Below, piece by piece: positions 1 through 64,000 of a DNA stretch of 64,000 nucleotides (the first letter of the stretch is position 1; every line of letters starts with the position of its first letter). The notes under the pieces were generated by a model that did no database searches, had not been told where the DNA came from, and saw only the letters and a list, made by a program, of their open reading frames with translations. The DNA lies in contig NZ_CP062163.1 of NCBI RefSeq assembly GCF_014844095.1, positions 5,117,501 to 5,181,500 of the forward strand. Direction: 5' to 3'. The stretch comes from Brevibacillus sp. JNUCC-41 (GTDB taxonomy: Bacteria; Bacillota; Bacilli; Bacillales; DSM-1321). A program made the translations under genes and the position numbers.

Positions 1-1
1 T

Positions 2-661
2 CAAACGATCGGATTGAATTATACAACTCCTGCGAAGACAGGCTTTATAACAGGTTTAAGTGTCGTCATGGTACCTGTGTTTTCCCTGCTGCTTTTAAAA
101 CATAGGCTTCCCCGCAATACAATAATTGGTGTCGCAGCCGCAACCATCGGGCTTTATTTAATGACTTTCGCTGACCGCTCCAATTTGAATATCGGTGATT
201 TACTGGTATTTTTATGCGCAATCAGTTTTGCCATGCAGATCATTACAACGGCTAAATATGCCAAGACCTTACCCGCTTTACCATTGACGCTGATTCAGGT
301 TTCCACAGTATCTTTATTATCATTTGTTTCAGCCTTCATTTTTAAAGAGAATCATTCCGTCATCTTCAGCTCAGAGGTCATGTTAAAGAAGGATGTATGG
401 ACTGCTTTATTGGTTACGGCAGCCCTTGCCACTGCGTTCGCCTTTTTTGCACAAACCTTCTTCCAAGCCTATACGACACCTACAAGAGTGGCGCTGATTT
501 TTTCAATGGAACCGGTTTTTGCCGCGTTATCCTCATACATATTAATAGGGGAAAAACTGACTACCGCCTCCATCATCGGCTGCGCATTCATATTCTTGGG
601 GATGATTTTCGCTGAACTGCCTGTTAAGAAAAAGAAACCCGTGACACAGGAGTTTACTTGA
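2..661 (+). CDS. EamA/DMT-family transporter, C-terminal part (cut by window edge)
   Basis: The reading frame is open to the left edge: codons before the first in-frame TTG read Q-T-I-G, the usual EamA context before L-N-Y-T-T-P-A-K-T-G-F, so the TTG is an internal Leu and the gene starts outside the window. What remains is about 220 residues with six or more hydrophobic helices, a G-x-x-T-G-L-x-V motif near the start and a final helix followed by a KKKK-rich tail, typical of the second half of 10-TM drug/metabolite transporters (about 300 residues). The substrate cannot be told. It converges on the next gene and shares a bidirectional terminator with it. Confidence 0.85.
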   Translation, partial: QTIGLNYTTPAKTGFITGLSVVMVPVFSLLLLKHRLPRNTIIGVAAATIGLYLMTFADRSNLNIGDLLVFLCAISFAMQIITTAKYAKTLPALPLTLIQVSTVSLLSFVSAFIFKENHSVIFSSEVMLKKDVWTALLVTAALATAFAFFAQTFFQAYTTPTRVALIFSMEPVFAALSSYILIGEKLTTASIIGCAFIFLGMIFAELPVKKKKPVTQEFT

Positions 662-672
662 AAAGGCCAATA

Positions 673-711
673 AAATAAATCGGACTTCCAGTTACGAAGT
701 CCGATTTATTT
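673..711. terminator. Bidirectional Rho-independent terminator
   Basis: A 16-bp perfect stem (673-688 with 696-711) and a 7-nt loop, flanked by A/T-rich tails on both sides. It sits between the convergent EamA gene and the small gene on the minus strand, whose stop codon lies inside the right arm. Confidence 0.9.
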
Positions 712-999
712 AAGCAGCCCCTGTTCTTTTGCAAAAGATACCGCTGCACTACGCGTTTCAATGCCGTTTTGTTTTAAGTTTTCCAAAAAGGAGATATAAA
801 AGCTGCCATCAAAGTTCTTTTGTACCTTCAATGTCAATTCTATTGCTGCATTGACTAAAATATCACTCGCATCCGTGTACCGCTTACCAAAATAAATAAA
901 ACCAATAGCGTCATTACCAAAAGTGAATCCTTTACCCTCTAAAAAACTAACATACTCTTCAGTTGATTTCGCCACTTCTGCATCCACTCCATACTTCAT
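706..999 (-). CDS. Small conserved Bacillaceae protein (possibly DUF6123 family)
   Basis: 97 codons. The protein is soluble, with no signal peptide or membrane segment; it has a conserved-looking core G-F-x-F-G-x-D-A-I-G-F-I-Y-F-G-K and a helical C-terminus. It resembles the short DUF6123-type proteins found next to ypcP in bacilli, but that assignment is from memory. The true start is uncertain: the first ATG has a weak ribosome site, and a GTG at 975 preceded by GGAG would give an 89-aa form. No function is known. Confidence 0.6.
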   Translation of the reverse strand: MKYGVDAEVAKSTEEYVSFLEGKGFTFGNDAIGFIYFGKRYTDASDILVNAAIELTLKVQKNFDGSFYISFLENLKQNGIETRSAAVSFAKEQGLLK

Positions 1000-1069
1000 G
1001 CCTTATTTTCATCTTACCGTATATCAAAGATTTTGACTATCCATTTTTCGACAAAAAAATCACCGTACA

Positions 1070-1096
1070 AAATAAAAGAGCTCCCATTGGAAGCTC
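1070..1096 (-). terminator. Rho-independent terminator after ypcP
   Basis: On the minus strand the stem GAGCTTCC-AAT-GGGAGCTC is followed by TTTTATTTT, 11 bases past the ypcP stop. Confidence 0.75.
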
Positions 1097-1107
1097 CGCT
1101 TATTGTA

Positions 1108-1989
1108 TTAAATCATTCGCAGTAAAGCCCTGAATTCATGATCCCTAGCCAGATCTTTGACCTTCTCGCGATCATACTGATAGACCGCATCGTCCAAAGA
1201 ACATGAAATTGGTACATCACATTTTATTTCTGCTAGCTTTCTGGATAAATGAAGCATATCGACGGCGGATTCAATTTTAGCTCGTTGCCCGTTCGTCAAT
1301 GAAGCAACATTTTCAAGAATCCCTTCGATACTTTGATACTGGATCAATAATTTCAACGCTGTCTTCTCACCTATTCCTTTAACTCCGGGATAGTTATCAG
1401 CTGTATCACCCATTAAAGCTTTTAAATCGATCATTTGTCTTGGTGTGATCCCTTTCCATTCAAAAAAGCTATCGGGATTATGAACTTCATAATTACCATA
1501 TCCTTTTTTTAACAATAGCACGGAAATGTTTTCTTCTATTAACTGAAGCATATCTTGATCACCAGTCAATATACCCACCCGGCTATGTTGGGCAGATGCC
1601 TTGGCAATTGTCCCGATACAGTCATCCGCCTCATATCCAGAGAGCCCTATGTTAGGGATATCAAATGCTTCAACCGCTTTTTTCGCTAGGTCGAATTGAG
1701 GGATCATTTCGACTGGAGCTTCTGATCGATTAGCCTTGTATCCATCAAATAATTCATTTCTGAAAGTCTTGCTGCCCATATCCCAACACACTGCGACATG
1801 ACTAGGTGAAAAGTGATCCACCGCCGTCAGCATATGCTTCAAAAAACCTTGAACGGCATTAGTCGGGATGCCTTTTGAGTTAATCATGAATTGACCAGTA
1901 ACTGCCGTTGCATAAAAAGCTCTAAATAAAAGCGCCATCCCATCGACAAGCATAAAGGAAGGATGCTGCTCGTTTTCTTTCATTAACAC
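1108..1989 (-). CDS. ypcP: 5'-3' exonuclease YpcP (PolA-N-type FEN)
   Basis: Stand-alone 5' nuclease of the DNA polymerase I N-domain family, expected to remove RNA primers and flaps. Visible features: L-V-D-G-M-A-L-L-F-R-A-F at the N-terminus, the acidic motif G-Y-E-A-D-D-C-I-G-T, T-G-D-Q-D-M-L, and the helix-hairpin-helix stretch G-V-K-G-I-G-E-K-T-A-L-K-L. Length of about 293 aa matches B. subtilis YpcP. Start: on the minus strand AGAGGTGAT lies 7 bases before a GTG at 1989, so the longer frame to 2019 is rejected. It is the last gene of the leftward dynA-nucleotidyltransferase-rhodanese-ypcP group and is followed by a terminator. Confidence 0.93.
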   Translation of the reverse strand: MLMKENEQHPSFMLVDGMALLFRAFYATAVTGQFMINSKGIPTNAVQGFLKHMLTAVDHFSPSHVAVCWDMGSKTFRNELFDGYKANRSEAPVEMIPQFDLAKKAVEAFDIPNIGLSGYEADDCIGTIAKASAQHSRVGILTGDQDMLQLIEENISVLLLKKGYGNYEVHNPDSFFEWKGITPRQMIDLKALMGDTADNYPGVKGIGEKTALKLLIQYQSIEGILENVASLTNGQRAKIESAVDMLHLSRKLAEIKCDVPISCSLDDAVYQYDREKVKDLARDHEFRALLRMI

Positions 1990-2068
1990 ATTATCACCTC
2001 TATCATGATGTACTTCCATTTTAACATAACTGTCCCCTTTTTTAAGGATCGTTTAATTGGAAAAAATA

Positions 2069-2896
2069 TTATTCAATTGGATTATCATCATACGAGATCC
2101 AGTCACTGTAACTGCCAATATATATCTTCACATCTTTAAAGCCCGCTTCTTTCAGGGCGATATAATTGGGTGATGCCGTTACACCTGAACCGCAGTACAC
2201 AATGATTTCCTTATCTTTACCGATGCCTGAAAAATTCGACTGAAGATCTTCCTTCTTTTTAAAATAGCCATTTTCCAGAACGTTCGTCCACACCTTATTT
2301 ACTGCTCCTGGTATATGTCCGGCTTTTTTATCAATCGGCTCTTCGATTCCCTCGTAGCGCTTAGATTCCCTTGAATCCATTAATACGATATCGTCAGGCC
2401 TATTCATAGTGTAATCCTTCACTGTTTGAAAAGATGCAAAAACGGAATCATTTAAATCGATATGATATTCTGATGGCATATATTTCGTTTGATTCGAGTC
2501 AATTGGATAACCCTCATCCCTCCAGGCGCGAAAGCCCCCGTTAAGAACATATACTTTCCGATGCCCAAGGTAGCTGAGCAGCCAGGCAAACCTGGAAGCA
2601 AAAGAACCTTCCCCGCCATCATAAGCAATAAGTACCGTATCATTGGTGATTCCGTTTGATTCCAGTTTATTTTTAAAGGTTTCCAGATCAGGCAGAGGAT
2701 GTCTTCCGCCATGTTCTTGAACCTGCCCCGATAAGTCCTTTTCAAGGTCGAAATAAACCGCGCCGGAAATATGGTCTTGTTTGTATTCATTATACCCTGC
2801 ATCAGGAGAGCCTAGCTGAAAGCGGCAGTCACAAATTCTGATCTCTTGAGAATTCAACTTCGGCAACAGCTCTTCTTTTTCAATTATTAAACTCAT
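2069..2896 (-). CDS. Two-domain rhodanese-type sulfurtransferase
   Basis: 275 aa with two rhodanese domains (about 1-135 and 145-275), the layout of thiosulfate/3-mercaptopyruvate sulfurtransferases. The C-terminal active-site loop reads C235-G-S-G-V-T-A, keeping the sulfur-accepting Cys. The N-terminal domain has Y-D-G-G-E-G-S (around D93) where a Cys would be, so it is inactive, as usual for the family. D-S-R-E-x-x-R-Y-x-G and G-H-I-P-G-A are also present. The CGSGVTA loop is more like mercaptopyruvate than thiosulfate enzymes, but the donor is not certain. It lies 12 bp after the upstream nucleotidyltransferase gene. Confidence 0.9.
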   Translation of the reverse strand: MSLIIEKEELLPKLNSQEIRICDCRFQLGSPDAGYNEYKQDHISGAVYFDLEKDLSGQVQEHGGRHPLPDLETFKNKLESNGITNDTVLIAYDGGEGSFASRFAWLLSYLGHRKVYVLNGGFRAWRDEGYPIDSNQTKYMPSEYHIDLNDSVFASFQTVKDYTMNRPDDIVLMDSRESKRYEGIEEPIDKKAGHIPGAVNKVWTNVLENGYFKKKEDLQSNFSGIGKDKEIIVYCGSGVTASPNYIALKEAGFKDVKIYIGSYSDWISYDDNPIE

Positions 2897-2908
2897 CTAA
2901 AAAACCCC

Positions 2909-3670
2909 CTATTCCAAAATGGTCCAAATTAATTCATTAAGCTCCGTTTCCATCTTCTTTCCTTGATGTAGCCTAGTTATCTCTTTCTTTAAGGAAAGTG
3001 ATTTCCCTTCTATTATCGAAAGATTCTTTTCACTTTCATTGTTGCTTATATATTCCTCCATTTGTTTTGCTTTAAATATCCGGGTAATCCCGGTTTTCAA
3101 TTCTTGATCAATTGAAAGCAAATCAAGTAATTCCCATACTGATAAAGGTGGCAGCGAACCCAGGTGAATTATATATTCAAGGATTAAATACGAACGGTAT
3201 ACTTGTACCCATGTTTTTAGTTCTTTTCTTTCGGATCCCCTTGTTTTTGTCAATAGTTGAAGATTTTCGTTCATCATCCGATAGTAATGGTGGCTCAGTG
3301 CCTTTTTGGAATAGCAATCAGCAATCAAACCCTTCATCTTCCTATAATAATCCGGATGCGTAATCAACTTGATTGGCGACTGAAATAATTCAAATAGAGC
3401 AGGATTACTCTTTAAGGTAAGACGTGAAGATTTAAATAAATCCCAGCCTTCCATGTCAAATAGGTCTTCTTTCATTTGAATGACTTCAACTGGCTGACTC
3501 AAGCTAAGGTATGAACGCTTATCATTATGAACATATATAAATCGAACATCGTAATCTGATTGGCCTGATGATAAACCAAAAGAATGGCTGCCAGTAACAG
3601 CAGCCATTAAAATGGTCATATCTTCTTTCTTTTCCAGGTATCTCAATCGTGAAATAAGGTTTTCTTTCAT
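2909..3670 (-). CDS. Predicted nucleotidyltransferase (YcgL-like)
   Basis: 253 aa. Residues about 22-45 carry the Pol-beta/minimal nucleotidyltransferase signature G-S-H-S-F-G-L-S-S-G-Q-S-D-Y-D-V-R-F (G-S...D-x-D). The remainder is helical, like the YcgL/DUF4269-type predicted nucleotidyltransferases. The substrate is unknown; it may act on RNA or protein. It is 16 bp downstream of dynA and 12 bp upstream of the rhodanese gene, so it is probably co-transcribed with both. Confidence 0.75.
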   Translation of the reverse strand: MKENLISRLRYLEKKEDMTILMAAVTGSHSFGLSSGQSDYDVRFIYVHNDKRSYLSLSQPVEVIQMKEDLFDMEGWDLFKSSRLTLKSNPALFELFQSPIKLITHPDYYRKMKGLIADCYSKKALSHHYYRMMNENLQLLTKTRGSERKELKTWVQVYRSYLILEYIIHLGSLPPLSVWELLDLLSIDQELKTGITRIFKAKQMEEYISNNESEKNLSIIEGKSLSLKKEITRLHQGKKMETELNELIWTILE

Positions 3671-3686
3671 GAACGAGACCTCGTTT

Positions 3687-6600
3687 CTATTTCGAATGCA
3701 TTTTAGCCAATTCCGCTACGGCATTTTCATAATACGGTAAATCGACCGTTTCCTCCAATGCTGCCCGTAAACCTGCAAAGATATCCGATATTTCCGTCTT
3801 AAACTCTTTTTGAATCGCAAGTAACTCTTGATTGAGGACTTCATTATACATTTCGAAAATCCGTTCGCCCTGCTCTTTTACATATACAAGGGCAGGATCA
3901 TCCAAACGCTTCTGAAGCCCTTCGCTCATTTTCGCTTTTTCATTTTTTTCAAAGAAAGATTTTGGATTTTTAAATAATGCCAATTCCTTTTTGAATTCCC
4001 CCGTATCTAATTGCGCAAAAGCTCCTGTAAATTCAAGGGACTCCCTCTCATTAGGTTCATATGGCTGCAACGAAAGGTTTCTTCTTATTTTTTGCATTTG
4101 CAAAAGCAAACTGCTTTGTTTCTCATTCAGTAATTTATTTACGAACATTTCCGTCCTTAAAGCCGTTGCCCGCATTTCCTGGGCAAGGTCAAAGCCTAAA
4201 GCATCCAATAAGTTCTTCATAGATTGCTTGAGGACAATTTTCAGATCGCCTCCATCATCTTTTAAAACAGCCGGATTGAAAGATTCTTTGAAGAAATCAT
4301 TAAACCGGAAGAAGACCCGTTGTTTACTATAAAAAGTCAATTCGTCTATCTCTTTTTTCAAACGTTGCTTTTCGGCATCCCCTTTAATGACTGAGAGGAG
4401 TTCCGAAATGGACTGTGCCTCATGAGAAAGTGTTTCCAGGGCATTTCGTTTCGCTTTCTCATCCTGCCTGGAAGCTGTAATTACATCTCGTAGCAGCTCT
4501 TCCGTTCTTTTTACAGCCGCTTGAGCCGATTCAATTGCAAGTCCCGTTAAATCGTTTTCTATGAAAGAATCGAATTGACCTTGGAATTCCGAGATTCCGC
4601 TATTTGGAAGGAACGAATGCTTAAACGAACCAGGCGTTTGTTTTTCCATCAACGCTCCCTTACTCGTAAGCGGGAACAGTTTTGGAAAACGGATTCCGAA
4701 TCCATTCAATTGATCTGTGACATAATCCATCACTTCGTCCAATTCGTCAGTGGTTTGTGCCAGATCGACGGCATTGACGATGAAAAACATCTTATCCATA
4801 GCGAAAGAATCTTTCACACGGCCAAGTTGTATCAGGAACTCCCTGTCTACCCGTGAAAATGGGTGATTATAATAGGTCACAAATAGAATGGCATCCGAAT
4901 TCTTAATATATTCGAAAGCTGCGCCTGTATGTCGTGCATTTATTGAATCAGCCCCAGGTGTGTCAACAAGGACCATCCCCTGCTTTGTCATTTCACAGTC
5001 ATAACGCAGTTCAATCAGATCAACAAGACATGACTTGGACTCTTCTGCAGCAAAACGTTTAAATCCTTCAAGGTCTACCGTAACCACATTACCCAATTCA
5101 TTTTGGTACTCGGGCAGCCCTTGATGAAAAGCCCTTAGAAAGGATAAATGAGTTTTCCCCTTATCAACTTCCCCCGCCTTCGCAATGATTTGTCCTGCCA
5201 GTTGAAGTGCTTCATCTAGCGTTTTTGCCGATTTATCAAAAGCTGCCAGGGCCAGGCTTACATCTTCCAACAGCATCGCTTGTGTCTTTAGCTTGACGGT
5301 TGCCGTTCCATGTGGATGCTCAGTGTCTGAAGACATGATTTTGTTGATTGCGGCAGTTGTTGGATTTGGTGAAACAGGAAGGACGCTCTCCCCCATCAAC
5401 GCATTGGCAAAGGAAGATTTGCCCGCACTGAATGCACCGAAAAGCGCAACAGTGAACGTCTGCTGTTCCAAGCGATTTGCCTTCTCTTTCAATTCTTTAT
5501 AAAGAGATTGAAATCCTCTCAAAGGTTGAATTAGCTTGGCTGCCTGTTGTAAACTCGTTGCAGTCTCCATCAGCTTTTCTTTTCCGCGTAAATCAGTAGC
5601 ATCAGATGAAGAAACAGTCACGGAATGTTCAACTTCCTTGTTTTCTTTATCATGATCCGTTTCAATTTGTTCGTTGACGGGCCTTGAATTACTTTCTTTA
5701 GCGGTTTTCATGATTTTGACTGTAATATTTTTTTCCTCTTCATTCCATTGGGTTAAAAGCATATCGATATCACGCTCATCGACTAATGATTCAGTTTGAT
5801 TAGCAATGGCCACTAATCGTTCCGTTTGGTACTCGATCTCCGCATTCATCGCAGCCGTAACTTTAAGGGCTTCCGCAAATTCGGAAAAACCTTCAAGTTC
5901 CTTATCAATGGATATGGACTGCTGTTCCACTATCGCTTCCATAACGGTAACAATATTATTCAAAAATCCTTCTGATACATCACGTGCTTTCTTTTTGATG
6001 GCTGATGCCAAATCATTCGTATAGTTTAAAACGTATTCACCCGTAATATCCACTTGAGACTTCAAAGAGTTTTTTATGTAAGATTCCGATACCTCGATTT
6101 GAAGTGCCTGTGCCTTACTTTCAAGTGTTGAATCATGGATTTCCGCTTGATTAAGCGTTTTAACGGCTAGTTCTTTAAGATGCCATTCAAGCTGGGTCTT
6201 CACCTTTTCTTGTAAATCGGTCAAGAAAGCATGGATACGTGCCTCACGTTCGGCATCCGTTTTTTTCTTGGCAAATAATAGACCCACTTTAAAGTCAGGT
6301 TGAGCCGATTCCAAGAAAGATTTACCTAGGTCCCGTGTTGCAGCGGGCATGATGTATGCACCTTTCAAAATGGTTTCTAATGCATCAGCATATTGGATCT
6401 TGATTTCATCTATACGTCCAGTTAATGATTTTTTTTCTTTCAATAGGCTGTCCACCTGATTCGTCAGGTGTATTCGCTCTTCATATGGAAGTTCTGATAA
6501 TACTTCAAAATCATCGGCATGTTCCTCTTCATACTGCTCTTTCAGCCAATTAAGATGCCTTTCGACCAGGGCATTAGCTGATTGCATGATGGCATCTTTC

Positions 6601-7400
6601 CCATCATTTAGACCTTTGCCCGCAATGTCGGATATGAATTGCTTGACCACTTCTATTTCATTTTCGGTATTGTTCAAGTCTCTTACGGATGTATAAAAAA
6701 TACCATCAGGGTATACATTCCAGTTCGCAAATGCATCAGAAACGGAAAGCTTGAAGTCTTGAAAGCTAAGCTCGTTCTCATCATGCTTATCGATCATATT
6801 GATAATTAAGTATGTCGGTTTTTCAGCCTCTAACAATTCTTTCGTGAATAGGAAGTTCACTTCTGATTGGACGTGATTGTAGTCCATGACATAGAAGACT
6901 ACATCAGCTAGATGCAAGGCAGATTCCGTAGAAACTCTATGTGCATCGTCTGTCGAATCAATTCCTGGCGTATCCATGATCGCGCATGAATCCGGCAGTG
7001 AAAAATCATTGGAACTTATCGTTATTGCCGATACTGAATCTCCATCCTTGGCAAATTTCTTGACCTCTTTAAAATCATATGGTGCAGGAAATAGGACTGG
7101 TGGCTGATGATGGTAAAAGACTTTGGCATAATCTTCACCTTTTTGGACTTTTACCGTATTTGCACTTGTTGGAATAGGGCTTGAAGGCAATACTTGATCA
7201 CCGAGGAAAAAGTTGATCATACTAGATTTCCCCGCTGAAAAATGCCCGCAAAAAGCAATGATGAACTCTTCGTTATTCACTTTCATGATTAACTGTTTTA
7301 GTTTATCGGCATTTCCTGTATCACCTGCCGATTGAAATTTCTCATACATGGCAGTCAAAATCCCCAATTTGGACTGTTGCTTTAATGTTTCTTGAATCAT
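3687..7400 (-). CDS. dynA: Bacterial dynamin-like GTPase DynA (two fused dynamin modules)
   Basis: 1237 aa, close to B. subtilis DynA (about 1190). Two complete dynamin units lie in one chain. Module 1 has a P-loop at residues 52-60 (G-H-F-S-A-G-K-S-S), switch D-T-P-G-I-D at 143-148 and N-M-I-D. Module 2 has a P-loop near 655-663 (G-A-F-S-A-G-K-S-S), D-T-P-G-A-D and N-A-V-D. Both are followed by long coiled-coil stalks. A polar Glu/Asp/Ser-rich linker precedes module 2. In B. subtilis DynA fuses membranes and protects against phage and membrane damage. It heads a leftward operon with the next three genes. Confidence 0.95.
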   Translation of the reverse strand: MIQETLKQQSKLGILTAMYEKFQSAGDTGNADKLKQLIMKVNNEEFIIAFCGHFSAGKSSMINFFLGDQVLPSSPIPTSANTVKVQKGEDYAKVFYHHQPPVLFPAPYDFKEVKKFAKDGDSVSAITISSNDFSLPDSCAIMDTPGIDSTDDAHRVSTESALHLADVVFYVMDYNHVQSEVNFLFTKELLEAEKPTYLIINMIDKHDENELSFQDFKLSVSDAFANWNVYPDGIFYTSVRDLNNTENEIEVVKQFISDIAGKGLNDGKDAIMQSANALVERHLNWLKEQYEEEHADDFEVLSELPYEERIHLTNQVDSLLKEKKSLTGRIDEIKIQYADALETILKGAYIMPAATRDLGKSFLESAQPDFKVGLLFAKKKTDAEREARIHAFLTDLQEKVKTQLEWHLKELAVKTLNQAEIHDSTLESKAQALQIEVSESYIKNSLKSQVDITGEYVLNYTNDLASAIKKKARDVSEGFLNNIVTVMEAIVEQQSISIDKELEGFSEFAEALKVTAAMNAEIEYQTERLVAIANQTESLVDERDIDMLLTQWNEEEKNITVKIMKTAKESNSRPVNEQIETDHDKENKEVEHSVTVSSSDATDLRGKEKLMETATSLQQAAKLIQPLRGFQSLYKELKEKANRLEQQTFTVALFGAFSAGKSSFANALMGESVLPVSPNPTTAAINKIMSSDTEHPHGTATVKLKTQAMLLEDVSLALAAFDKSAKTLDEALQLAGQIIAKAGEVDKGKTHLSFLRAFHQGLPEYQNELGNVVTVDLEGFKRFAAEESKSCLVDLIELRYDCEMTKQGMVLVDTPGADSINARHTGAAFEYIKNSDAILFVTYYNHPFSRVDREFLIQLGRVKDSFAMDKMFFIVNAVDLAQTTDELDEVMDYVTDQLNGFGIRFPKLFPLTSKGALMEKQTPGSFKHSFLPNSGISEFQGQFDSFIENDLTGLAIESAQAAVKRTEELLRDVITASRQDEKAKRNALETLSHEAQSISELLSVIKGDAEKQRLKKEIDELTFYSKQRVFFRFNDFFKESFNPAVLKDDGGDLKIVLKQSMKNLLDALGFDLAQEMRATALRTEMFVNKLLNEKQSSLLLQMQKIRRNLSLQPYEPNERESLEFTGAFAQLDTGEFKKELALFKNPKSFFEKNEKAKMSEGLQKRLDDPALVYVKEQGERIFEMYNEVLNQELLAIQKEFKTEISDIFAGLRAALEETVDLPYYENAVAELAKMHSK

Positions 7401-7513
7401 GAATCCATACCCCTTAATCTATCGTCATTTTGATATTCTTATTGTAAACGATTTCGTTTATTATTCATACCATCAGCTTTCTTTTTACTATATGATTCAT
7501 TACTGGCCATGTT

Positions 7514-7599
7514 CAAAAAAAAACCACCGATTGGTGGATTCATGCAGTTTGATTCATATTGACTTTGAATGCAAAAAAAAACCAGGATGTTTACCTGGT
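7514..7599 (-). terminator. Two tandem weak Rho-independent terminators
   Basis: Minus strand: a stem CCACC/GGTGG followed by nine T (7514-7537), and upstream of it a stem ACCAGG/CCTGGT followed by eight T (7573-7599). Both act in the leftward direction and end the small membrane-protein ORF that stops at 7591. They separate the bpsA-bpsB side from dynA. Confidence 0.65.
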
Positions 7600-7755
7600 C
7601 GTAGGGGCGGGGTTAAAAGCAGTTCGGTTTCCCATTGGTGACTCGGTATAAGGCTTTACTGCCTTTGCCGGTTTTTGAATATTATTCAATACATGTTTCA
7701 TCACAAAACCATATGTAGCGATTGTCAATAAAATGAATACCCAAACCATTACCAA
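7591..7755 (-). CDS. Small single-pass membrane protein (about 54 aa), unrecognised
   Basis: A short open frame fills the gap between dynA and bpsB. It has an N-terminal hydrophobic segment (V-W-V-F-I-L-L-T-I-A-T-Y-G-F-V), then a positively charged tail rich in Lys, Pro and Asn, ending P-M-G-N-R-T-A-F-N-P-A-P. AAGAGG on the minus strand is 6 bases before a TTG (7755); an ATG at 7749 would give 52 aa. A terminator follows the stop directly. Those three signs (RBS, TM segment, terminator) support a real gene; function is unknown. Confidence 0.55.
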   Translation of the reverse strand: MVMVWVFILLTIATYGFVMKHVLNNIQKPAKAVKPYTESPMGNRTAFNPAPTTR

Positions 7756-7899
7756 CACCATCCTCTTATATATTGATTAGCTTTTAGTTGTTAGTTATTA
7801 AAATAAATTCATCGAAATCCGAATGAGAATAATTTTCATCTTCATTTAGAATCTTATCACGAACGATAATCGTTTTCAATAAGAAATTAAAATTTTTTA

Positions 7900-8439
7900 T
7901 TATTTTCCCTTAAAAACCGTAGAATATTCCGTATGTGCCTTTAATGCTTTCTCTTCCAATGGGATTCTTACCATCATCATCCAAACATTCAATAAACTAA
8001 AGATGATAGCGGTATAATATGCATTGAATAATAAAGAAATAACCATTATCTCAGTTGCCACTATGATATAGTTCGGATGTTTGAAATATTTATAAGGGCC
8101 ATTAATGACTACCTCGGCATCAGGAACCACTATGATTTTTGTATTCCAATGTTTTCCCAAAGAACGGATTACCCAAATCCTGCCTGACTGTGCAATTAGA
8201 AAAAGGGTCAGCCAAATTGGCCATAGTCCAGCCACACCCCTATCAAGCACGGTCACTTCAAAAATGAGAAAAATAAAAAAACCAAGGTGCATTAGAACCA
8301 TCCAACTGTAATGGGACTCACCATATTCCACTGCTCCGGCAGCCTTTAACTGTTTTTCATTTTGTTTGGCGATATATAATTCAAACATGCGCTGTATAGC
8401 GATCAAGATAATGAAAATGGCAAAAATCATCACTTCCAC
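7900..8439 (-). CDS. bpsB: Isoprenylcysteine carboxyl-methyltransferase-family enzyme BpsB (YpbQ)
   Basis: 179 aa, four to five membrane helices, and the ICMT-family C-terminal motif G-P-Y-K-Y-F-K-H-P-N-Y followed by a late R-I-P-L-E-E-K-A-L. In B. subtilis this protein methylates the alkylpyrones made by BpsA. Here its start overlaps the bpsA stop by 10 bp, so the two are translationally coupled and very likely act in one short pathway of membrane-associated polyketides. Confidence 0.92.
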   Translation of the reverse strand: MEVMIFAIFIILIAIQRMFELYIAKQNEKQLKAAGAVEYGESHYSWMVLMHLGFFIFLIFEVTVLDRGVAGLWPIWLTLFLIAQSGRIWVIRSLGKHWNTKIIVVPDAEVVINGPYKYFKHPNYIIVATEIMVISLLFNAYYTAIIFSLLNVWMMMVRIPLEEKALKAHTEYSTVFKGK

Positions 8440-9518
8440 CTCATTAACACAAGTTCAGACGAAAACCCAGGCCCCAATGCAGCAGCCAAGCCCACCTCAT
8501 TTTTATTCCCGCCGCGCTGCATGAACCTCTCCAGGACGTACAAAATAGTTGCTGAGGACATATTGCCAAATTCCCTCAATACGCTCATTGACTCAGCCGT
8601 CATGCTTTCATCGAACCCGAGGGCTTCGTGATAAGCATCAATTACTTTTTTGCCTCCGGGATGAGCAATGAAATCTTTTATATCCCTGAGATCCAATCCA
8701 TTCTCCATTAGGAACTCTTGAACATTAGGTTTAAGCCAATCTTTGATGATTGTAGGGATATCTTTTGAAAAAATCACATATAACCCTTGATCTTTCACAT
8801 CCCAACCCATTACATCCAATGAATTCGGCATTAGCGTGGATTGCGAATTCAAAAATTGCAGATGTCTTGCTTTTTTGGAAAAGTGTACATCAGGCACCTT
8901 ATCACCGCAAACTAAAACACAGCTTACTCCATCAGAAAATAAAGAAGTTCCAATTAAATTGCTTTTGGAGATATCATTCCTTTGAAATGTCAGACTGCAT
9001 AACTCCACACATAAAACAATGACCTTCGCCGTCGGGTATGCTTGGCAATATTCAAATGCACGCGATAGGCCACTTGCTCCCCCTGCACAGCCAAGTCCCC
9101 AAATCGGAATCCTTTTAGCATGCGGGCTAAATGGAAGTTCATTCATTATCCTGGCATCAATGGTCGGGGTAGCAATACCCGTGCTTGAGATATAGAAGAA
9201 AGCATCTAGCTCGTTTGCCTGCAGTTCTTCTTTTAAAAATTCTGTGTTGCTTAAGCATTTTTCTATAGCTTCTTTCCCAAACTTGACTGCCTGTTGAATA
9301 TATAGATCATTCCGATCGGCAAAAGAATGATCCTCTTTAAACCAATCAAGATCATTAGAAAAATATCGATTTTCCACTTGTCCATTCTTAAAGGCTTTAA
9401 GTAACCGTTCTATATTCTTAAATGAGGCTCCAAATATTTCTCTCGAAAATTCCATGATTTTTTCCTGAGAAAGTAAATGTGGCAGCTTTATATGTGATGC
9501 GGATAATAAATACGGCAT
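8430..9518 (-). CDS. bpsA: Type III polyketide synthase BpsA
   Basis: 362 aa, the usual length for bacterial chalcone-synthase-like type III PKS. The catalytic triad is visible: Cys144 in G-L-G-C-A-G-G, His286 in A-H-P-G-G-K-K and Asn319 in F-G-N-M-S-S-A. B. subtilis BpsA condenses long-chain acyl-CoA with malonyl-CoA to give alkylpyrones. The first ATG (9518) follows a GGGGTG site. A perfect 8-bp inverted repeat upstream (9582-9605) may be an operator. Confidence 0.95.
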   Translation of the reverse strand: MPYLLSASHIKLPHLLSQEKIMEFSREIFGASFKNIERLLKAFKNGQVENRYFSNDLDWFKEDHSFADRNDLYIQQAVKFGKEAIEKCLSNTEFLKEELQANELDAFFYISSTGIATPTIDARIMNELPFSPHAKRIPIWGLGCAGGASGLSRAFEYCQAYPTAKVIVLCVELCSLTFQRNDISKSNLIGTSLFSDGVSCVLVCGDKVPDVHFSKKARHLQFLNSQSTLMPNSLDVMGWDVKDQGLYVIFSKDIPTIIKDWLKPNVQEFLMENGLDLRDIKDFIAHPGGKKVIDAYHEALGFDESMTAESMSVLREFGNMSSATILYVLERFMQRGGNKNEVGLAAALGPGFSSELVLMRWK

Positions 9519-9581
9519 GATTGCACCCCTTATTATTCATGATATGGTTAATATACCCACCATGATTTCAATTATGCCTTA

Positions 9582-9605
9582 TCGATAAACGGTCATATTT
9601 ATCGA
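9582..9605. promoter_or_regulatory. Possible operator upstream of bpsA
   Basis: TCGATAAA and TTTATCGA form a perfect 8-bp inverted repeat separated by 8 bp, 64-87 bp before the bpsA start, where a leftward promoter should lie. The binding protein is unknown; this is an inference from symmetry and place. Confidence 0.4.
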
Positions 9606-9705
9606 CGGTTCGGAATATTTTCTCTTTTTTTTTAAAAAAACTAGATGAAAAAGACTAAGAAATTGATAACATAGAGAACATGATCGTACTAGCGGAGGAA
9701 CGAAA

Positions 9706-9980
9706 ATGGAATCAACGCTATAATCACAAAAGCGTTAAATGGATTCTCCGAGACCATCAAGTCCGTTATTCCTTTCTTTTTGGACATTTAAAAGCCGTAC
9801 CTCATAAAACAGCCTTTCGAACAGGAATCGATAAGCGTCCTTATTGACATGAAAGGGGATATCCGAGGGAGAATAATAAACAAATTAGATGAAAACATGT
9901 TTTGCATGCCGTTAGAAGGGGCCATTAAAGGCATAGGCACTCTTCCTATCATCGATCAAAATGTAATCATGAAATATTAA
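9706..9980 (+). pseudogene. Decayed CheX-like chemotaxis phosphatase gene
   Basis: An ATG with a good ribosome site (GGAGG, 5 bases upstream of CGAAA-ATG) opens a frame that stops after five codons. A second frame then carries protein-like text, I-N-A-I-I-T-K-A-L-N-G-F-S-E-T-I-K-S-V-I-P, to an in-frame TAA. The same frame continues past it with K-P-Y-L-I-K-Q-P-F-E-Q-E-S-I-S-V-L-I-D, then M-K-G-D-I-R-G-R-I-I. The tail is P-I-I-D-Q-N-V-I-M-K-Y. This order (short N-helix, S-V-x-I-x-x-x-G-D-x-x-G, final P-x-I-x-x-Q-N-V) matches the CheX fold, but about 40 codons of the middle are missing. At least one frameshift, one nonsense codon and one deletion are needed to explain it. The CheX identity is from motif memory. 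Confidence 0.5.
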
Positions 9981-9981
9981 A

Positions 9982-10008
9982 CCCCCTTACCTAAAATCGG
10001 TAAGGGGG
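9982..10008. terminator. Strong stem-loop terminator
   Basis: A perfect 10-bp GC-rich stem (CCCCCTTACC / GGTAAGGGGG) with a 7-nt loop. On the minus strand it is followed by TTTAATATTT, so it probably ends the zinc-ribbon ORF; on the plus strand it follows the pseudogene stop by one base. Confidence 0.7.
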
Positions 10009-10013
10009 CACTG

Positions 10014-10148
10014 TCATTCTTCTTTCTTTACTGAAGATTGATTTTGCACTTGAATAATGATATTTTGAAACTCCTCTTTTCCACAAACGCTACACCTATA
10101 CTCCTGGCTTAAAATGGTTCGACAATGAATACAATATTTTTTCTCCAT
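10014..10148 (-). CDS. 44-aa zinc-ribbon protein, unrecognised
   Basis: The short ORF starts M-E-K-K-Y-C-I-H-C and continues to Y-R-C-S-V-C-G-K-E-E-F, giving two C-x-x-C knuckles 12 residues apart, a classic zinc-ribbon pattern. The tail is Gln/Lys/Glu-rich. A strong stem-loop lies just past the stop. The ribosome site is weak (AGGAAAG about 13 bases upstream), so the call rests on the Cys pattern. Function unknown. Confidence 0.55.
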   Translation of the reverse strand: MEKKYCIHCRTILSQEYRCSVCGKEEFQNIIIQVQNQSSVKKEE

Positions 10149-10268
10149 CCCTATCACTACTTTCCTGAACATATACTATCAATATATTCAAAAAGTGAAG
10201 AGAGTTTCCTTTTATCTGACAAAACTCCAATTTCATTATCCATGAAATGCTTCGGCATAAAAGAAAAA

Positions 10269-10305
10269 ATGCCTAAAATCCTCATCACCTGAGGATTTTA
10301 GGCAT
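10269..10305 (-). terminator. Terminator of xpt-pbuX
   Basis: A 16-bp perfect stem (10269-10284 with 10290-10305), loop of 5, then TTTTTT on the minus strand, 40 bp past the pbuX stop. Confidence 0.92.
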
Positions 10306-10344
10306 TAAATGGTTGAATCTATCAAGTACCGAATCTATTTTTAA

Positions 10345-11658
10345 TCAGGCTACTTTTTGCCCTTCAATACGAGCTTCTTTCACTTTTCCTTTTGTAGGGA
10401 CGATGTTAAAGACGATATTCAAGAAAATGGCTGTCAAACTTCCGGCTACAATACCGTTTTCCGTTAAGATTTGAAAGCTTTCCGGAATTTGCGCAAATAG
10501 TTCAGGAACGACCGTCACACCAAGTCCCATACCTACTGAACAAGCGATGATCAATAAATTTTCTTGAGAAGCAAAATCCACTTTGCTCAACATTTTAATT
10601 CCAGCGGCAATTACCATCCCGAACATTGCAACCATTGCACCGCCAAGCACGGATGAAGGGATAATTGTCGTGAATGCACCAATTTTCGGAACAAATCCTA
10701 TGAAAATGAGAATGCCCGCTGTTGTGTATATGACATTCCTTGTTTTAATGCCTGACAATTGAATCAGTCCGACATTTTGTGAAAAAGCCGTATACGGAAA
10801 CGAATTGAACAAACCGCCAATCATGATGGCCAGTCCTTCAGCACGATATCCGCGAGCCAAATCGTCTTCTGATATCTCTTTATCCGTGATTTCACCAAGG
10901 GCATAATAAACACCAGTCGATTCCACCAAGCTGACGATCGCTACCAATGTCATCGTAATGATTGCCGTGACGTTAAATGTCGGAGCACCAAAGTAGAAAA
11001 AATGAGGCATATGCAGCCAAGTGGCACTGACCACTGAGCTAAAATCCACTTTTCCAAGGAAGAAAGCTGCAAATGTTCCGACGATCAGCCCCAATAAAAT
11101 AGAGATGGAGCGTAGGAATCCCGATGAGAATTTATACATGAATATAATGAATAACAAAGTTCCAAAACCAAGAGCTACATTATTCAAGTCTCCGAAATCA
11201 GCAGCACCTTGACCTCCGCCAAGATTGTTGATGGCAACAGGAATGAGCGTTATGCCAATAATCAAAACGACAGATCCAGTGACAATGGGTGGGAAAAACC
11301 TTGCCAGTTTTCCGAAGAATTTACTAATGATAACGACGATCAATCCCGACACCAATATGGATCCATAAATGGAGTTGATTCCATATTGCGTACCGATTGC
11401 AATCATCGGGCTAACTGCAGTGAATGTACAGCCTAGGACGACCGGAAGCCCAATTCCAAAGAATTTATTTTTCCACACTTGCAATAATGTTGCTATCCCG
11501 CACATCAAAATGTCTATCGAAACTAAATAAGTCAACTGCGCTGCAGTCAATCCCAGTGCCCCACCGACAATCAATGGAATGACGACTGCACCGGCATACA
11601 TGGCAAGGACATGTTGTATTCCTAGAGACGCAACTTTTAAAGGTGATTGATTAGACAT
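10345..11658 (-). CDS. pbuX: Xanthine permease PbuX (NCS2 family)
   Basis: 437 aa with about 12-14 hydrophobic helices and the NCS2 pattern [11 protein letters not shown] near the N-terminus, plus a [11 protein letters not shown] motif around the transport core. It takes up xanthine across the cell membrane. The start is the ATG at 11658: AAGGAG lies 9 bases upstream, and the ATG overlaps the xpt stop (ATGTCTAA), so the two genes are translationally coupled. The guanine riboswitch upstream of xpt controls both. Confidence 0.95.
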
Positions 11659-12250
11659 TGAGGGCTGCTCCTTCCATTTCGTCGGCGAAAGTAATCTCAC
11701 CGAATTTTAACTCAGCAATCCTCGCAAGTGATTCGACTTGAAAACCTTGTTCCCTAAGATCCTTACCACCACTTTGGAATGCCTTTTCAATCACGATGCC
11801 GATTCCGGCCACTTCTGCTCCAACCTGCTTACAGATTTCCACCAAGCCCCTGGCTGCCTGTCCGACCGCAAGGAAGTCATCGATGATTAAAACCTTATCC
11901 CCAGCTTCAATATATTTATTGGAAACCGTAATCGTATTGGTTTCTTTTTTTGTAAAGGAATGAACGGACGCAGTCACTAAATCATTTGTTAAAGTAAGTG
12001 ATTTACGTTTACGGGCAAAAATTAACGGAACTTCCAATTCCAATGCAGCCATCAAACCAGGTCCAATGCCTGAGGATTCAATCGTCAGCACTTTCGTTAT
12101 TTCCTTTTGTTCGAAACGTTTTACGAATTCTTTACCAATTTCTTTCATTAGTATAGGATCCATTTGATGATTCAAGAATGAATCTACTTTTAAGATATCT
12201 TCTGATAAAGCTTGACCCTCGGACAAGATTTTTTCCTTTAAAAGTTGCAT
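11651..12250 (-). CDS. xpt: Xanthine phosphoribosyltransferase Xpt
   Basis: 199 aa, versus 194 in B. subtilis. The PRPP-binding loop reads [14 protein letters not shown], and E-S-S-G-I-G-P-G-L is the second phosphate loop. It converts xanthine and PRPP to XMP in purine salvage. The start at 12250 follows GGGAGGAACCTTC. It is the first gene of xpt-pbuX; purine supply acts through the riboswitch in its leader. Confidence 0.95.
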
Positions 12251-12314
12251 GAAGGTTCCTCCCAATCTCGGATGATTATTGACCCATAAACCACGCAATC
12301 ATTTCCCGGCATAT

Positions 12315-12370
12315 AAAAAGCCCAAGAAACATTGCGGCACTTTTTTGGAGTGAAGCAATACTTCTTGGGC
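12315..12370 (-). terminator. Riboswitch-controlled terminator in the xpt leader
   Basis: On the minus strand GCCCAAGAA...GCAAT / ATTGC...TTCTTGGGC pairs over a long stem and is followed by TTTTTATA, between the guanine aptamer and the xpt ribosome site. This is the expression platform: ligand binding should favour termination. Confidence 0.85.
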
Positions 12371-12422
12371 ATGAATGAAAAATGAATCAGCTAAAGCCTT
12401 CATTATGCAACAAGATCTATTA

Positions 12423-12495
12423 CTCACCCATAGTCGAATTATTTACGGTAATCCGGTAGAAACTTGCAGGCCATATCCCTGCTATTATACGAGTG
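12423..12495 (-). ncRNA. Guanine-sensing purine riboswitch aptamer
   Basis: The minus strand carries the conserved purine aptamer: CACTCGTATAAT, then GATATGG, GTTTCTACC, CCGTAAA and GACTATGGGTGAG, in the right order and spacing, with P1 formed by CACTC and GGGTG. The specificity base in GACTATGGG is C (position 74 of the xpt numbering), which pairs with guanine or hypoxanthine; adenine switches have T there. It lies about 170 nt upstream of xpt with a terminator between. Confidence 0.97.
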
Positions 12496-12728
12496 AAACT
12501 TTATATTTCATTAATATATGAATTATAACAACGCTGGCTCTATTTGAAAAGGTATTTTTGATAAAAACCGAACTTTCATTTAAAAAATTAAATCATCATT
12601 CGTATTATTAGAAAATTGCGAAATCACACAACCAACAGGGTTTTCCTATCAAAAGAAAGAATCACCCCTTCTTCATGTTCCATTTACTGGTATCATACAC
12701 GTCAATATTGCAACTGACCATAAAAAAA

Positions 12729-12758
12729 GAAGGTCTTGGCATTCAATCCAAGTCCTTC
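12729..12758 (-). terminator. Terminator after the M32 carboxypeptidase gene
   Basis: An 11-bp stem (GAAGGACTTGG / CCAAGACCTTC) followed by seven T on the minus strand, 9 bp past the stop. Confidence 0.9.
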
Positions 12759-12767
12759 TCTTTTGAT

Positions 12768-14285
12768 TCATTTGATTTTATAAACTTCTTTATATTTATT
12801 TTCAAGATACTCTATTAAATACTGAACATTCAAGCCCTCTCCTGTCGTTTCCTTCAAAATCTCAAGAGGCTTTTTTGTTTTTCCGTATTTATGTATCTTT
12901 TCATTAAGCCATTTCCTGATTGGAGCAATGTCACCCGCTTCCAACAGGCCATCAAAATCAGGCAAATCTTTAAGCATCGATTGCTTGATTTGGGCTGCAT
13001 ACATATATCCCAATGCATAAGAAGGGAAGTAACCAAAACTGCCATCTGCCCAGTGTACATCTTGCAACACGCCCATGGCATCATTTTCAGGCACAATTCC
13101 CAAATAATCCTTGTATTTTTCATTCCAGACTTCCGGTAAATCCTTCACTTCAAGTTCTCCATTAAAAAGAGCCTTTTCCAGTTCATACCGAATTATAATA
13201 TGTAGGGGATACGTCAGTTCATCTGCTTCAATACGGATGAACGATGGTTTTGATTCGTTAATGCCCCGGTAAAATTCATCCAGTGTCACATCATTGAATT
13301 GTTCGGGAGCATATTCTTTTAATAAGGAGAATTTATTTTTCCAGAAGCTATGGTTCCGTCCAATGAAGTTTTCGAAAAACAATGATTGTGATTCATGGAT
13401 ACCCATTGATGTCCCGCCGTCGAGAAGTGTTCCAGTTAATTCTTCGGCGATATTCTGCTCATAAATGGCATGTCCGCATTCATGGATGGTACCAAAAATC
13501 GCCCCTCTAAAATCACTTTCATCGTATCGGGTCGTCACCCGTACATCGCCCCTGTTTATTTTAATTTCAAAAGGGTGAACTGTTTCATCCAGCCTGCCAG
13601 CCTTGAAATCGTATCCTAGCTGTTTTAAAAATTCCAAGTTCAGTTGATGCTGCTTTTCTTTTGGAAATTCTTTATATAGGAACGCTGTTTCAGGTCTATG
13701 TTCACTTTCGGCAATCTGTTTTACCAATGGAACGATCCTCGCCCGAAGCTCACTGAATACGCTGTCAAGTATATCTACGGTCATTCCTGGTTCATACATA
13801 TCTAAAAGGGTATTATATTTCGTCCCTTCATAACCCCAGTACTCTACGAACCTACGGGTATATGCTACAATTTGCTCCAGATAAGGTTGAAATAATGAAA
13901 AATCAGCTTTTTCCCTTGCCTCTTCCCACGCACTTTCAGAACGCGATTGTAAAATGACGAATTCCTTATATTCGTTGGCAGGAATTTTCTTATTCCTTTC
14001 AAACTCTTTTTTACACTCTTGGACCATTTTATTCGTCGTTTCACTAAGAGTAGCATTCTCCAGCGAAAGTTCTGCGATGAAGGATTCCATTTCTTTACTT
14101 GTGCTCATATTAAACACCTCGGAGGAAAGCACGCCGATAACTTCGGAACGCTGCTCACCTCCCTGTTTCGGTGCACCTGTACGTAAATCCCAAAAAATTA
14201 ACGCGAGAGCTTCATTATAGGCCGAGATTTTCTTTACATATTCTCTAAACTCTTTTTCTATCAGATCGATACCCTTTTTTTTCAT
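12768..14285 (-). CDS. ypwA: Carboxypeptidase Taq-type metallopeptidase (M32), YpwA
   Basis: 505 aa, as in B. subtilis YpwA (501). The zinc motif H-E-C-G-H sits in G-T-I-H-E-C-G-H-A-I-Y-E-Q-N, with the downstream family stretches G-I-H-E-S-Q-S-L-F-F-E-N and I-R-I-E-A-D-E-L-T-Y-P-L-H-I. It removes C-terminal residues in the cytoplasm, with no signal peptide. Start at 14285: AAGGAG is 8 bases before this ATG; the upstream ATG at 14303 has none. It stands alone between two terminators. Confidence 0.94.
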   Translation of the reverse strand: MKKKGIDLIEKEFREYVKKISAYNEALALIFWDLRTGAPKQGGEQRSEVIGVLSSEVFNMSTSKEMESFIAELSLENATLSETTNKMVQECKKEFERNKKIPANEYKEFVILQSRSESAWEEAREKADFSLFQPYLEQIVAYTRRFVEYWGYEGTKYNTLLDMYEPGMTVDILDSVFSELRARIVPLVKQIAESEHRPETAFLYKEFPKEKQHQLNLEFLKQLGYDFKAGRLDETVHPFEIKINRGDVRVTTRYDESDFRGAIFGTIHECGHAIYEQNIAEELTGTLLDGGTSMGIHESQSLFFENFIGRNHSFWKNKFSLLKEYAPEQFNDVTLDEFYRGINESKPSFIRIEADELTYPLHIIIRYELEKALFNGELEVKDLPEVWNEKYKDYLGIVPENDAMGVLQDVHWADGSFGYFPSYALGYMYAAQIKQSMLKDLPDFDGLLEAGDIAPIRKWLNEKIHKYGKTKKPLEILKETTGEGLNVQYLIEYLENKYKEVYKIK

Positions 14286-14369
14286 AATCACTGCTCCTTC
14301 CAACTACACTTTACCATATTATACAAAAGTCTTTCATATCAGAACCACTTCGATTAATAAATTAAAATA

Positions 14370-14403
14370 AAATAAGAGCCAAGGGGCACCTTGGCTCTTA
14401 TTT
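14370..14403 (-). terminator. Terminator after ypvA
   Basis: A 15-bp perfect stem (14370-14384 with 14389-14403) with a 4-nt loop, then an A/T-rich tail, 15 bp past the ypvA stop. Confidence 0.88.
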
Positions 14404-14418
14404 CGGACTGGACTTTAG

Positions 14419-16332
14419 TTAAAGCGTTACAGGAAGAATGGATACAATCTTCTCTTTCACTTGTTCCGAAAGATCCTTTTCAGTCAAAATCTGGACTGTT
14501 CCCGAATCATTGCTCGTCCTGATCAATCGCCCTATTCCCTGGCGCAAACGAAGGAGCATGTATGGAAGATCCACTTCTTCGAATGCGTCTGTAACCGAGT
14601 TTCGTTTGGCCTCGAAAACCGGATCACGCGGCGGGAATGGAAGGGAGTGTAACACTACATTTTGTAATGAAGGACCTGGAACATCAAGCCCTTCCCATAA
14701 ATGATAGGAGAAAAGGACAGATTGCTCCTCTTCTTGGAACTTCTTAACAAGCTCGCTGATTTCCGCTTCCCCTTCAAAATAAAATGGATAAGAAGATATT
14801 GGGCAGTTTTCCTTGAACCAATGCAATTCCTCTTTTGAATGAAATAATACTAGTGTTCGACCTTCATTTTCCTCGATTGACTTCATCGTATATTTAAGTT
14901 TCGCCAATTTATCTCCATTTTCGAAGACTGGCATGTTCATTTTCATGACTTCATCGTAATCAAATGGTGATTCAACGGAGAAGCTGTCATACTTTTCTAT
15001 CCCTAAACTATCTGCAATATATTGGAAGGATTTATTATCCGATAATGTTGCCGATGAAAAAATGTACGGGATTTTTTTAGAGAATACCTGTTCAGACAGT
15101 ATATCCTGTACAAGCCTTGGCATGATGACCAATGTTTTGGTCATTTCATTTTCTTCAAACCAGGAAACGGCCTGTTCATCCTTCACAAATAGAGAAAGGG
15201 AGTATCCCAGCTGCTCTAAATATTCTTCCGTCACTTTTAAATCATAATCATTGATCGTGTACATTTCCGCTTCAAAAACAAGGTTCTCCTCTAGCTCTTC
15301 AACCTTTTTCTGAAGCTTTTGGGCGAAGCTTGTTATTTCTTTGGACATCGGAATTTCATAACGATTAGATCCGCTGACATGAATCGCTTTTTCATCCAAC
15401 AAATCAAAAAATTCTTCGTTGATATCAATTAAATCCTCAATGATGTATAAAGTTTCTTCACGAACCTGATTGGCTGTAAGCAATTCTAAAACCGAAGCAA
15501 GGGTCTGTTCCCCAACTTTATACGTTAACGCCTTTTGAGCTGCAAATTCCAATAGGTGACCTTCATCAAAAACAACGCAGCTATGATCAGGCAGCAATGG
15601 TAACTGACCTTCACGCTTACGCTTTTCCTTAGTCCATACATGCTCCATGAAGAAGTCATGTGAACAAATGATCAAATCACTTGATTTTCGGTAGTGGTCC
15701 CGTGATAGGGTTTGCCCACAACGATGGCGTTTATCACAAGTAAAACAGTTTTGGAGCTGATCCCAGCCAACTTTAGACCAGTCTTCATCATTTAAATATG
15801 GATACTGTTTACGGTCCCCATATGCTGTATAGGCGTTCATGGATGAGTTATCATGGACAAACTTGGGAAGTTCATCATATAGCTGATCTATTCCCTCGGA
15901 ATCTTCGTGATTCACCGCGTAATCCAATTTCTTAAGACATACATATTGATCGTGATACTTGGCAAGCCGAACATCCACTTCAATGCCTAAAGCATTCTTG
16001 ATTTTTTGGATGTCGCCTTCCTCTTTGACAAGCTGTTCAATCAACGTTTCATCCGCACAAGAAATAATTGCAGGTTTATTCGTATATCTCGCATAACAAA
16101 TCGCATATAGTAAATAGACCAAAGTCTTACCGGTCCCTACCCCTGCTTCTGCAAAACTTACATTCTTTTCTTTAAAGGCTTTTTCTAACTGAAAAGCCAT
16201 GAAGATTTGTTCGTCACGCAGCTCAAATCCTTTTTCGGGAAGAATATCGTAAAAAACATCACCGATCCATTCTGAAAGCTTATCGTAAAAAGAATCTTCC
16301 TTTGTTACCGAAAAAGGCAGTGTTTTAAGCAT
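14419..16332 (-). CDS. ypvA: XPD/DinG-family ATP-dependent helicase YpvA with Fe-S cysteines
   Basis: About 637 aa superfamily 2 helicase. Walker A is A-G-V-G-T-G-K-T (residues 64-71 of the 638-aa frame), the Walker B box is D-E-G-H (257-260), and the C-terminal motif VI is L-R-Q-G-I-G-R-L-I-R-T. Between motifs I and II are four cysteines, C133, C197, C200 and C206, placed like the 4Fe-4S ligands of XPD and DinG. It should therefore unwind DNA 5'-3'. There is no exonuclease domain, unlike the dinG gene at 54.4 kb. Two adjacent ATG codons exist; the second (16332) has the better spacing to GGGGAG. Confidence 0.92.
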   Translation of the reverse strand: MLKTLPFSVTKEDSFYDKLSEWIGDVFYDILPEKGFELRDEQIFMAFQLEKAFKEKNVSFAEAGVGTGKTLVYLLYAICYARYTNKPAIISCADETLIEQLVKEEGDIQKIKNALGIEVDVRLAKYHDQYVCLKKLDYAVNHEDSEGIDQLYDELPKFVHDNSSMNAYTAYGDRKQYPYLNDEDWSKVGWDQLQNCFTCDKRHRCGQTLSRDHYRKSSDLIICSHDFFMEHVWTKEKRKREGQLPLLPDHSCVVFDEGHLLEFAAQKALTYKVGEQTLASVLELLTANQVREETLYIIEDLIDINEEFFDLLDEKAIHVSGSNRYEIPMSKEITSFAQKLQKKVEELEENLVFEAEMYTINDYDLKVTEEYLEQLGYSLSLFVKDEQAVSWFEENEMTKTLVIMPRLVQDILSEQVFSKKIPYIFSSATLSDNKSFQYIADSLGIEKYDSFSVESPFDYDEVMKMNMPVFENGDKLAKLKYTMKSIEENEGRTLVLFHSKEELHWFKENCPISSYPFYFEGEAEISELVKKFQEEEQSVLFSYHLWEGLDVPGPSLQNVVLHSLPFPPRDPVFEAKRNSVTDAFEEVDLPYMLLRLRQGIGRLIRTSNDSGTVQILTEKDLSEQVKEKIVSILPVTL

Positions 16333-16512
16333 CATGGTCTCCCCTTTTATCTATCATCAGTATATAGTATCCGAATCATTACAATCTTAGGCAAAAGTAT
16401 ATTATCCTTTATTTCACATTAATAGTCAAGATATTTACGAACCATCAGAAATGAAGCATATTATGTATGTTTTTCTATGTATGCTGCCTGGTGCCCGATT
16501 CGTAAAATAAAA

Positions 16513-16537
16513 GACAGGCTCCAAAAGAGAGCCTGTC
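16513..16537 (-). terminator. Terminator after the cold-shock gene
   Basis: A 9-bp stem GACAGGCTC/GAGCCTGTC with a 7-nt loop and TTTTATTTTA on the minus strand. Confidence 0.88.
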
Positions 16538-16558
16538 TGTAAATAATATAGGGTTGAA

Positions 16559-16759
16559 TTAAGCTTTGTTTACGTTTGATGCTTGTGGTCCACGTTGACC
16601 TTGTTCTACATCAAATGTAACGTCTTGGCCTTCTTCAAGTGTTTTGAAACCTTCGCCTTGGATAGCTGAGAAATGTACGAATACATCGTCTCCACCTTCA
16701 CGTTCGATGAATCCAAAACCTTTTTCTGCGTTAAACCATTTTACTTTACCTTGTTCCAT
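16559..16759 (-). CDS. cspD: Cold-shock protein (CspD-like)
   Basis: 66 aa. RNP1 K-G-F-G-F-I and RNP2 V-F-V-H-F are intact, and the ending G-P-Q-A-S-N-V matches Bacillus Csp proteins. It is a small single-stranded RNA/DNA-binding beta-barrel that works as an RNA chaperone. AGGAGG lies 8 bases before the ATG, a strong site. Its place near ypvA suggests cspD rather than cspB or cspC, but the paralogue assignment is tentative. It is monocistronic with its own terminator. Confidence 0.93.
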
Positions 16760-16952
16760 TTTTGTTGCCTCCTAGTGTGTTCTCCACACATTATATTACT
16801 ATTCTTGCTCAAAAAAGTATTAAGGTATTCCTTAAATCTGAACAAAAATAATTCATTATTAGAATAACAGAAAAGGAAATGATAAGCAAGACTGGAACCT
16901 ATTATGAATAAATCGTCCTGAGTATCAAAATCCTCCATTATATTCTACCTAC

Positions 16953-18101
16953 TTATTCACCCTGAGGCTGTCTTGGCGGCCTTTTCCCCCAATATTGATA
17001 AAGGTCAGCACGGATGAAACCATTGAACAATTTCCTTTTTTTCGTTGCAGGCTTACCGTAATGCTGTTCGAAGTCAGGATTGGAGGTTATCATGTATACT
17101 GACCATGTATCAAGCTTCTTGAAAGCTTGGCCCATTTCTCTATACATCTGCTCAACTGCTTTTTTCTCACCAAGCCGTTCTCCATAAGGCGGGTTCCCGA
17201 CAATGACACCATACTCTTTCCTTGTCGAGATATCCCTCACCTGCATTTGTTTAAATTCAACCAGATCACCAAGACCTGCTTCAAAACTATTCGCTTTAGC
17301 TATATCGACCATTCGATGGTCAATATCACAACCGGTTATGTCCAAGTACTGATCATAATCGGCTAAATCTTCAGCTTCAATCCGTGCTTCATCCCAAACC
17401 TTGCTATCCATCCATGCCCAAGTTTCAGATACGAATTCCCGGTTAAACCCAGGTGCTATGTTCTGCCCAATTAAGGCTGCCTCGATGGGAATCGTTCCAG
17501 ATCCACAAAATGGATCTATGAAAGGTTTATCCGGTTTCCAATTGGTCAGCATGATTAAGGCAGCCGCCAATGTTTCTTTAAGGGGTGCCTCCCCTTGCCC
17601 TGTCCGATATCCCCGTTTATGCAAACCTGCACCTGAAGTATCTATGGTAAGTGTCACTACATCTTTTAAAATAGACACTTCAATTTTAAACAAAGGACCA
17701 GTCTCTGCAAACCAGGACACTTGCTTATATTTACTTTTCAATCTATCAACAATCGCCTTTTTGACAATAGCCTGACAATCAGGGACACTGTAAAGCTTTG
17801 ACTTAACGGATTTTCCACTCACAGGGAACTCTACATCGGCTGATAAGTAATCTTCCCAATTCAATGCCTTTGTTTTTTCAAACAACTCATCAAATGAATA
17901 TGCTTTAAATTCCGCAACTTTAATTTTTACCCTATCGGCACTGCGCAGCCATAAATTAGAGCGGGCAATGGCGGATTGGTCGCCTTTATATGTGATTTTA
18001 CCATTTTCAACTTGACAATCGTAACCAAGATCCCTAACCTCCTTGGCAACAATTGATTCCAATCCCATTGCTGATGTTGCGATAATATCGAATTGTTTCA
18101 T
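16953..18101 (-). CDS. ypsC: THUMP-domain class I SAM-dependent RNA methyltransferase YpsC
   Basis: 382 aa (B. subtilis YpsC 385). An N-terminal THUMP RNA-binding region (about 45-160) is followed by a Rossmann methyltransferase with F-I-D-P-F-C-G-S-G-T-I-P-I-E-A (SAM loop), and the catalytic N-P-P-Y-G-E-R. The N-P-P-Y type motif points to N-methylation of a base amino group; relatives (RlmL N-half) modify 23S rRNA G2445. The target here is not proven. It lies near rnpB and gpsB as in B. subtilis. Confidence 0.93.
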   Translation of the reverse strand: MKQFDIIATSAMGLESIVAKEVRDLGYDCQVENGKITYKGDQSAIARSNLWLRSADRVKIKVAEFKAYSFDELFEKTKALNWEDYLSADVEFPVSGKSVKSKLYSVPDCQAIVKKAIVDRLKSKYKQVSWFAETGPLFKIEVSILKDVVTLTIDTSGAGLHKRGYRTGQGEAPLKETLAAALIMLTNWKPDKPFIDPFCGSGTIPIEAALIGQNIAPGFNREFVSETWAWMDSKVWDEARIEAEDLADYDQYLDITGCDIDHRMVDIAKANSFEAGLGDLVEFKQMQVRDISTRKEYGVIVGNPPYGERLGEKKAVEQMYREMGQAFKKLDTWSVYMITSNPDFEQHYGKPATKKRKLFNGFIRADLYQYWGKRPPRQPQGE

Positions 18102-18109
18102 TAATCTTG

Positions 18110-18677
18110 CACCTTCTTTCCATTAATCCAAATCAATGGCACCTTTTCCCGATATGTATTTAAGAATCAGGCATTGATTTTTTACATATAAACCTTTTTT
18201 AAAAGGTCCACCGCTTTTTTATATTTCAGTTAGTATTCTTCATTGTTTGCTTAGCTTATTTTATGATCATGTAGCGAGGACATGAAATAAAGCACTACTC
18301 AATTATCCATATACCTTAAGATACACGCTGCAATCATATGATTGAAATCATCGAAACCGATTATGTATGCTTTTCATCATTATCCTAATATTTGAAGTTT
18401 TCCGTATTGATACCTTCATTTTAAAGCTAACAGAAGTGTTAAGGAACCTTTTAAAAATAGGATGCCCAGAATCAAGGAATGCTTTACATTCCGACACTAT
18501 TTTTAAAAATGTTTCCGACTGACTTCAATCGAACCCATTTTCTTTCGGCTTGACACTTTTCGAAATGGAATGAAAAACTTGCCAAGTTCTTAGTTTAACA
18601 CAGCGGTGTTTCAGAAAACGAAAAATAAATGGAAATGCCCAATCTTTTTTTATAATCAGGCAATCTCCATAAACAAA
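18110..18677. other. Gene-free region with one complex inverted repeat
   Basis: About 570 bp of AT-rich DNA between ypsC and rnpB has no convincing ORF. It holds a nested inverted repeat at 18449-18508, described separately, and a 14-bp palindrome CAATCATATGATTG near 18333. The rnpB promoter is on the other side of rnpB, so this region is downstream of rnpB and upstream of ypsC; part of it should be the ypsC promoter. Confidence 0.5.
18449..18508. repeat. Nested inverted repeat of unknown role
   Basis: Outer arms TTTTAAAAATAG (18449-18460) and CTATTTTTAAAA (18497-18508) are perfectly complementary over 12 bp. An inner hairpin GGAATG (18476-18481) / CATTCC (18487-18492) with a 5-nt loop lies between them. 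It could be a structured RNA, an operator or a relic of a small mobile repeat. Confidence 0.45.
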
Positions 18678-18702
18678 AACTCCCCTTTTTAAAGGAGAGT
18701 TG
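18678..18702 (-). terminator. Terminator of rnpB
   Basis: On the minus strand ACTCTCCTTT-AAAA-AGGGGAGT is followed by TTTTTG, just past the 3' end of RNase P RNA. Confidence 0.8.
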
Positions 18703-18716
18703 TGCTTTTGGTGTAA

Positions 18717-19123
18717 TATGATAACGTTCTGTAAGCCATGTTTTGTTCCTCAGTACTGCAAGCGACTCGCGTCTCGTACTTCGGCGGTAATCATCTATCT
18801 ACAGAAGCATATGCTTCTGTCCTTCTCCTCGTTCAATTCCAAGGAAGAAAGCGCCCCTACCATTAATTTGGGTTTCTCGCTCGTGGGGTTTACCTCGTTC
18901 CACCCTTTACATTTCTGTAAAGGCTACGTCACTGTGGCACTTTTATAGGTATTCATGCCATATCCAAAAGGACTTAGGCATTTTCCCAGCCGTCAGCAAT
19001 CCAAGATTGCTGCCCAAGCTTATTTTTTCGCCAGGCACGAACACTACGGACATCGCAGTCCGTGCGAGCATGGACTTTCCTCTACTGCATAAATGCAGCA
19101 GCAATTACCCAAACGTTAACATA
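18717..19123 (-). ncRNA. rnpB: RNase P RNA, type B
   Basis: Minus strand. The 5' part reads TTAACGTTTGGGTAATTGCTGC, then after a stem GTAGAGGAAAGTCCATGCTCGCACGG, the hallmark P4 5' strand and following bases of Bacillus-type RNase P RNA. The 3' end GGCTTACAGAACGTTATCAT pairs with the 5' end to form P1. About 407 nt, matching the type B size. It is the catalytic subunit that matures tRNA 5' ends. It lies next to gpsB, as in B. subtilis. Ends are estimated to within a few bases from P1 pairing. Confidence 0.96.
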
Positions 19124-19196
19124 ACATAATTGATTATACTCCATTACTCATGAAAAAACAATACCAAAATAATTTTTAACTTTACAATGTAAAATC

Positions 19197-19511
19197 TCAG
19201 TCAAAAAGCTTATTACCAAAAACATGCTTTTCCAAGTTTGATAACCGTTTAAGGATGTCAAAGTTAGTGGTTCCCGGAGTGGCACTAGGAGCAGCAGGTT
19301 GATTTGGACGTTTTGTACTCTCTTCGGCTTGTTTTTTCAATTTAAGATTTTCTTGTTTAAGATCTTCGATTTCCTGATGGAACACTTCATAATCTTTAAT
19401 GATCAAATCAAGGAATTGATCCACATCTTCAGGTTTATAACCGCGCATGGCTGTTTTAAAATCTTTTTCAAGAATATCTTTAGCCGTTAATTTTATCTTA
19501 TCGGATAGCAT
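19197..19511 (-). CDS. gpsB: Cell-cycle protein GpsB
   Basis: 104 aa. The N-terminal DivIVA-like domain reads [19 protein letters not shown] followed by D-V-D-Q-F-L-D, with a coiled coil to about residue 68, a Pro/Ala/Ser-rich linker, and the short C-terminal helix ending in K-H-V-F-G. GpsB shuttles PBP1 (PonA) between division site and side wall; ponA is in this same window at 29.9 kb. Its neighbours ypsA and rnpB match B. subtilis order. Confidence 0.97.
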
Positions 19512-19713
19512 AAGACTTCACCTCAATACTTTCGCCAATACAATGGACTTTTTATTATTTTTTCAAATCTGCTTGGATTTGTCAACGAAACACCATTTTG
19601 CATGCATACTGTTTAGTGAACGTTATGTATTCCCATTAAATCTGTATCTAAATTTCATAATAATATGATTATGCTTTAGAAACAACTTTTAATCCATAAT
19701 TATTTTCACTCCA

Positions 19714-20289
19714 TCATTCTTCGGACCAGCTCGCTTCTTCCGCAGCCAGTTGTAGATCATCAAAGTTTATCTGAAAGATGGGGTATGGCTGTGTTTCGGC
19801 TTTTTTCATCGCCTCGAAATACGGATATCGGGATGATCCTTCTTTTTCAGCCTCGAAAATGATGAGCATGGCATCGCTTTTATGGACCATATACCTGTTT
19901 TTGATTTTCAGTTGTTGTGGCCCTTCATATGGTTTATTGAAAATGGACTCAACAAAATCGGCACGGGCCAATATGGACCGGTAATAGTCTTGATTCGTCT
20001 CGTTCCATGACTCTTCCTGTTTCAGGAAAGGAGTAAGCACTCCTAATTTAAGCTGAGGAAATTGCTCCTGTAATTCGAACACCACTTCTGCACCCCATAG
20101 CTCCGTACCCAACTGACCTGAGATGATCACCCATTCCAGCCCATCTTCCGCCAATGGAAGGAGACGCTGCTTCATCGCTTTCTTTATATACTTTACGGCT
20201 TCATGGTCATTTTTGAATATCCCGAATTCAAAAGCCTTATAGCCCGTCATATACAAAACCTTCATAGCTTGGCTAATCTCCTTTATCAT
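19714..20289 (-). CDS. ypsA: YpsA (DUF1273, SLOG/Rossmann fold)
   Basis: 191 aa, the usual YpsA length. Motifs: V-L-Y-M-T-G-Y-K-A-F-E-F-G-I-F at the N-terminus and W-V-I-I-S-G-Q-L-G-T-E-L-W-G-A-E, the nucleotide-binding SLOG loop. In B. subtilis and Staphylococcus YpsA affects cell division and interacts with the FtsZ/GpsB network, which fits its place next to gpsB. Its ligand is not established. Confidence 0.95.
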   Translation of the reverse strand: MIKEISQAMKVLYMTGYKAFEFGIFKNDHEAVKYIKKAMKQRLLPLAEDGLEWVIISGQLGTELWGAEVVFELQEQFPQLKLGVLTPFLKQEESWNETNQDYYRSILARADFVESIFNKPYEGPQQLKIKNRYMVHKSDAMLIIFEAEKEGSSRYPYFEAMKKAETQPYPIFQINFDDLQLAAEEASWSEE

Positions 20290-20300
20290 GATTATGTAAG

Positions 20301-20332
20301 AAAATAAGGGCTTAATAAGCCCCTTATTTTTT
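20301..20332 (-). terminator. Terminator of the cotD-like gene
   Basis: The minus strand reads AATAAGGGGCTTA-TTAAGCCCTTATTTTC, a near-perfect stem followed by T, directly after the stop codon of the coat-protein gene. Confidence 0.8.
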
Positions 20333-20841
20333 TAATATCCGAAATGTCCAGGCGGACAGCTGCATGGGTTTTGCGGCGGCCTTCCACAAATCAAGTGTTG
20401 ATTATAGCACTCGTTCACCACGGATTGAGTATGCGGGAAATAATGTTTAAACGTGTTCACATGTTTATTGACATTTGTAGTATGTGATGGATGAACGACA
20501 GGAATCACTGTGTTCGATACATTCGTATTGACAAATTGCTGTGTCGGAGAGACTTGCGCTGGGGCAACTTGAGATGGAAATGTTTGTGTTGGACCATATT
20601 GCGCTGGAGACACAGCAGATGGACCATATTGCGCTGGAGACACAGCCGATGGACTATAGGCTCCCATTACGTTGGACTTTTTACCGGTCGATGCTCCCAT
20701 TACGTGATGGGGGTGTTTGCCGGTTGCTGCGCCCATTACGTTATGGGGGTGTTTACCGGTTGATGTCCCCATTACTCCAGGTGCGTTCCCGTATGCTCCC
20801 ATTACATTGGGTTTATTTCCTCCACTATTACGAAAATACAT
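20332..20841 (-). CDS. cotD: CotD-like spore coat protein with N-terminal repeats
   Basis: 169 aa, about twice B. subtilis CotD (75 aa). The C-terminal 65 residues are CotD-like: V-V-H-P-S-H-T-T-N-V-N-K, then H-Y-F-P-H-T, C-Y-N-Q-H and a Cys/Pro-rich end. The N-terminal 105 residues are low-complexity repeats: five or six V-M-G-A/T units (N-V-M-G-A, G-K-H-P-H-N/H-V-M-G-A) and then two copies of S-A-V-S-P-A-Q-Y-G-P. It would be an inner-coat structural protein made in the mother cell. The location next to ypsA fits cotD. The repeats look recently expanded at DNA level. Confidence 0.88.
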   Translation of the reverse strand: MYFRNSGGNKPNVMGAYGNAPGVMGTSTGKHPHNVMGAATGKHPHHVMGASTGKKSNVMGAYSPSAVSPAQYGPSAVSPAQYGPTQTFPSQVAPAQVSPTQQFVNTNVSNTVIPVVHPSHTTNVNKHVNTFKHYFPHTQSVVNECYNQHLICGRPPQNPCSCPPGHFGY

Positions 20842-21294
20842 TTATAATACGTCCCCTTTCATCATGATAAGTTTAGTCTTACCATTACAGAATATGAAAA
20901 AAAGGGGATACGTGTACTGATGAAATAACCTAATTATACAGAATAAGTATAAAACGATGTATGGCTGTCGATAAGTACACTATTATATTTATGCTATCCC
21001 TTCAAATGTACGGAGGGTAATTTTCTATAAAAAGGAATAGAGACTGTCTTTTAAAGAAGTAAATAATACAATCGTTAAACAAAGGACAACAAAAAATAGA
21101 AATAAAGTCGTTTTATACATTTCTTCGCTCCGCTTTCACCTTGAATTTATGATGTAAAGGAATGAAATGAACGCTTCAGAATTTCACCCTCAACTCTTTC
21201 CATTTTACACATAATAGTTGAAGGCTACAATAATTGTATACATATTTTTTATTTTCAGCCTTTTGCACTAACAGAGCAATTAAATTCCCATATA
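20842..21294. other. Intergenic region with one tiny ORF
   Basis: Between the coat-protein gene and mrfB. Apart from the 31-codon ORF at 21025-21120 and the upstream sequence of the coat gene, no gene or strong hairpin is seen. Confidence 0.5.
21025..21120 (-). CDS. 31-aa hydrophobic peptide ORF
   Basis: ATG at 21120 with GGAG 7 bases upstream (GGAGCGAAGAA). The peptide starts M-Y-K-T-T, followed by one long hydrophobic stretch (L-F-L-F-F-V-V-L-C-L-T-I-V-L-F) and a short polar end. This is the form of many sporulation-linked or stress membrane micropeptides, but no family is recognised. Evidence is only the RBS and the clean TM segment. Confidence 0.4.
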   Translation of the reverse strand: MYKTTLFLFFVVLCLTIVLFTSLKDSLYSFL

Positions 21295-22551
21295 TTATAT
21301 AGAAATACCCTTAGATTGCTCTTTCTTTTCGAGCCGATGAATCCTCTTTTCCAATTCCAACTGTTTTTTCCTTGGTAGGGTCCCTTCGCTCACCATCTCT
21401 TGAAGTGCGATCATTGAACATTTTAGAGCAAGTCCGACGTCCTTAAATTGATGTTCGTATAATTTTGCACATTCAATCTGTGCCTGTATCCTTATTTGCA
21501 CATTTCCTTTTAAGGCGGCTTCCTTCCAAATTTCCAAAGCTTCATTGAATAGTTTTTGCTTCTTTTTCTGGAAGGCTAAGGCATGGCCAGCGATTATCCG
21601 ATCTTCCTCATTTCCTGCTTCCAATATTTTTTGATATGTCTCAACAGACTCCTCTTTTTTTCCCAAATAAGCGAGCCATCGTGCAATTTCCATGGACTCT
21701 TCCGTATATCCATCGATTTGGAGGATTTTTCGGGACAAATGAATATACAATGTGATCAATGATAAGATATCCAATTCATTATGCTTCATGATTCCAAACA
21801 GAATTTCCGGATTCTTCCGCTCAACAAAATCAAAATAAATCATCGGCGCCAAATATCCAGGAATATCATCCTCCCTATAAACACCTAGAATATCTGTTTC
21901 GACCGCTGATAATTTCACTCGTTCCAATTTGTTTTTCCAAAGGCGTCTTGAAGCATGATATAAATCGAAATGTCCGAATTCCGGTAGTTTCGGTACATGC
22001 TCTTTTATCAAGGTATGTCTGGTTTTCAACTGGGGCCAATCAAACGATTTACCATTATATGTGACAAGCGTTTCGTAATTGATGTTTTCCAGAAAGCTTT
22101 GATAAAGCGGGATTTCACTTCCAGGCTGCGGAAGGATATGTTGCTTCACGACTACTTCTTCACCTTCTAAATAAGCATAGCCAAGTAGAAAAATGGTATT
22201 GCCGGTTCCCCCTCCAAGCCCTGTTGTTTCCGTATCGAAGAAAAACAGATCTTCACTTTTAACGCCCCTAGCGGATAGAGGATGCTCCAATGAAGTTTGA
22301 TTCCATTCTTCTACAACCTTTTTCAGCTCGGAAAATGCATATAACCCGTGTTTGTGATTTATAGGGTAGCGGACTTCCCTAATGAAACAATAGTCACCAT
22401 CGAAGTGAAAGGAAACGGTATCGTTCTCCAGCCACTTTTCATAGTAAGGAATTTCTTCATTCACTGTCCGGTCATCTTCTTCAATGGGAGAAGGATGTTT
22501 CCCTAGGTTCATATGCGTTTTCATACGGTTCAATTTATTTTTTAATGACAT
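21295..22551 (-). CDS. mrfB: DnaQ-like exonuclease MrfB (YprB)
   Basis: 418 aa. The nuclease core has F-F-D-T-E-T-T-G-L-G-G-G (first two acidic residues, D-x-E), Y-N-G-K-S-F-D-W-P and a late H-N-E-L-D-I-L-S, giving the DEDD set. The C-terminal third (about 290-410) is helical and TPR-like. In B. subtilis MrfB (YprB) works with the helicase MrfA (YprA) in excision repair of mitomycin C adducts. It lies 33 bp downstream of mrfA on the same strand. Confidence 0.93.
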   Translation of the reverse strand: MSLKNKLNRMKTHMNLGKHPSPIEEDDRTVNEEIPYYEKWLENDTVSFHFDGDYCFIREVRYPINHKHGLYAFSELKKVVEEWNQTSLEHPLSARGVKSEDLFFFDTETTGLGGGTGNTIFLLGYAYLEGEEVVVKQHILPQPGSEIPLYQSFLENINYETLVTYNGKSFDWPQLKTRHTLIKEHVPKLPEFGHFDLYHASRRLWKNKLERVKLSAVETDILGVYREDDIPGYLAPMIYFDFVERKNPEILFGIMKHNELDILSLITLYIHLSRKILQIDGYTEESMEIARWLAYLGKKEESVETYQKILEAGNEEDRIIAGHALAFQKKKQKLFNEALEIWKEAALKGNVQIRIQAQIECAKLYEHQFKDVGLALKCSMIALQEMVSEGTLPRKKQLELEKRIHRLEKKEQSKGISI

Positions 22552-22584
22552 GAAATTACACCTCTTTTCACTTATCTCTGCGAT

Positions 22585-24861
22585 CTACTGTTTTTGCTTA
22601 CAAAATTGACCCAATAATTGTTTGGCATCACTCTTGGCTGTTTTCGTTGCGGATTCCGTCCCGATACAGGAAGGACAGCCGCTTTCACAAGCGCAATTTT
22701 CGATCATTGATATTGTTTCAAGCAGAATGACTTCAGAGTTTTCATATACTTTATCACTTAACCCTATGCCTCCCGGATAACTATCATAGATAAAAATGGT
22801 CGGTTTTTCATTATGTGCTGCCTTAACCTGCGGATAAACATGAATATCATGCGGATCGCACATAACATGCAGTGGAATCATGTAATTAAGAGCATGGGAG
22901 GCACCTATCATACCTTGTTCTATCCGATTTTCGTCCCACTTAAATATATCGGGATCCATGGAAAGCATGGCTGAACTCGTGTGCAGTTCCATCTCCGGGA
23001 GACTGATTGGTCCTGAACCAATATTCTCATGAGTTTCGAATTTGATTTTTTTGAAGATCGTAGGCATCGCCCGGATTGCGACATCACCAAAAGCAGCTGC
23101 TGTGGAAGCGAAAGTTCGCTGTTTATCGACTTCCAATACAGACAACTGAACGGCAAGGTTAGCATCCGTATAATAGTCCACATTGACTTCACGTACATAA
23201 GCTTTCTTTTCATCCCAATCAAGTTCTTCCACCTGAAATTGAATTCCCTGGTGCAAATAAATGGCTTCATCGTGGAGGAGGGTCATTGCACTGAACGTAT
23301 CCATTTCCCCTATGACCCGATTAACCGGTGCATTCGTTTGATCGATGATCACGACATTTTCCTGTGCCGCTGAACGCAGGCTGATATTGCTTGCTGGAAA
23401 AGCATCATTCATCCAATGCCATTTGTCCCCATTTAAGTGTAAGACCCTTTCTTCCGTAAGGAATTCAAGAACGTCCATAATCTCTGTTTCCCCAAAGGTA
23501 TCGCCTTTTTTAAATGGAAGCTCATATGCTGCACATTTTACATGATCAACCAAGATTAAAAGATTATCCGGATTGATTCTTGCAGTTTCTGGATTTCTGG
23601 TAAAGAAGTATTCGGGATGCTGTACGATATATTGATCAAGGGCACTTGAACTGCCGACCATGATGATCAATGCTTCACCATGCCTTCTTCCTGCTCGTCC
23701 CGCCTGCTGCCATGCACTCGATATGGATCCAGGGTAACCAGTCATTATGCAAACCTGAAGCTGGCCGATATCGACGCCCAACTCAAGTGCATTTGTGGAA
23801 ACCACTCCATAAATGGAACCATCCCTGAGGCCTTGTTCAATTTCTCTGCGCTGTGTTGGCAGATATCCACCGCGATAGCCTCTAATCGATTTGGGCCCCA
23901 ATTGCTTTGACACAAGTTCCTGTAAATATGTCAATAGAATTTCCACACGAACCCTGCTTCGCGCAAATACGATCGTTTGAATTTTATTTTTCAAAAATTT
24001 ATTTGCCAGTTTCCGGACTTCCAAAACCGCACTCCTTCGTATGTTCAGCGGTTTATTTACTATTGGGGGATTGTAAAACACAAAATGCTTTTTCCCACTT
24101 GGGGCTCCGTTATTATCGATAAGGACCATTTGTTTTTCCGTGAGCTCTTCTGCCAATTCTTTTGGGTTATTGATCGTAGCGGAAGTACAAATGAATACAG
24201 GGTCGCTTCCATAAAACTTGCAAATCCTTTTTAACCTTCTTATGACGTTGGCTGTATGACTTCCGAAAACGCCCCGGTAGATATGAAGTTCATCGATTAC
24301 CACATACTTCAAGTTTTCAAACAAAGAGACCCATTTCGTATGATGGGGCAGGATTCCAGAATGGAGCATATCAGGATTGGTGATCACGATATGCCCTGCC
24401 TGGCGGATTTTTTGCCTGATATTTGAAGGTGTGTCCCCATCGTATGTATAACTATTTATTTCAGCATCCATTTCATGAATCATTTCATTCAATTCGCTTT
24501 TTTGGTCATAACTTAGCGCTTTTGTCGGAAAAATATAAAGCGCCCTAGTTTTTTCATCTTTCAGTATTTTTTGAAGGACCGGCAAATTATAGCATAATGT
24601 TTTTCCAGAAGCTGTAGGTGTGACCGCTACAAGGCTATTGCCACTGACAGCAGTATCAAATGCTGTTGCCTGATGGCTATACAATCCATTAATCCCCCGT
24701 AATTCAAGAGCATGCTTGATTTTATCATCCATTGCATCGGGAAAAGGTACATGTTTTGCCTCTTTTGCTTCAATTACTTGCCAATGCACTATATTATCTT
24801 TAAAGTCTTCATTTATTTTTAAATCATTGATGACTTCTTGTAAATTCATTCGCAGTTTCAT
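22585..24861 (-). CDS. mrfA: DEAD/DEAH-box helicase MrfA (YprA) with C-terminal DUF1998 zinc site
   Basis: 758 aa (B. subtilis YprA 749). Helicase motifs: T-P-T-A-S-G-K-T (Walker A), V-I-D-E-L-H (DExH), S-A-T-I-N-N, and Q-A-G-R-A-G-R-R (motif VI). The C-terminal DUF1998 domain holds the cysteine cluster C-A-C-E-S-G-C-P-S-C that binds zinc. It is a 3'-5' helicase for repair of mitomycin C damage with MrfB. GAGG lies 7 bases before the ATG at 24861. It forms an operon with mrfB; the hydrolase upstream is cut off by a terminator. Confidence 0.95.
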   Translation of the reverse strand: MKLRMNLQEVINDLKINEDFKDNIVHWQVIEAKEAKHVPFPDAMDDKIKHALELRGINGLYSHQATAFDTAVSGNSLVAVTPTASGKTLCYNLPVLQKILKDEKTRALYIFPTKALSYDQKSELNEMIHEMDAEINSYTYDGDTPSNIRQKIRQAGHIVITNPDMLHSGILPHHTKWVSLFENLKYVVIDELHIYRGVFGSHTANVIRRLKRICKFYGSDPVFICTSATINNPKELAEELTEKQMVLIDNNGAPSGKKHFVFYNPPIVNKPLNIRRSAVLEVRKLANKFLKNKIQTIVFARSRVRVEILLTYLQELVSKQLGPKSIRGYRGGYLPTQRREIEQGLRDGSIYGVVSTNALELGVDIGQLQVCIMTGYPGSISSAWQQAGRAGRRHGEALIIMVGSSSALDQYIVQHPEYFFTRNPETARINPDNLLILVDHVKCAAYELPFKKGDTFGETEIMDVLEFLTEERVLHLNGDKWHWMNDAFPASNISLRSAAQENVVIIDQTNAPVNRVIGEMDTFSAMTLLHDEAIYLHQGIQFQVEELDWDEKKAYVREVNVDYYTDANLAVQLSVLEVDKQRTFASTAAAFGDVAIRAMPTIFKKIKFETHENIGSGPISLPEMELHTSSAMLSMDPDIFKWDENRIEQGMIGASHALNYMIPLHVMCDPHDIHVYPQVKAAHNEKPTIFIYDSYPGGIGLSDKVYENSEVILLETISMIENCACESGCPSCIGTESATKTAKSDAKQLLGQFCKQKQ

Positions 24862-24937
24862 ATGACCACCTCATACGTCTATTCTACCGAATGAACGTTC
24901 TATGCAAAAGGGAAACTATTTCCTTTTCAAAAAAAAA

Positions 24938-24968
24938 AGCTGGAAACGTCACCATCTCGTTTCCAGCT
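24938..24968 (-). terminator. Terminator of the hydrolase gene
   Basis: An 11-bp stem AGCTGGAAACG/CGTTTCCAGCT with a 9-nt loop and ten T on the minus strand. Confidence 0.92.
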
Positions 24969-24982
24969 CGTCCTTTTTTCAT

Positions 24983-25744
24983 TTAATCCTTCTCGACAAA
25001 GCGAATGATTTCTTCGATTAGTTTGCTTGGAGCTTCCAACATTCCCATATGGCCGCTGCCTTTAAGTATAACTTCATTGATATGGCTCCCTTTCACAGAA
25101 AAGGTTTTATCAGCGGGAATCACCTTATCCTGTTCACCTGCAACCAATAGGACAGGCAGCTTCGTATTTTTGAGAACATGATTTCTGTCTATTCTGTTCC
25201 TCATGGCATGTAAAGACCCTATCGCACCAATTTCACTTGTTTTATATCCGATTTCCTTTATATAGGAAATGTTAGGATCATCGGGAATAGCGAAAAGCTT
25301 TGGTATAAGTCCGTCAATGAAAGCGGGGATCCCTTCACTTTCGATTTTCTCGACAGATTTTAAGCGCCCCGCTTTTCCTGTCTCATCGTCCGGGAAAGCG
25401 GTGGAATGTACCAATGAAAAACCTGACAATTTCCCAGGAAACCTTTCTGCGAATGCCAAGGTGATATATCCCCCAAGCGAATGACCAAACATATAGACCT
25501 GTCCGATTTCCAGTTCTTCCAAAATTGAAGCAATATCAGCAGCCATATCTTCAATCGAGAAAGATCCCCCTATTTCCTCACTTTCACCATGCCCCCGTAA
25601 ATCAACGGCAATAATCCTGTATTCACCCTTTAATTCAGCAATGATGTCACGCCAATATTCATGGCTTCCGCAAAATCCATGGATAAACAACAAAGTTTCT
25701 TCACCTTTCCCGGTATCTATGTAGGAAAGCTTGCTATCTTTCAT
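24983..25744 (-). CDS. Alpha/beta hydrolase
   Basis: 253 aa. Oxyanion loop F-I-H-G-F-C-G-S, nucleophile elbow G-H-S-L-G-G (Ser about 93), acid in A-G-E-Q-D-K-V-I-P and catalytic His in G-S-G-H-M-G. This is the standard single-domain fold of esterases, haloperoxidase-like and MenH-like enzymes; no substrate can be named. It has no signal peptide. It is monocistronic between a terminator and the divergent hsp20 gene. Confidence 0.88.
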   Translation of the reverse strand: MKDSKLSYIDTGKGEETLLFIHGFCGSHEYWRDIIAELKGEYRIIAVDLRGHGESEEIGGSFSIEDMAADIASILEELEIGQVYMFGHSLGGYITLAFAERFPGKLSGFSLVHSTAFPDDETGKAGRLKSVEKIESEGIPAFIDGLIPKLFAIPDDPNISYIKEIGYKTSEIGAIGSLHAMRNRIDRNHVLKNTKLPVLLVAGEQDKVIPADKTFSVKGSHINEVILKGSGHMGMLEAPSKLIEEIIRFVEKD

Positions 25745-25886
25745 AATAATCCCTCATTTCCTTTACTAATCATTCAATAACGTTATTCCCTATAGACCTG
25801 TATCTGAAACCCAACAGTGCATTCACATTTCTTCATTTCCTCACATAGCCTATAGGCAAAGGAATTTTTTAGAAAGGAGCACCGTG

Positions 25887-26339
25887 ATGACCTCTTCTGA
25901 AAAAAATAATAATCGGAATCGAATAGAACCCTTTTCCCATTTCATTAACAAAATGGATCGGCTGTTTTCCGAGAGGCCCCCTAAAGGCATGCTGCAATCT
26001 CTTGACGAATTCTTCGGTTCGGCAAAAGAACGCAGCTTTCCGGTTGATGTTCACGAAACGCAATCAGAATATACCGTTACTGCCACCTTGCCCGGAATTG
26101 CACGCAGCCAAATATCAATTGATGTACTGTCCCATGCCGTAACCATATCTGCAAAGCATGTAGGTAGACAGCATAAAAATCAAGGATTGTTCCAAAAGGA
26201 AGTTACAACCGGTACTTTATCAAGAACCATTTCCTTTCCAAAGCCGATTGATGAAGCCAAAGTGACCGCGCGACATCGCGATGGCATCCTCACGCTTAAC
26301 CTACCCAAAGTCAGGGGAAATCGTATTGAAATTCATTAG
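25887..26339 (+). CDS. Small heat-shock protein, Hsp20/alpha-crystallin family
   Basis: 150 aa with an alpha-crystallin domain from about residue 50: F-P-V-D-V-H-E-T, Y-T-V-T-A-T-L-P-G and the C-terminal G-I-L-T-L-N-L-P-K. It is an ATP-independent holdase; in spore formers, some family members (CotM, CotP) are coat proteins. The ATG at 25887 is chosen over the GTG at 25884 because AAAGGAG is 7 bases before it. It is divergent from the hydrolase gene. Confidence 0.9.
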   Translation: MTSSEKNNNRNRIEPFSHFINKMDRLFSERPPKGMLQSLDEFFGSAKERSFPVDVHETQSEYTVTATLPGIARSQISIDVLSHAVTISAKHVGRQHKNQGLFQKEVTTGTLSRTISFPKPIDEAKVTARHRDGILTLNLPKVRGNRIEIH

Positions 26340-26350
26340 GCATAAATAAA

Positions 26351-26390
26351 AGCAGACTTAAAAAAGTGGCTGGTCACTTATAAGTCTGCT
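26351..26390. terminator. Bidirectional terminator between hsp20 and yppG
   Basis: AGCAGACTTA/TAAGTCTGCT (10 bp) with an inner stem AAGTG/CACTT, then TTTTCCTTTAT on the plus strand. Confidence 0.85.
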
Positions 26391-26407
26391 TTTCCTTTAT
26401 TCACTAT

Positions 26408-26992
26408 TTAAGCTTTGAAGAAGCCCCCTACTCCTTTGACCATTGAAGATACTTGAGAAACAGTATTCATCATTTGTCCGGCTGTGTTCATCATCTTCGT
26501 TATATCCATGGAGCCATCTTGTGTTTTGAATTGATTCATGACCGATTTGAAACCCGATGGCTGGGGTTTTTGCATGAACTGCTGCTTAGGATATGGATTA
26601 TGGGCCTGCTGCTGACTTTGCGGAGGTCTTTTAGCTGGCTGTAAAGGATTGGCGAACGGACTAAAAGCTTGCGGCTGCTGATTGGAGTGGATCGGGTGCA
26701 TTTGTGCCATCGGCTGCATTACACTGTTGCCCGGATAAGCACCCACAGGCATCGCCTGCTGCTGGACCTGTTGGAATGGATGATAGGCCGCCTGTTGATA
26801 AGGATCATGATATGGTATCATATAGCCCCCTGTATCCTGTAGATGAGATGGATACATAAATGATTGTTCATGATTATGATTATTTGGCGGAGGATACGGC
26901 ATAGGCTGTTGGTACCCTCCCCAATATTCCGGCATTGGTTGAGGAAACTGTCCTTGATTTGGGGAGATTTGGTTAAAACCGGATCTCATCAT
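26408..26992 (-). CDS. yppG: YppG-like Pro/Gln-rich protein
   Basis: 194 aa. Residues 1-140 are low complexity, rich in Pro, Gln, Tyr and Met (repeated Q-Q-P-M-P, Y-P-P-P-N). The C-terminus has the conserved YppG-type segment F-K-S-V-M-N-Q-F-K-T-Q-D-G-S-M-D-I-T-K-M-M-N-T and a Gly/Phe end. B. subtilis YppG is a spore-coat-related protein; exact role is not known. GGAGG lies 10 bases before the ATG, and its ribosome site abuts a 13-bp hairpin described separately. Confidence 0.85.
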   Translation of the reverse strand: MMRSGFNQISPNQGQFPQPMPEYWGGYQQPMPYPPPNNHNHEQSFMYPSHLQDTGGYMIPYHDPYQQAAYHPFQQVQQQAMPVGAYPGNSVMQPMAQMHPIHSNQQPQAFSPFANPLQPAKRPPQSQQQAHNPYPKQQFMQKPQPSGFKSVMNQFKTQDGSMDITKMMNTAGQMMNTVSQVSSMVKGVGGFFKA

Positions 26993-27005
26993 GTCAATGA
27001 GCCCT

Positions 27006-27050
27006 CCTCTTTTTTCATTACATGGTTCTGATAATATATGAAAAAAGAGG
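27006..27050 (-). promoter_or_regulatory. Hairpin touching the yppG ribosome site
   Basis: The arms ATGAAAAAAGAGG and CCTCTTTTTTCAT are perfect complements over 13 bp with a 19-nt loop. The 3' arm on the minus-strand transcript ends in AAAAAAGAGG, the first part of the AGAGGAGGG ribosome site of yppG. It could hide that site, or be a terminator-like stem after yppE. Confidence 0.5.
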
Positions 27051-27069
27051 GAATAAAGTGTAGGTGTTT

Positions 27070-27438
27070 TTATGATAAAATCCGATCGATTTCCGTTTTT
27101 ACATTATTAAGGATGAATTCGACCGATTGGACGTGGCTTTTAAATCGCTTATAACTTGTCTTGGGGAAAAATGCCTGAACGGCCACATCAGAAAGGTTAT
27201 GGGCGGTTTGTTCGATTTGCTCGGGGAAAAGATGCCTGAAGTCGGTTTCTTTCATCCACTCCTTCATTCCGGTTTCCCATTCGATGCATGCGGTCCTGAC
27301 CAGGTCTGCAAACGGCTTGACTTCCGAAAAGAAGTCCTTTTCCTTCCCCTCCTTGCGTACACCCTCATAAATCTCATCAGCTTTGTCTGTATATTGTATT
27401 AATTGTTCTGTTAATAGCTGCATTTTTTCTTTTTGCAC
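27070..27438 (-). CDS. yppE: YppE (DUF1798), helical protein
   Basis: 122 aa, all-helical, charged, no Cys, no membrane part; B. subtilis YppE is 123 aa with a solved four-helix bundle fold. The start codon is GTG (27438) with GGAGG 8 bases upstream. Between sspM and yppG as in B. subtilis. Function unknown; the setting suggests a spore-related role. Confidence 0.9.
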   Translation of the reverse strand: MQKEKMQLLTEQLIQYTDKADEIYEGVRKEGKEKDFFSEVKPFADLVRTACIEWETGMKEWMKETDFRHLFPEQIEQTAHNLSDVAVQAFFPKTSYKRFKSHVQSVEFILNNVKTEIDRILS

Positions 27439-27507
27439 ATTAAATTCCTCCGTACAATTGTTTCCCTTAGTATAATCCAGTTTTTTATAAAATGATATTC
27501 CTCCGGC

Positions 27508-27783
27508 TTATACGGGCAATTCCGTGAAAACCTTGTGCTTAATCATTCTTTTTTCCGGGACAATGGAAAAGGAGTGGTTTGGACTTTCAGCATTTACCCA
27601 ATAATCCTCGGCTTTCTCAATGGCTTCCTGGGCTTCATTAACTAATGTATATTGCTCCGCCCATAGTTTGCACCGCACTGTATTTACAGTTTCTCCATAT
27701 GAAATTTCCAAACGATCCAGGCTGGTACTGATCTCAGCTATCATCCTTAATATCTCTTCTGTTGCGACACTTTTATTGACCAT
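27508..27783 (-). CDS. Small conserved protein in the ypp cluster, unrecognised
   Basis: 91 aa. The protein begins M-V-N-K-S-V-A-T-E-E-I-L, forms two predicted amphipathic helices, and carries A-E-D-Y-W-V-N-A-E near residue 65. Start at 27783: GGGAGG is 7 bases upstream, while the longer frame from 27798 has no site. It occupies a spot where B. subtilis has small ypp genes (yppD/yppF), but I could not match it to one. Confidence 0.7.
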   Translation of the reverse strand: MVNKSVATEEILRMIAEISTSLDRLEISYGETVNTVRCKLWAEQYTLVNEAQEAIEKAEDYWVNAESPNHSFSIVPEKRMIKHKVFTELPV

Positions 27784-27966
27784 GCTGATCCCTCCCATTC
27801 TTTACCTGTACTATTCTTTTTTTTATCTGAAAGCCCTTCATGACTGACAAAACTAGAAGGGAATCGGCAAAGAAAGTGCAATTCACTTAATTTATTATGC
27901 CCTTCGACAACAATGGCAGAATGAAGAATGCAGTTTTAAACAAGAATACAGACAGGAGGTGATTTT

Positions 27967-28080
27967 ATGCAGTCGAATGAAAGCAGACAGCAAAAAAACG
28001 AAAAACGACAAAAGCCGCCCACTAAAAAGGCAGGAACGGGAAACCCGAAACTTAGTGGAGAAAACCGCCCCTCTACGTAA
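27967..28080 (+). CDS. sspM: Small acid-soluble spore protein M (SspM-like)
   Basis: 37 aa: M-Q-S-N-E-S-R-Q-Q-K-N-E-K-R, then basic K-K-A-G-T-G-N-P-K-L-S-G and the ending E-N-R-P-S-T. B. subtilis SspM (34 aa) has a similar basic composition and ends in G-P-N-R-P-S-T, and it is in the same ypp neighbourhood. AGGAGGTGATTTT-ATG is a near-perfect ribosome site. SspM is a minor forespore protein. Confidence 0.85.
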   Translation: MQSNESRQQKNEKRQKPPTKKAGTGNPKLSGENRPST

Positions 28081-28100
28081 GATATAAATACTGAACGATA

Positions 28101-28133
28101 AACAGGGAAGGCTTAATCTACGCTTTCCCTGTT
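28101..28133. terminator. Bidirectional terminator between sspM and yppC
   Basis: AACAGGGAAGGC/GCTTTCCCTGTT (12 bp, one G-T) then TTTTCCTATTAT on the plus strand. It ends sspM and also yppC, which stops at 28140. Confidence 0.88.
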
Positions 28134-28139
28134 TTCCTA

Positions 28140-29087
28140 TTATAAAATCAAATTTTTGATTATTGCAGCCATGTGCAGCTGCTTTTGTTTATCGTCATAC
28201 CAATCGGTCAAATGCGGGTCTTCCTCCCATTTGGGTTCAATGAGCCATTTTTTTTTAATCCTTTTTTTCATATCCCATTGCTCTGTTTCCCCTGCCCGAT
28301 GATGAATCACTGGATATACTCCCCTCAGCATCGGGGTTTCATGGTACCTAGGCTTTTTTCGATATTGTTCATAATCATATCGGGCACCCGTTGGTTCAGT
28401 CCTGCAGGAAAATTCAAAAAAGCGCGGAAACAAATCTTCAGAAAATAAAAGGCCAGCCAACCTTTTCCCCAATTCAATCCTTTTATCTAAATTTCTAAAA
28501 TGCGAAACCGACGAGCCATACAGTTCTCCATTGCAAGTAGGAAATAAAACGGTGCTGAAATGCATCCAGTCCTGCAGGAAAAATAATAGGGAATGAAAAA
28601 CGAAAGATTGCTTTTTAATAACCGGTTCTTCAATGATGTTTTGTTCATTTATGATAAGCGCAGTGACTAATTTTTTACGATTTCCATGTTTCCAAAAGGA
28701 ATACCATTCGTTCTTCATGAAATTGGTAATAAAAAAATAATGACATAAGTGAAACAAAGGACGTCCATACTTCGTCGAATAATGATAGAGAAGTAATTGC
28801 GGATACGCATCTTGAAATATTCTCCAGTTGGCTTCTTCATACGTTAGGAATAAGTGATGCCTATATTTAAGCCCAAGCAAATGGGAAAACCAAATCCCTT
28901 CAAGATCGCACATATTCCAGCCTGCATTCCTAGAAACCATACCAGCTAAAAAAGACCATTGTATTTCCGGATGCATTCTAAAAAATTGTTCATATGCTTT
29001 TGTTCTTGATATATTATCCCTATTCCCTTTAGCGGTTTGGACTTTTATGGATTGAAGCAATTGCATTTCCGTCTTTAATATTCGCAT
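28140..29087 (-). CDS. yppC: YppC (DUF2515)
   Basis: 315 aa (B. subtilis about 320). The protein is rich in aromatic and basic residues, with W-S-F-L-A-G-M-V-S-R-N-A-G-W-N-M and a late basic Y-E-Q-Y-R-K-K-P-R-Y segment. No catalytic motif is visible and no function is known. Divergent from recU, as in B. subtilis. Confidence 0.93.
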   Translation of the reverse strand: MRILKTEMQLLQSIKVQTAKGNRDNISRTKAYEQFFRMHPEIQWSFLAGMVSRNAGWNMCDLEGIWFSHLLGLKYRHHLFLTYEEANWRIFQDAYPQLLLYHYSTKYGRPLFHLCHYFFITNFMKNEWYSFWKHGNRKKLVTALIINEQNIIEEPVIKKQSFVFHSLLFFLQDWMHFSTVLFPTCNGELYGSSVSHFRNLDKRIELGKRLAGLLFSEDLFPRFFEFSCRTEPTGARYDYEQYRKKPRYHETPMLRGVYPVIHHRAGETEQWDMKKRIKKKWLIEPKWEEDPHLTDWYDDKQKQLHMAAIIKNLIL

Positions 29088-29231
29088 CTATGAGTCCAGC
29101 CTTTCCGTAGCGATGAATTGTGACATTTAGTTGTACATAAATCCTATCGTTCTAAGAAACAATTCTTTTTATTCACATTTTGGATTCTTTTTTTGCTAAT
29201 ATAGAAAAGTGAAAAAAAAGGAGGGGTAAAA

Positions 29232-29843
29232 GTGGCATTTCATTATCCCAACGGGCGAAAGTTTGTACCGCAGGCTATGGAAGAAAAGAAAAGCCCACAA
29301 AAAAAAATCAGTTACAGCAACCGAGGAAAAACATTGGAAGACGATTTGAACGAAACCAATCAGTATTATTTAGCACACGGCATTGCCGTCATCCATAAAA
29401 AACCGACACCCATTCAAATTGTCGATGTCCACTATCCGAAAAGAAGTGCTGCAGTCATTAAAGAAGCTTATTTCAAACAAGCATCGACCACCGATTACAA
29501 TGGTGTTTATAAAGGAAAGTACATTGATTTTGAGGCAAAGGAAACGAAAAACAGCAGTTCGTTCCCTTTGAAGAATTTTCATGACCATCAAATTGAACAT
29601 ATGAAACATATCGTTCAGCATGACGGAATTGCGTTTGTCATCATCCGGTTTTCCGCTATGGAAGATATATATCTAATGAGTTCTGAACAACTGAGTTTTT
29701 ATTGGAAGAGAATGAAAGAAGGCGGACGTAAATCCATCACTCTTCAAGAGGTTGAAAGCAGTTCACGAAAGATTACTCTTGGCTTTCAACCGAGAATTGA
29801 CTATATTAAAGTAGTAGATTCGCTCATCGCAGAAAATTTTTAG
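29232..29843 (+). CDS. recU: Holliday junction resolvase RecU
   Basis: 203 aa (B. subtilis 206). The nuclease core shows [18 protein letters not shown] (D...E-x-K, PD-(D/E)xK fold), and the N-terminal [11 protein letters not shown] motif binds DNA. It resolves Holliday junctions in recombination and chromosome segregation. Start is GTG at 29232 with GGAGG upstream. It is 26 bp from ponA, and the two are normally co-transcribed. Confidence 0.96.
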
Positions 29844-29869
29844 TTTTTTAGAAAGGCAGGTTAGCTGTA

Positions 29870-32608
29870 ATGGCTGAAAAATATAATACTAGAGAAGAAC
29901 GCCGAAAGCAGGGGCAGACTCAAAAAAAAGGACAGCATAAAGGTCCTAAAAAGCCAACCAATATGCTTAAGCGAATTTTCCTTATACTTGTTACAATCGG
30001 AATAATAGGCCTGGTTGCAGGTGGAGCTGCAATGGCTTACTTTATAAGCGACGCTCCAAAACTTGACGAAAAGCTTTTGAAAGATCCGGTCACATCAAAG
30101 ATTCTCGATGAAAATGGTAAATTGCTAGCTGAAGTCGGAACAGAAAACCGGGATTATGTAAATTATGAAGACATTCCCGATCTAGTCGAAAATGCTTTCC
30201 TGGCTACGGAAGATTCCCGCTTTTATGAACACCATGGGGTGGATTTCTTACGTCTGGGCAGTGCCGTCATCGCCAACGTCAAACACGGATTCGGCTCAGA
30301 GGGTGCAAGTACATTGACCCAACAGGTTATCAAGCGTTCTTATTTAACACCTGATAAGACGATCAAAAGGAAAGTCCAGGAAATGTGGCTATCCATTCAG
30401 CTTGAAAGAAAATATACAAAACAAGAAATTTTCGAAATGTATGTGAATAAGATTTTCTTTGCAAACCGTGCCAATGGGATCTTAACTGCTTCCCAAACTT
30501 ATTATGGAAAAGATCTAAGCGAATTGAAATTGAACGAAGCGGCCATGCTTGTAGGTTTACCGCAAAGCCCAAGCAGGTATGACCCTTATAAACACCCTGA
30601 ACGCGCGAAAGAACGCCGTGATATTGTCCTTCACTTAATGAATAAACATGGATATATCACTGAAAAGGAAATGAAAGATGCACAAAGCATCGATATAACA
30701 GAAGGACTTCAAGAAATCGATAAGAGCCAAAAAGACACGACTGCTTATGATGCATTCATCGATTTGGTCATTGAGGAAGTCGGGGATATGGGTGACTATA
30801 ACGTCTTTACCGATGGTTTGGAAATCCAAACGACCATTGATAAAGATGCCCAAGAATATGTCTATAAAATGTTGAACAGTGATGAAATCATCAATTATCC
30901 AAGTAAAGATCTCCAAGCTGGAGTCACATTACTAGATACTGAAACTGGTGAAATTAAAGCAGTGGGCGGCGGCAGGAACACGACGGTTAAACGCGGCTGG
31001 AATTATGCAACGGATGCCAAGCGTTCACCAGGTTCGACCATTAAGCCGATTCTGGATTATGGCCCTGCCGTAGAATATTTAAATTGGTCCACCTACCATC
31101 AAATCAAGGATGAGGAATATACGTACAGTAATGGAACACCGCTTAAAAATGCTTCCGGACGACATTATGGTACTGTAACCACTCGTGAGGCACTGGCACG
31201 GTCATTAAATATCCCTGCCTTAAAGACGCTTCAAGCAGTAGGATTGGACCGGGCACGTGATTTTGCCACTGATCTTGGCATTCCTTTCGACAAGGAAATT
31301 ACCGAATCGGCAGCATTGGGCGGCGGTAAGGATGTTTCTACACTTGAACTTGCCGGTGCATACAGTTCATTCGGAAACAACGGTATCTATAATGAACCGC
31401 ATAGTGTGAAAAAGATCGTTTTACGTGATAAAACAACCATCAAAAACAAGACGGAATCAAAGCCGGTCATGAAAGATTCAACAGCTTTCATCGTGACGGA
31501 CATGTTGAAAAGCGTCATGAAAGAACCTTATGGAACAGGAAGGTTAGCCAATATACCTAGTCTCCCTGTAGCAGGTAAAACGGGGTCAACCAATTTCACG
31601 CCTGAACAGCGTGCAAAGAGCAACATCCCATCTTCCGGTGTAAAAGATAGCTGGATGGCGGGTTATACAACCAACTATACAGTTGCGGTTTGGGCTGGTT
31701 ATGATAATGCATCTGGTGAGCAAATGGAATATCTGGGAGAATCATCTCAAAGGATCCCTAAATTCATCTTTAAGAATTTAATGGAACATATGGCTCAATC
31801 AAAAGAAACGAAAGACTTTGATCAACCTGACAGTGTTGTGAAGGTTGGAGTCATCAAAGGTTCGAATCCGGCTGTTAAAGCCAATGAATATACACCAAGC
31901 AGTAAAATCACTTATGAATATTATGTTAAAGGTCACGAGCCAACACAAGTGACGACAGAATATGAAAAAGTCGACTCACCTGGCATTAACGCTTCTTACA
32001 ACCAGGAAAGCAATGAAATCAATCTATCATGGTCATATCCTAAAGGTAATGGGAATACCCAATTCGAGGTTAAGATGTCCGTGGACGGCGGAGCACAGAG
32101 CGTATTAAAAAAATCGAAGGATACTAGTTTAACGATCCCTAATCCAACCCCTGGAAGTAAATATACTTTTTCAGTGGTAGCTTTAGTTGATAACCAGCAA
32201 AGTGATCCTGCGAGTACATCTGTCACAATACCTGCTGAAGTGGAAGACCCTGAAGGTACCGAGGACGAGAAGATTGAAGATCCGGCCGAAGGTGAAAATC
32301 CGGAACAAGAAACTCCTGCTGAAGGCGAAGAGGATAAACAAGGCGAAGATATAGACAAAGACAAAGATAAAGATAAAGACAAAAATAACAATGGCGAAAA
32401 CGGCAATAACGGCAATAATGGTAATGGCAACACTGATAATAATGGTAATGGCAACAACACGGATGACGGAAATGGCAATAAGGGTGATGAGGACGTCGAA
32501 GGCGGGGATGATGGCACTGACCCCGGCACGGTAGAAGAGGAAAAACCAGTCGAAACCCCTGAACCTGACCCTAACCCGGACCCAGATCCAAATAAAGATA
32601 CGGAATAA
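29870..32608 (+). CDS. ponA: Class A penicillin-binding protein PBP1 (PonA)
   Basis: 912 aa (B. subtilis 914). Order: a short basic cytoplasmic tail, one membrane helix (about 35-60), glycosyltransferase GT51 domain with T-E-D-S-R-F-Y-E-H-H-G (catalytic Glu) and Q-Q-V-I-K-R, transpeptidase with S-P-G-S-T-I-K (SxxK Ser), S-L-N and K-T-G-S-T, a fibronectin-III-like domain near 705-790 and an acidic Asn/Gly/Asp/Pro-rich tail of about 120 aa. It polymerises and cross-links peptidoglycan; GpsB in this window is its partner. The tail has D-K-D-K-D-K-D-K and N-G-N runs. Confidence 0.96.
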   Translation: MAEKYNTREERRKQGQTQKKGQHKGPKKPTNMLKRIFLILVTIGIIGLVAGGAAMAYFISDAPKLDEKLLKDPVTSKILDENGKLLAEVGTENRDYVNYEDIPDLVENAFLATEDSRFYEHHGVDFLRLGSAVIANVKHGFGSEGASTLTQQVIKRSYLTPDKTIKRKVQEMWLSIQLERKYTKQEIFEMYVNKIFFANRANGILTASQTYYGKDLSELKLNEAAMLVGLPQSPSRYDPYKHPERAKERRDIVLHLMNKHGYITEKEMKDAQSIDITEGLQEIDKSQKDTTAYDAFIDLVIEEVGDMGDYNVFTDGLEIQTTIDKDAQEYVYKMLNSDEIINYPSKDLQAGVTLLDTETGEIKAVGGGRNTTVKRGWNYATDAKRSPGSTIKPILDYGPAVEYLNWSTYHQIKDEEYTYSNGTPLKNASGRHYGTVTTREALARSLNIPALKTLQAVGLDRARDFATDLGIPFDKEITESAALGGGKDVSTLELAGAYSSFGNNGIYNEPHSVKKIVLRDKTTIKNKTESKPVMKDSTAFIVTDMLKSVMKEPYGTGRLANIPSLPVAGKTGSTNFTPEQRAKSNIPSSGVKDSWMAGYTTNYTVAVWAGYDNASGEQMEYLGESSQRIPKFIFKNLMEHMAQSKETKDFDQPDSVVKVGVIKGSNPAVKANEYTPSSKITYEYYVKGHEPTQVTTEYEKVDSPGINASYNQESNEINLSWSYPKGNGNTQFEVKMSVDGGAQSVLKKSKDTSLTIPNPTPGSKYTFSVVALVDNQQSDPASTSVTIPAEVEDPEGTEDEKIEDPAEGENPEQETPAEGEEDKQGEDIDKDKDKDKDKNNNGENGNNGNNGNGNTDNNGNGNNTDDGNGNKGDEDVEGGDDGTDPGTVEEEKPVETPEPDPNPDPDPNKDTE

Positions 32609-32630
32609 ATATTATAAGGATTGACAAAAA

Positions 32631-32657
32631 AACGTCTAAGCTTTTAGCTTAGACGTT
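32631..32657. terminator. Bidirectional terminator between ponA and ypoC
   Basis: AACGTCTAAGC/GCTTAGACGTT (11 bp, 5-nt loop) followed by seven T on the plus strand; the right arm includes the ypoC stop. Confidence 0.9.
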
Positions 32658-33188
32658 TTTTTGGCTGTTCTTATTTTTGATCATGAACTTCACATATCGT
32701 TTTTCAAATTCTCGGAACAACTCACTAAGCTGTCTATAAGAATGAAAAAAAGCGGGTCTTGCAAGGATGAATGAAAGCCTTTCATCCATATTCATCGGAA
32801 TATCGTTAAAGGATCCTATTTGGACCCGGAAATCATTCAATACCACTGGCTTCCCATGCATCCAGTAGACTGCGGTTAAAAATAAACCGATCCCCTTCTT
32901 CATGAGTCCCAAAGTCTGTCCCACTTTTCGCTCAGAAAATAGCAAACTGCATTCTGAATCAATTCCCTTCCATATTTCCAGAAGTTCCTTTACATGGATT
33001 GCCCCCTTAGTCCAAGGAGCATACGCCTCTACATTATTATAATAAAGTAACTCATAAGGGAAAGCCTCGAATGGGATCGTTTCACTCCAACCTGCATACC
33101 GCTCTTTTTCCAAGATCGATTCCTTTTCAGGAAAAAACAAAGAATGGTCCAATTCTTTAGGAACTTTTAATGATATGGACTGCGTCAA
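32649..33188 (-). CDS. ypoC: YpoC-like protein
   Basis: 179 aa with no membrane segment, rich in aromatic residues (W-S-E-T, A-Y-A-P-W-T-K-G-A-I). Position between nth and ponA and the general composition match B. subtilis YpoC. The start overlaps the nth stop by 4 bp, so it is co-translated with nth. No function is known. Confidence 0.85.
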   Translation of the reverse strand: MTQSISLKVPKELDHSLFFPEKESILEKERYAGWSETIPFEAFPYELLYYNNVEAYAPWTKGAIHVKELLEIWKGIDSECSLLFSERKVGQTLGLMKKGIGLFLTAVYWMHGKPVVLNDFRVQIGSFNDIPMNMDERLSFILARPAFFHSYRQLSELFREFEKRYVKFMIKNKNSQKNV

Positions 33189-33841
33189 TTGGCTTCTTTC
33201 CTTTTCATTCTTTTTTTTCCTTCACGGCATAATTCGAGAAGCGGACAGGTTTCACATCTTGGTGACTGGGCCTTGCAATGATAGCGTCCAAAGAATATCA
33301 GGCGGTGATGCGTAACGGACCATTCATCCTTTGGTATCTTAGCCATCAACGTTTTCTCAACATCGAGGACACTATCCTTCCAACGGCATAATCCCAAACG
33401 CTTGGAAACACGCTCTACATGGGTATCCACAGCAATCGCTGGCACATCAAAAGCAACAGAAACGACTACATTCGCCGTCTTTCTGCCAACGCCAGGCAAT
33501 TTAACTAGCTCATCACGATCTCTGGGAACTTCCTTACCGTATTCTTCGATCAGCATGTGCGACAACTTTTGTATATTCTTCGCCTTGTTACGAAACAAAC
33601 CGATTGAGCGAATGTCATTTTCCAACTCTTCTATCGGAACGCTTATGTAATCCTCAGGCGTTTTATATTTCTGAAATAAATCCTTCGTGACTTTATTGAC
33701 TAATACATCCGTACACTGAGCTGACAGGGCAACAGCAACCACCAATTCAAATGGATTGGAGTGATTCAGCTCACAATGGGCATCCGGAAACATTTCACCC
33801 ATCGTATCCAGACAATATCGAATTTGGGCTTTATTCAACAT
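33185..33841 (-). CDS. nth: Endonuclease III Nth
   Basis: 218 aa. Helix-hairpin-helix L-P-G-V-G-R-K-T-A-N-V-V with the catalytic Lys, followed by the catalytic Asp in V-D-T-H-V. The C-terminal 4Fe-4S site is C-K-A-Q-S-P-R-C-E-T-C-P-L-L-E-L-C (C-x6-C-x2-C-x5-C). It removes oxidised pyrimidines and nicks AP sites. Operon with dnaD (22 bp upstream) and ypoC (4 bp overlap). Confidence 0.97.
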   Translation of the reverse strand: MLNKAQIRYCLDTMGEMFPDAHCELNHSNPFELVVAVALSAQCTDVLVNKVTKDLFQKYKTPEDYISVPIEELENDIRSIGLFRNKAKNIQKLSHMLIEEYGKEVPRDRDELVKLPGVGRKTANVVVSVAFDVPAIAVDTHVERVSKRLGLCRWKDSVLDVEKTLMAKIPKDEWSVTHHRLIFFGRYHCKAQSPRCETCPLLELCREGKKRMKRKEAN

Positions 33842-33863
33842 ATTGGTTCTCCTTCAATTTACA

Positions 33864-34571
33864 TTACTGCTCGAGCCAGTTATAGAAAGGCACATCCTTC
33901 AACGGTTGTGCAGTCTCCGTCTTTCGGTCCCTCTTTTGGTGAGCTCTAAACTTTTGTCCTTGCTCCCTTGCCTGTTCCAAGGTTTTAATTCCATTCTTTT
34001 TCCACTCGAATAAAATTCGATCGATGTATCGGAAATTCAATTTTCCAGAAATGACAGACTCCCTCAGAGCTGACTTAATGATCTCAGGTTGATGGTCGTC
34101 TTCCATCCACATTGCCAATGTCTCGCATTCAAATGGAGATAAAGGGCGGCCGAACTCCTGTTCAAATATCGTATAAAGGCTCTCCCCCGCTTTTTGGATT
34201 TCAGCAGACTCTGACTGTTTCAAAGTTTTCAAGAAACAGTCCATCATTTTTTCATAAAGTGGGGACAACGAATATTTTTCCTGCCCGATTTCTTGACTCT
34301 CCTCAACCACCATTTCAACAAATCCCCTTTGGACTAAACGCTGGATCAAGAATAGACATTCCGTTTCCTGCAATGTCATTCGGTCAGAAAGTTGGGATGG
34401 TGCAGGGAAATGGTTACCTTTATCGATGAAGCTTTGCAATTGTAATAATAGGACCATTTCTTGTTCATTCAGTCCCATTGTACGATAGTTAGTCAACAAA
34501 AAGGATGGAATCGTTATCGTTCCTTCCTTAAACCACGCATATAAATGTTCTTTATTCATGTTTTTGGACAC
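33864..34571 (-). CDS. dnaD: Replication initiation protein DnaD
   Basis: 235 aa (B. subtilis 232). N-terminal winged-helix DnaD domain (about 15-100, with T-I-P-S-F-L-L-T-N-Y near the start) and the C-terminal DnaB/D domain with Y-T-I-F-E-Q-E-F-G-R-P-L-S-P-F-E and I-D-R-I-L-F-E-W-K-K-N-G-I. It loads the primosome with DnaB and DnaI. The order asnS-dnaD-nth-ypoC is as in B. subtilis. Confidence 0.95.
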   Translation of the reverse strand: MSKNMNKEHLYAWFKEGTITIPSFLLTNYRTMGLNEQEMVLLLQLQSFIDKGNHFPAPSQLSDRMTLQETECLFLIQRLVQRGFVEMVVEESQEIGQEKYSLSPLYEKMMDCFLKTLKQSESAEIQKAGESLYTIFEQEFGRPLSPFECETLAMWMEDDHQPEIIKSALRESVISGKLNFRYIDRILFEWKKNGIKTLEQAREQGQKFRAHQKRDRKTETAQPLKDVPFYNWLEQ

Positions 34572-34630
34572 CTCTGATTAAGTATAACATGAATAAGGCT
34601 CTCCGAATAAGTTTATAATTTTAACAAAAA

Positions 34631-34662
34631 ACGGTTATCTGCCAAATATGGCAAGATAACCG
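34631..34662 (-). terminator. Terminator after asnS
   Basis: CGGTTATCT-T-GCCA / TGGC-A-GATAACCG stem followed by TTTTTTG on the minus strand, upstream of dnaD. Confidence 0.88.
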
Positions 34663-34675
34663 CTTCATCATGGAA

Positions 34676-35968
34676 TCAAGGATATAATCGATTTAATAGA
34701 CGTGGGAATGGGATGGTTTCACGGACATGCTCGACTCCACTGATCCATGCAACGGTGCGTTCTAATCCCAAACCGAAGCCTGAATGCGGTACAGAGCCGT
34801 ATTTTCTTAATTCCATATACCATTTGTAAGCATCTTCGCTCAGGCCATGCTCATTGATTCTCTGTTCAAGCAATTCCTGATCATGAATCCGCTCTGAACC
34901 GCCAATTATTTCTCCATAACCTTCCGGAGCGATCAAATCGGCACAAAGTACCACTTCTTCCCTGTCAGGATCTGGCTGCATATAAAAAGGCTTGATTTTG
35001 GTTGGGTAATGAGTAATGAAAACAGGCTTATCATAACTTTCCGCTATCGCAGTTTCATGCGGAGCTCCAAAATCATCACCCCATTGAATATCATCAAATC
35101 CTTGTTCATGAAGGAACTTAATGGCTTCATCATATGTAATTCGCGGGAAAGGAGCTTGAATTTGTTCAAGCTTCGATGTATCACGGCTAAGTGTATTTAA
35201 CTCAAGCTGACAGTTTTTCAATACGGATTGGATGATCGAAGAAACGAATTGCTCCTGGACCTCCAGATTTTCTTTAAATTCGATAAAAGCCATTTCCGGT
35301 TCAATCATCCAGAACTCGATTAAATGTCGTCTTGTTTTGGATTTTTCTGCCCTGAAGGTGGGACCAAAGGAAAATACCTTCCCAAGTGCCATGGCAGCCG
35401 CTTCCATATATAGCTGACCACTCTGTGAAAGGTATGCATCCTCATCAAAGTATTTAGTCGCGAACAACTCACTCGTTCCTTCTGGTGCGCTTCCGGTTAA
35501 AATCGGAGGATCCACTTTAACGAAACCTTCTTCATTAAAGAATTCATATGTAGCACGGATTATTTCATTCCGGATTTTCATGACTGCATGCTGCCGTTTT
35601 GAACGCAGCCACAAATGGCGGTTATCCATTAAGAATTCGGGACCATGTGCTTTAGGTGTAATGGGATAATCTACTGATTCATGAATGATTTCAATATCTT
35701 TCACCTGTAACTCAAAACCGAACGGCGATCGTTCATCCTTTTGAATGACACCTGTTACATACAAGGATGATTCTTGCGAAATCGATTTCGCACGAGCGAA
35801 AATCTCTTCACCCACATCAGCTTTCACGACCACACCTTGAATGAAACCAGAGCCATCACGGATTTGAAGGAAAGCAATTTTCCCACTGGAACGTTTGCTG
35901 GCAAGCCAGCCTCCAATGGTAACTTCTTGATCGACGAATTTTCTAGCATCTTTTATTGTAATTTTCAC
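34676..35968 (-). CDS. asnS: Asparaginyl-tRNA synthetase AsnS
   Basis: 430 aa (B. subtilis 430). N-terminal OB anticodon-binding domain (V-T-I-G-G-W-L-A) and class II core: motif 2 [16 protein letters not shown] and motif 3 G-L-G-L-E-R. The GTG at 35968 is the start because GGAGG lies 8 bases before it and the protein then begins M-K-I-T-I-K, like B. subtilis; the ATG at 35983 overlaps the ribosome site. No T-box is seen. In B. subtilis aspB is the next gene; here a 16-kb catabolic island separates them. Confidence 0.96.
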
Positions 35969-36224
35969 GGAATTTACCTCCAAAAATAGCTTAACTTACT
36001 AATGAATTTACTCTACTTATTATACCCATAGCCCTGCTTACAAGCAAATAAATCAATTGAAGCGGAAGTTCCAGCCCTTTATATTACTCTCATTATGTTT
36101 TTGCAGCGTATTCGCAAGATTGCATGGTAGATTACTTCACTAATGCCCATGCTCTAATTACAGTAAAATCATCTCGGTATATGAATCGATCGACATTTCT
36201 ATTTTTAAAAAAGGATTGATCCAA

Positions 36225-38084
36225 TCAACCAATGGTAATCATTTTCGCCTTTAACAAGGTTTCAAATGATGCATATAATTGAAAAGCACTTTTAGGATTT
36301 CTTATTTGGCAGGAAAGCAGCTCTTCAAGTTTTTTGATCCGATAGCGTAAACCACTCATTGAAATGCTCAATTCCTTCATGCTGCATTCAAGATTTCCAC
36401 CGCATTGCAGAAATACATAAAGCGTTTTCAATAATTCATTCATTTTTGGATCTTCTTTCATCAATAAAGGACCCAGCATTTTCTCAGCTTTTTGCAGGAC
36501 CGCTGGAGTACTCCCAGTATGCATTAAAATCGATAGCAGATCGACTTCTTCAAATTTGGTAATGTCCCGAGCTCCTTCATTCATATTCAAGGCGGTTAAA
36601 GCTTCTTGAAAAACATCGTGAGCCCGTTCCAATTCATCACTTATTGTGCTAAGTCCCATTTTAAAATGATATCCGCTGAAAACAGTATTTAAGTAATTGA
36701 TGCATTCCTTGGTTAGGAATTGAAATTCATTTCCAGGTCTCAGTGGTATAAGCAATACGATATTACCATCCCTTAATGCTGTTAAGACCACTTGATTCCG
36801 CTTCTTAAAGAAACTATATATCTCTTCGATGAATTTCTGCTGAATGAAATAGTCATTCTCTGTCCCCCGATCGGAGGAAAAGCGATAGCCCAGCACCGCA
36901 ATGGTGAAAGGATGATCCAATGAAGCGTCTAAATACGTGCTTTTTTTGATTATTTCTTCTCTAGAAGCAAACTCTTCATTTAATATTTGTTCAAGAAATA
37001 ACCCTTTTACCCTTTCAAGGGCTTCAAAACTGCTTTTCTCATTTAAGAGGAATAAGGAACCGGTCATGGACACCCTCTCAAGAATCATTCGATTGATTTC
37101 CAGGTTCGTTTTTCCTTCGACTCGATCGGATTGCACAAAGGCACAATAGCCATAAGTTTTATTTTGTAACGTTATGGGAGTATAAAGCAGCTCCATCCCA
37201 TCTTTTACGATTCTTCCGGTTTCCAAAGTGACGGGGCCATTTTCCCTCATTAATTTTAGCTGATTCCTGACTTCCCTCACCTTCCCTTTATGAAATCCAG
37301 CATGATAAACCTGATTGCCATTGAAATTCTCCATCAACAAAGGTATTTTTGTTTTCTGATAAACCATCCTCACTATGGATTGAAGGCTTTTTCCGTTAAT
37401 TAACTCTTCTGTCAGCAAATTATGAATATCCATCACTTTTGACAAACTATTGCGTTCCTCCAGCAGCTTTTCATATGTTACGGCAAGCTCTTGAACAATT
37501 GGTTCGGTTTTATAATATTTCAACTCATCCTGAATCTCCATGCCCCATAAATGTATCGATTTACCTTCGTATCTACACTCTGATTGCCCTGCTCCCTTAC
37601 AGGCACTTTCCTTGAAAATCACTTCATGACCGCAGACCGTTGAATAAAATCCACTTGCATAACCCGTCAATGTATAACAGACTGGCTTTTCCGCGATGCC
37701 TGTTTGGGTGATGTGTTCCTCTGCTTCATAGGAATTTACCCAAAACCCTTCCACTTTTACAGAGTGCACTTCCGCTTGACTATCCATCGATAATTCCAGA
37801 TTCATAGTATTAACTTTTGTATAACCTTGCAGCATATGTAAAATGGGGCCTTGCCTCAGTATCTCCTTAACCGTTGGTATATTCCCTTTTAGTGCCTTTT
37901 TAGCATCATTGACTCCGATATTCCAGCCATAACGTATTAAAAAAGACTTCATTCTTTCAAATCCAATATTCTCGATCAAGTCCTTTCTTAAGGTACCGAA
38001 AATTGAAGAGGAAGTCAGGATCATCCTCTCATCATTTAAATGAATTTCACCATCATCATTCTTAAGATTCAAAAGATTCGTCAT
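36225..38084 (-). CDS. XylR_N-V4R sensor fused to PucR-type HTH: aromatic-responsive regulator
   Basis: 619 aa. Residues about 10-110 (I-H-L-N-D-E-R-M-I-L-T-S-S) resemble the XylR/DmpR effector domain. Residues 118-180 form a V4R domain with G-F-Y-S-T-V-C-G-H-E-V-I-F and A-C-K-G-A-G-Q-S-E-C, with Cys at 136, 151, 162 and 170, like the metal/ligand region of DmpR. A linker with a GAF-like region follows. The C-terminus (about 565-610) is a PucR-type helix-turn-helix, G-G-N-L-E-C-S-M-K-E-L-S-I-S-M-S-G-L-R-Y-R. There is no sigma-54 AAA domain. It probably senses a phenol or aryl acid. A cre site lies upstream. Same strand as hpaB1, which precedes it. Confidence 0.85.
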   Translation of the reverse strand: MTNLLNLKNDDGEIHLNDERMILTSSSIFGTLRKDLIENIGFERMKSFLIRYGWNIGVNDAKKALKGNIPTVKEILRQGPILHMLQGYTKVNTMNLELSMDSQAEVHSVKVEGFWVNSYEAEEHITQTGIAEKPVCYTLTGYASGFYSTVCGHEVIFKESACKGAGQSECRYEGKSIHLWGMEIQDELKYYKTEPIVQELAVTYEKLLEERNSLSKVMDIHNLLTEELINGKSLQSIVRMVYQKTKIPLLMENFNGNQVYHAGFHKGKVREVRNQLKLMRENGPVTLETGRIVKDGMELLYTPITLQNKTYGYCAFVQSDRVEGKTNLEINRMILERVSMTGSLFLLNEKSSFEALERVKGLFLEQILNEEFASREEIIKKSTYLDASLDHPFTIAVLGYRFSSDRGTENDYFIQQKFIEEIYSFFKKRNQVVLTALRDGNIVLLIPLRPGNEFQFLTKECINYLNTVFSGYHFKMGLSTISDELERAHDVFQEALTALNMNEGARDITKFEEVDLLSILMHTGSTPAVLQKAEKMLGPLLMKEDPKMNELLKTLYVFLQCGGNLECSMKELSISMSGLRYRIKKLEELLSCQIRNPKSAFQLYASFETLLKAKMITIG

Positions 38085-38148
38085 TATTCCCCCCGGCTTT
38101 CTTTTTACATAATATTATACTTTTTCCACACCTTACCTATCAAGATAA

Positions 38149-38163
38149 ATGTAAACGCATTCA
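38149..38163. promoter_or_regulatory. Probable CcpA binding site (cre)
   Basis: ATGTAAACGCATTCA fits the B. subtilis cre consensus WTGNAARCGNWWWCA at every position. It lies 65 bp upstream of the hybrid regulator start and downstream of hpaB1. This implies glucose repression of the regulator, so of part of the island. Binding is inferred. Confidence 0.7.
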
Positions 38164-38254
38164 TATTATGCATTGGTTGAAAAACCGGCGGGAGTCCGAT
38201 ACAAACCATTCATTTTCACGTTTTCTTAATCAGATTTATTCATTCGGAGCTGGA

Positions 38255-39769
38255 TCAAACTTCAACATTAATGCCTTCATATGCATTTATCCACTTATCA
38301 TTTGTCCAGCCATGGAGGTCATAATCGTCCATGGCCAAGTCCACAAAAGCTTTGAATTTATTCGATTGTCCATTTAAATCTGCCATTTTCATGGTTTCAA
38401 GCCTAATATTTTCATGGTTACCCGCATAATTGATTTCATATAATTCATTCCTGCCACCAAATTCCGTGCCGATGGAATCCCATATGAGTTTCATCAGTTT
38501 TACCCTTTCCACTGCCGAAACCCCACCTGAACCCTTATAATATTTATCGAGATACGGACGGACCTCAGGGTTTAAAAAATCCTTGGAGCTTGATGGGAGT
38601 TGAATGAGATTACCTGCTACAACCTGTTCAAATATCTGTTTCACCTTTGGCCAAACCATTGGTGCGAACACCCTATATGCAGTTGCATATGTGCTATTGG
38701 GCAGAACAGTGCCATTCGGCCCTTCCATCGGATCTGTAGCCATCGCTGTCGAGATGGCCCAAAACATATTCCTGAAGGCAAGCACTTCCCCTATATTGGC
38801 TTGAACTCCCCTAAATTGATTCGTTCCTGCCATTTCCGTAGCTTTCATCAGAAGCCCAGCCATAAAGTCCAATTTCACCGCATAGCGTGTACAGCCATGA
38901 AATGTATATCGATTCATCCACCCAGTCTTGGATCTAAACCCATTTGCGATTTCCACATTATTATAGGCGAATACATTCTCCCATGGTACGAATACATGAT
39001 CAAGGACGATGACTGCGTCATTTTCGTCGAACCGGCTGGAAAGCGGGTAATCGAAAGGAGTGCCTGACTTGGCAGCCGTTTCTTCAAAAGACTGTCTGCT
39101 GATCATTTTTAATCCCGATGCATTCATCGGTACAAAGAAAATCAACGCATGGCTTCTATCTCCTTCCCCAAGATCGACAGGAGAATAATTCGCGACAAAA
39201 TTATAATTCGTAAGTGCTGCAGAAGTTCCAACCATTTTGGCTCCGCTTACGATTATCCCATCATCCCGCTCTTCCACCGTACGTACAAATACCTCTTTAT
39301 TTTCATGCAGCGGTTTATTCCTGTCCATTGCCGGATTTATAATTGTATGGTTACAGAAGGGAACGTCCCTTGTGGTTTTTTCATACCATCTTTTCGCATT
39401 ATCTTCAAATCCCTTATAAAAATCGCTATACGGTCCCAATGATCCTGTAAAAGCAGCTTTGTAATCAGGGGTACGCCCCATGAAACCATAGCTCAATTTT
39501 GACCATTGTGCTATCGCATCCCTTGCTTCAAGCAGCTCTGTTGCGTTCTTCGAGGCTTTGAAGAACTTATGGGTAGTATGACCTTCATCTGTCTTAGCAG
39601 TTAGAATCCGTGCAGTGACCGGATCATGGAGAGCATCATATAGTTGAGCAATCGATCTGGCAGAATTGCGATATGCTGGGTGCGTCGTCACATCATCTAC
39701 CTTATCTCCGTTCAAGAATACCGTTCTTCCATCTCGTAAACTTTCTAAATACTCTTTACCATTCATCAT
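38255..39769 (-). CDS. HpaB-family FAD-dependent aromatic monooxygenase, copy 1
   Basis: 504 aa. Two-component FADH2-using 4-hydroxyphenylacetate 3-monooxygenase/phenol hydroxylase family. The catalytic set seen in Thermus HpaB (R100, Y104, H142) is present as R99 and Y103 (G-R-T-P-D-Y) and H141 (N-H-T-I-I-N-P). GGGGG is 8 bases before the ATG at 39769, so the start at 39784 is rejected. It differs clearly from copy 2, so it may take another phenol substrate. It sits with the DmpR-like regulator on the minus strand and faces hpaG1, sharing the GntR-operator region. No HpaC reductase gene is nearby. Confidence 0.85.
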   Translation of the reverse strand: MMNGKEYLESLRDGRTVFLNGDKVDDVTTHPAYRNSARSIAQLYDALHDPVTARILTAKTDEGHTTHKFFKASKNATELLEARDAIAQWSKLSYGFMGRTPDYKAAFTGSLGPYSDFYKGFEDNAKRWYEKTTRDVPFCNHTIINPAMDRNKPLHENKEVFVRTVEERDDGIIVSGAKMVGTSAALTNYNFVANYSPVDLGEGDRSHALIFFVPMNASGLKMISRQSFEETAAKSGTPFDYPLSSRFDENDAVIVLDHVFVPWENVFAYNNVEIANGFRSKTGWMNRYTFHGCTRYAVKLDFMAGLLMKATEMAGTNQFRGVQANIGEVLAFRNMFWAISTAMATDPMEGPNGTVLPNSTYATAYRVFAPMVWPKVKQIFEQVVAGNLIQLPSSSKDFLNPEVRPYLDKYYKGSGGVSAVERVKLMKLIWDSIGTEFGGRNELYEINYAGNHENIRLETMKMADLNGQSNKFKAFVDLAMDDYDLHGWTNDKWINAYEGINVEV

Positions 39770-39905
39770 CGGAACATCCCCCATTCACAATCTTTTAATT
39801 TGAATTCCTAGCTTCATACTAACTAAATGTTCAAGGCATTTATCTGTTGAAACCCATACTTTTTCTAACATTTTTTGTCTATTCATACTGAATAATCTAA
39901 ATATG

Positions 39906-39946
39906 TTGAACTTATACAAAAAATCATATACGATATCATATATGAT
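39906..39946 (+). promoter_or_regulatory. hpaG1 promoter with two abutting GntR-type operators
   Basis: A -35 TTGAAC (39906-39911), 17 bp, and -10 TACGAT (39929-39934). Two 12-bp palindromes abut: ATCATATACGAT (39923-39934) and ATCATATATGAT (39935-39946). The first covers the -10. The same 12-mer pair lies in front of the gntR gene at 52.2 kb. The ribosome site AAGGGGTGA follows 12 bp later. Operator assignment is by inference from the matching sequence. Confidence 0.7.
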
Positions 39947-39973
39947 TGATAATAAAACAAGGGGTGAGTATCC

Positions 39974-40762
39974 ATGGCAAAAGCAAGAGTGAAATTCAAA
40001 AAGTCAGATTATTCAGAAGAAATGGAGATACAGTCGAGCCGCTATATTTTAATGAACGGTGATAAGTTGGAGGTATCACAAATCAACTTGGATAACCCTA
40101 TTTCAGGAACGGTATATGGAACATTATTAAACTATAAAGGGTCATTGGCAGCATTGAAGGAAAAGGTCGACCATCCTCCTTATAATGAACCTCCTAAAGG
40201 GCCGATCCTTTATATTAAACCTAGAAATACGTTTTCTTCCTTTTCAAATCCAGTTCCCCTTCCAAGCGGCATACCTGAATTGGAAATCGGGGCAGCACTT
40301 GGAATAGTAATCAGTAAAACGGCCACAAGAGTCAAGAAAGAACATGCATTGGATTATATAGAAGGTTTTACGATCGCCAATGATATTAGCATTCCGCATG
40401 AGAGCGTTTTCCGTCCTGCTATCCGCCATAAAGCCCGTGATGGATTTTGCCCGATCGGTCCATGGGTCGTAACCAAGGAATCCATCTCCAACCCCGATTC
40501 TTTAGGAATTCGTGTATATATAAATGGAGAGTTAAGACAGGAAAATTCAACTGCAAATCTAATTCGCTCCATATCCCGCCTTATTGAGGATGTAACTGAC
40601 TTCATGACTTTGAGTACGGGTGACGTCCTTCTAGTAGGTGTTCCAGAGAACGCACCGCTGGCAAAAGCCAATGATCATGTCAGAATAGAAATAGACGAAA
40701 TCGGATATTTGGAAAATACTATCATTCCCGAGGGGAAACTATCACTGGAGGGGATTTTATGA
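39974..40762 (+). CDS. hpaG1: HpaG1: FAH-family isomerase/decarboxylase, N-half homologue of HpcE
   Basis: 262 aa. It matches the N-terminal half of enterobacterial HpcE: L-N-Y-K-G-S...P-P-K-G-P-I-L-Y-I-K-P-R-N-T, E102-L-E104 and D138 (metal ligands of the FAH fold), and R-P-A-I-R-H-K-A-R-D-G-F-C-P-I-G. HpcE converts 5-oxopent-3-ene-1,2,5-tricarboxylate to 2-hydroxyhepta-2,4-diene-1,7-dioate (decarboxylation) in homoprotocatechuate breakdown. Here the two halves are separate genes. The TGA overlaps the hpaG2 ATG (ATGA). Confidence 0.92.
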   Translation: MAKARVKFKKSDYSEEMEIQSSRYILMNGDKLEVSQINLDNPISGTVYGTLLNYKGSLAALKEKVDHPPYNEPPKGPILYIKPRNTFSSFSNPVPLPSGIPELEIGAALGIVISKTATRVKKEHALDYIEGFTIANDISIPHESVFRPAIRHKARDGFCPIGPWVVTKESISNPDSLGIRVYINGELRQENSTANLIRSISRLIEDVTDFMTLSTGDVLLVGVPENAPLAKANDHVRIEIDEIGYLENTIIPEGKLSLEGIL

Positions 40763-41547
40763 AGAGAGCACGTGTAGCCTATGCAGGTGCCATACATCCA
40801 GCAAGTGAATATTATGGTCAGGTCCAATTGGCGGATGGCAGGATTGTCAATGAGCAGGATGTTGTCTGGCTTCCCCCGGTGGAGCCACGAACTGTTTTCG
40901 CGCTTGGCTTGAATTATGCAGACCATGCGAAGGAGCTTGCTTTTAAAGCACCGGAAGAACCCCTTGCGTTCTTAAAAGGTCCCAATACCTTCATCGGCCA
41001 CCGGGGACAGACAAGACGGCCTGCTGATGCAGCTTATATGCATTATGAATGTGAACTTGCAGTCGTCATAGGTAAAAAGGCGAAGAACATAAAAAAGGAA
41101 GAAGCCTTTAAGTATGTAAGTGGATATACGATTGCAAATGATTATGCAATACGAGATTATCTGGAGAATTACTACCGACCTAACCTAAAAGTCAAAAATC
41201 GCGATACATGCACCCCCATTGGGCCATGGCTTGTCGATGCCGAAGATATCCCAGATCCTTCGAATCTTGCCATCAAAACTTACGTCAACGGAAAATTGAC
41301 TCAGCAAGGCAACACGAAAGACATGATTTTCGGCATTGCTGAGTTAATTGAATATTTTAGCAGCTTCATGACATTGAGCCCAGGGGATATCATATTGACA
41401 GGAACACCTGAAGGATTGGCGGATACTGCTGTAGGCGATGAAATCATCACTGAAATTGAAGGGATCGGGAAACTCGTCAACACAATAGTCGGTGACGATA
41501 TATTTACTGAAGGCGGGGATCGGCCGCATCTAAAAATCCATAATTAA
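40759..41547 (+). CDS. hpaG2: HpaG2: FAH-family isomerase/decarboxylase, C-half homologue of HpcE
   Basis: 262 aa, equal to the C-terminal half of HpcE: A-L-G-L-N-Y-A-D-H-A-K-E-L, M-H-Y-E97-C-E99 and D128 as the metal ligands, and Y-L-E-N-Y-Y-R-P-N-L-K-V-K-N-R-D. It belongs to the same step as HpaG1; in split systems the two subunits are thought to form one complex. Start overlaps hpaG1 by 4 bp, so equal synthesis is likely. Confidence 0.92.
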   Translation: MKRARVAYAGAIHPASEYYGQVQLADGRIVNEQDVVWLPPVEPRTVFALGLNYADHAKELAFKAPEEPLAFLKGPNTFIGHRGQTRRPADAAYMHYECELAVVIGKKAKNIKKEEAFKYVSGYTIANDYAIRDYLENYYRPNLKVKNRDTCTPIGPWLVDAEDIPDPSNLAIKTYVNGKLTQQGNTKDMIFGIAELIEYFSSFMTLSPGDIILTGTPEGLADTAVGDEIITEIEGIGKLVNTIVGDDIFTEGGDRPHLKIHN

Positions 41548-41564
41548 CGGAAGGGACTGATAAC

Positions 41565-41951
41565 ATGCCTCATATCATTATTGAATATACAGATAATATC
41601 AAAGATGAAATCCAGATTGACGGCTTATTAAGGAAGGTGAATGATGTACTGATATCCTATCCCTCCATCTTTCCAATTGGCGGCATTCGATCCCGGGCCA
41701 TTGAATTGAAGCATTATCGTGTTGCCGATGGTACAGAGGATGATGCCTTTGTTCATGCCATTCTAAAAATTGGCGCTGGACGCAAAGACAGTGATAAAAC
41801 CGAAGTATGTGACCAACTTTTCGAAACGATGGAAACCCATTTGGCTTCCCTCTTTTCAAAAAGATATCTTGCCCTCTCCATGGAACTTACGGAATTCAGT
41901 GATTCTGGAACATATAAGAAGAATAATATCCATGATCGATATAATAAATGA
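41565..41951 (+). CDS. hpaF: 5-carboxymethyl-2-hydroxymuconate isomerase HpaF
   Basis: 128 aa. M-P-H-I-I-I-E-Y-T-D-N-I gives the N-terminal catalytic Pro (after Met removal) of the tautomerase-like CHMI; G-G-I-R-S-R-A, Y-R-V-A-D-G, D-A-F-V-H-A-I-L-K-I-G-A-G-R and K-K-N-N-I-H match E. coli HpcD. It isomerises 5-carboxymethyl-2-hydroxymuconate before the HpaG step. AAGGGACTGATAAC-ATG is its ribosome site. Last gene of the rightward operon hpaG1-hpaG2-hpaF. Confidence 0.93.
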   Translation: MPHIIIEYTDNIKDEIQIDGLLRKVNDVLISYPSIFPIGGIRSRAIELKHYRVADGTEDDAFVHAILKIGAGRKDSDKTEVCDQLFETMETHLASLFSKRYLALSMELTEFSDSGTYKKNNIHDRYNK

Positions 41952-41964
41952 ACTAGATTTCATA

Positions 41965-42001
41965 TTGAAAGGCCTTCCTCATCATCGGGAAGGCCTTTCA
42001 A
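41965..42001. terminator. Bidirectional terminator between hpaF and hpaB2
   Basis: A long stem, TTGAAAGGCCTTCC with GGAAGGCCTTTCAA (14 bp, 9-nt loop), ends hpaF and the convergent hpaB2. Confidence 0.9.
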
Positions 42002-42029
42002 TTAAAATGTTTTGCCAATGCTACCAGGC

Positions 42030-43502
42030 TCAGTTGATTTCTGCAAGGTTTTCAGTACGGTTCAAGAACTCCTTGACACGGTCCACATATTCCTGTTTAT
42101 CATAGCCGTTATATAATGCGCTCGCCATACGGACCGGATCCCCAAAAAAGAACCTTTCGTATAGCGTTTGCCTGGATCCAAATGAACTCATGCATACATC
42201 CCATGCGAGACGATACAATTTAACCCTGTCATAGGCTCCACCATTCGCGGCTTGAAGATATTTATCCAAATCAGGTCGAAGCTCCGAATTGAAATCGGCT
42301 TCATTTGGTATCGCCATTAAGCCGCTAGCTCCAAGAAGCTGCATGATTTCACTGAATCTAGGGTAAATCTTCGGGTAATAATTACGGGCTATATTTAACG
42401 GTGTAAAATCGGGTGTCATCATTCCCCACTTATCCACTTTCGCGTTTGCCTCCGAAGCTGTAATGAAAGCCTTTACCGTTTCAAGCGCTATGATGACTTC
42501 CGAAATTTTTTCCTGAACATGCTGGTATTGCCCGATATTGATGGTTTCCGCCATTAGTTGCAAAATCCCCAGAATGAACTCGGTTTTGGCGATATTCTTC
42601 GCTACCACCTGATGGGTCATATGAACAACTGCATTGCTTTCATTATAAGCCTGGTTGCAAATGCCGACATCCCCATATGCAAATACACGATTCCAAGGAA
42701 CTACTACATCATCAAAAACGATAATCGTATCCATTTCCTCAAATCTTGAACCAAGAGGATGGTCAAAATGTGATTTGCCATAGTCGAATGATTCACGACA
42801 GATGAATTTCAACCCTGGTGTATTATTTGGAATGGAGAATGCGAATGCATAAGGGTTTTCTTCTTCGGATTGTTTAAGCAATGTTGAAGGGAAAACCATG
42901 ATTTCATCCGTTATTCCTCCTTGTGTAGCTAATAACCTGGCTCCCTTTATAATAAGCCCTTCTGAATTCTTGCCAGCAATCCTTGCAGCGATGTAAGGGT
43001 CCGGAAGCTTTGCGGCACTAACTCCCCTATTAACCTGGGGTTGAATCAAGGTATGTGTCAACGACAAATCCTTTTCCCTGCAGAGTTCATAATAATCTTT
43101 CATATTTTTAGCAAATGCCGAATCCTGAGTGCCGAACATATCAGCTGCGGTGCCGTACGCCATCATCCCACTGTTGATATAGTCAGGGGAACGTCCCATC
43201 ATTCCATTATTATGCCTTGCCCATTCCTGAATCATTTTCCTCCTTTTTTCAAGGTCCCCCTTTGTCCGCGGCTGCATGAATGAGGTCCCTACTCTTTCGT
43301 TTGAAGTTGGTGAAATATAAGTCATGATGTCAGTTTTCGCGGAATCATGCTGCAAATCATATAATTCGGCCTGTGATTTCATTACCCCTTTAAAAGCTGG
43401 GTGTTGACTGATTTTATCTTTTACTTGCTCTCCATTGATCCATACATTCGCCTTTGCTTTATCTACCCTATCGATATACTCTTTACCCGTTTTAGCTGGC
43501 AT
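42030..43502 (-). CDS. hpaB: 4-hydroxyphenylacetate 3-monooxygenase HpaB, copy 2
   Basis: 490 aa. The motif G-M-M-G-R104-S-P-D-Y108 and H150 (L-T-H-T-L-I-Q-P-Q-V-N-R) are the catalytic Arg, Tyr and His of HpaB; this copy has the canonical R-S-P-D-Y and P-Q-V-N-R and resembles B. subtilis YoaI and Thermus HpaB. It hydroxylates 4-hydroxyphenylacetate to homoprotocatechuate with O2 and reduced FAD from a separate reductase. AAGGGGG lies 8-9 bases before the ATG. It is divergent from the lysR gene, the usual target arrangement. Confidence 0.9.
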   Translation of the reverse strand: MPAKTGKEYIDRVDKAKANVWINGEQVKDKISQHPAFKGVMKSQAELYDLQHDSAKTDIMTYISPTSNERVGTSFMQPRTKGDLEKRRKMIQEWARHNNGMMGRSPDYINSGMMAYGTAADMFGTQDSAFAKNMKDYYELCREKDLSLTHTLIQPQVNRGVSAAKLPDPYIAARIAGKNSEGLIIKGARLLATQGGITDEIMVFPSTLLKQSEEENPYAFAFSIPNNTPGLKFICRESFDYGKSHFDHPLGSRFEEMDTIIVFDDVVVPWNRVFAYGDVGICNQAYNESNAVVHMTHQVVAKNIAKTEFILGILQLMAETINIGQYQHVQEKISEVIIALETVKAFITASEANAKVDKWGMMTPDFTPLNIARNYYPKIYPRFSEIMQLLGASGLMAIPNEADFNSELRPDLDKYLQAANGGAYDRVKLYRLAWDVCMSSFGSRQTLYERFFFGDPVRMASALYNGYDKQEYVDRVKEFLNRTENLAEIN

Positions 43503-43666
43503 TCTTCATCCCCCTTTAGTATCAATATAAATAAAACGCTTACAATTAAATAAATTCCAAAAATTGAATTAATTCCTATAACAAAATATACCATATGTTA
43601 AGATATATATATAATACTTAAAAAATTCAATATGTATATGTAAATCATATGTATGAGGTGTATATA
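43503..43666. promoter_or_regulatory. Divergent hpaB2/lysR promoter region
   Basis: 164 bp between divergent starts. It holds symmetric AT-rich text such as ATATGTATATGTAAATCATATGTAT (43628-43652), a LysR-type box candidate. A degenerate cre (TTGTAAGCGTTTTAT, minus strand of 43531-43545, two mismatches) lies 29-43 bp before the hpaB2 start. Confidence 0.4.
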
Positions 43667-44536
43667 ATGGACATCCGGCAATTAAAGTATTTTGTGACGA
43701 TCGTTCAGGAAGAACAAATAACCAAAGCAGCAAAAAAATTGCATATGGCTCAACCCCCCCTTAGCCAGCAACTTAAATTAATGGAAATGGAAATCGGTGA
43801 AAAACTCTTCGACCGGAATGGAAAGAAACTTGAACTCACTGAAACTGGCAAGGTCCTATATAAAAAAGCAGAAGCTCTATTAAACCAGTTTGAAGAATCA
43901 CTACTGGAAGTGAAGGAAGTCAGTAAAGGGATACAGGGCACTCTTTCCATAGGGTCAGTAAAAACTTGCTTTTCTTACATTCCTCAAAGGATGATGGCCT
44001 TTAGAGTAAAATACCCTGACATACGTTTCAAGTTAATGGAAGGTGATACATTCCGTTTGACAGAAGGCTTAATAAACAGGGAAATCGAGTTGGCCATTGT
44101 ACGGCTTCCCATTAACGGTAAGCGATTCTCATCGATTAACCTTCCGCCGGAAGATTTTGTGCTTGTCACCCCAAAAGAATGGGACATCCCAGACTCCATC
44201 GAATTTAAACAAATTAAGGATTATCCCCTCCTATTGCTGCATAGGGTAAGCGGACAGGGAACTTATGAACTTATAGTGGATGAGTGTCTAAGACATGGGT
44301 TTGAACCTAAGATTGTATGTGAATGTCCTGATGCTGCCATGATTTTATCTTTGGTGAAGGAAGGAATAGGCGCTACCCTCATGCCACGAACCACATCCAA
44401 ATCGTTTTCAACCCAGGGTATTAAAATAATCGAATTGATAGATTGTGAAGTACAATCGGAAGCCGCCCTTATTTGGCTCGAAGAACGCTATCTTTCCAAA
44501 GGTGCCGTCAAATTTCTAGAAACATTTTCTGAATGA
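43667..44536 (+). CDS. LysR-family transcriptional regulator
   Basis: 289 aa. N-terminal winged HTH M-D-I-R-Q-L-K-Y-F-V-T-I-V, with Q-I-T-K-A-A-K-K-L-H-M-A-Q-P-P-L-S-Q-Q and a standard LysR effector-binding domain. Start is the ATG at 43667: GAGGTG is 6 bases upstream, whereas the frame to 43649 starts within that site. It probably controls hpaB2 and, perhaps, itself. The ligand is not known; an aromatic acid is the natural guess. Confidence 0.9.
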   Translation: MDIRQLKYFVTIVQEEQITKAAKKLHMAQPPLSQQLKLMEMEIGEKLFDRNGKKLELTETGKVLYKKAEALLNQFEESLLEVKEVSKGIQGTLSIGSVKTCFSYIPQRMMAFRVKYPDIRFKLMEGDTFRLTEGLINREIELAIVRLPINGKRFSSINLPPEDFVLVTPKEWDIPDSIEFKQIKDYPLLLLHRVSGQGTYELIVDECLRHGFEPKIVCECPDAAMILSLVKEGIGATLMPRTTSKSFSTQGIKIIELIDCEVQSEAALIWLEERYLSKGAVKFLETFSE

Positions 44537-44717
44537 ATGGACAGTTATCCTTGAATATTAGTGCATCTGTACCTCTTTCTAATAATCTTTCGTGTTTGTT
44601 TGAATTTCATTATCCAATGAAAAGGAAAAAGCAACCTATCATTAGATGGCTGCTTTATCAGATCCCATTCATAAGTGCGTGACCTGTGTTTTATTTATAG
44701 GCATTCTTTTACTTCAT

Positions 44718-46283
44718 TCAATGTCCCAAAACACCCTTAACATCATGACCGGTGTTGGACTTAACGAGGATTTCATTATAATTGTCTTTTGTAACCGTTT
44801 TCAAACCCGTCCTGCGGTTACCGAACAGGGCACCTAAATAGCATGCGAGGAACCCAAGCGGAATGGAAACGATCCCTGGTGAATTCAAAGGGAAAATAGG
44901 GTCACCTGTCATTATGGTGGCTCCGGGGACCGGGTTCCAGACATTTGGACTTAGAAACACGAGCAAAAGCGTACCAATAAGACCTGTCATCATACCGACT
45001 ATCGCTCCGGTTTTATTGAATTTTTTCCAATAGATCGTAAGAAGGATTACCGGCAAATTCGAACTAGCCGCCAGTGTAAAGGCAATCGATGCCAGAAACG
45101 CTACATTGAATTCCTGCAGACCTAATGATAAAACGATTGCAAGTGCAGTCACACCAACGGAAGCCCATCTAGCCATCGTCATTTGCTGTTTTTCCGTCGC
45201 CTTTCCATCTTTTAATATTTCATTATAAAAATCATGTGAAAAGGCCGTGGCTCCTGTTAAAACGATTCCCGCAACAACTGCGAGTATCGTTGCAAAGGAA
45301 ACGGCAGCAATAAATGCGAATAAGATGTCCCCGCCCACAAGTTGGGCCAATAAAGGTGCAGCCATATTACCAGCTGGATTAGCGGCCATGATATTCGATG
45401 TTCCAACCAACTTCGCAGCACCGAATCCGAGAAAAATGACCATGATATGAAAAGCACCCATAATCCACATCACCCAAACAACCGATTTTCTTGCCACTCG
45501 TGCATTCGGGACAGTCAAAAAACGTATTAAAATGTGAGGTAGACCTGCCGTTCCCAGAATTAGGCCCAGCGATAAGGAAGCTGCATCCCACCCACTGGCA
45601 TATTTAATACCTGCTTTCAGGTAATCTGCACCCATGGGTGTTGCGGTTTTCATATCAGTGAAAATTCCGATGAAACTAAAATTCAATTTCCACATGACGA
45701 TCATGAATAATATAAACACTCCTCCTATCAACAGGATGGCTTTAATGATCTGCACCCAGCTCGTCGCCGTCATCCCCCCAAATAGAACAAATACCAACAT
45801 GACAATACCTACGATGATGACAGAAATATTATACGGGATGTCTAAAAGCAACTTAAATAAAGCACCTGCCGCAACAAGTTGCCCCAGCATGTACATGACT
45901 GATATCACCAGGGTATTAAAGGCGGTCACTCCCCTGACCTGTTTATATTTAAACCTTGTAGTCACCATATCAGCCAATGTGTATTTCCCCAAGTTCCTTA
46001 AAGGTTCAGCCACTAGGAATAACACGACAAGAAATGAAACAAGTGCTCCATACATCAGGAAAAATCCATCATACCCCGTTAAGGAAAATGCCCCAATCAA
46101 CCCCAAAAACGTGGAAGCCGACATAAAATCCCCGGCCAATGCAAGTCCATTTTGCCTAGCGGTCAACCCTCCACCAGCCGTATAAAAAGAGCCTGCCGTT
46201 TTAGTTTTTTTGGAAGCGAAATATGTGATGAAAAGGGTTCCTATCGACATTAGCGCAAAGAGAATAATAACTGTCCAATTCAT
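44718..46283 (-). CDS. Sodium:solute symporter (SSS family, ActP-like)
   Basis: 521 aa with 13 probable membrane helices. The SSS signature near the N-terminus is F-Y-T-A-G-G-G-L-T-A-R-Q-N-G-L-A-L-A-G-D-F; S-A-S-T-F-L-G and G-L-P-H-I-L-I-R-F also match acetate permease ActP. Its partner DUF485 protein is 3 bp upstream, the same pair as yjcH-actP in E. coli. Placed at the end of the island, it may import 4-hydroxyphenylacetate or a related acid instead of acetate. Confidence 0.9.
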   Translation of the reverse strand: MNWTVIILFALMSIGTLFITYFASKKTKTAGSFYTAGGGLTARQNGLALAGDFMSASTFLGLIGAFSLTGYDGFFLMYGALVSFLVVLFLVAEPLRNLGKYTLADMVTTRFKYKQVRGVTAFNTLVISVMYMLGQLVAAGALFKLLLDIPYNISVIIVGIVMLVFVLFGGMTATSWVQIIKAILLIGGVFILFMIVMWKLNFSFIGIFTDMKTATPMGADYLKAGIKYASGWDAASLSLGLILGTAGLPHILIRFLTVPNARVARKSVVWVMWIMGAFHIMVIFLGFGAAKLVGTSNIMAANPAGNMAAPLLAQLVGGDILFAFIAAVSFATILAVVAGIVLTGATAFSHDFYNEILKDGKATEKQQMTMARWASVGVTALAIVLSLGLQEFNVAFLASIAFTLAASSNLPVILLTIYWKKFNKTGAIVGMMTGLIGTLLLVFLSPNVWNPVPGATIMTGDPIFPLNSPGIVSIPLGFLACYLGALFGNRRTGLKTVTKDNYNEILVKSNTGHDVKGVLGH

Positions 46284-46286
46284 GAT

Positions 46287-46625
46287 TCAAAGCCCTTCTT
46301 TCTCGATGATTTCTTTTATTTGTTCATCGATTCTTTCTGATTTCCTTACATATATGCTGCAAACCCAAACAGACATAACCGTAATGGAAACACCGTACAC
46401 CCATGCCCAGGTTATGTCTCCAATGAAAGAGTGATCCAGGATATCTGTGTAAAAAACTAAGAAGGGCAAAAGCAGGGAATATCCCATAAAGAAAATCGTA
46501 AAAGGGATGACGAATTTCTTTTTATCGGAAAGCATAATCTGAAACTCTTTGGAGGCAACAATCTTTTCATAATCCACTAGATTAGTTTGTTCCGATTCAT
46601 CAAGGTTTTTTTCCAACCGAACCAT
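46287..46625 (-). CDS. DUF485 membrane protein (YjcH-like symporter partner)
   Basis: 112 aa with two membrane segments (F-V-I-P-F-T-I-F-F-M-G-Y-S-L-L-L-P and the second W-V-Y-G-V-S-I-T-V-M-S-V-W). DUF485 proteins are always next to SSS symporters of the ActP group and probably help them. GAGGTG lies 9 bases before the ATG. It ends 3 bp before the symporter gene. Confidence 0.88.
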   Translation of the reverse strand: MVRLEKNLDESEQTNLVDYEKIVASKEFQIMLSDKKKFVIPFTIFFMGYSLLLPFLVFYTDILDHSFIGDITWAWVYGVSITVMSVWVCSIYVRKSERIDEQIKEIIEKEGL

Positions 46626-46804
46626 CTCTATACACCTCTTCTGATATTTATTTTTACAAGGACGGCATTATTAGTATTGAGCCTCTCCAATATCAGCCGC
46701 TTTCTTCCCTCCACCCCAAAATCCAAACAAACTCATCTGCACTGAGAGGGTCTAAGCCCATTCCCTAAGCTTTCCGAACTCCCATTGTCTAACCGTGACG
46801 CTTA

Positions 46805-46840
46805 CAGGTAGGGCAGCAGTAAGTACCCACTGCTACCCTG
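46805..46840 (-). other. Stem-loop between the FAD-synthetase-like gene and DUF485
   Basis: CAGGTAGGGCAGCAGT pairs with ACTGCTACCCTG over about 10 bp with one mismatch; no clear T-run on either strand. It lies 18 bp past the upstream gene stop, so it may slow or partly end transcription, or stabilise the mRNA end. Confidence 0.45.
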
Positions 46841-46857
46841 TCCCAGACCATATCTTT

Positions 46858-47739
46858 TTAGAAGGCTTGCACTTTCGTAATAGACTTGGCTCGCATATCC
46901 GTCATCTGTTTCGGCTTCATTATACTTTCACTTTTCCATTTGATATGAATCTTCTTTCCCTCCAAGGGAAGATCATCATTGAAAAGTAAGTGCCAACTCC
47001 CATGAAAGGATCCGTCCGTTGTTTGATAGGCAATTCCCTCATAAACATTTCCTTCGTTCTGGATTTCGATTAAGTAAGCGCCTGGCGGGGGTGTCAGGAA
47101 TGTTTCCGATAATGTAACGGTGACGTGTTGATTTTCCTTGGAAATGATGGTACCTTGGCTTTCAAAGTATGTGCCCAGGAATGGCGGGATATCTGCGAAC
47201 CGACCTTCTGCAATCAAGTTTCTAAGCTTAGTGGAACTTACTTTTTCATGATCGATTTCAAACTTCTTCATTTCCGTCACTTCAAAAAATCGCTTACCTT
47301 CGATTTTCAGCGTTTCCATATTCCCTTCCCCTTTATGTCCATAGCGGAAATCGAATCCAGCCACGGCATGCTTGCATTTAAATCCACATAAATAATCCTC
47401 GATAAAGCCCGTAGGTGAAAGATGGGCAAATGCAGAATCGAAGTTCACGACTATCAAGGTTTCTACACCTAAACCTTGCATGATTTTTGCTTTTTGCTCT
47501 AAAGGAGTCATATATGTTTGGGGTTGAGCGTTTCCTAAGATTTGATTTGGATGCGGAAAAAATGTCATGACTGCCAATTTCAAATCTTGCTGTATGGCAA
47601 TCCTTTTAGCTAGATGTATCAGTTCTTGATGGCCAAGATGAACTCCGTCGAAAAATCCAAGAGCCAGCACACACGGTTCTGCTACTGCCGTATATACACC
47701 GGAAATTGGGTGCTGAACATGAATGATATCCAAATCCAT
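46858..47739 (-). CDS. FAD-synthetase-like protein (RibF N-domain) of the island
   Basis: 293 aa. The nucleotidyltransferase domain has G-F-F-D-G-V-H-L-G-H-Q (28-38), the HxGH-type site for FMN adenylylation, and S-S-T-K-L-R-N-L-I near 165. The C-terminal part where bifunctional RibF has riboflavin kinase lacks the G-F-P-T-A-N motif and looks degenerate (L-T-P-P-P-G-A-Y-L-I-E-I only), so kinase activity is unlikely. It could provide FAD for the two monooxygenases. Spacing: 157 bp after hpaD and 232 bp before DUF485, same strand. Confidence 0.75.
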   Translation of the reverse strand: MDLDIIHVQHPISGVYTAVAEPCVLALGFFDGVHLGHQELIHLAKRIAIQQDLKLAVMTFFPHPNQILGNAQPQTYMTPLEQKAKIMQGLGVETLIVVNFDSAFAHLSPTGFIEDYLCGFKCKHAVAGFDFRYGHKGEGNMETLKIEGKRFFEVTEMKKFEIDHEKVSSTKLRNLIAEGRFADIPPFLGTYFESQGTIISKENQHVTVTLSETFLTPPPGAYLIEIQNEGNVYEGIAYQTTDGSFHGSWHLLFNDDLPLEGKKIHIKWKSESIMKPKQMTDMRAKSITKVQAF

Positions 47740-47896
47740 CCTCCTTCCTTTGATTCTTGAAAGGTTACATTATAAACTCAGTAAACGGACCTTCGATAAT
47801 CCAGAAGTTTCCATCAACCATTCACCAGTTCTGTTCCCTTAAACAGGCTTATACGCACTAGCGCCCTATCCAATTGACCGTGGGTCCCGTTTCTCT

Positions 47897-48880
47897 TTAG
47901 ATGATGAATTCAGGCTTGCTTTTTGCCAGAATCGGTTCTTTAAGAGGAACTTCTTCACCTGATATTATATCAAGTACAGCAGATGCCTCATCAAACCATG
48001 AATCCGGAGCTTTGGCTCCCCAGAATGTCTGGCGTCTTGGATCATTCAAATCCCAATGAATCGGTTCGGTATCAGGGTCAGCCGTTAAGTAATCACCATT
48101 GTATAATTCGATCCTATGACCGTCCGGATCTCTTAAATATAAGAAGAATGCATTGGATAGACCGTGCCTTCCTGGTCCGCGTTCGATGGACTGGGCATAT
48201 CCCAGTGAAGCCAGTACATCACAGGCATGGATAAGTGCAAGGGGGTCAGGCAGAAAGAAGCCAACATGATGAAGTCTTGGACCGATTCCGTTCATGAATG
48301 CCTGGTCATGGACCGTTTGCTTTCTATGAAGCCACGTCGCCCATAATTTGCCCGAATCATCCACTGTGTCTTCCGAGCACGCAAAACCTAATTCTTTCAC
48401 GTAAAAATCATAGGCATTTTGTACATTTGGTACACAGCAATTCACATGATCGATCCTTTGGACCCTTGAACCCCTATGCATATCGTATCGTTGAAGCAAT
48501 CTCTCGGCTTTATCCATTTTGCTGAAAAACTCCACTGGCAATCCTGAAATATCCTGAACTCGTAGCGACTTGCCTAGTGCATGCTGTGTTCCTTCCTGCA
48601 TCCACTTCATTTTCATTCCCTTGGATAGGAAAAAAGATTCCAATTCTTCAAGGTCTTCCTCTTTTTCAACCTTGTATCCTATTGCTTCAACGCTTGGCTT
48701 TTCTGCCTTTTGCAAAATAAGCGAGTGATGATGCGCTTCCTCTAAACCACGTAAATATATGTGATCATTCGTTCTTTCCGTTTCAATGAAACCTAAAGCA
48801 TCCACATAAAAGGCTCTTGATTTATCCAGATCTGTTACATTAAGTATCGTTCTCGCAACACGAATAATAGAAAAACTCAT
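47897..48880 (-). CDS. hpaD: 3,4-dihydroxyphenylacetate 2,3-dioxygenase HpaD (type I extradiol)
   Basis: 327 aa. Two vicinal-oxygen-chelate repeats; ligands His145 (I-D-H-V-N), His204 or 205 (L-H-H-V-G-F) and Glu258 (H-R-I-E-L-Y) match the 2-His-1-Glu site of Brevibacterium/Arthrobacter homoprotocatechuate dioxygenase (H155, H214, E267). It opens homoprotocatechuate to 5-carboxymethyl-2-hydroxymuconic semialdehyde. Iron or manganese cannot be told. Start 48880 follows GAAGGGGAGAATACT; the frame to 48937 is rejected. It is 31 bp after hpaE. Confidence 0.95.
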   Translation of the reverse strand: MSFSIIRVARTILNVTDLDKSRAFYVDALGFIETERTNDHIYLRGLEEAHHHSLILQKAEKPSVEAIGYKVEKEEDLEELESFFLSKGMKMKWMQEGTQHALGKSLRVQDISGLPVEFFSKMDKAERLLQRYDMHRGSRVQRIDHVNCCVPNVQNAYDFYVKELGFACSEDTVDDSGKLWATWLHRKQTVHDQAFMNGIGPRLHHVGFFLPDPLALIHACDVLASLGYAQSIERGPGRHGLSNAFFLYLRDPDGHRIELYNGDYLTADPDTEPIHWDLNDPRRQTFWGAKAPDSWFDEASAVLDIISGEEVPLKEPILAKSKPEFII

Positions 48881-48911
48881 AGTATTCTCCCCTTCTTTAA
48901 TGAAACACGGA

Positions 48912-50426
48912 TTATTTTTCAGCAGAAGAAACAGCATTTTGTTTTACGTCGCCAAATTTCGGAATGTGATGTTCACCAATTGCTACGTGGATAACTTGTG
49001 TTTCCGTATAGAATTCAAAGCTATAATGGCCACCTTCACGTCCTACCCCACTATATTTCGATCCTCCAAACGGGATTCGCAAATCCCTTACGTTTTGGGA
49101 ATTCACCCAGACCATCCCGCTATCGACAGCCTGTGCAAACCTATGTCCACGTTTCATATCATTGGTCCATACATAAGCAGCAAGCCCATACTTTACATCG
49201 TTAGCCATTCTCAGTACCTCCTCTTCAGTCTTGAAAGGAATGACTGCCATGACTGGTCCAAAAATCTCTTCCTGTGCCACCGTCATCTCATTTGTACAGT
49301 TCAAGAGAAGCGTCGGGGCAATAAAATTCCCTTCCTTGAACGCACTCGGTATGGCACCGCTTACAATTTCCGCCCCTTCATCTTTTGCTATATCCAGATA
49401 ACGGGAGACATTATTAAAATGGTTACGATGGATCAGCGGTCCGATTTCCGTTTCTGGGTCCATTGGGTTTCCAATTTTGATATTATGAACACGTTCCTTC
49501 AATTCTGCAACGAACTGGTCTATTATCGATTCATGGACAAATAATCTGGAATTGGCTGTGCAGCGTTCCCCATTGAATGAATAAATTCCCCAAACCACAG
49601 AATCCAGGGCTTTTTCTAAATCGGCATCTTCAAAAATGACCGCTGGCGATTTACCTCCGAGTTCCATGGAAAAACGTTTCATTGTATCCGCACCATTTTT
49701 AACGATTTCAGCGCCAGTCGTCGTTTCCCCGGTAAAGGATATCAATTGGACTTCAGGATGGGCAACCAAGGACGCCCCTGCTGTTTCCCCAAAACCGTGA
49801 ACGATATTGAATACGCCTTTCGGCAGACCGGATTGGTCAATGATTTGTGCCAATTTATTGGCAGTCAATGGGGACCACTCCGCCGGTTTTAGGACACATG
49901 TATTACCTGTAGCCAGGGCCGGGGCGATCTTCCAGGTTTCTAACATGAATGGCGCATTCCAAGGAGTGATTAATCCTGCCACTCCTATCGGTTTATGAAT
50001 CGTATAATTGATGAATGTGTCATCCACTTGATACGACTCTCCTATTAGCCTGCTTTTCACCATCTCAGAATAAAACCGGAAATTCTCCGCTCCCCTTGCC
50101 GCCTGTTTTTTTGTCTGGCTAATCGGCAACCCTGTATCAAGGGATTCCAAAAAGGAAATTTCTTCTGCATTTTCTTCAATTAAATCAGCAATCCTATTAA
50201 TGTACTTCAATCTTTCTTCCACTTTCATCGTTCTCCATGGACCATTATCGAATGCATCTCTTGCAGCGGCTACCGCTTGATCGATGTCCTCTTTAAACCC
50301 TTCTGCCACATTATTTATTGCTTGATTATTAAAAGGGCTTAAATTTCCAAATGTTTTCCCTGAGATTCCATCGACAAATTGACCATTGATGTAATGCTTG
50401 ACATCTTGCACGGGAAAAGTTTGCAT
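48912..50426 (-). CDS. hpaE: 5-carboxymethyl-2-hydroxymuconate semialdehyde dehydrogenase HpaE
   Basis: 504 aa aldehyde dehydrogenase. Catalytic Cys289 (N-G-E-R-C-T) and Glu255 (M-E-L-G-G-K-S) are in place, with F-T-G-E-T-T-T-G for NAD binding and P-W-N-A-P-F at the active site entry. It oxidises the ring-cleavage semialdehyde to 5-carboxymethyl-2-hydroxymuconate. AAAGGAGGATTTATC-ATG fixes the start at 50426. Follows the dapA-like gene after a gap of 78 bp holding a stem-loop. Confidence 0.94.
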   Translation of the reverse strand: MQTFPVQDVKHYINGQFVDGISGKTFGNLSPFNNQAINNVAEGFKEDIDQAVAAARDAFDNGPWRTMKVEERLKYINRIADLIEENAEEISFLESLDTGLPISQTKKQAARGAENFRFYSEMVKSRLIGESYQVDDTFINYTIHKPIGVAGLITPWNAPFMLETWKIAPALATGNTCVLKPAEWSPLTANKLAQIIDQSGLPKGVFNIVHGFGETAGASLVAHPEVQLISFTGETTTGAEIVKNGADTMKRFSMELGGKSPAVIFEDADLEKALDSVVWGIYSFNGERCTANSRLFVHESIIDQFVAELKERVHNIKIGNPMDPETEIGPLIHRNHFNNVSRYLDIAKDEGAEIVSGAIPSAFKEGNFIAPTLLLNCTNEMTVAQEEIFGPVMAVIPFKTEEEVLRMANDVKYGLAAYVWTNDMKRGHRFAQAVDSGMVWVNSQNVRDLRIPFGGSKYSGVGREGGHYSFEFYTETQVIHVAIGEHHIPKFGDVKQNAVSSAEK

Positions 50427-50451
50427 GATAAATCCTCCTTTAAAAATTAAT

Positions 50452-50496
50452 TCGGGAAGATGACAAAAATCTATTAGATTCGTGCAATCTTCCCGA
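50452..50496 (-). other. Intercistronic stem-loop between the dapA-like gene and hpaE
   Basis: TCGGGAAGAT and ATCTTCCCGA are perfect 10-bp complements around a 25-nt loop, itself with a small AATCTATTAGATT hairpin, followed on the minus strand by AATTAATTTTT. It could partly end transcription, or set different mRNA levels for the aldolase and HpaE. Confidence 0.5.
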
Positions 50497-50504
50497 TCTA
50501 GCAA

Positions 50505-51422
50505 TTATGACTGGATTATTTGGTCAATCAACCCGTATGATTGAAGAGTTTCACGCAGTTCTTTTTCCAATGGTTCCGAAGGCGGACCCATTGGCGGCCT
50601 TAATGCAGGATTGATTTTCCCCATCATCCCCATCGCAGCTTTTAATGGTCCTGGATTGGTTTCTTTAAACAAAACATCATTCAATGGCATTAATTTGTAA
50701 TGGAGATCAAGTGCCTTATCCACATCCCCCTCCACCCAAAGGTTATAAATTTCCGCAACTTCTTTAGGGGTGATATTTGCAGTAGCACTTATATGTCCAG
50801 CACCTCCAATAGCCAACATTGGATAGCATAGTAATTCGATGCCCGAATATAAGAGAAAATCCCTTCCGCAATTCAATAAGACACGGTTCACATGTTCGAA
50901 ATCTTTATTAGATTCCTTTACACCAATAATATTTTCACAATCTTCAGCAAGACGTGCCAATGTCTTCACTTCTAGATTCGTCGCCGTTCTTCCAGGAATG
51001 TTATAAACGATAATCGGGATATCAACAGAATCGGCTACCGTTTTAAAATGATTGTAAAGTGCCTGTTGATTCGGTTTATTGTAATAAGGAACGATGACTA
51101 AAGCAGCATCCGCACCCATTTCCTGTGCCATTTTTGTCAAATGCAACGTTTCTTTCTGATTGGCAGATCCAGTACCTGGTGCAACTGGAACACGGGCTTT
51201 TGCTGCTTTAATAGCCGTTTCCATCACTAATTCCCGTTCCTTAATCGTTAATGAACTCGGCTCTCCGGTAGTACCGCATACCGAGATTCCATGGGAACCG
51301 CTTTCAATGTGCCAGTTTACCAGATTTTCAATTGCTTTTACATCCACTTCCATCTTGTCATCAAACGGAGTGATAACGGGAGCGATGGATCCTCTTAAAC
51401 GACTTTTGATTTCCTCGTACAT
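50505..51422 (-). CDS. DapA-family aldolase of the homoprotocatechuate pathway
   Basis: 305 aa. TIM-barrel class I lyase of the DHDPS/NAL family: C-G-T-T-G-E-P (Thr51-Thr52), Y140 and R145 in Y-N-I-P-G-R-T, Schiff-base Lys169 in G-V-K-E-S. The genomic DapA for lysine is expected elsewhere (next to asd/dapG), so this is likely the enzyme that cleaves 2,4-dihydroxyhept-2-ene-1,7-dioate to pyruvate and succinate semialdehyde, replacing HpaI. Start 51422 follows AAAGGGTGG, 7 bases upstream; the frame to 51467 is rejected. It may also do the missing hydration (see findings). Confidence 0.85.
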   Translation of the reverse strand: MYEEIKSRLRGSIAPVITPFDDKMEVDVKAIENLVNWHIESGSHGISVCGTTGEPSSLTIKERELVMETAIKAAKARVPVAPGTGSANQKETLHLTKMAQEMGADAALVIVPYYNKPNQQALYNHFKTVADSVDIPIIVYNIPGRTATNLEVKTLARLAEDCENIIGVKESNKDFEHVNRVLLNCGRDFLLYSGIELLCYPMLAIGGAGHISATANITPKEVAEIYNLWVEGDVDKALDLHYKLMPLNDVLFKETNPGPLKAAMGMMGKINPALRPPMGPPSEPLEKELRETLQSYGLIDQIIQS

Positions 51423-51470
51423 TTTTTCTACCACCCTTTCATTATTTGAATATTCGGAATAATACAAGTG

Positions 51471-51524
51471 AAAAAAATGGCTTTGCTTTTATGAATAATC
51501 GATTGACTATTATAAAACAAAGCC
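51471..51524 (-). terminator. Terminator between gntR and the dapA-like gene
   Basis: GGCTTTGTTTTATA pairs with TAAAAGCAAAGCC on the minus strand, followed by ATTTTTTTC (51471-51478). It should stop most transcripts from the gntR promoter and allow some read-through to dapA-hpaE-hpaD, since no good promoter is seen between. Confidence 0.7.
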
Positions 51525-51531
51525 AAGGTCA

Positions 51532-52209
51532 TCAAAGTGCCTGATCGTGATTAGTTTCCGCCCTCTGCTTGAATGTGCTGATGGCATTCAGTTTATGCTT
51601 TCTCACCAATGATTCAATTTCTTCAAAAGATGCTTTTTCCTTTAGAAGCTTTATGATGCTTTCATGTTCGCGAATCGATTGGACTGCACGTTGCGGAACC
51701 ATGGTGAACATGGATTTTCTGACTCTATTCATTCTTTGTTGTGCCTGTTTGATTTCCTCCTTTAAAAAGGAATTTCCGCACTTTTCATAGATTTCCGCAT
51801 GGAAACATTCGTTTAACTTACCAAACAGCTCTAATTCAAAGTTATGGAGGGCTTTTTCCATTTCTTTGTTTAAATTAATTAGATTTTCAAAATCATGATC
51901 ATTCATCGTTAAAGAACTGAGGGCAGCTGCATATCCTTCAAGCAAAGATAAAACAGAAAGAGTTTCAATGTATTCGCTCTCATTAATGCTTGTAACCACC
52001 GCTCCGCTATAAGGCTTATATTGAATAAGACCATCAGATTCCAGTTGCCTGATCGCTTCCCTGACAGGAATCGGACTTAAACTAAGTTCTTTTGCCGTTT
52101 GATCGATAATGATCCGCTGTCCAGAACCATATGTTCCATCCAAAATTAATTTACGAAGGTGCTCATATGCTATTTGCTTTTTGCTGGGGTTTTTGTTTTT
52201 CTCTTCCAT
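51532..52209 (-). CDS. GntR-family (FCD subfamily) transcriptional regulator
   Basis: 225 aa. N-terminal winged HTH, Y-E-H-L-R-K-L-I-L-D-G-T-Y-G-S-G-Q-R-I and S-P-I-P-V-R-E-A-I-R-Q-L-E-S-D-G-L-I, and an all-helical FCD ligand domain with H136-type positions (F-H-A-E-I-Y) and R-E-H-E-S-I. The gene lies under three 12-bp palindromes, so it likely represses itself; the same palindromes at hpaG1 suggest it controls the catabolic operons. The effector is unknown; a pathway acid is likely. Confidence 0.9.
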   Translation of the reverse strand: MEEKNKNPSKKQIAYEHLRKLILDGTYGSGQRIIIDQTAKELSLSPIPVREAIRQLESDGLIQYKPYSGAVVTSINESEYIETLSVLSLLEGYAAALSSLTMNDHDFENLINLNKEMEKALHNFELELFGKLNECFHAEIYEKCGNSFLKEEIKQAQQRMNRVRKSMFTMVPQRAVQSIREHESIIKLLKEKASFEEIESLVRKHKLNAISTFKQRAETNHDQAL

Positions 52210-52215
52210 ATTTTC

Positions 52216-52272
52216 ATCATATATGAAATCATATATGATTGCAATCGATTTTTATTAAAAATCATATATGAT
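52216..52272 (-). promoter_or_regulatory. gntR promoter with three palindromic operators
   Basis: Palindromes ATCATATATGAA (52216-52227), ATCATATATGAT (52228-52239, abutting the first) and ATCATATATGAT (52261-52272). On the minus strand, TTGTAA - 18 bp - TATGAT gives a -35/-10 pair whose -10 is inside the outer operator. All lie within 63 bp of the gntR start. The abutting pair repeats the layout in front of hpaG1. Confidence 0.75.
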
Positions 52273-52357
52273 TTTCACTTTTCTTTACAAATTTGTTTTG
52301 CAAAACGCCTATCATGTCTTCTTCCCGAAAGTACCATATCGAAATATAATCGAAAAA

Positions 52358-52396
52358 AACCTGCAGACCCTGGTGTTGCCAGGTAGTCTGCAGGTT
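52358..52396 (-). terminator. Terminator of aspB
   Basis: AACCTGCAGAC/GTCTGCAGGTT (11 bp) with an inner CCTGG/CCAGG stem, then six T on the minus strand. It also marks the border of the catabolic island. Confidence 0.92.
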
Positions 52397-52406
52397 TTTG
52401 GGAAAA

Positions 52407-53591
52407 TTATGCCATTTTTGATTTAACGAATGAATGTATTCTTTCAACTGCTGCTTCCAGCAACTCTAATGAAGTTGCATAAGAGAGCCTGATGTTATCA
52501 GGTGCACCAAAACCTGAACCTGGAATAACAGCCACTTGCGCTTCTTCCAGCAATGCAGTCGTAAATTCCTCGACATTGCTGTAACCTGTTAATTCAACTG
52601 CACGTTTAACGTTCGGGAATAAATAAAATGCCCCTTGCGGTTTAATGCAGCTGATCCCTGGAATTTCAACCAATTTATCATATATCGTATTCAAGCGGCC
52701 TTCAAAAGACTGACGCATTTCTTCAACAGGCTCCTGTGTACCATCATAAGCGGCAATCGCACCATATTGAGCAGTTGTGGTAGGATTGGATGTGCTATGG
52801 CTTGCAAGGTTCGTCATTGCTTTAATGATGGACTCATCACCGACTGCATAACCAATTCTCCAGCCAGTCATCGAATGCGACTTAGAAACACCGTTGATGA
52901 TGATCGTTTGCTTTTTCAATTCAGGTGAAATCTCTGCAATGGATGTATGTTTAGCATTTCCATAAACCAATTTTTCGTAAATTTCGTCGGAAACGATCAA
53001 GATATCATGAGCCAGGCAAACTTCCCCGATAGCCGCCAATTCTTCCCTGGTATAAAGCATGCCCGTTGGATTGCTTGGAGAGTTGATGATAACCGCTTTC
53101 GTTTTTTCGGTAATTGCTTGTTCTAATTGTTCTTTAGTGATTTTATATTGATTTTCTTCCGTACCTACTACATAAACAGGCTTACCGTCAGCAAGCTTGA
53201 TTTGCTCAGGATAGCTCACCCAATATGGTATCGGAACAATGACTTCATCTCCTTCATCCAGGATAGCTTGAAACAATGTGTAAAGCGCGTGCTTTGCACC
53301 TGAGCCAACTACAATTTGAGACGGTTTGTATTCCAAGCCTTGATCACGCTTCAATTTAGCCGCAATTGCTTCTTTTAGCTTCGGCAGACCAGCGGATGGC
53401 GTGTATTTAGTTTGACCCTCATTCATGGAAAGAAGGGCTGCATCTATGATATGTTTTGGCGTATTATAGTCTGGTTCACCAGCACCCAAACCAATTATAT
53501 CTAGACCTTGGGCCTTAAGTTCCTTCGCTTTTGCCGTGATGGCCAATGTTGTTGATGGCGTTAATGACTGAACGCGGTTCGCTAATTTCAT
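52407..53591 (-). CDS. aspB: Aspartate aminotransferase AspB
   Basis: 394 aa (B. subtilis 393). Fold-type I PLP aminotransferase of subgroup I-beta: G-L-G-A-G-E-P-D-Y-N-T-P, N-S-P-S-N-P-T-G, the PLP Lys in V-S-K-S-H-S-M-T-G-W-R-I-G-Y and the substrate-binding Arg in N-I-R-L-S-Y. It makes aspartate from oxaloacetate. Following ypmB by 19 bp, it is probably in an operon with ypmA-ypmB. Confidence 0.96.
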   Translation of the reverse strand: MKLANRVQSLTPSTTLAITAKAKELKAQGLDIIGLGAGEPDYNTPKHIIDAALLSMNEGQTKYTPSAGLPKLKEAIAAKLKRDQGLEYKPSQIVVGSGAKHALYTLFQAILDEGDEVIVPIPYWVSYPEQIKLADGKPVYVVGTEENQYKITKEQLEQAITEKTKAVIINSPSNPTGMLYTREELAAIGEVCLAHDILIVSDEIYEKLVYGNAKHTSIAEISPELKKQTIIINGVSKSHSMTGWRIGYAVGDESIIKAMTNLASHSTSNPTTTAQYGAIAAYDGTQEPVEEMRQSFEGRLNTIYDKLVEIPGISCIKPQGAFYLFPNVKRAVELTGYSNVEEFTTALLEEAQVAVIPGSGFGAPDNIRLSYATSLELLEAAVERIHSFVKSKMA

Positions 53592-53610
53592 TTTAAATTA
53601 ATCCTCCATT

Positions 53611-54087
53611 CTAAATGCTTCGATAATACTTCAGCCATTCCCCAGTTTTAAAATCATAATAGTCATAGTTAAAACGCTGGGATTCATCAAGGTACGTTAC
53701 TTCCCAAAGCGGAACGTTCTTTTCCATGCCTAGCTTAACCGAAATGATTTTTTGGGGATTAAGCTGTTCTTTGACAATGTTTAAGATCTCTTTTTTTGAT
53801 TTACCATCTTTATAGTTTTCCACTACTATTTCTTTCTTCTTATCCTCAGGAAGCCAGACTATTTTTTTAGTCCCTTTTTCTCCCTTACCAATGATTACGG
53901 AGTATGAATCCTGCCCATTATAAGGGTAAAATTCTTCCATCGTCACAAGGCCGCCCTCTTCCTTTGCCTTTTTGAAAGCCTCATTACCAGCCTCTTTTTT
54001 TGGCTGCAACGCTTTAATATATGCCCCGCTGACAAATCCGATAAAACAAAGGACCAGGATAGAAGCAATAATCAACCATTTTTTCAA
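53611..54087 (-). CDS. ypmB: YpmB, membrane-anchored PepSY-like protein
   Basis: 158 aa. One N-terminal membrane anchor (I-I-A-S-I-L-V-L-C-F-I-G-F-V-S-G) and an extracellular part with two PepSY/DUF5590-like folds: Y-K-D-G-K-S-K-K-E-I-L and a C-terminal W-E-V-T-Y-L-D. Length matches B. subtilis YpmB (161). Function not known. Between ypmA and aspB in the conserved order. Confidence 0.92.
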   Translation of the reverse strand: MKKWLIIASILVLCFIGFVSGAYIKALQPKKEAGNEAFKKAKEEGGLVTMEEFYPYNGQDSYSVIIGKGEKGTKKIVWLPEDKKKEIVVENYKDGKSKKEILNIVKEQLNPQKIISVKLGMEKNVPLWEVTYLDESQRFNYDYYDFKTGEWLKYYRSI

Positions 54088-54105
54088 AGCTGCTTTTCCT
54101 TCTTT

Positions 54106-54276
54106 CTATGTACGATAAATTGTAAATATCGCTTTTTCTTGATCTTGGGAATCCAGTGCCAGACCGAACATTAAGTCATCTTTTTTCAATGTTCGGTTCA
54201 AAGAATCTACAATTTTATACAGATCAGGAGAATGTTGCAACCTGACTGTTGAAATTACTTCGATTTTACTTTCCAT
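54106..54276 (-). CDS. ypmA: YpmA (small conserved protein)
   Basis: 56 aa; B. subtilis YpmA is 57. M-E-S-K-I-E-V-I-S-T-V-R-L-Q, then D-D-L-M-F-G-L-A-L-D and the end F-T-I-Y-R-T. Start 54276 follows GGAGGGGCGTTTTC; the frame to 54315 has no site. Function unknown. It lies 18 bp before ypmB. Confidence 0.9.
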   Translation of the reverse strand: MESKIEVISTVRLQHSPDLYKIVDSLNRTLKKDDLMFGLALDSQDQEKAIFTIYRT

Positions 54277-54431
54277 GAAAACGCCCCTCCATTTTAATAA
54301 TTTGTCAACAACCACTGGTATGAATAGGATTTGAAGGCTTTACCACCTATCACATTATACCAGTTCAAAAGTAATTTTTCTTTATAAATTATTAAAAATT
54401 CATTTTAGATTAAGAAGGATTTAAAGATTCT

Positions 54432-57212
54432 TTAAATCCACTCTTCTATCATTTCAGCCATTTCTGTTATTGAGGCTTGGTGCCAGTCCACTTCCGGAAT
54501 GGCTTTTTGAAATTCAGGTCCATATTTGGCAGTGATGATGCGGCGATCAAGAATTACCAAAACCCCTTTATCTTCTGGAGTTCGTATAAGCCTGCCGAAA
54601 CCTTGCCGGAACCTTAATAGGGCTTCAGGTAATGAATACGCAGAGAAAGGATTGCGCCCTTGTTTTTCGAGAAGTTGGCATTTTGCAGCTGTCACTGGTT
54701 CATCCGGTGGCGAGAATGGCAGCCTGACAATGATTAAACATGATAGATCCTCGCCGGGGATATCAACGCCTTCCCATAGGCTGGTTGTCCCAAATAGGAC
54801 GGCTTTCTCGAAGTTTTGGAAATTCCTGAGCAGCCTCATCCGGCTTCCGCCAGAGATCCCTTGGGCAAACAGCGTGAACTCATCCAGTACGCCACTGTCT
54901 TTGATGGAATGATAGGTGGACCGCAGCATTTCATGAGAGGTGAATAATACCATCATTCTCCCCTTCGCTGCCTGAGCGGCAGCAATAATATGATTTGCCG
55001 CTGTTTCGGAGAATTCCTCCACCGATAAGCAATTGATATCTGGTAGATCATTTGGCACCAGTACCTTTACGAGTTCCTTATAAGGAAAGGGTGAAGGTAA
55101 ACTTGCCGTCTGCATTGGCTCGTTCTCTAAACCGAGTTGTTCTTTAAAATACTTAAAAGAATTCTTCACCACGAGGGTTGCCGATGTCATGACCACACTC
55201 TTTTGGCGCCCGAAATAGGAATCCCAAAGCCGTTTACTTCCTGCAATCGGCTGAACCGTCAAAGTCACCCCATGTTGGGGTGCAGCATTAGTATAATCGA
55301 GCCAATAAATATTTTCTTCATGCGGCTTGATGAAAAATTCATGCAAGGAGTCCCTGGTATCCTGTAAATGTCCAAGCAGCACCTCGATATCATTCAAGTG
55401 AAATAATGAATTTTTTCCTAAGGGGGACTCATTATTCAATAAAAGAGCCAATCTTTTCTCTAACTCCGTGATGATGTATCCTAATAAATCGACCAATCGC
55501 TCAGCGACCAGAATCGCTTTACCCCATCTTCCATCATCCATTTTGAATGAAAGCCGTTTAGGACTCATGGAACGTGAAAGTTTTTCCGCCTGATTGGAGA
55601 TATAATAAAAAAGCTGTTCGAATTCATACGAAAAATCACTAAGCTTTTGATCTAATTCATGCATGGACTTCCCATCCGTCAATCCATTATTTAAGAGCAT
55701 CCTGTCCAATTTATATAATAATTGCTTTTGATCTGATGTCCCTAGTCTGTTCAAAACTGTCTTCACCGAAATGTAATTAAGCCTGCTCCCAAGCTGTTTA
55801 GATGCAGCTTGTTCCAAATGGTGCGCTTCATCGAGAACCAAATACCCTTTTTTTGGAATTAAGGCGTCTTCTGTAAGCAGATCCGTCATTAAAAACGAAT
55901 GGTTAGTAATGATGATATCCGCTTTGGCAGCTGTTCTTTTTGCCCGTTCAAAAAAATCCAATTCAAGCCAGGGCTGTTTTAAACCGGCGTATGTAAGACC
56001 ATCACTTTGAAGCCTATTCCAAAATAGCTGACCCCCGCTTGTGAGATTCAATTCATCTTTATCGCCTGTTACGGTTTCAGTGAGCCAAACCAATATCTGC
56101 ATTTTCGTTAAAGCCGTTTCATAATTATCTTCCTTTTCACGCAATGCCCTTTCGAACTTTGCCAAGCTCAAATAATTACTTCTCCCCTTTAGTAAAACAG
56201 CTTGAAATGTAAAGGGAAGAATTTTCTTAAGCTTAGGAACCTCGTTTTGCAGAAGTTGATCCTGTAGCTGGAGCGTATACGTCGAAACGACGACAGGCTT
56301 ATGATGTTTTTTTGCAAAATAAACAGCCGGAAGCAGATAGCCTATGGATTTTCCAATACCTGTCCCAGCTTCAATGATTGCATCCTGGCTGGATTCGAAG
56401 GAATGGTGAATCATGTTCATCATATCAAGCTGTCCGCTTCTTGCTTCGAAGGCAGGAAATGCTCTTTGAAGCATGGCTATTTTTTCCTCATCATCGAGCG
56501 GGAATTTCGACTCCGTGTCTTTATGATCACTTTCGTTTTCGGCCTTTTTAAATGCAAGTCCCCTATACGTAATAAGATCAGGTGAATGGACTTCTGCTTT
56601 AGCAAGTTTGCTTGCAATGCAAGCATCTATTAATTCGGAAACCTCACTTTGTAAGGAAAAAGATAATCGATATAACTGTTTAAGTGTCATGACTGGAAGG
56701 TTCATCAGCTTTTTTTTCAATTCCAACAATAATAAAGCGGTGGCATATGCATCACTATCCGCTTGATGGGGCCTGGAATGATCCAGGTTTTCCTCTTTAG
56801 CCAGCTGGTGCAGCTTATATCCATCGGATGTTGGTTTTAATATTTTCGCTAACTCCACTGTATCAAGGGTGGAACCATAAAACGGCTCAAACCCGCATCG
56901 TACTAGTTCTTCCTGTAAAAAAGATAAATCAAATAAAACATTATGGGCAACAAAACAAGCCCCTTCTATAAGCCGGGCAATATTTTCTGCAACATCTTCA
57001 AAGTCAGGTGCATTTTTTACCGTCTCGTTGCTTATTCCGGTCAATTCTTCAATAAACAAGGAAATTTCCTGTCCAGGGTGGATGAATGTCGAGTATTCAT
57101 CCACAATTTGGTCATTTTCGATGACCACGCCAGCAAATTGTATTATCCTATCTCCTTTTTTTGGAGAATTCCCTGTCGTTTCCAAATCAACCACTACATA
57201 TCGTTGCATCAT
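54432..57212 (-). CDS. dinG: DinG: DnaQ-type exonuclease fused to a helicase-like domain without Fe-S cysteines
   Basis: 926 aa (B. subtilis 931). N-terminal DEDDh exonuclease: D9-L-E11 in V-V-D-L-E-T-T-G, D95 (N-V-L-F-D) and H149/D153 (R-P-H-Q-A-D-S-D). Helicase part: Walker A E-A-G-T-G-I-G-K-S (281-289), D-E-A-H (461-464) and R-Q-G-F-G-R-L-I-R-T near the end. Between Walker A and D-E-A-H there is no cysteine; the usual N-Y-L-C is N-Y-L-S. This fits Staphylococcus-type DinG, which acts as a 3'-5' exonuclease and not a helicase. Located between panD and ypmA. Confidence 0.94.
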   Translation of the reverse strand: MMQRYVVVDLETTGNSPKKGDRIIQFAGVVIENDQIVDEYSTFIHPGQEISLFIEELTGISNETVKNAPDFEDVAENIARLIEGACFVAHNVLFDLSFLQEELVRCGFEPFYGSTLDTVELAKILKPTSDGYKLHQLAKEENLDHSRPHQADSDAYATALLLLELKKKLMNLPVMTLKQLYRLSFSLQSEVSELIDACIASKLAKAEVHSPDLITYRGLAFKKAENESDHKDTESKFPLDDEEKIAMLQRAFPAFEARSGQLDMMNMIHHSFESSQDAIIEAGTGIGKSIGYLLPAVYFAKKHHKPVVVSTYTLQLQDQLLQNEVPKLKKILPFTFQAVLLKGRSNYLSLAKFERALREKEDNYETALTKMQILVWLTETVTGDKDELNLTSGGQLFWNRLQSDGLTYAGLKQPWLELDFFERAKRTAAKADIIITNHSFLMTDLLTEDALIPKKGYLVLDEAHHLEQAASKQLGSRLNYISVKTVLNRLGTSDQKQLLYKLDRMLLNNGLTDGKSMHELDQKLSDFSYEFEQLFYYISNQAEKLSRSMSPKRLSFKMDDGRWGKAILVAERLVDLLGYIITELEKRLALLLNNESPLGKNSLFHLNDIEVLLGHLQDTRDSLHEFFIKPHEENIYWLDYTNAAPQHGVTLTVQPIAGSKRLWDSYFGRQKSVVMTSATLVVKNSFKYFKEQLGLENEPMQTASLPSPFPYKELVKVLVPNDLPDINCLSVEEFSETAANHIIAAAQAAKGRMMVLFTSHEMLRSTYHSIKDSGVLDEFTLFAQGISGGSRMRLLRNFQNFEKAVLFGTTSLWEGVDIPGEDLSCLIIVRLPFSPPDEPVTAAKCQLLEKQGRNPFSAYSLPEALLRFRQGFGRLIRTPEDKGVLVILDRRIITAKYGPEFQKAIPEVDWHQASITEMAEMIEEWI

Positions 57213-57324
57213 GAATTGTACACCTCAAACTTCGCTTTCTCCACTTCCTGATGGAATTCTCTTATCTTTTTTATACCATAATAATCGTAATAAAGGAAAC
57301 AAGCCGTTCATCAAAAAACTAAAA

Positions 57325-57367
57325 GGGCCGGCACCTGTATGCATGATTCATGCATATGTGCCGGCCC
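57325..57367 (-). terminator. Terminator of panBCD
   Basis: GGGCCGGCAC / GTGCCGGCCC with further pairing of TGTATGCAT and ATGCATATG (a stem of about 19 bp, with a mismatch), then TTTTAGTTTTTTG on the minus strand, right after the panD stop. Confidence 0.93.
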
Positions 57368-57372
57368 CCCGC

Positions 57373-57756
57373 TTACATGATGGTAGCTGCAGGTTCGTTT
57401 GAAATCAAATCAATGATTTTGTTGTTTTCATCCATGATCGCAACTTTTGGTTTGTGCTCCCCCAGTTTATCCTCTGAAACCATTACATAAGAAATGATTA
57501 TCACGATATCATCCGGCTGCACCAGTCTGGCTGCCGCTCCATTCAAACACACTACACCGCTGCCCCGTTCACCCGCAATCACATACGTTTCAAGTCGTGC
57601 ACCATTATTATTATTCACGATGGCGACCTTTTCGTTAGGCAGAATACCCACCGCATCAATTATGTCTTCATCAATCGTAATGCTGCCTACATAATTCAAA
57701 TTAGCTTCAGTTACCCGTGCACGGTGAATTTTCCCATTCATCATCGTTCGAAACAT
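57373..57756 (-). CDS. panD: Aspartate 1-decarboxylase PanD
   Basis: 127 aa, identical in length to B. subtilis PanD. The self-cleavage site is G24-S25 in L-N-Y-V-G-S, giving the pyruvoyl group; K9, H11 and R54-type contacts are in M-N-G-K-I-H-R-A-R. Makes beta-alanine. Start at 57756 follows TTAGGGGGAATTGAG; the frame to 57786 is rejected. Third gene of panBCD. Confidence 0.96.
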
Positions 57757-57782
57757 CTCAATTCCCCCTAATTTTTCATGAA

Positions 57783-58631
57783 TCATTCCACATATAAGGT
57801 GATATTATCAATTAGTCTTGCATGCTTGAACTTTACAGCCATTGCAATGATGACGTTTCCTGCCAGCGATTCAAGTGGTTTAAGTTCCGGATATTGATAG
57901 ATTTCAATATAGTCGATCACTCCACTTGTGTGGACAGCAATATGTTCATTTACCAAGGCCGTGACGGTTGCTGCATTTCTTTCACCTGATTCAACCGCCT
58001 CTTTGGCCATTAATAAACTTTGGTACAGTTCTTTAGCCTCCATGCGTTCTTGATCTGATAGGTTAACATTTCGCGAGCTCTTCGCTAACCCATCTTCTTC
58101 GCGAACGGTATCTACAGCAACTAGCTGGATAGGGAAATTAAAGTCTTTGATCAGTCCATCTATCACGGCGACTTGCTGGGCATCCTTCTTACCAAAGTAA
58201 GCTCTATCAGGAAGGATGATATTGAAGAATTTCGTTAAGACCGTCGCTACACCATCAAAGTGTCCAGGCCTTTGTCTCCCGCATAAAACATCCGTCCTGC
58301 TTTGGACAACAACCTTCACAGATGGTTCTTCACCGTACATTTCGTGGACTGTTGGATAGAAAAGATAATCCACTCCGCCATTTGCTGCGACATTTTCATC
58401 CCGTGCCAAATCCCGCGGATAAGTTTCAAAATCCTCATTAGGCCCAAATTGCATCGGATTCACAAAAATACTCAATACCACAATATCATTTTCGTTGCGA
58501 GCCTTTTCCAAAAGGGTTGCATGCCCCTCATGTAAAAACCCCATTGTCGCTACATAGCCAATGCTTTTGTGATTGCTTTTTTCCTCTCTGAGTGCCAGTT
58601 GCAAATCAGCAGCTGATGTAAAAGTTTTCAT
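57783..58631 (-). CDS. panC: Pantothenate synthetase PanC
   Basis: 282 aa. HIGH-like site H-E-G-H in [15 protein letters not shown]-x-Q-F-G-P-N-E-D, and F-G-K-K-D-A-Q-Q. It joins pantoate and beta-alanine with ATP. Its ATG overlaps the panB stop (ATGA), and panD begins 26 bp after it, so all three work as one operon. Confidence 0.96.
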
Positions 58632-59464
58632 CTTTTCCCTCCATAAAGTTCAGAAAGCTGCTCTTCCTTCATTGTAAAAGTATGTTCTTCCGACGGAAAA
58701 TCCTTAGATTTCACTTCATTCACAAAGCTTGTAATCGATTGACCAATCAGTTCATTTGCATCTCCATAAACTTTTACGAATCTCGCTAGCCGGTCTACCC
58801 CATACTTGATGACATCATGGTAAACGAGGACTTGACCATCCGTTTCTGCGCCTGCCCCAATCCCGATGGTAGGAATTCCTAGGTTCCGTGTGATGAATTC
58901 CCCCACTTGATGTGGAACACATTCAAATACTACTGCCATAGCTCCCGCCGCTTCACACTTTCTCGCATCTTCCAAGAGCTGTGCTGCACTTTCAGCATCT
59001 TTACCTTGCACTTTATAGCCGCCCAGAACGCCGACTGATTGAGGAGTCAAGCCAAGATGGGCTACAACCGGGATGCCCGCCTTGGTCAATGCTGATATTT
59101 TTTCAACAACATCATCCGCGCCCTCGAGCTTCACGGCATCTGCATGACCTTCCTGCATGATTCTGGCTGCATTCTTGAGTGTTTCATCCATAGATAGGTG
59201 ATAGCTCATAAAGGGCATGTCCGTCACGACAAATGTATTTGGTGCACCGCGTTTAACTGCCTTTGTATGGTGGATCATGTCATTCACCGTAACTGGAATC
59301 GTTGATTCATATCCCAATACGACCATTCCTAAAGAATCGCCGACTAAAATCATGTCTACACCTGATTGTTCGGCTAACTTTGCTGACGGGTAATCATAAG
59401 CCGTCAGCATGACAATTTTCTCTTGATTTTGTTTCATTTTCAAATAATCTCCGGACAATTTCAT
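58628..59464 (-). CDS. panB: 3-methyl-2-oxobutanoate hydroxymethyltransferase PanB
   Basis: 278 aa (B. subtilis 277). [22 protein letters not shown] (metal Asp), D-M-P-F-M-S-Y and A-H-L-G-L-T-P-Q-S are the family motifs. It makes ketopantoate. Start at 59464 follows AAAGGAGGAAACGTA; the frame to 59524 is rejected. First gene of panBCD with a structured leader upstream. Confidence 0.96.
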
Positions 59465-59537
59465 TACGTTTCCTCCTTTTGATGGAGGAGATGAAAACAT
59501 CAGCGAAAACTGGTGTCTATACATTCATGCGCAAAAA

Positions 59538-59626
59538 AAAGACTGACTAAAAAAGTATCTGTTTTGCTACGAAAAATGGCTTAAAAAGCCAAATATCGAC
59601 ACAGACTTATCTTTTAGTCAATCTTT
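59538..59626 (-). promoter_or_regulatory. Large terminator-like hairpin in the panB leader
   Basis: On the minus strand AAAGATTGACTAAAAGATAAGTCTGT (59601-59626) pairs imperfectly with ACAGATACTTTTTTAGTCAGTCTTT (59538-59562), then six or more T and the panB ribosome region 60 bases further. Inside the loop is TGGCTTTTTAAGCCA. The whole looks like an attenuator, or a terminator of birA read-through. A -10-like TATAAT lies near 59743, so a leader of about 270 nt is likely. Confidence 0.6.
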
Positions 59627-59795
59627 GTTTCATCAGAAGTTTCATCCCTCCGTCCCCGTCCAGTTCTCTGGATCAAGGCAGATTTTCAAATAATTTGGTA
59701 TTTATGGGGGTGCAGTTCACATTAGATACTGCCCACTTGCATTATATCAAGCCAAATTAAAAATTTCTATTTAATTTTCACGAATTTGACAAAAT

Positions 59796-60776
59796 CTACT
59801 GAATTTCAATATCTGCTGAATATATCGAGTGTACGGTTCCTTTTCCGTCTTCAAGAAGTAAAACGCCTGAATCCGTTATGCCCAATGCTTTTCCGACAAT
59901 CGTGTCATTAACCGTACTGGCCTTGATAACCTGGCCAAGACTGATCGCATAACTCTCCCATAAATCCTTTATTGGCATGAAGCCTTGATCTAAATAGAGC
60001 TCGTACAAATTTTCGAGACGGAACAATGCTCGTTGAATGACCTTGGACCTTGAAACAACCCCTCCACTTTCTATGAGAAGAGAAGAAGCCTTTTCCTGCA
60101 GTTCTTCAGGAAAATCCTCCAATTGCTGATTGATATTCATCCCCATTCCGACAATGACGGAATGGATTCTATCTGACTCCGCCTGCATCTCCGTCAGGAT
60201 GCCCACCACTTTCTTGCGATTCACCAAAATATCATTCGGCCACTTTATTTGTGGCTTCAAATCAGTGGTATCCTCTATAGCCTGAGCCACAGCGACTGCG
60301 GTCAATAATGTAAGTTGCGGAGCCTCATGAATCGGGATTTTCGGTCTTAGGATCAGACTCATCCATATGCCGCTGAATTTCGGGGAATGCCAAGATCTCA
60401 TTAGCCTTCCTTTTCCGGATAACTGCTCCTCGGCAACGACGAGGGTTCCCTCCTGAACGCCTTCATTTGCTAGTTGATGCGCTATTTTTTGAGTGGATTC
60501 TACAGTCTCCTGATAGTGGATCATTTTGCCGATCGTTTTTGTTTCCAAGCCAAGTTGTATTTCGCTCTCTGACACTTTTTCCGGAGCTGATATGATCCGG
60601 TAGCCTTTTTTCCTAACGGCTTCCACGTTATATCCTTCACTGCGCAGGTCTTCTATATGCTTCCAGACAGCTGTGCGCGAACAGCCAATGTATTCAGCAA
60701 TTTCCTGACCGGATATGAACGCACCATCCGCTTTTGATAGGGCCTCCATCAGCATTGTTCTTAACTCAGATTGCAT
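59796..60776 (-). CDS. birA: Biotin-protein ligase / biotin repressor BirA
   Basis: 326 aa (B. subtilis 325). N-terminal winged HTH (I-A-E-Y-I-G-C-S-R-T-A-V-W-K-H-I), the ligase domain with L-S-G-K-G-R-L-M-R-S-W-H-S (biotinyl-AMP loop, with a Lys where G-R-G-R is usual), K-W-P-N-D-I-L-V-N and G-I-L-T-E-M. It biotinylates carboxylases and represses biotin genes. Start 60776: AAAGAGGTG sits 8 bases before this ATG, while the 60788 GTG is inside that site. The start overlaps cca by 16 bp. Confidence 0.95.
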   Translation of the reverse strand: MQSELRTMLMEALSKADGAFISGQEIAEYIGCSRTAVWKHIEDLRSEGYNVEAVRKKGYRIISAPEKVSESEIQLGLETKTIGKMIHYQETVESTQKIAHQLANEGVQEGTLVVAEEQLSGKGRLMRSWHSPKFSGIWMSLILRPKIPIHEAPQLTLLTAVAVAQAIEDTTDLKPQIKWPNDILVNRKKVVGILTEMQAESDRIHSVIVGMGMNINQQLEDFPEELQEKASSLLIESGGVVSRSKVIQRALFRLENLYELYLDQGFMPIKDLWESYAISLGQVIKASTVNDTIVGKALGITDSGVLLLEDGKGTVHSIYSADIEIQ

Positions 60777-61942
60777 TTCACCAGCCACCTCTTTATTTCT
60801 TCTTTATCATTTCTTAATTCTTCATTCAAGACAGCCTTCAATATTTTTTCCAAGTATTCTTTGACCCATGGACCTGGCTTTTCTTGATGCCAATTCAATA
60901 AATCCGTTCCTGTAACGGCAAGATCCGACATTTGTTTTATAATAAGATCATTGTAGCGCTGATGTGCATTTTCCTCCGCATCCGATACATTACCGCCAGT
61001 CAGTGCCGCCTTGACTTTAGCAGCTTGTACTGTTACGCCATGACCTGCCTGAAATACATCGATGGCTGATGGTTCTTTCTTCACTAGCTGTATCGTACGT
61101 TGAATGTTTCTAATCGTTTTCAATGGCAGCTTCCATGCCCTCAAAGACTTTTCGAGTTCCTGATCCTTTGTGTGAACCATGATTATAGACCATATTTCTG
61201 CCGTTTTTAGCTGATGAAGCGGCAAGTCCAGTAAGTCTGTCAAATGATCTTTTTCACTGGAGAATAGAGGCAGATATTGATATAATCCGCTTTCCAGCAA
61301 GAGTGAGAAAGCCCTTATCTTATTGGAGCCGGCAACTAGCTTCTCGAATTCAACCAGGATTCTTTCGACAGCGATTTCACTGATGATCTGAGCATTCTCT
61401 TTAAGGGAATGAAAGGTTTCTTGATCCAGATCAAAATCAAGTTGACTTACGAACCTTAATGCACGCATCATTCTCAATGCATCCTCATGAAACCTTTCAT
61501 GAGGGTTTCCAACCGTGATGATCCTTTTTTCTGCCAAATCACGCTTACCATTAAATGGATCTATGATTTTTCCGGTCTTATCCATTGCCATTGCATTCAT
61601 CGTAAAATCTCTTCTTTGCAAATCCTCTGTCAAAGAACGGACAAATTGTACAGAATCGGGTCTGCGAAAGTCCGAATACCCGCTTTCCGTTCTAAACGTC
61701 GTAATTTCGTATGTACCCGTATCCGTAATGACAAGCACTGTTCCGTGGTCGATTCCGATGTCAGCCGTATTAGGAAAAATCCTTTTGATTTCCTGGGGTG
61801 TTGCGGAAGTGGCGATATCCACATCGTTTATGGGCCTGCCAAGGATATAATCCCTTACAGAGCCGCCAACGAAATAAGCCTCGTATCCTGCTTCTTCTAT
61901 CACTTCCAGAATGGGTACTGATTTTAAGAATAATCGATCCAT
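60761..61942 (-). CDS. cca: CCA tRNA nucleotidyltransferase Cca
   Basis: 393 aa (B. subtilis 397), class II. Head domain F-V-G-G-S-V-R-D-Y-I-L-G-R-P-I-N-D-V-D-I-A (catalytic D-x-D), R-R-D-F-T-M-N-A-M-A and E-D-A-L-R-M-M-R-A-L-R-F motifs. It repairs or adds the CCA end of tRNAs. The start at 61942 has GGGAGG 8 bases upstream; the frame to 62089 runs far into bshA and is rejected. Thirteen bp after bshA, in the operon with birA. Confidence 0.95.
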   Translation of the reverse strand: MDRLFLKSVPILEVIEEAGYEAYFVGGSVRDYILGRPINDVDIATSATPQEIKRIFPNTADIGIDHGTVLVITDTGTYEITTFRTESGYSDFRRPDSVQFVRSLTEDLQRRDFTMNAMAMDKTGKIIDPFNGKRDLAEKRIITVGNPHERFHEDALRMMRALRFVSQLDFDLDQETFHSLKENAQIISEIAVERILVEFEKLVAGSNKIRAFSLLLESGLYQYLPLFSSEKDHLTDLLDLPLHQLKTAEIWSIIMVHTKDQELEKSLRAWKLPLKTIRNIQRTIQLVKKEPSAIDVFQAGHGVTVQAAKVKAALTGGNVSDAEENAHQRYNDLIIKQMSDLAVTGTDLLNWHQEKPGPWVKEYLEKILKAVLNEELRNDKEEIKRWLVKCNLS

Positions 61943-61955
61943 CAGCATCCCCTCC

Positions 61956-63095
61956 CTATTCCATGGATTTACCTTCAAGTGCTTGAATGTAGATGGCTTC
62001 ATACTCTGACATGATCGTATCAGAGTGGAAATCAGTATTAGCCCTTTGCAGCGCAGCTTCAGAAAAACGTTTATGTAAAATCGGGTCACTTAAAAGTCCC
62101 ACCGCTTTTTCAGCAACCATATCCACATCTCCCAATTCACAAATATAACCAGTCTCCCCATCAACGATGACTTCAGGAATTCCGCCGATATTCGTCCCGA
62201 TACAAGGAACTCCACATGCCATCGCCTCGAGCAACACAAGTCCGAAACTCTCTTTTTCCGATAATAGGAATATCAAATCACTGATTGAATATAATTCGGC
62301 AAGGTTATCCTGCTTACCAAGAAACAAGACGGAATCATCGATTCCAAGATCTTTAGCCAATTTCAATACGGTTGTCACTTCCGGCCCGTCTCCTACAAGT
62401 AAAAGCTTTGCGGGCATTTTCTTTTGAGTTAAATAAAACGCCTGGATGACGTCTTTCACTCGCTTGACCGAACGGAAATTCGAAACATGTATGATCACTT
62501 TTTCATCTTCACTGATTCCGTATTCATCCTTAAGGTAATCTGAATTGGATTTATGGTAATCTCTTTCATCAATAAAATTATAGACGGTTTTGATTTCCTT
62601 ATCCGGCGCGATTAATTCGTGCGTTTGCTGAACAAGGGAATTAGATACTCCAGTAACGACATCTGATTGCTCTATCCCGAATTTTATCAAATTGGTCAAT
62701 GAGGGATCATGGCCTAATACGGTTATGTCCGTACCATGCAGTGTGGTTACGATCTTAACTTTATTACCCGACATCTGCTTTGCAAGGATCGCACAAACAG
62801 CATGTGGAATTGCATAATGAACGTGAAGGATATCTAACTTCTCCCGTTTTACGACATCTGCTATCTTGCTGGCAAGAGCCAGGTCATATGGTGGATATTG
62901 AAAGACTGAATACGAGTTCACTTCAACCTGGTGATAAAAAATATTACAGTACATCTTATTCAAGCGAAAAGGGAGGCTTGAAGAAATGAAATGTATTTCA
63001 TGTCCTTTTTCTGCAAGCATCTTACCTAATTCAGTTGCTACGACACCCGAACCCCCAACTGTAGGGTAACAGGTAATTCCAATTTTTAATTTCAT
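61956..63095 (-). CDS. bshA: N-acetyl-alpha-D-glucosaminyl L-malate synthase BshA
   Basis: 379 aa (B. subtilis 377). GT4 glycosyltransferase: N-terminal [27 protein letters not shown] near 125 and the C-terminal [16 protein letters not shown] (E-x7-E motif). First step of bacillithiol synthesis: GlcNAc from UDP-GlcNAc to L-malate. Its next partner bshB1 is 4 bp upstream. Confidence 0.96.
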
Positions 63096-63099
63096 AAGC

Positions 63100-63813
63100 T
63101 TATTTTTCTCCTAACAAGTCGGCATCGATCAGTAACGGTTTTTTTGTCATGAATCCCTCCGCATAGGCGACACCCACTTCTTTACCGAACATCCGCTCCC
63201 GTGCCTCTACAGTCTCGATATAGCCATTAACTAGCGGTGTTTCTACAGATATTTGACTTTTATCGAATTGGCTGCCATATGCCCTAAGGCTATCCAGCTT
63301 TTTCGATATTGTAGAAGTGATATCCACGACGAAGTCCGGTTTGTGAAACCCATTGATCATATAATAGTACATATTTTGGACACGATGAGAATCCAGGCCT
63401 TCTTCTTCCATATACTTTCTTACTCCTGCCGAAAAAACTGCTTCCTCGACTAATTTTGCACAATTACCATGATCGGGATGGCGATCTTCCAAAAATGGTG
63501 CAAATACAAGGGCAGGTTTATATTGGCGAATGACCGTAATGATTTGATTTATGTATTCCGCTTTCATGTATAGTCCCCGGTCGGGTAGATCAAGAGAAAT
63601 CCTCTTCACCCCAAGGATTTCAGCAGCCTTCTGCGCTTCCTCTTGCCGCAATGGAACGGTACCATTGGATGACATTTCAGCCTTTGTCAAGTCACAAATG
63701 ACAATTTCCCTGCCTTGTTGCACATATTTAGCGATTGTGCCGCCCATACCGATTTCAACATCATCCGCATGTGCGCCAAAAGCCAGGATATCTATGTTAC
63801 TTTTGTTTTTCAT
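63100..63813 (-). CDS. bshB1: N-acetylglucosaminyl-malate deacetylase BshB1
   Basis: 237 aa (B. subtilis 236). Zinc-dependent LmbE/PIG-L fold: [15 protein letters not shown] (AHxDD zinc motif) and D-R-H-P-D-H. It removes the acetyl group in bacillithiol synthesis, after BshA. The start overlaps the mgsA end by 17 bp. Confidence 0.96.
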
Positions 63814-64000
63814 TTATCTCACCTTGTTTTTGCCGTAGTTTTAGCCAGTCCATATACCCATGTTTCAACCCTTGTATCAGCACTTCTGCCGTGCCCATAT
63901 TTGTCGCCAAGGGAATTTCATATACATCTGATAGTCGTATAAGCGCCGATACATCAGGTTCATGTGGCTGTGATGTCAAAGGATCGCGGAAAAATAGGAC
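63797..64000 (-). CDS. mgsA: Methylglyoxal synthase MgsA, C-terminal part (cut by window edge)
   Basis: The reading frame runs off the right edge of the window. Visible residues begin [17 protein letters not shown], the substrate-binding motif of MgsA with conserved His-Glu, then [13 protein letters not shown]. It makes methylglyoxal from dihydroxyacetone phosphate. Bacillithiol helps to detoxify methylglyoxal, which fits the neighbour genes. The first in-frame TTG at 63979 is internal. Confidence 0.95.

Follow-up and report, generated by a model that had tools for sequence, protein, structure and literature searches.

Palindromic 12-bp units at the gntR and hpaG1 promoters are most probably operators of the GntR/FCD protein, which would repress both its own operon and the hpaG1 operon until an inducer releases it, with gntR itself being read from a leaderless mRNA. 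We put the probability of this explanation as a whole, which is drawn from sequence comparison, at about 0.85. The units lie in a stretch of 64,000 nucleotides (hereafter, the window), whose relevant features are collected in Table 1.

Palindrome pairs and their association with gntR

The sequence-only reading had described abutting pairs at both promoters and a single further copy upstream of gntR, and all five units were recovered where it had placed them. In its exact form, the 12-mer occurs three times in the 5,490,698-base (5.49 Mb) genome, always at the gntR and hpaG1 promoters, against one copy of a reversed control. The 24-base abutting pair, with up to three mismatches allowed, is found twice in the genome, at these same two promoters, and its control is not found at all. 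With up to two mismatches, the 12-mer is unremarkable in the window: 11 matches were seen where 7.3 are expected, and 14 of 100 shuffles reach 11. Furthermore, 15 of 23 family genomes without gntR carry one to three exact 12-mers (25 copies in total), and counts of the single 12-mer were dropped as evidence for this reason. Hence, since a lone 12-mer is background, the case rests on pairing, position and conservation.

Table 1. Features of the window at the two promoters and in their surroundings
Feature	Position	Strand	Remarks
Candidate core operator ATCATATATGAT	52228..52239	-	exact; gntR promoter spacer, directly after -35
Abutting second palindrome	52216..52227	-	one mismatch, ATCATATATGAA; gene strand TTCATATATGAT; holds gntR -10 TATGAT (52216-52221)
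Candidate auxiliary operator ATCATATATGAT	52261..52272	-	exact; 33 bp (~three helical turns) upstream of core unit
hpaG1 candidate operator, copy 1	39923..39934	+	one mismatch, ATCATATACGAT; predicted -10 TACGAT in its final six bases (39929-39934)
hpaG1 candidate operator, copy 2	39935..39946	+	exact; over predicted transcription start
gntR -35 TTGCAA	52239..52244	-	17-bp spacer to TATGAT
Six-nt spacer, gntR -10 to ATG	52210..52215	-	+1 predicted on the first base of the ATG (A, 52209)
hpaG1 -35 TTGAAC	39906..39911	+	TTGAA kept in 20/20; too weak for consensus promoter scan
gntR, GntR/FCD regulator, 225 aa	51532..52209	-	predicted autorepressor; first gene of gntR-hpaI-hpaE-hpaD run
hpaI-like aldolase	50505..51467 (longest ORF)	-	predicted target operon; TIGR02313, 469.3 bits; likely start ATG 51422, strong ribosome-binding site (-13.0 kcal/mol)
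hpaE, CHMS dehydrogenase	48912..50504 (longest ORF)	-	predicted target operon; TIGR02299, 782.6 bits; likely start ATG 50426 (-12.0 kcal/mol)
hpaD, 3,4-dihydroxyphenylacetate 2,3-dioxygenase	47897..48937 (longest ORF)	-	predicted target operon; TIGR02295, 446.7 bits; likely start ATG 48880 (-9.3 kcal/mol)
hpaG1, FAA-hydrolase family	39974..40762	+	predicted target operon; leadered, clear ribosome-binding site
hpaG2, FAA-hydrolase family	40759..41547	+	predicted target operon; Pfam match
5-carboxymethyl-2-hydroxymuconate isomerase (hpaF-like)	41565..41951	+	predicted target operon; Pfam CHMI
LysR protein gene	43649-44536		in island; ribosome-binding-site value computed for second ATG (43667)
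V4R/XylR_N-PucR protein gene	36225-38084		in island
Divergent hpaB2-like gene	38255-39784		'hpaB1' of the sequence-only reading

Conservation of the pairs in relatives had been named as a further check, and both are kept in all 20 family genomes with this gntR. Indeed, each of these genomes holds exactly two pairs, as against one pair in a single genome (G001) of the 23 without gntR. Across the order (397 genomes), a pair is present in 26 of 52 genomes with a relative of gntR and in none of the 345 without, a co-occurrence with a Fisher value of 1e-26 when the relatedness of the genomes is ignored; the reversed control was found in 2 of 397. The other 26 gntR-bearing genomes have no pair at the stringency used. 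Seven of the order-set pair matches fall outside the fetched hpa stretches; two of the 26 genomes (G133 and G282) have pairs only at places far from hpa, and G145 and G311 have them only slightly past the end of the fetched stretch. That the pair tracks the presence of gntR supports the proposal that the gntR and hpaG1 promoters share one operator linked to the GntR/FCD gene.

The individual units are conserved as well. Among 20 Peribacillus-group loci, the core unit holds its position throughout (19 exact, one with one change), the second palindrome is unchanged in 19 and has one further change in the other, and the auxiliary unit is exact in 18 and has one change in two. At hpaG1, copy 1 is identical in all 20 and copy 2 exact in 18. 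The site is found again upstream of hpa genes across the order: in 56 distant loci, at one mismatch or fewer, 95 sites lie in the 40.8 kb up to 250 bp upstream of the queried island genes, none in 372 kb of island coding sequence and 15 in 516 kb elsewhere, with reversed-control counts of 0, 1 and 4, respectively. Six of the 56 have no site at this threshold, the auxiliary spacing of 31-34 bp recurs in distant relatives, and a group of 11 loci (L115 and its kin) has lost the second palindrome and has a weak -10.

With 44.0 bits for GntR (threshold 27) and 65.4 bits for FCD (threshold 24.3), the gntR product exceeds both Pfam cutoffs, its N-terminal GntR winged helix and C-terminal FCD domain placing it among the GntR/FCD (FadR subfamily) regulators. 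Its best NCBIfam match, TIGR03338, reaches 69.6 bits against a cutoff of 271.5, so that no named NCBIfam subfamily fits. In 75 proteins, residues S45, I47, P48, R50 and E51 of the HTH are invariant, as are N133, H137, H182 and H205 of the FCD domain; the latter fit the D/N plus three His that we take to form the FCD metal site, and may constitute such a site here. We regard the GntR/FCD protein as the best candidate to bind the palindromes.

The sequence-only reading had also placed the hpaG1 -10 inside the first palindrome copy, which is where a conserved TTGAA(C/T)-17-TACGAT puts it in 20 of 20 loci. It had further suggested that the promoter of the divergent hpaB2-like gene may be affected. 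One minus-strand promoter-like match overlaps the hpaG1 pair, where 1.6 are expected, but nine of 20 relatives keep the pair although their fetched stretch shows no hpaB2-like gene next to hpaG1; in three of the nine (L059, L060 and L064), that stretch covers only ~0.7 kb on the hpaB2 side. A separate tally of hpaB2, swollen by cross-matches to hpaB1, was set aside.

The gntR promoter and its predicted leaderless start

At the gntR abutting pair, TTGCAA-17-TATGAT is identical in all 20 family genomes. From a -10 followed by six nucleotides and then the ATG, with no Shine-Dalgarno sequence, a leaderless gntR mRNA is predicted, with +1 on the ATG itself; the sequence-only reading had overlooked this layout. 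In 69 of 78 gntR loci, six or seven nt separate the -10 position from the ATG, and 25 of 32 clusters at 80% identity have at least one member of this layout. The 78 are made up of distinct fetched loci, the window and two second copies (in L078 and L114); 16 of the 91 fetched loci (L090-L100 and L103-L107) duplicated other stretches, each stretch being counted once, and tblastn matches of 130 bits or less were excluded. Eight different distances (36-84 nt) separate the ATG from the HTH, and the six bases of the spacer are variable. For gntR in the window, the duplex formed with the anti-Shine-Dalgarno has an energy of -1.8 kcal/mol, and values at gntR starts in loci of the 6-7 nt layout range from +2.7 to -4.9 kcal/mol; for hpaG1, the energy is -10.3 to -12.5 kcal/mol in the window and 19 relatives.

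Nine of the 78 loci depart from this layout. A related promoter and a leader with a Shine-Dalgarno are found in L072, L073 and the second copies in L078 and L114; in L071, a stop follows the +1 ATG and a second ATG has a strong Shine-Dalgarno; and the cassette is missing from L123 and L131, the latter, kept among the 78 although its 8-kb contig holds no further gene of the island, perhaps not being an ortholog. L135 and L136 also fall outside the layout. In L070, a downstream ATG has a strong Shine-Dalgarno as well, leaving the start ambiguous. Within its own genome, the layout TTG-N20-TATNAT-N6-ATG is rare but not unique (six matches, two for the reversed control).

There is a good chance that selection has kept gntR leaderless across the Bacillales. 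The start codon would be fixed 6-7 nt from the operator-embedded -10 and the operator units spaced by close to whole numbers of helical turns (12 and 31-34 bp in the main, with 22-26 and 42-45 bp as well), such that one palindromic cassette would set both autorepression and a low, RBS-free translation of the repressor. If true, such a start would stand out among these bacteria, which seldom have leaderless mRNAs. In the accessible text of the reports, none are given for the Bacillus methanolicus transcriptome, with all leaders at least 2 nt long and six shorter than 10 nt (PMC4342826), and two are given for Paenibacillus riograndensis (PMC5670726); by these accounts, leaderless mRNAs are almost absent from mapped Bacillales transcriptomes.

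The proposed switch and its alternatives

From the sites, their uniqueness and conservation, their co-occurrence with gntR, the promoter-to-ATG distance and the downstream ribosome-binding sites, we infer the following switch. Dimers of the GntR/FCD protein would occupy ATCATATATGAT units spaced by 12 bp (one helical turn) and 33 bp (about three turns). At gntR, one unit would lie in the promoter spacer, the abutting unit over the -10 and the auxiliary unit upstream of the -35, while at hpaG1 the pair would cover the -10 and the start site. The bound protein would keep RNA polymerase out and, by doing so, repress gntR-hpaI-hpaE-hpaD and hpaG1-hpaG2-hpaF, the genes for the ring-cleavage half of the 4-hydroxyphenylacetate pathway. 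An inducer, perhaps homoprotocatechuate, 4-hydroxyphenylacetate or a cleavage product, may enter the FCD domain and release the regulator. A leaderless gntR, with no ribosome-binding site, would presumably yield little regulator, and the downstream genes, with sites of their own, would be made well. One operator found both at the regulator's promoter and at that of its predicted targets, and conserved together with the regulator, is the pattern of an autoregulated catabolic repressor, and the placement of the operators over the promoter suggests repression rather than activation without proving it.

LysR and V4R/PucR families are frequent regulators of aromatic breakdown, and a gene of each lies inside the island, so the sites might belong to one of these proteins. 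However, the fetched stretch lacks both genes (they may be elsewhere in the genome) at 35 of 56 distant loci, of which 31 retain a site, and at six of the 20 Peribacillus-group loci, all six with sites. As sites persist in fetched stretches with neither gene, and order-set pairs are confined to gntR-bearing genomes, either protein is a very improbable binder. That the sites are chance AT-rich palindromes or inherited flanking similarity can practically be dismissed: a single exact 12-mer is indeed expected about once per genome, but the uniqueness of the pair, the enrichment and the reversed controls speak against it, and in L069 the flanks have diverged yet all sites remain.

The sequence-only reading had instead assigned the gntR -10 to the distal site (TTGTAA-18-TATGAT, 52290-52261), which would give a leader of ~45 nt with the pair as an RNA hairpin. 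We consider this unlikely. The distal hexamers are present in the window and score as well as the proximal promoter (9/12 each), but only 7 of 20 relatives have a distal -35 matching at least four of six positions, whereas the proximal promoter is present in all 20; on conservation, the distal site was rejected as the main gntR promoter. Because the -35 there is not conserved, the unit at 52261-52272 is probably an auxiliary operator and not the gntR -10. Moreover, the distal leader would have no Shine-Dalgarno, and several distant loci, L070, L071 and L085 among them, have the proximal cassette at gntR with no second site (up to two mismatches) ~33 bp upstream. The hairpin is disfavoured, since with +1 on the ATG the pair would lie outside the gntR transcript. 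Slightly less probable still is activation by GntR, with the distal site serving activation and the pair feedback. Activators often bind upstream of the -35, and the distal site, with its conserved spacing of 31-34 bp, is centred there; against this, the -10 and start of hpaG1 lie under the pair, 19 of 20 loci have no additional site (up to two mismatches) within 300 bp upstream of it, and the core gntR site occupies the promoter spacer.

Repression by the GntR/FCD protein would give hydroxyphenylacetate breakdown in soil bacilli a candidate regulator, an operator and two target operons. The gntR start is a conserved candidate for leaderless translation in Bacillales that can be tested directly, and the operator array might be put to use as a sensor part for aromatic acids. 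A literature search of titles and abstract openings gave, among the matches listed, nothing on this regulator or operator; subscription papers and regulon databases lay outside its scope, and an earlier prediction is possible. The 12-mer string was absent from the literature searched as text.

Comparison with known systems

GntR/FCD repressors of carbon catabolism (PF00392 with PF07729) share the domain make-up of the gntR product and use palindromic operators at their own and target promoters. HpaR, the repressor of the same pathway in enterobacterial hpa clusters, is of the unrelated MarR family, which is absent from the Pfam matches of the gntR product (E up to 0.001). Self-regulation is also known for cI of phage lambda and tetR of Tn1721. 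These two repressor genes are leaderless according to the accessible part of one report (PMC3017554), and the likeness to gntR lies in the leaderless repressor mRNA, the proteins and circuits being unrelated.

The nearest known case, going by the same part of that report, is AcuR of Rhodobacter. The acuR-acuI-dddL operon of Rhodobacter sphaeroides is leaderless, and AcuR, of the TetR family, represses it (PMC3017554). Both systems have a repressor gene (for gntR, a predicted one) first in a catabolic operon, an operator (for gntR, a candidate) over the promoter, a repressor with no Shine-Dalgarno and downstream genes that have one, in a layout common to related lineages. The acuR mRNA starts exactly at the ATG, as predicted for gntR. 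In contrast, AcuR belongs to proteobacteria and uses one inverted repeat, whereas a phased array is seen here; furthermore, its start, repression and inducer are experimental, whereas those of the gntR system are predicted. With its -10 lying 6-7 nt before the ATG, no Shine-Dalgarno, ribosome-binding sites on the downstream genes, but a GntR/FCD in place of a TetR protein, the gntR system would appear to work like AcuR rather than to be a member of its type.

Conservation of the palindromes and their link to gntR

The palindrome finding is real, and stronger than the sequence-only reading put it. A site search confirmed all five sites in the window, and across the whole genome the exact 12-mer has three copies and the abutting pair (at up to three mismatches) two, every one of them at the two island promoters. 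Single 12-mers are background: the 23 family genomes without gntR hold 25 exact copies in total, and a count at up to two mismatches confined to the window is unremarkable.

The island, which encodes 4-hydroxyphenylacetate/homoprotocatechuate breakdown, lies on a 5.49 Mb chromosome of the Peribacillus group, and the gntR genes of Peribacillus frigoritolerans and P. simplex are 97-99% identical to that of the window. A RibF-like gene, present in 9 of 20 Peribacillus-group loci, may provide flavin for the HpaB oxygenases.

Features of the hpa island and its palindromic sites in the window
Feature	Position	Strand	Basis or remark
hpaG1 pair	39923-39934, 39935-39946		first and second unit
gntR pair	52216-52227, 52228-52239		latter is the core unit
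Third (distal) site	52261-52272		single unit
gntR	51532..52209	-	first in run gntR-hpaI-hpaE-hpaD
hpaI, hpaE, hpaD		-	profile matches
hpaG1, hpaG2 (names given here)		+	two FAA-hydrolase-family genes; profile matches
CHM isomerase		+	profile match; run hpaG1-hpaG2-isomerase
Two HpaB-like oxygenases			profile matches
RibF-like gene	46858-47739		FAD synthetase domain (Pfam FAD_syn); within island, adjoins hpaD
Regulator gene	36225-38084		XylR_N and V4R sensor domains fused to PucR-type GGDEF-like and HTH_30 output (Pfam); adjoins second HpaB-like gene

Within the family, 20 of 43 genomes carry gntR (E 1e-30 or better), all of a single genus and counting the window's own. The hpaG1 pair and the three gntR sites (-63, -30 and -18 relative to the ATG) are kept in all 20 with 0-2 changes per unit; genome-wide, each of the 20 has exactly two pairs, while one pair occurs in 1 of the 23 others. 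In the order set, gntR relatives (E 1e-35 or better) were called in 52 of 397 genomes, and the 26 pair-bearing genomes, from 15 genera, are all among these 52; two of the 397 genomes match the reversed control. The corresponding Fisher value of 1e-26 is too optimistic, because the genomes are related. Since seven matches fall outside the fetched hpa stretches, three near an edge (genomes G058, G145, G311) and four remote (G133 C1, G282 C2, G282 C68, G350 C34), the pair lies inside the stretch in 22 of the 26.

The 56 distant loci hold 95 sites with at most one mismatch in the 40.8 kb that lie upstream of queried island genes; the coding sequence of these genes (372 kb) has none, and the other 516 kb have 15 (reversed 12-mer: 0, 1 and 4). 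Fifty loci have at least one such site, and L118, L122, L131, L135, L139 and L141 have none. Where operons are rearranged, sites still lie upstream of hpa genes (hpaI, hpaE, hpaD, hpaB1, hpaG1).

The LysR and V4R genes are missing from the fetched stretch at 35 distant loci, 31 of which retain a site, and at 6 of 20 near loci. Among 75 aligned GntR proteins, helix-turn-helix residues S45, I47, P48, R50 and E51 are invariant, as would be expected for a constant operator. FCD proteins have a metal-assisted small-acid pocket, with which the likewise invariant N133, H137, H182 and H205 are compatible. The proposal that one regulator, the GntR/FCD protein, serves both promoters is about as firm as sequence data by themselves can make it.

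Promoters and site spacing

As proposed, the hpaG1 -10 lies inside the first unit: TTGAA(C/T)-17-TACGAT is kept in 20/20 relatives, despite being too far from consensus to register in the promoter scan. The second unit spans the predicted transcription start, and the ribosome-binding site is strong. The palindrome-breaking C of the first unit (ATCATATACGAT) is kept in 20/20 relatives, so this asymmetry looks selected and perhaps tunes the -10.

At gntR, the core unit fills the spacer of the conserved promoter TTGCAA-17-TATGAT, whose -10 comes from the second unit. The distal site had been taken as the gntR -10, and in the window its hexamers score equally; across relatives, however, this placement is disfavoured, with a distal -35 of at least 4/6 in only 7 of 20 against a proximal promoter identical in all 20.

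Spacing was tallied for sites up to 60 bp apart at 59 loci, counting each distinct fragment once (n = 58). Distances of 12 bp (17) and 31-34 bp (19) dominate, followed by 42-45 bp (8), 22-26 bp (7), 7 and 16 bp (two each) and 47, 55 and 59 bp (one each). These counts overstate the number of independent cases: of the 12 fragments at 33 bp, the L115 group contributes eight and Peribacillus three. The main distances approximate whole helical turns, as would suit dimers stacked along one face, and because such spacing recurs, the third site is best read as a putative auxiliary operator.

We infer GntR binding, repression and an inducer. Bound over spacer, -10 and start, GntR would sterically exclude RNA polymerase, a mechanism that the site positions fit, and its inducer would probably be a pathway acid.

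A probable leaderless start of gntR

In the window, six bases separate TATGAT from the ATG of gntR; transcription is therefore expected to start at the A of the ATG. Anti-Shine-Dalgarno pairing is -1.8 kcal/mol for gntR here and in 19 near relatives and -4.5 for the hpaB2-like gene, whereas eight further genes of the island lie between -9.5 and -15.2. Downstream of gntR, ribosome-binding sites are present at the likely starts of hpaI (-13.0), hpaE (-12.0) and hpaD (-9.3 kcal/mol).

In distant loci the promoter was picked by its match to a 29-base consensus without the start codon. Of 78 distinct gntR loci, 69 have an in-frame ATG 6 (54 loci) or 7 bases (15 loci) past the promoter, and 25 of 32 clusters (80% protein identity) have at least one member with this layout. 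Over the loci with the layout (70 by the count used for this measure), the ATG-to-helix-turn-helix distance takes eight values (36-84 nt; 57 nt in 42 loci), and there is little information in the six spacer bases (0.1-1.2 bits per column, 39 distinct sequences). The start codon therefore tracks the promoter, not the protein.

Nine loci do not show this layout, L135 and L136, which are ambiguous, among them. L123 and L131 have no promoter cassette, and the L115 group (11 loci) has lost the second palindrome and has a weak -10. In L070 and L071 a strong Shine-Dalgarno precedes a second ATG; in L071 (~9664-9730) the short frame from the predicted +1 ATG ends at a TAG before that second ATG, possibly a leader mini-gene. 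L072, L073 and second copies in L078 and L114 have a related promoter followed by a leader with a ribosome-binding site, and are natural leadered counterparts. Elsewhere in the window's genome, TTG-N20-TATNAT-N6-ATG has five other matches (L142-L146; control, 2), which may be leaderless genes.

Known parallels

Among the matches listed by our literature search, none deals with the regulator or with the operator. Leaderless genes are few in Bacillota: among 953 bacterial genomes surveyed, 56 of 209 Firmicutes have them, with a concentration in Lactobacillales and Mycoplasma (PMC3160421), and they are reported as absent in B. methanolicus (PMC4342826) and as two genes in P. riograndensis (PMC5670726), while 30 of 1433 B. 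licheniformis leaders are under 11 nt (PMC3871023). What would be new is a conserved, self-repressing and probably leaderless GntR/FCD gene whose promoter is made of its own operators. The best match among known systems is Rhodobacter sphaeroides acuR, which is leaderless, self-repressed, heads its operon and is translated less than the downstream genes; the paper that describes it also names lambda cI and Tn1721 tetR among leaderless genes known before (PMC3017554).
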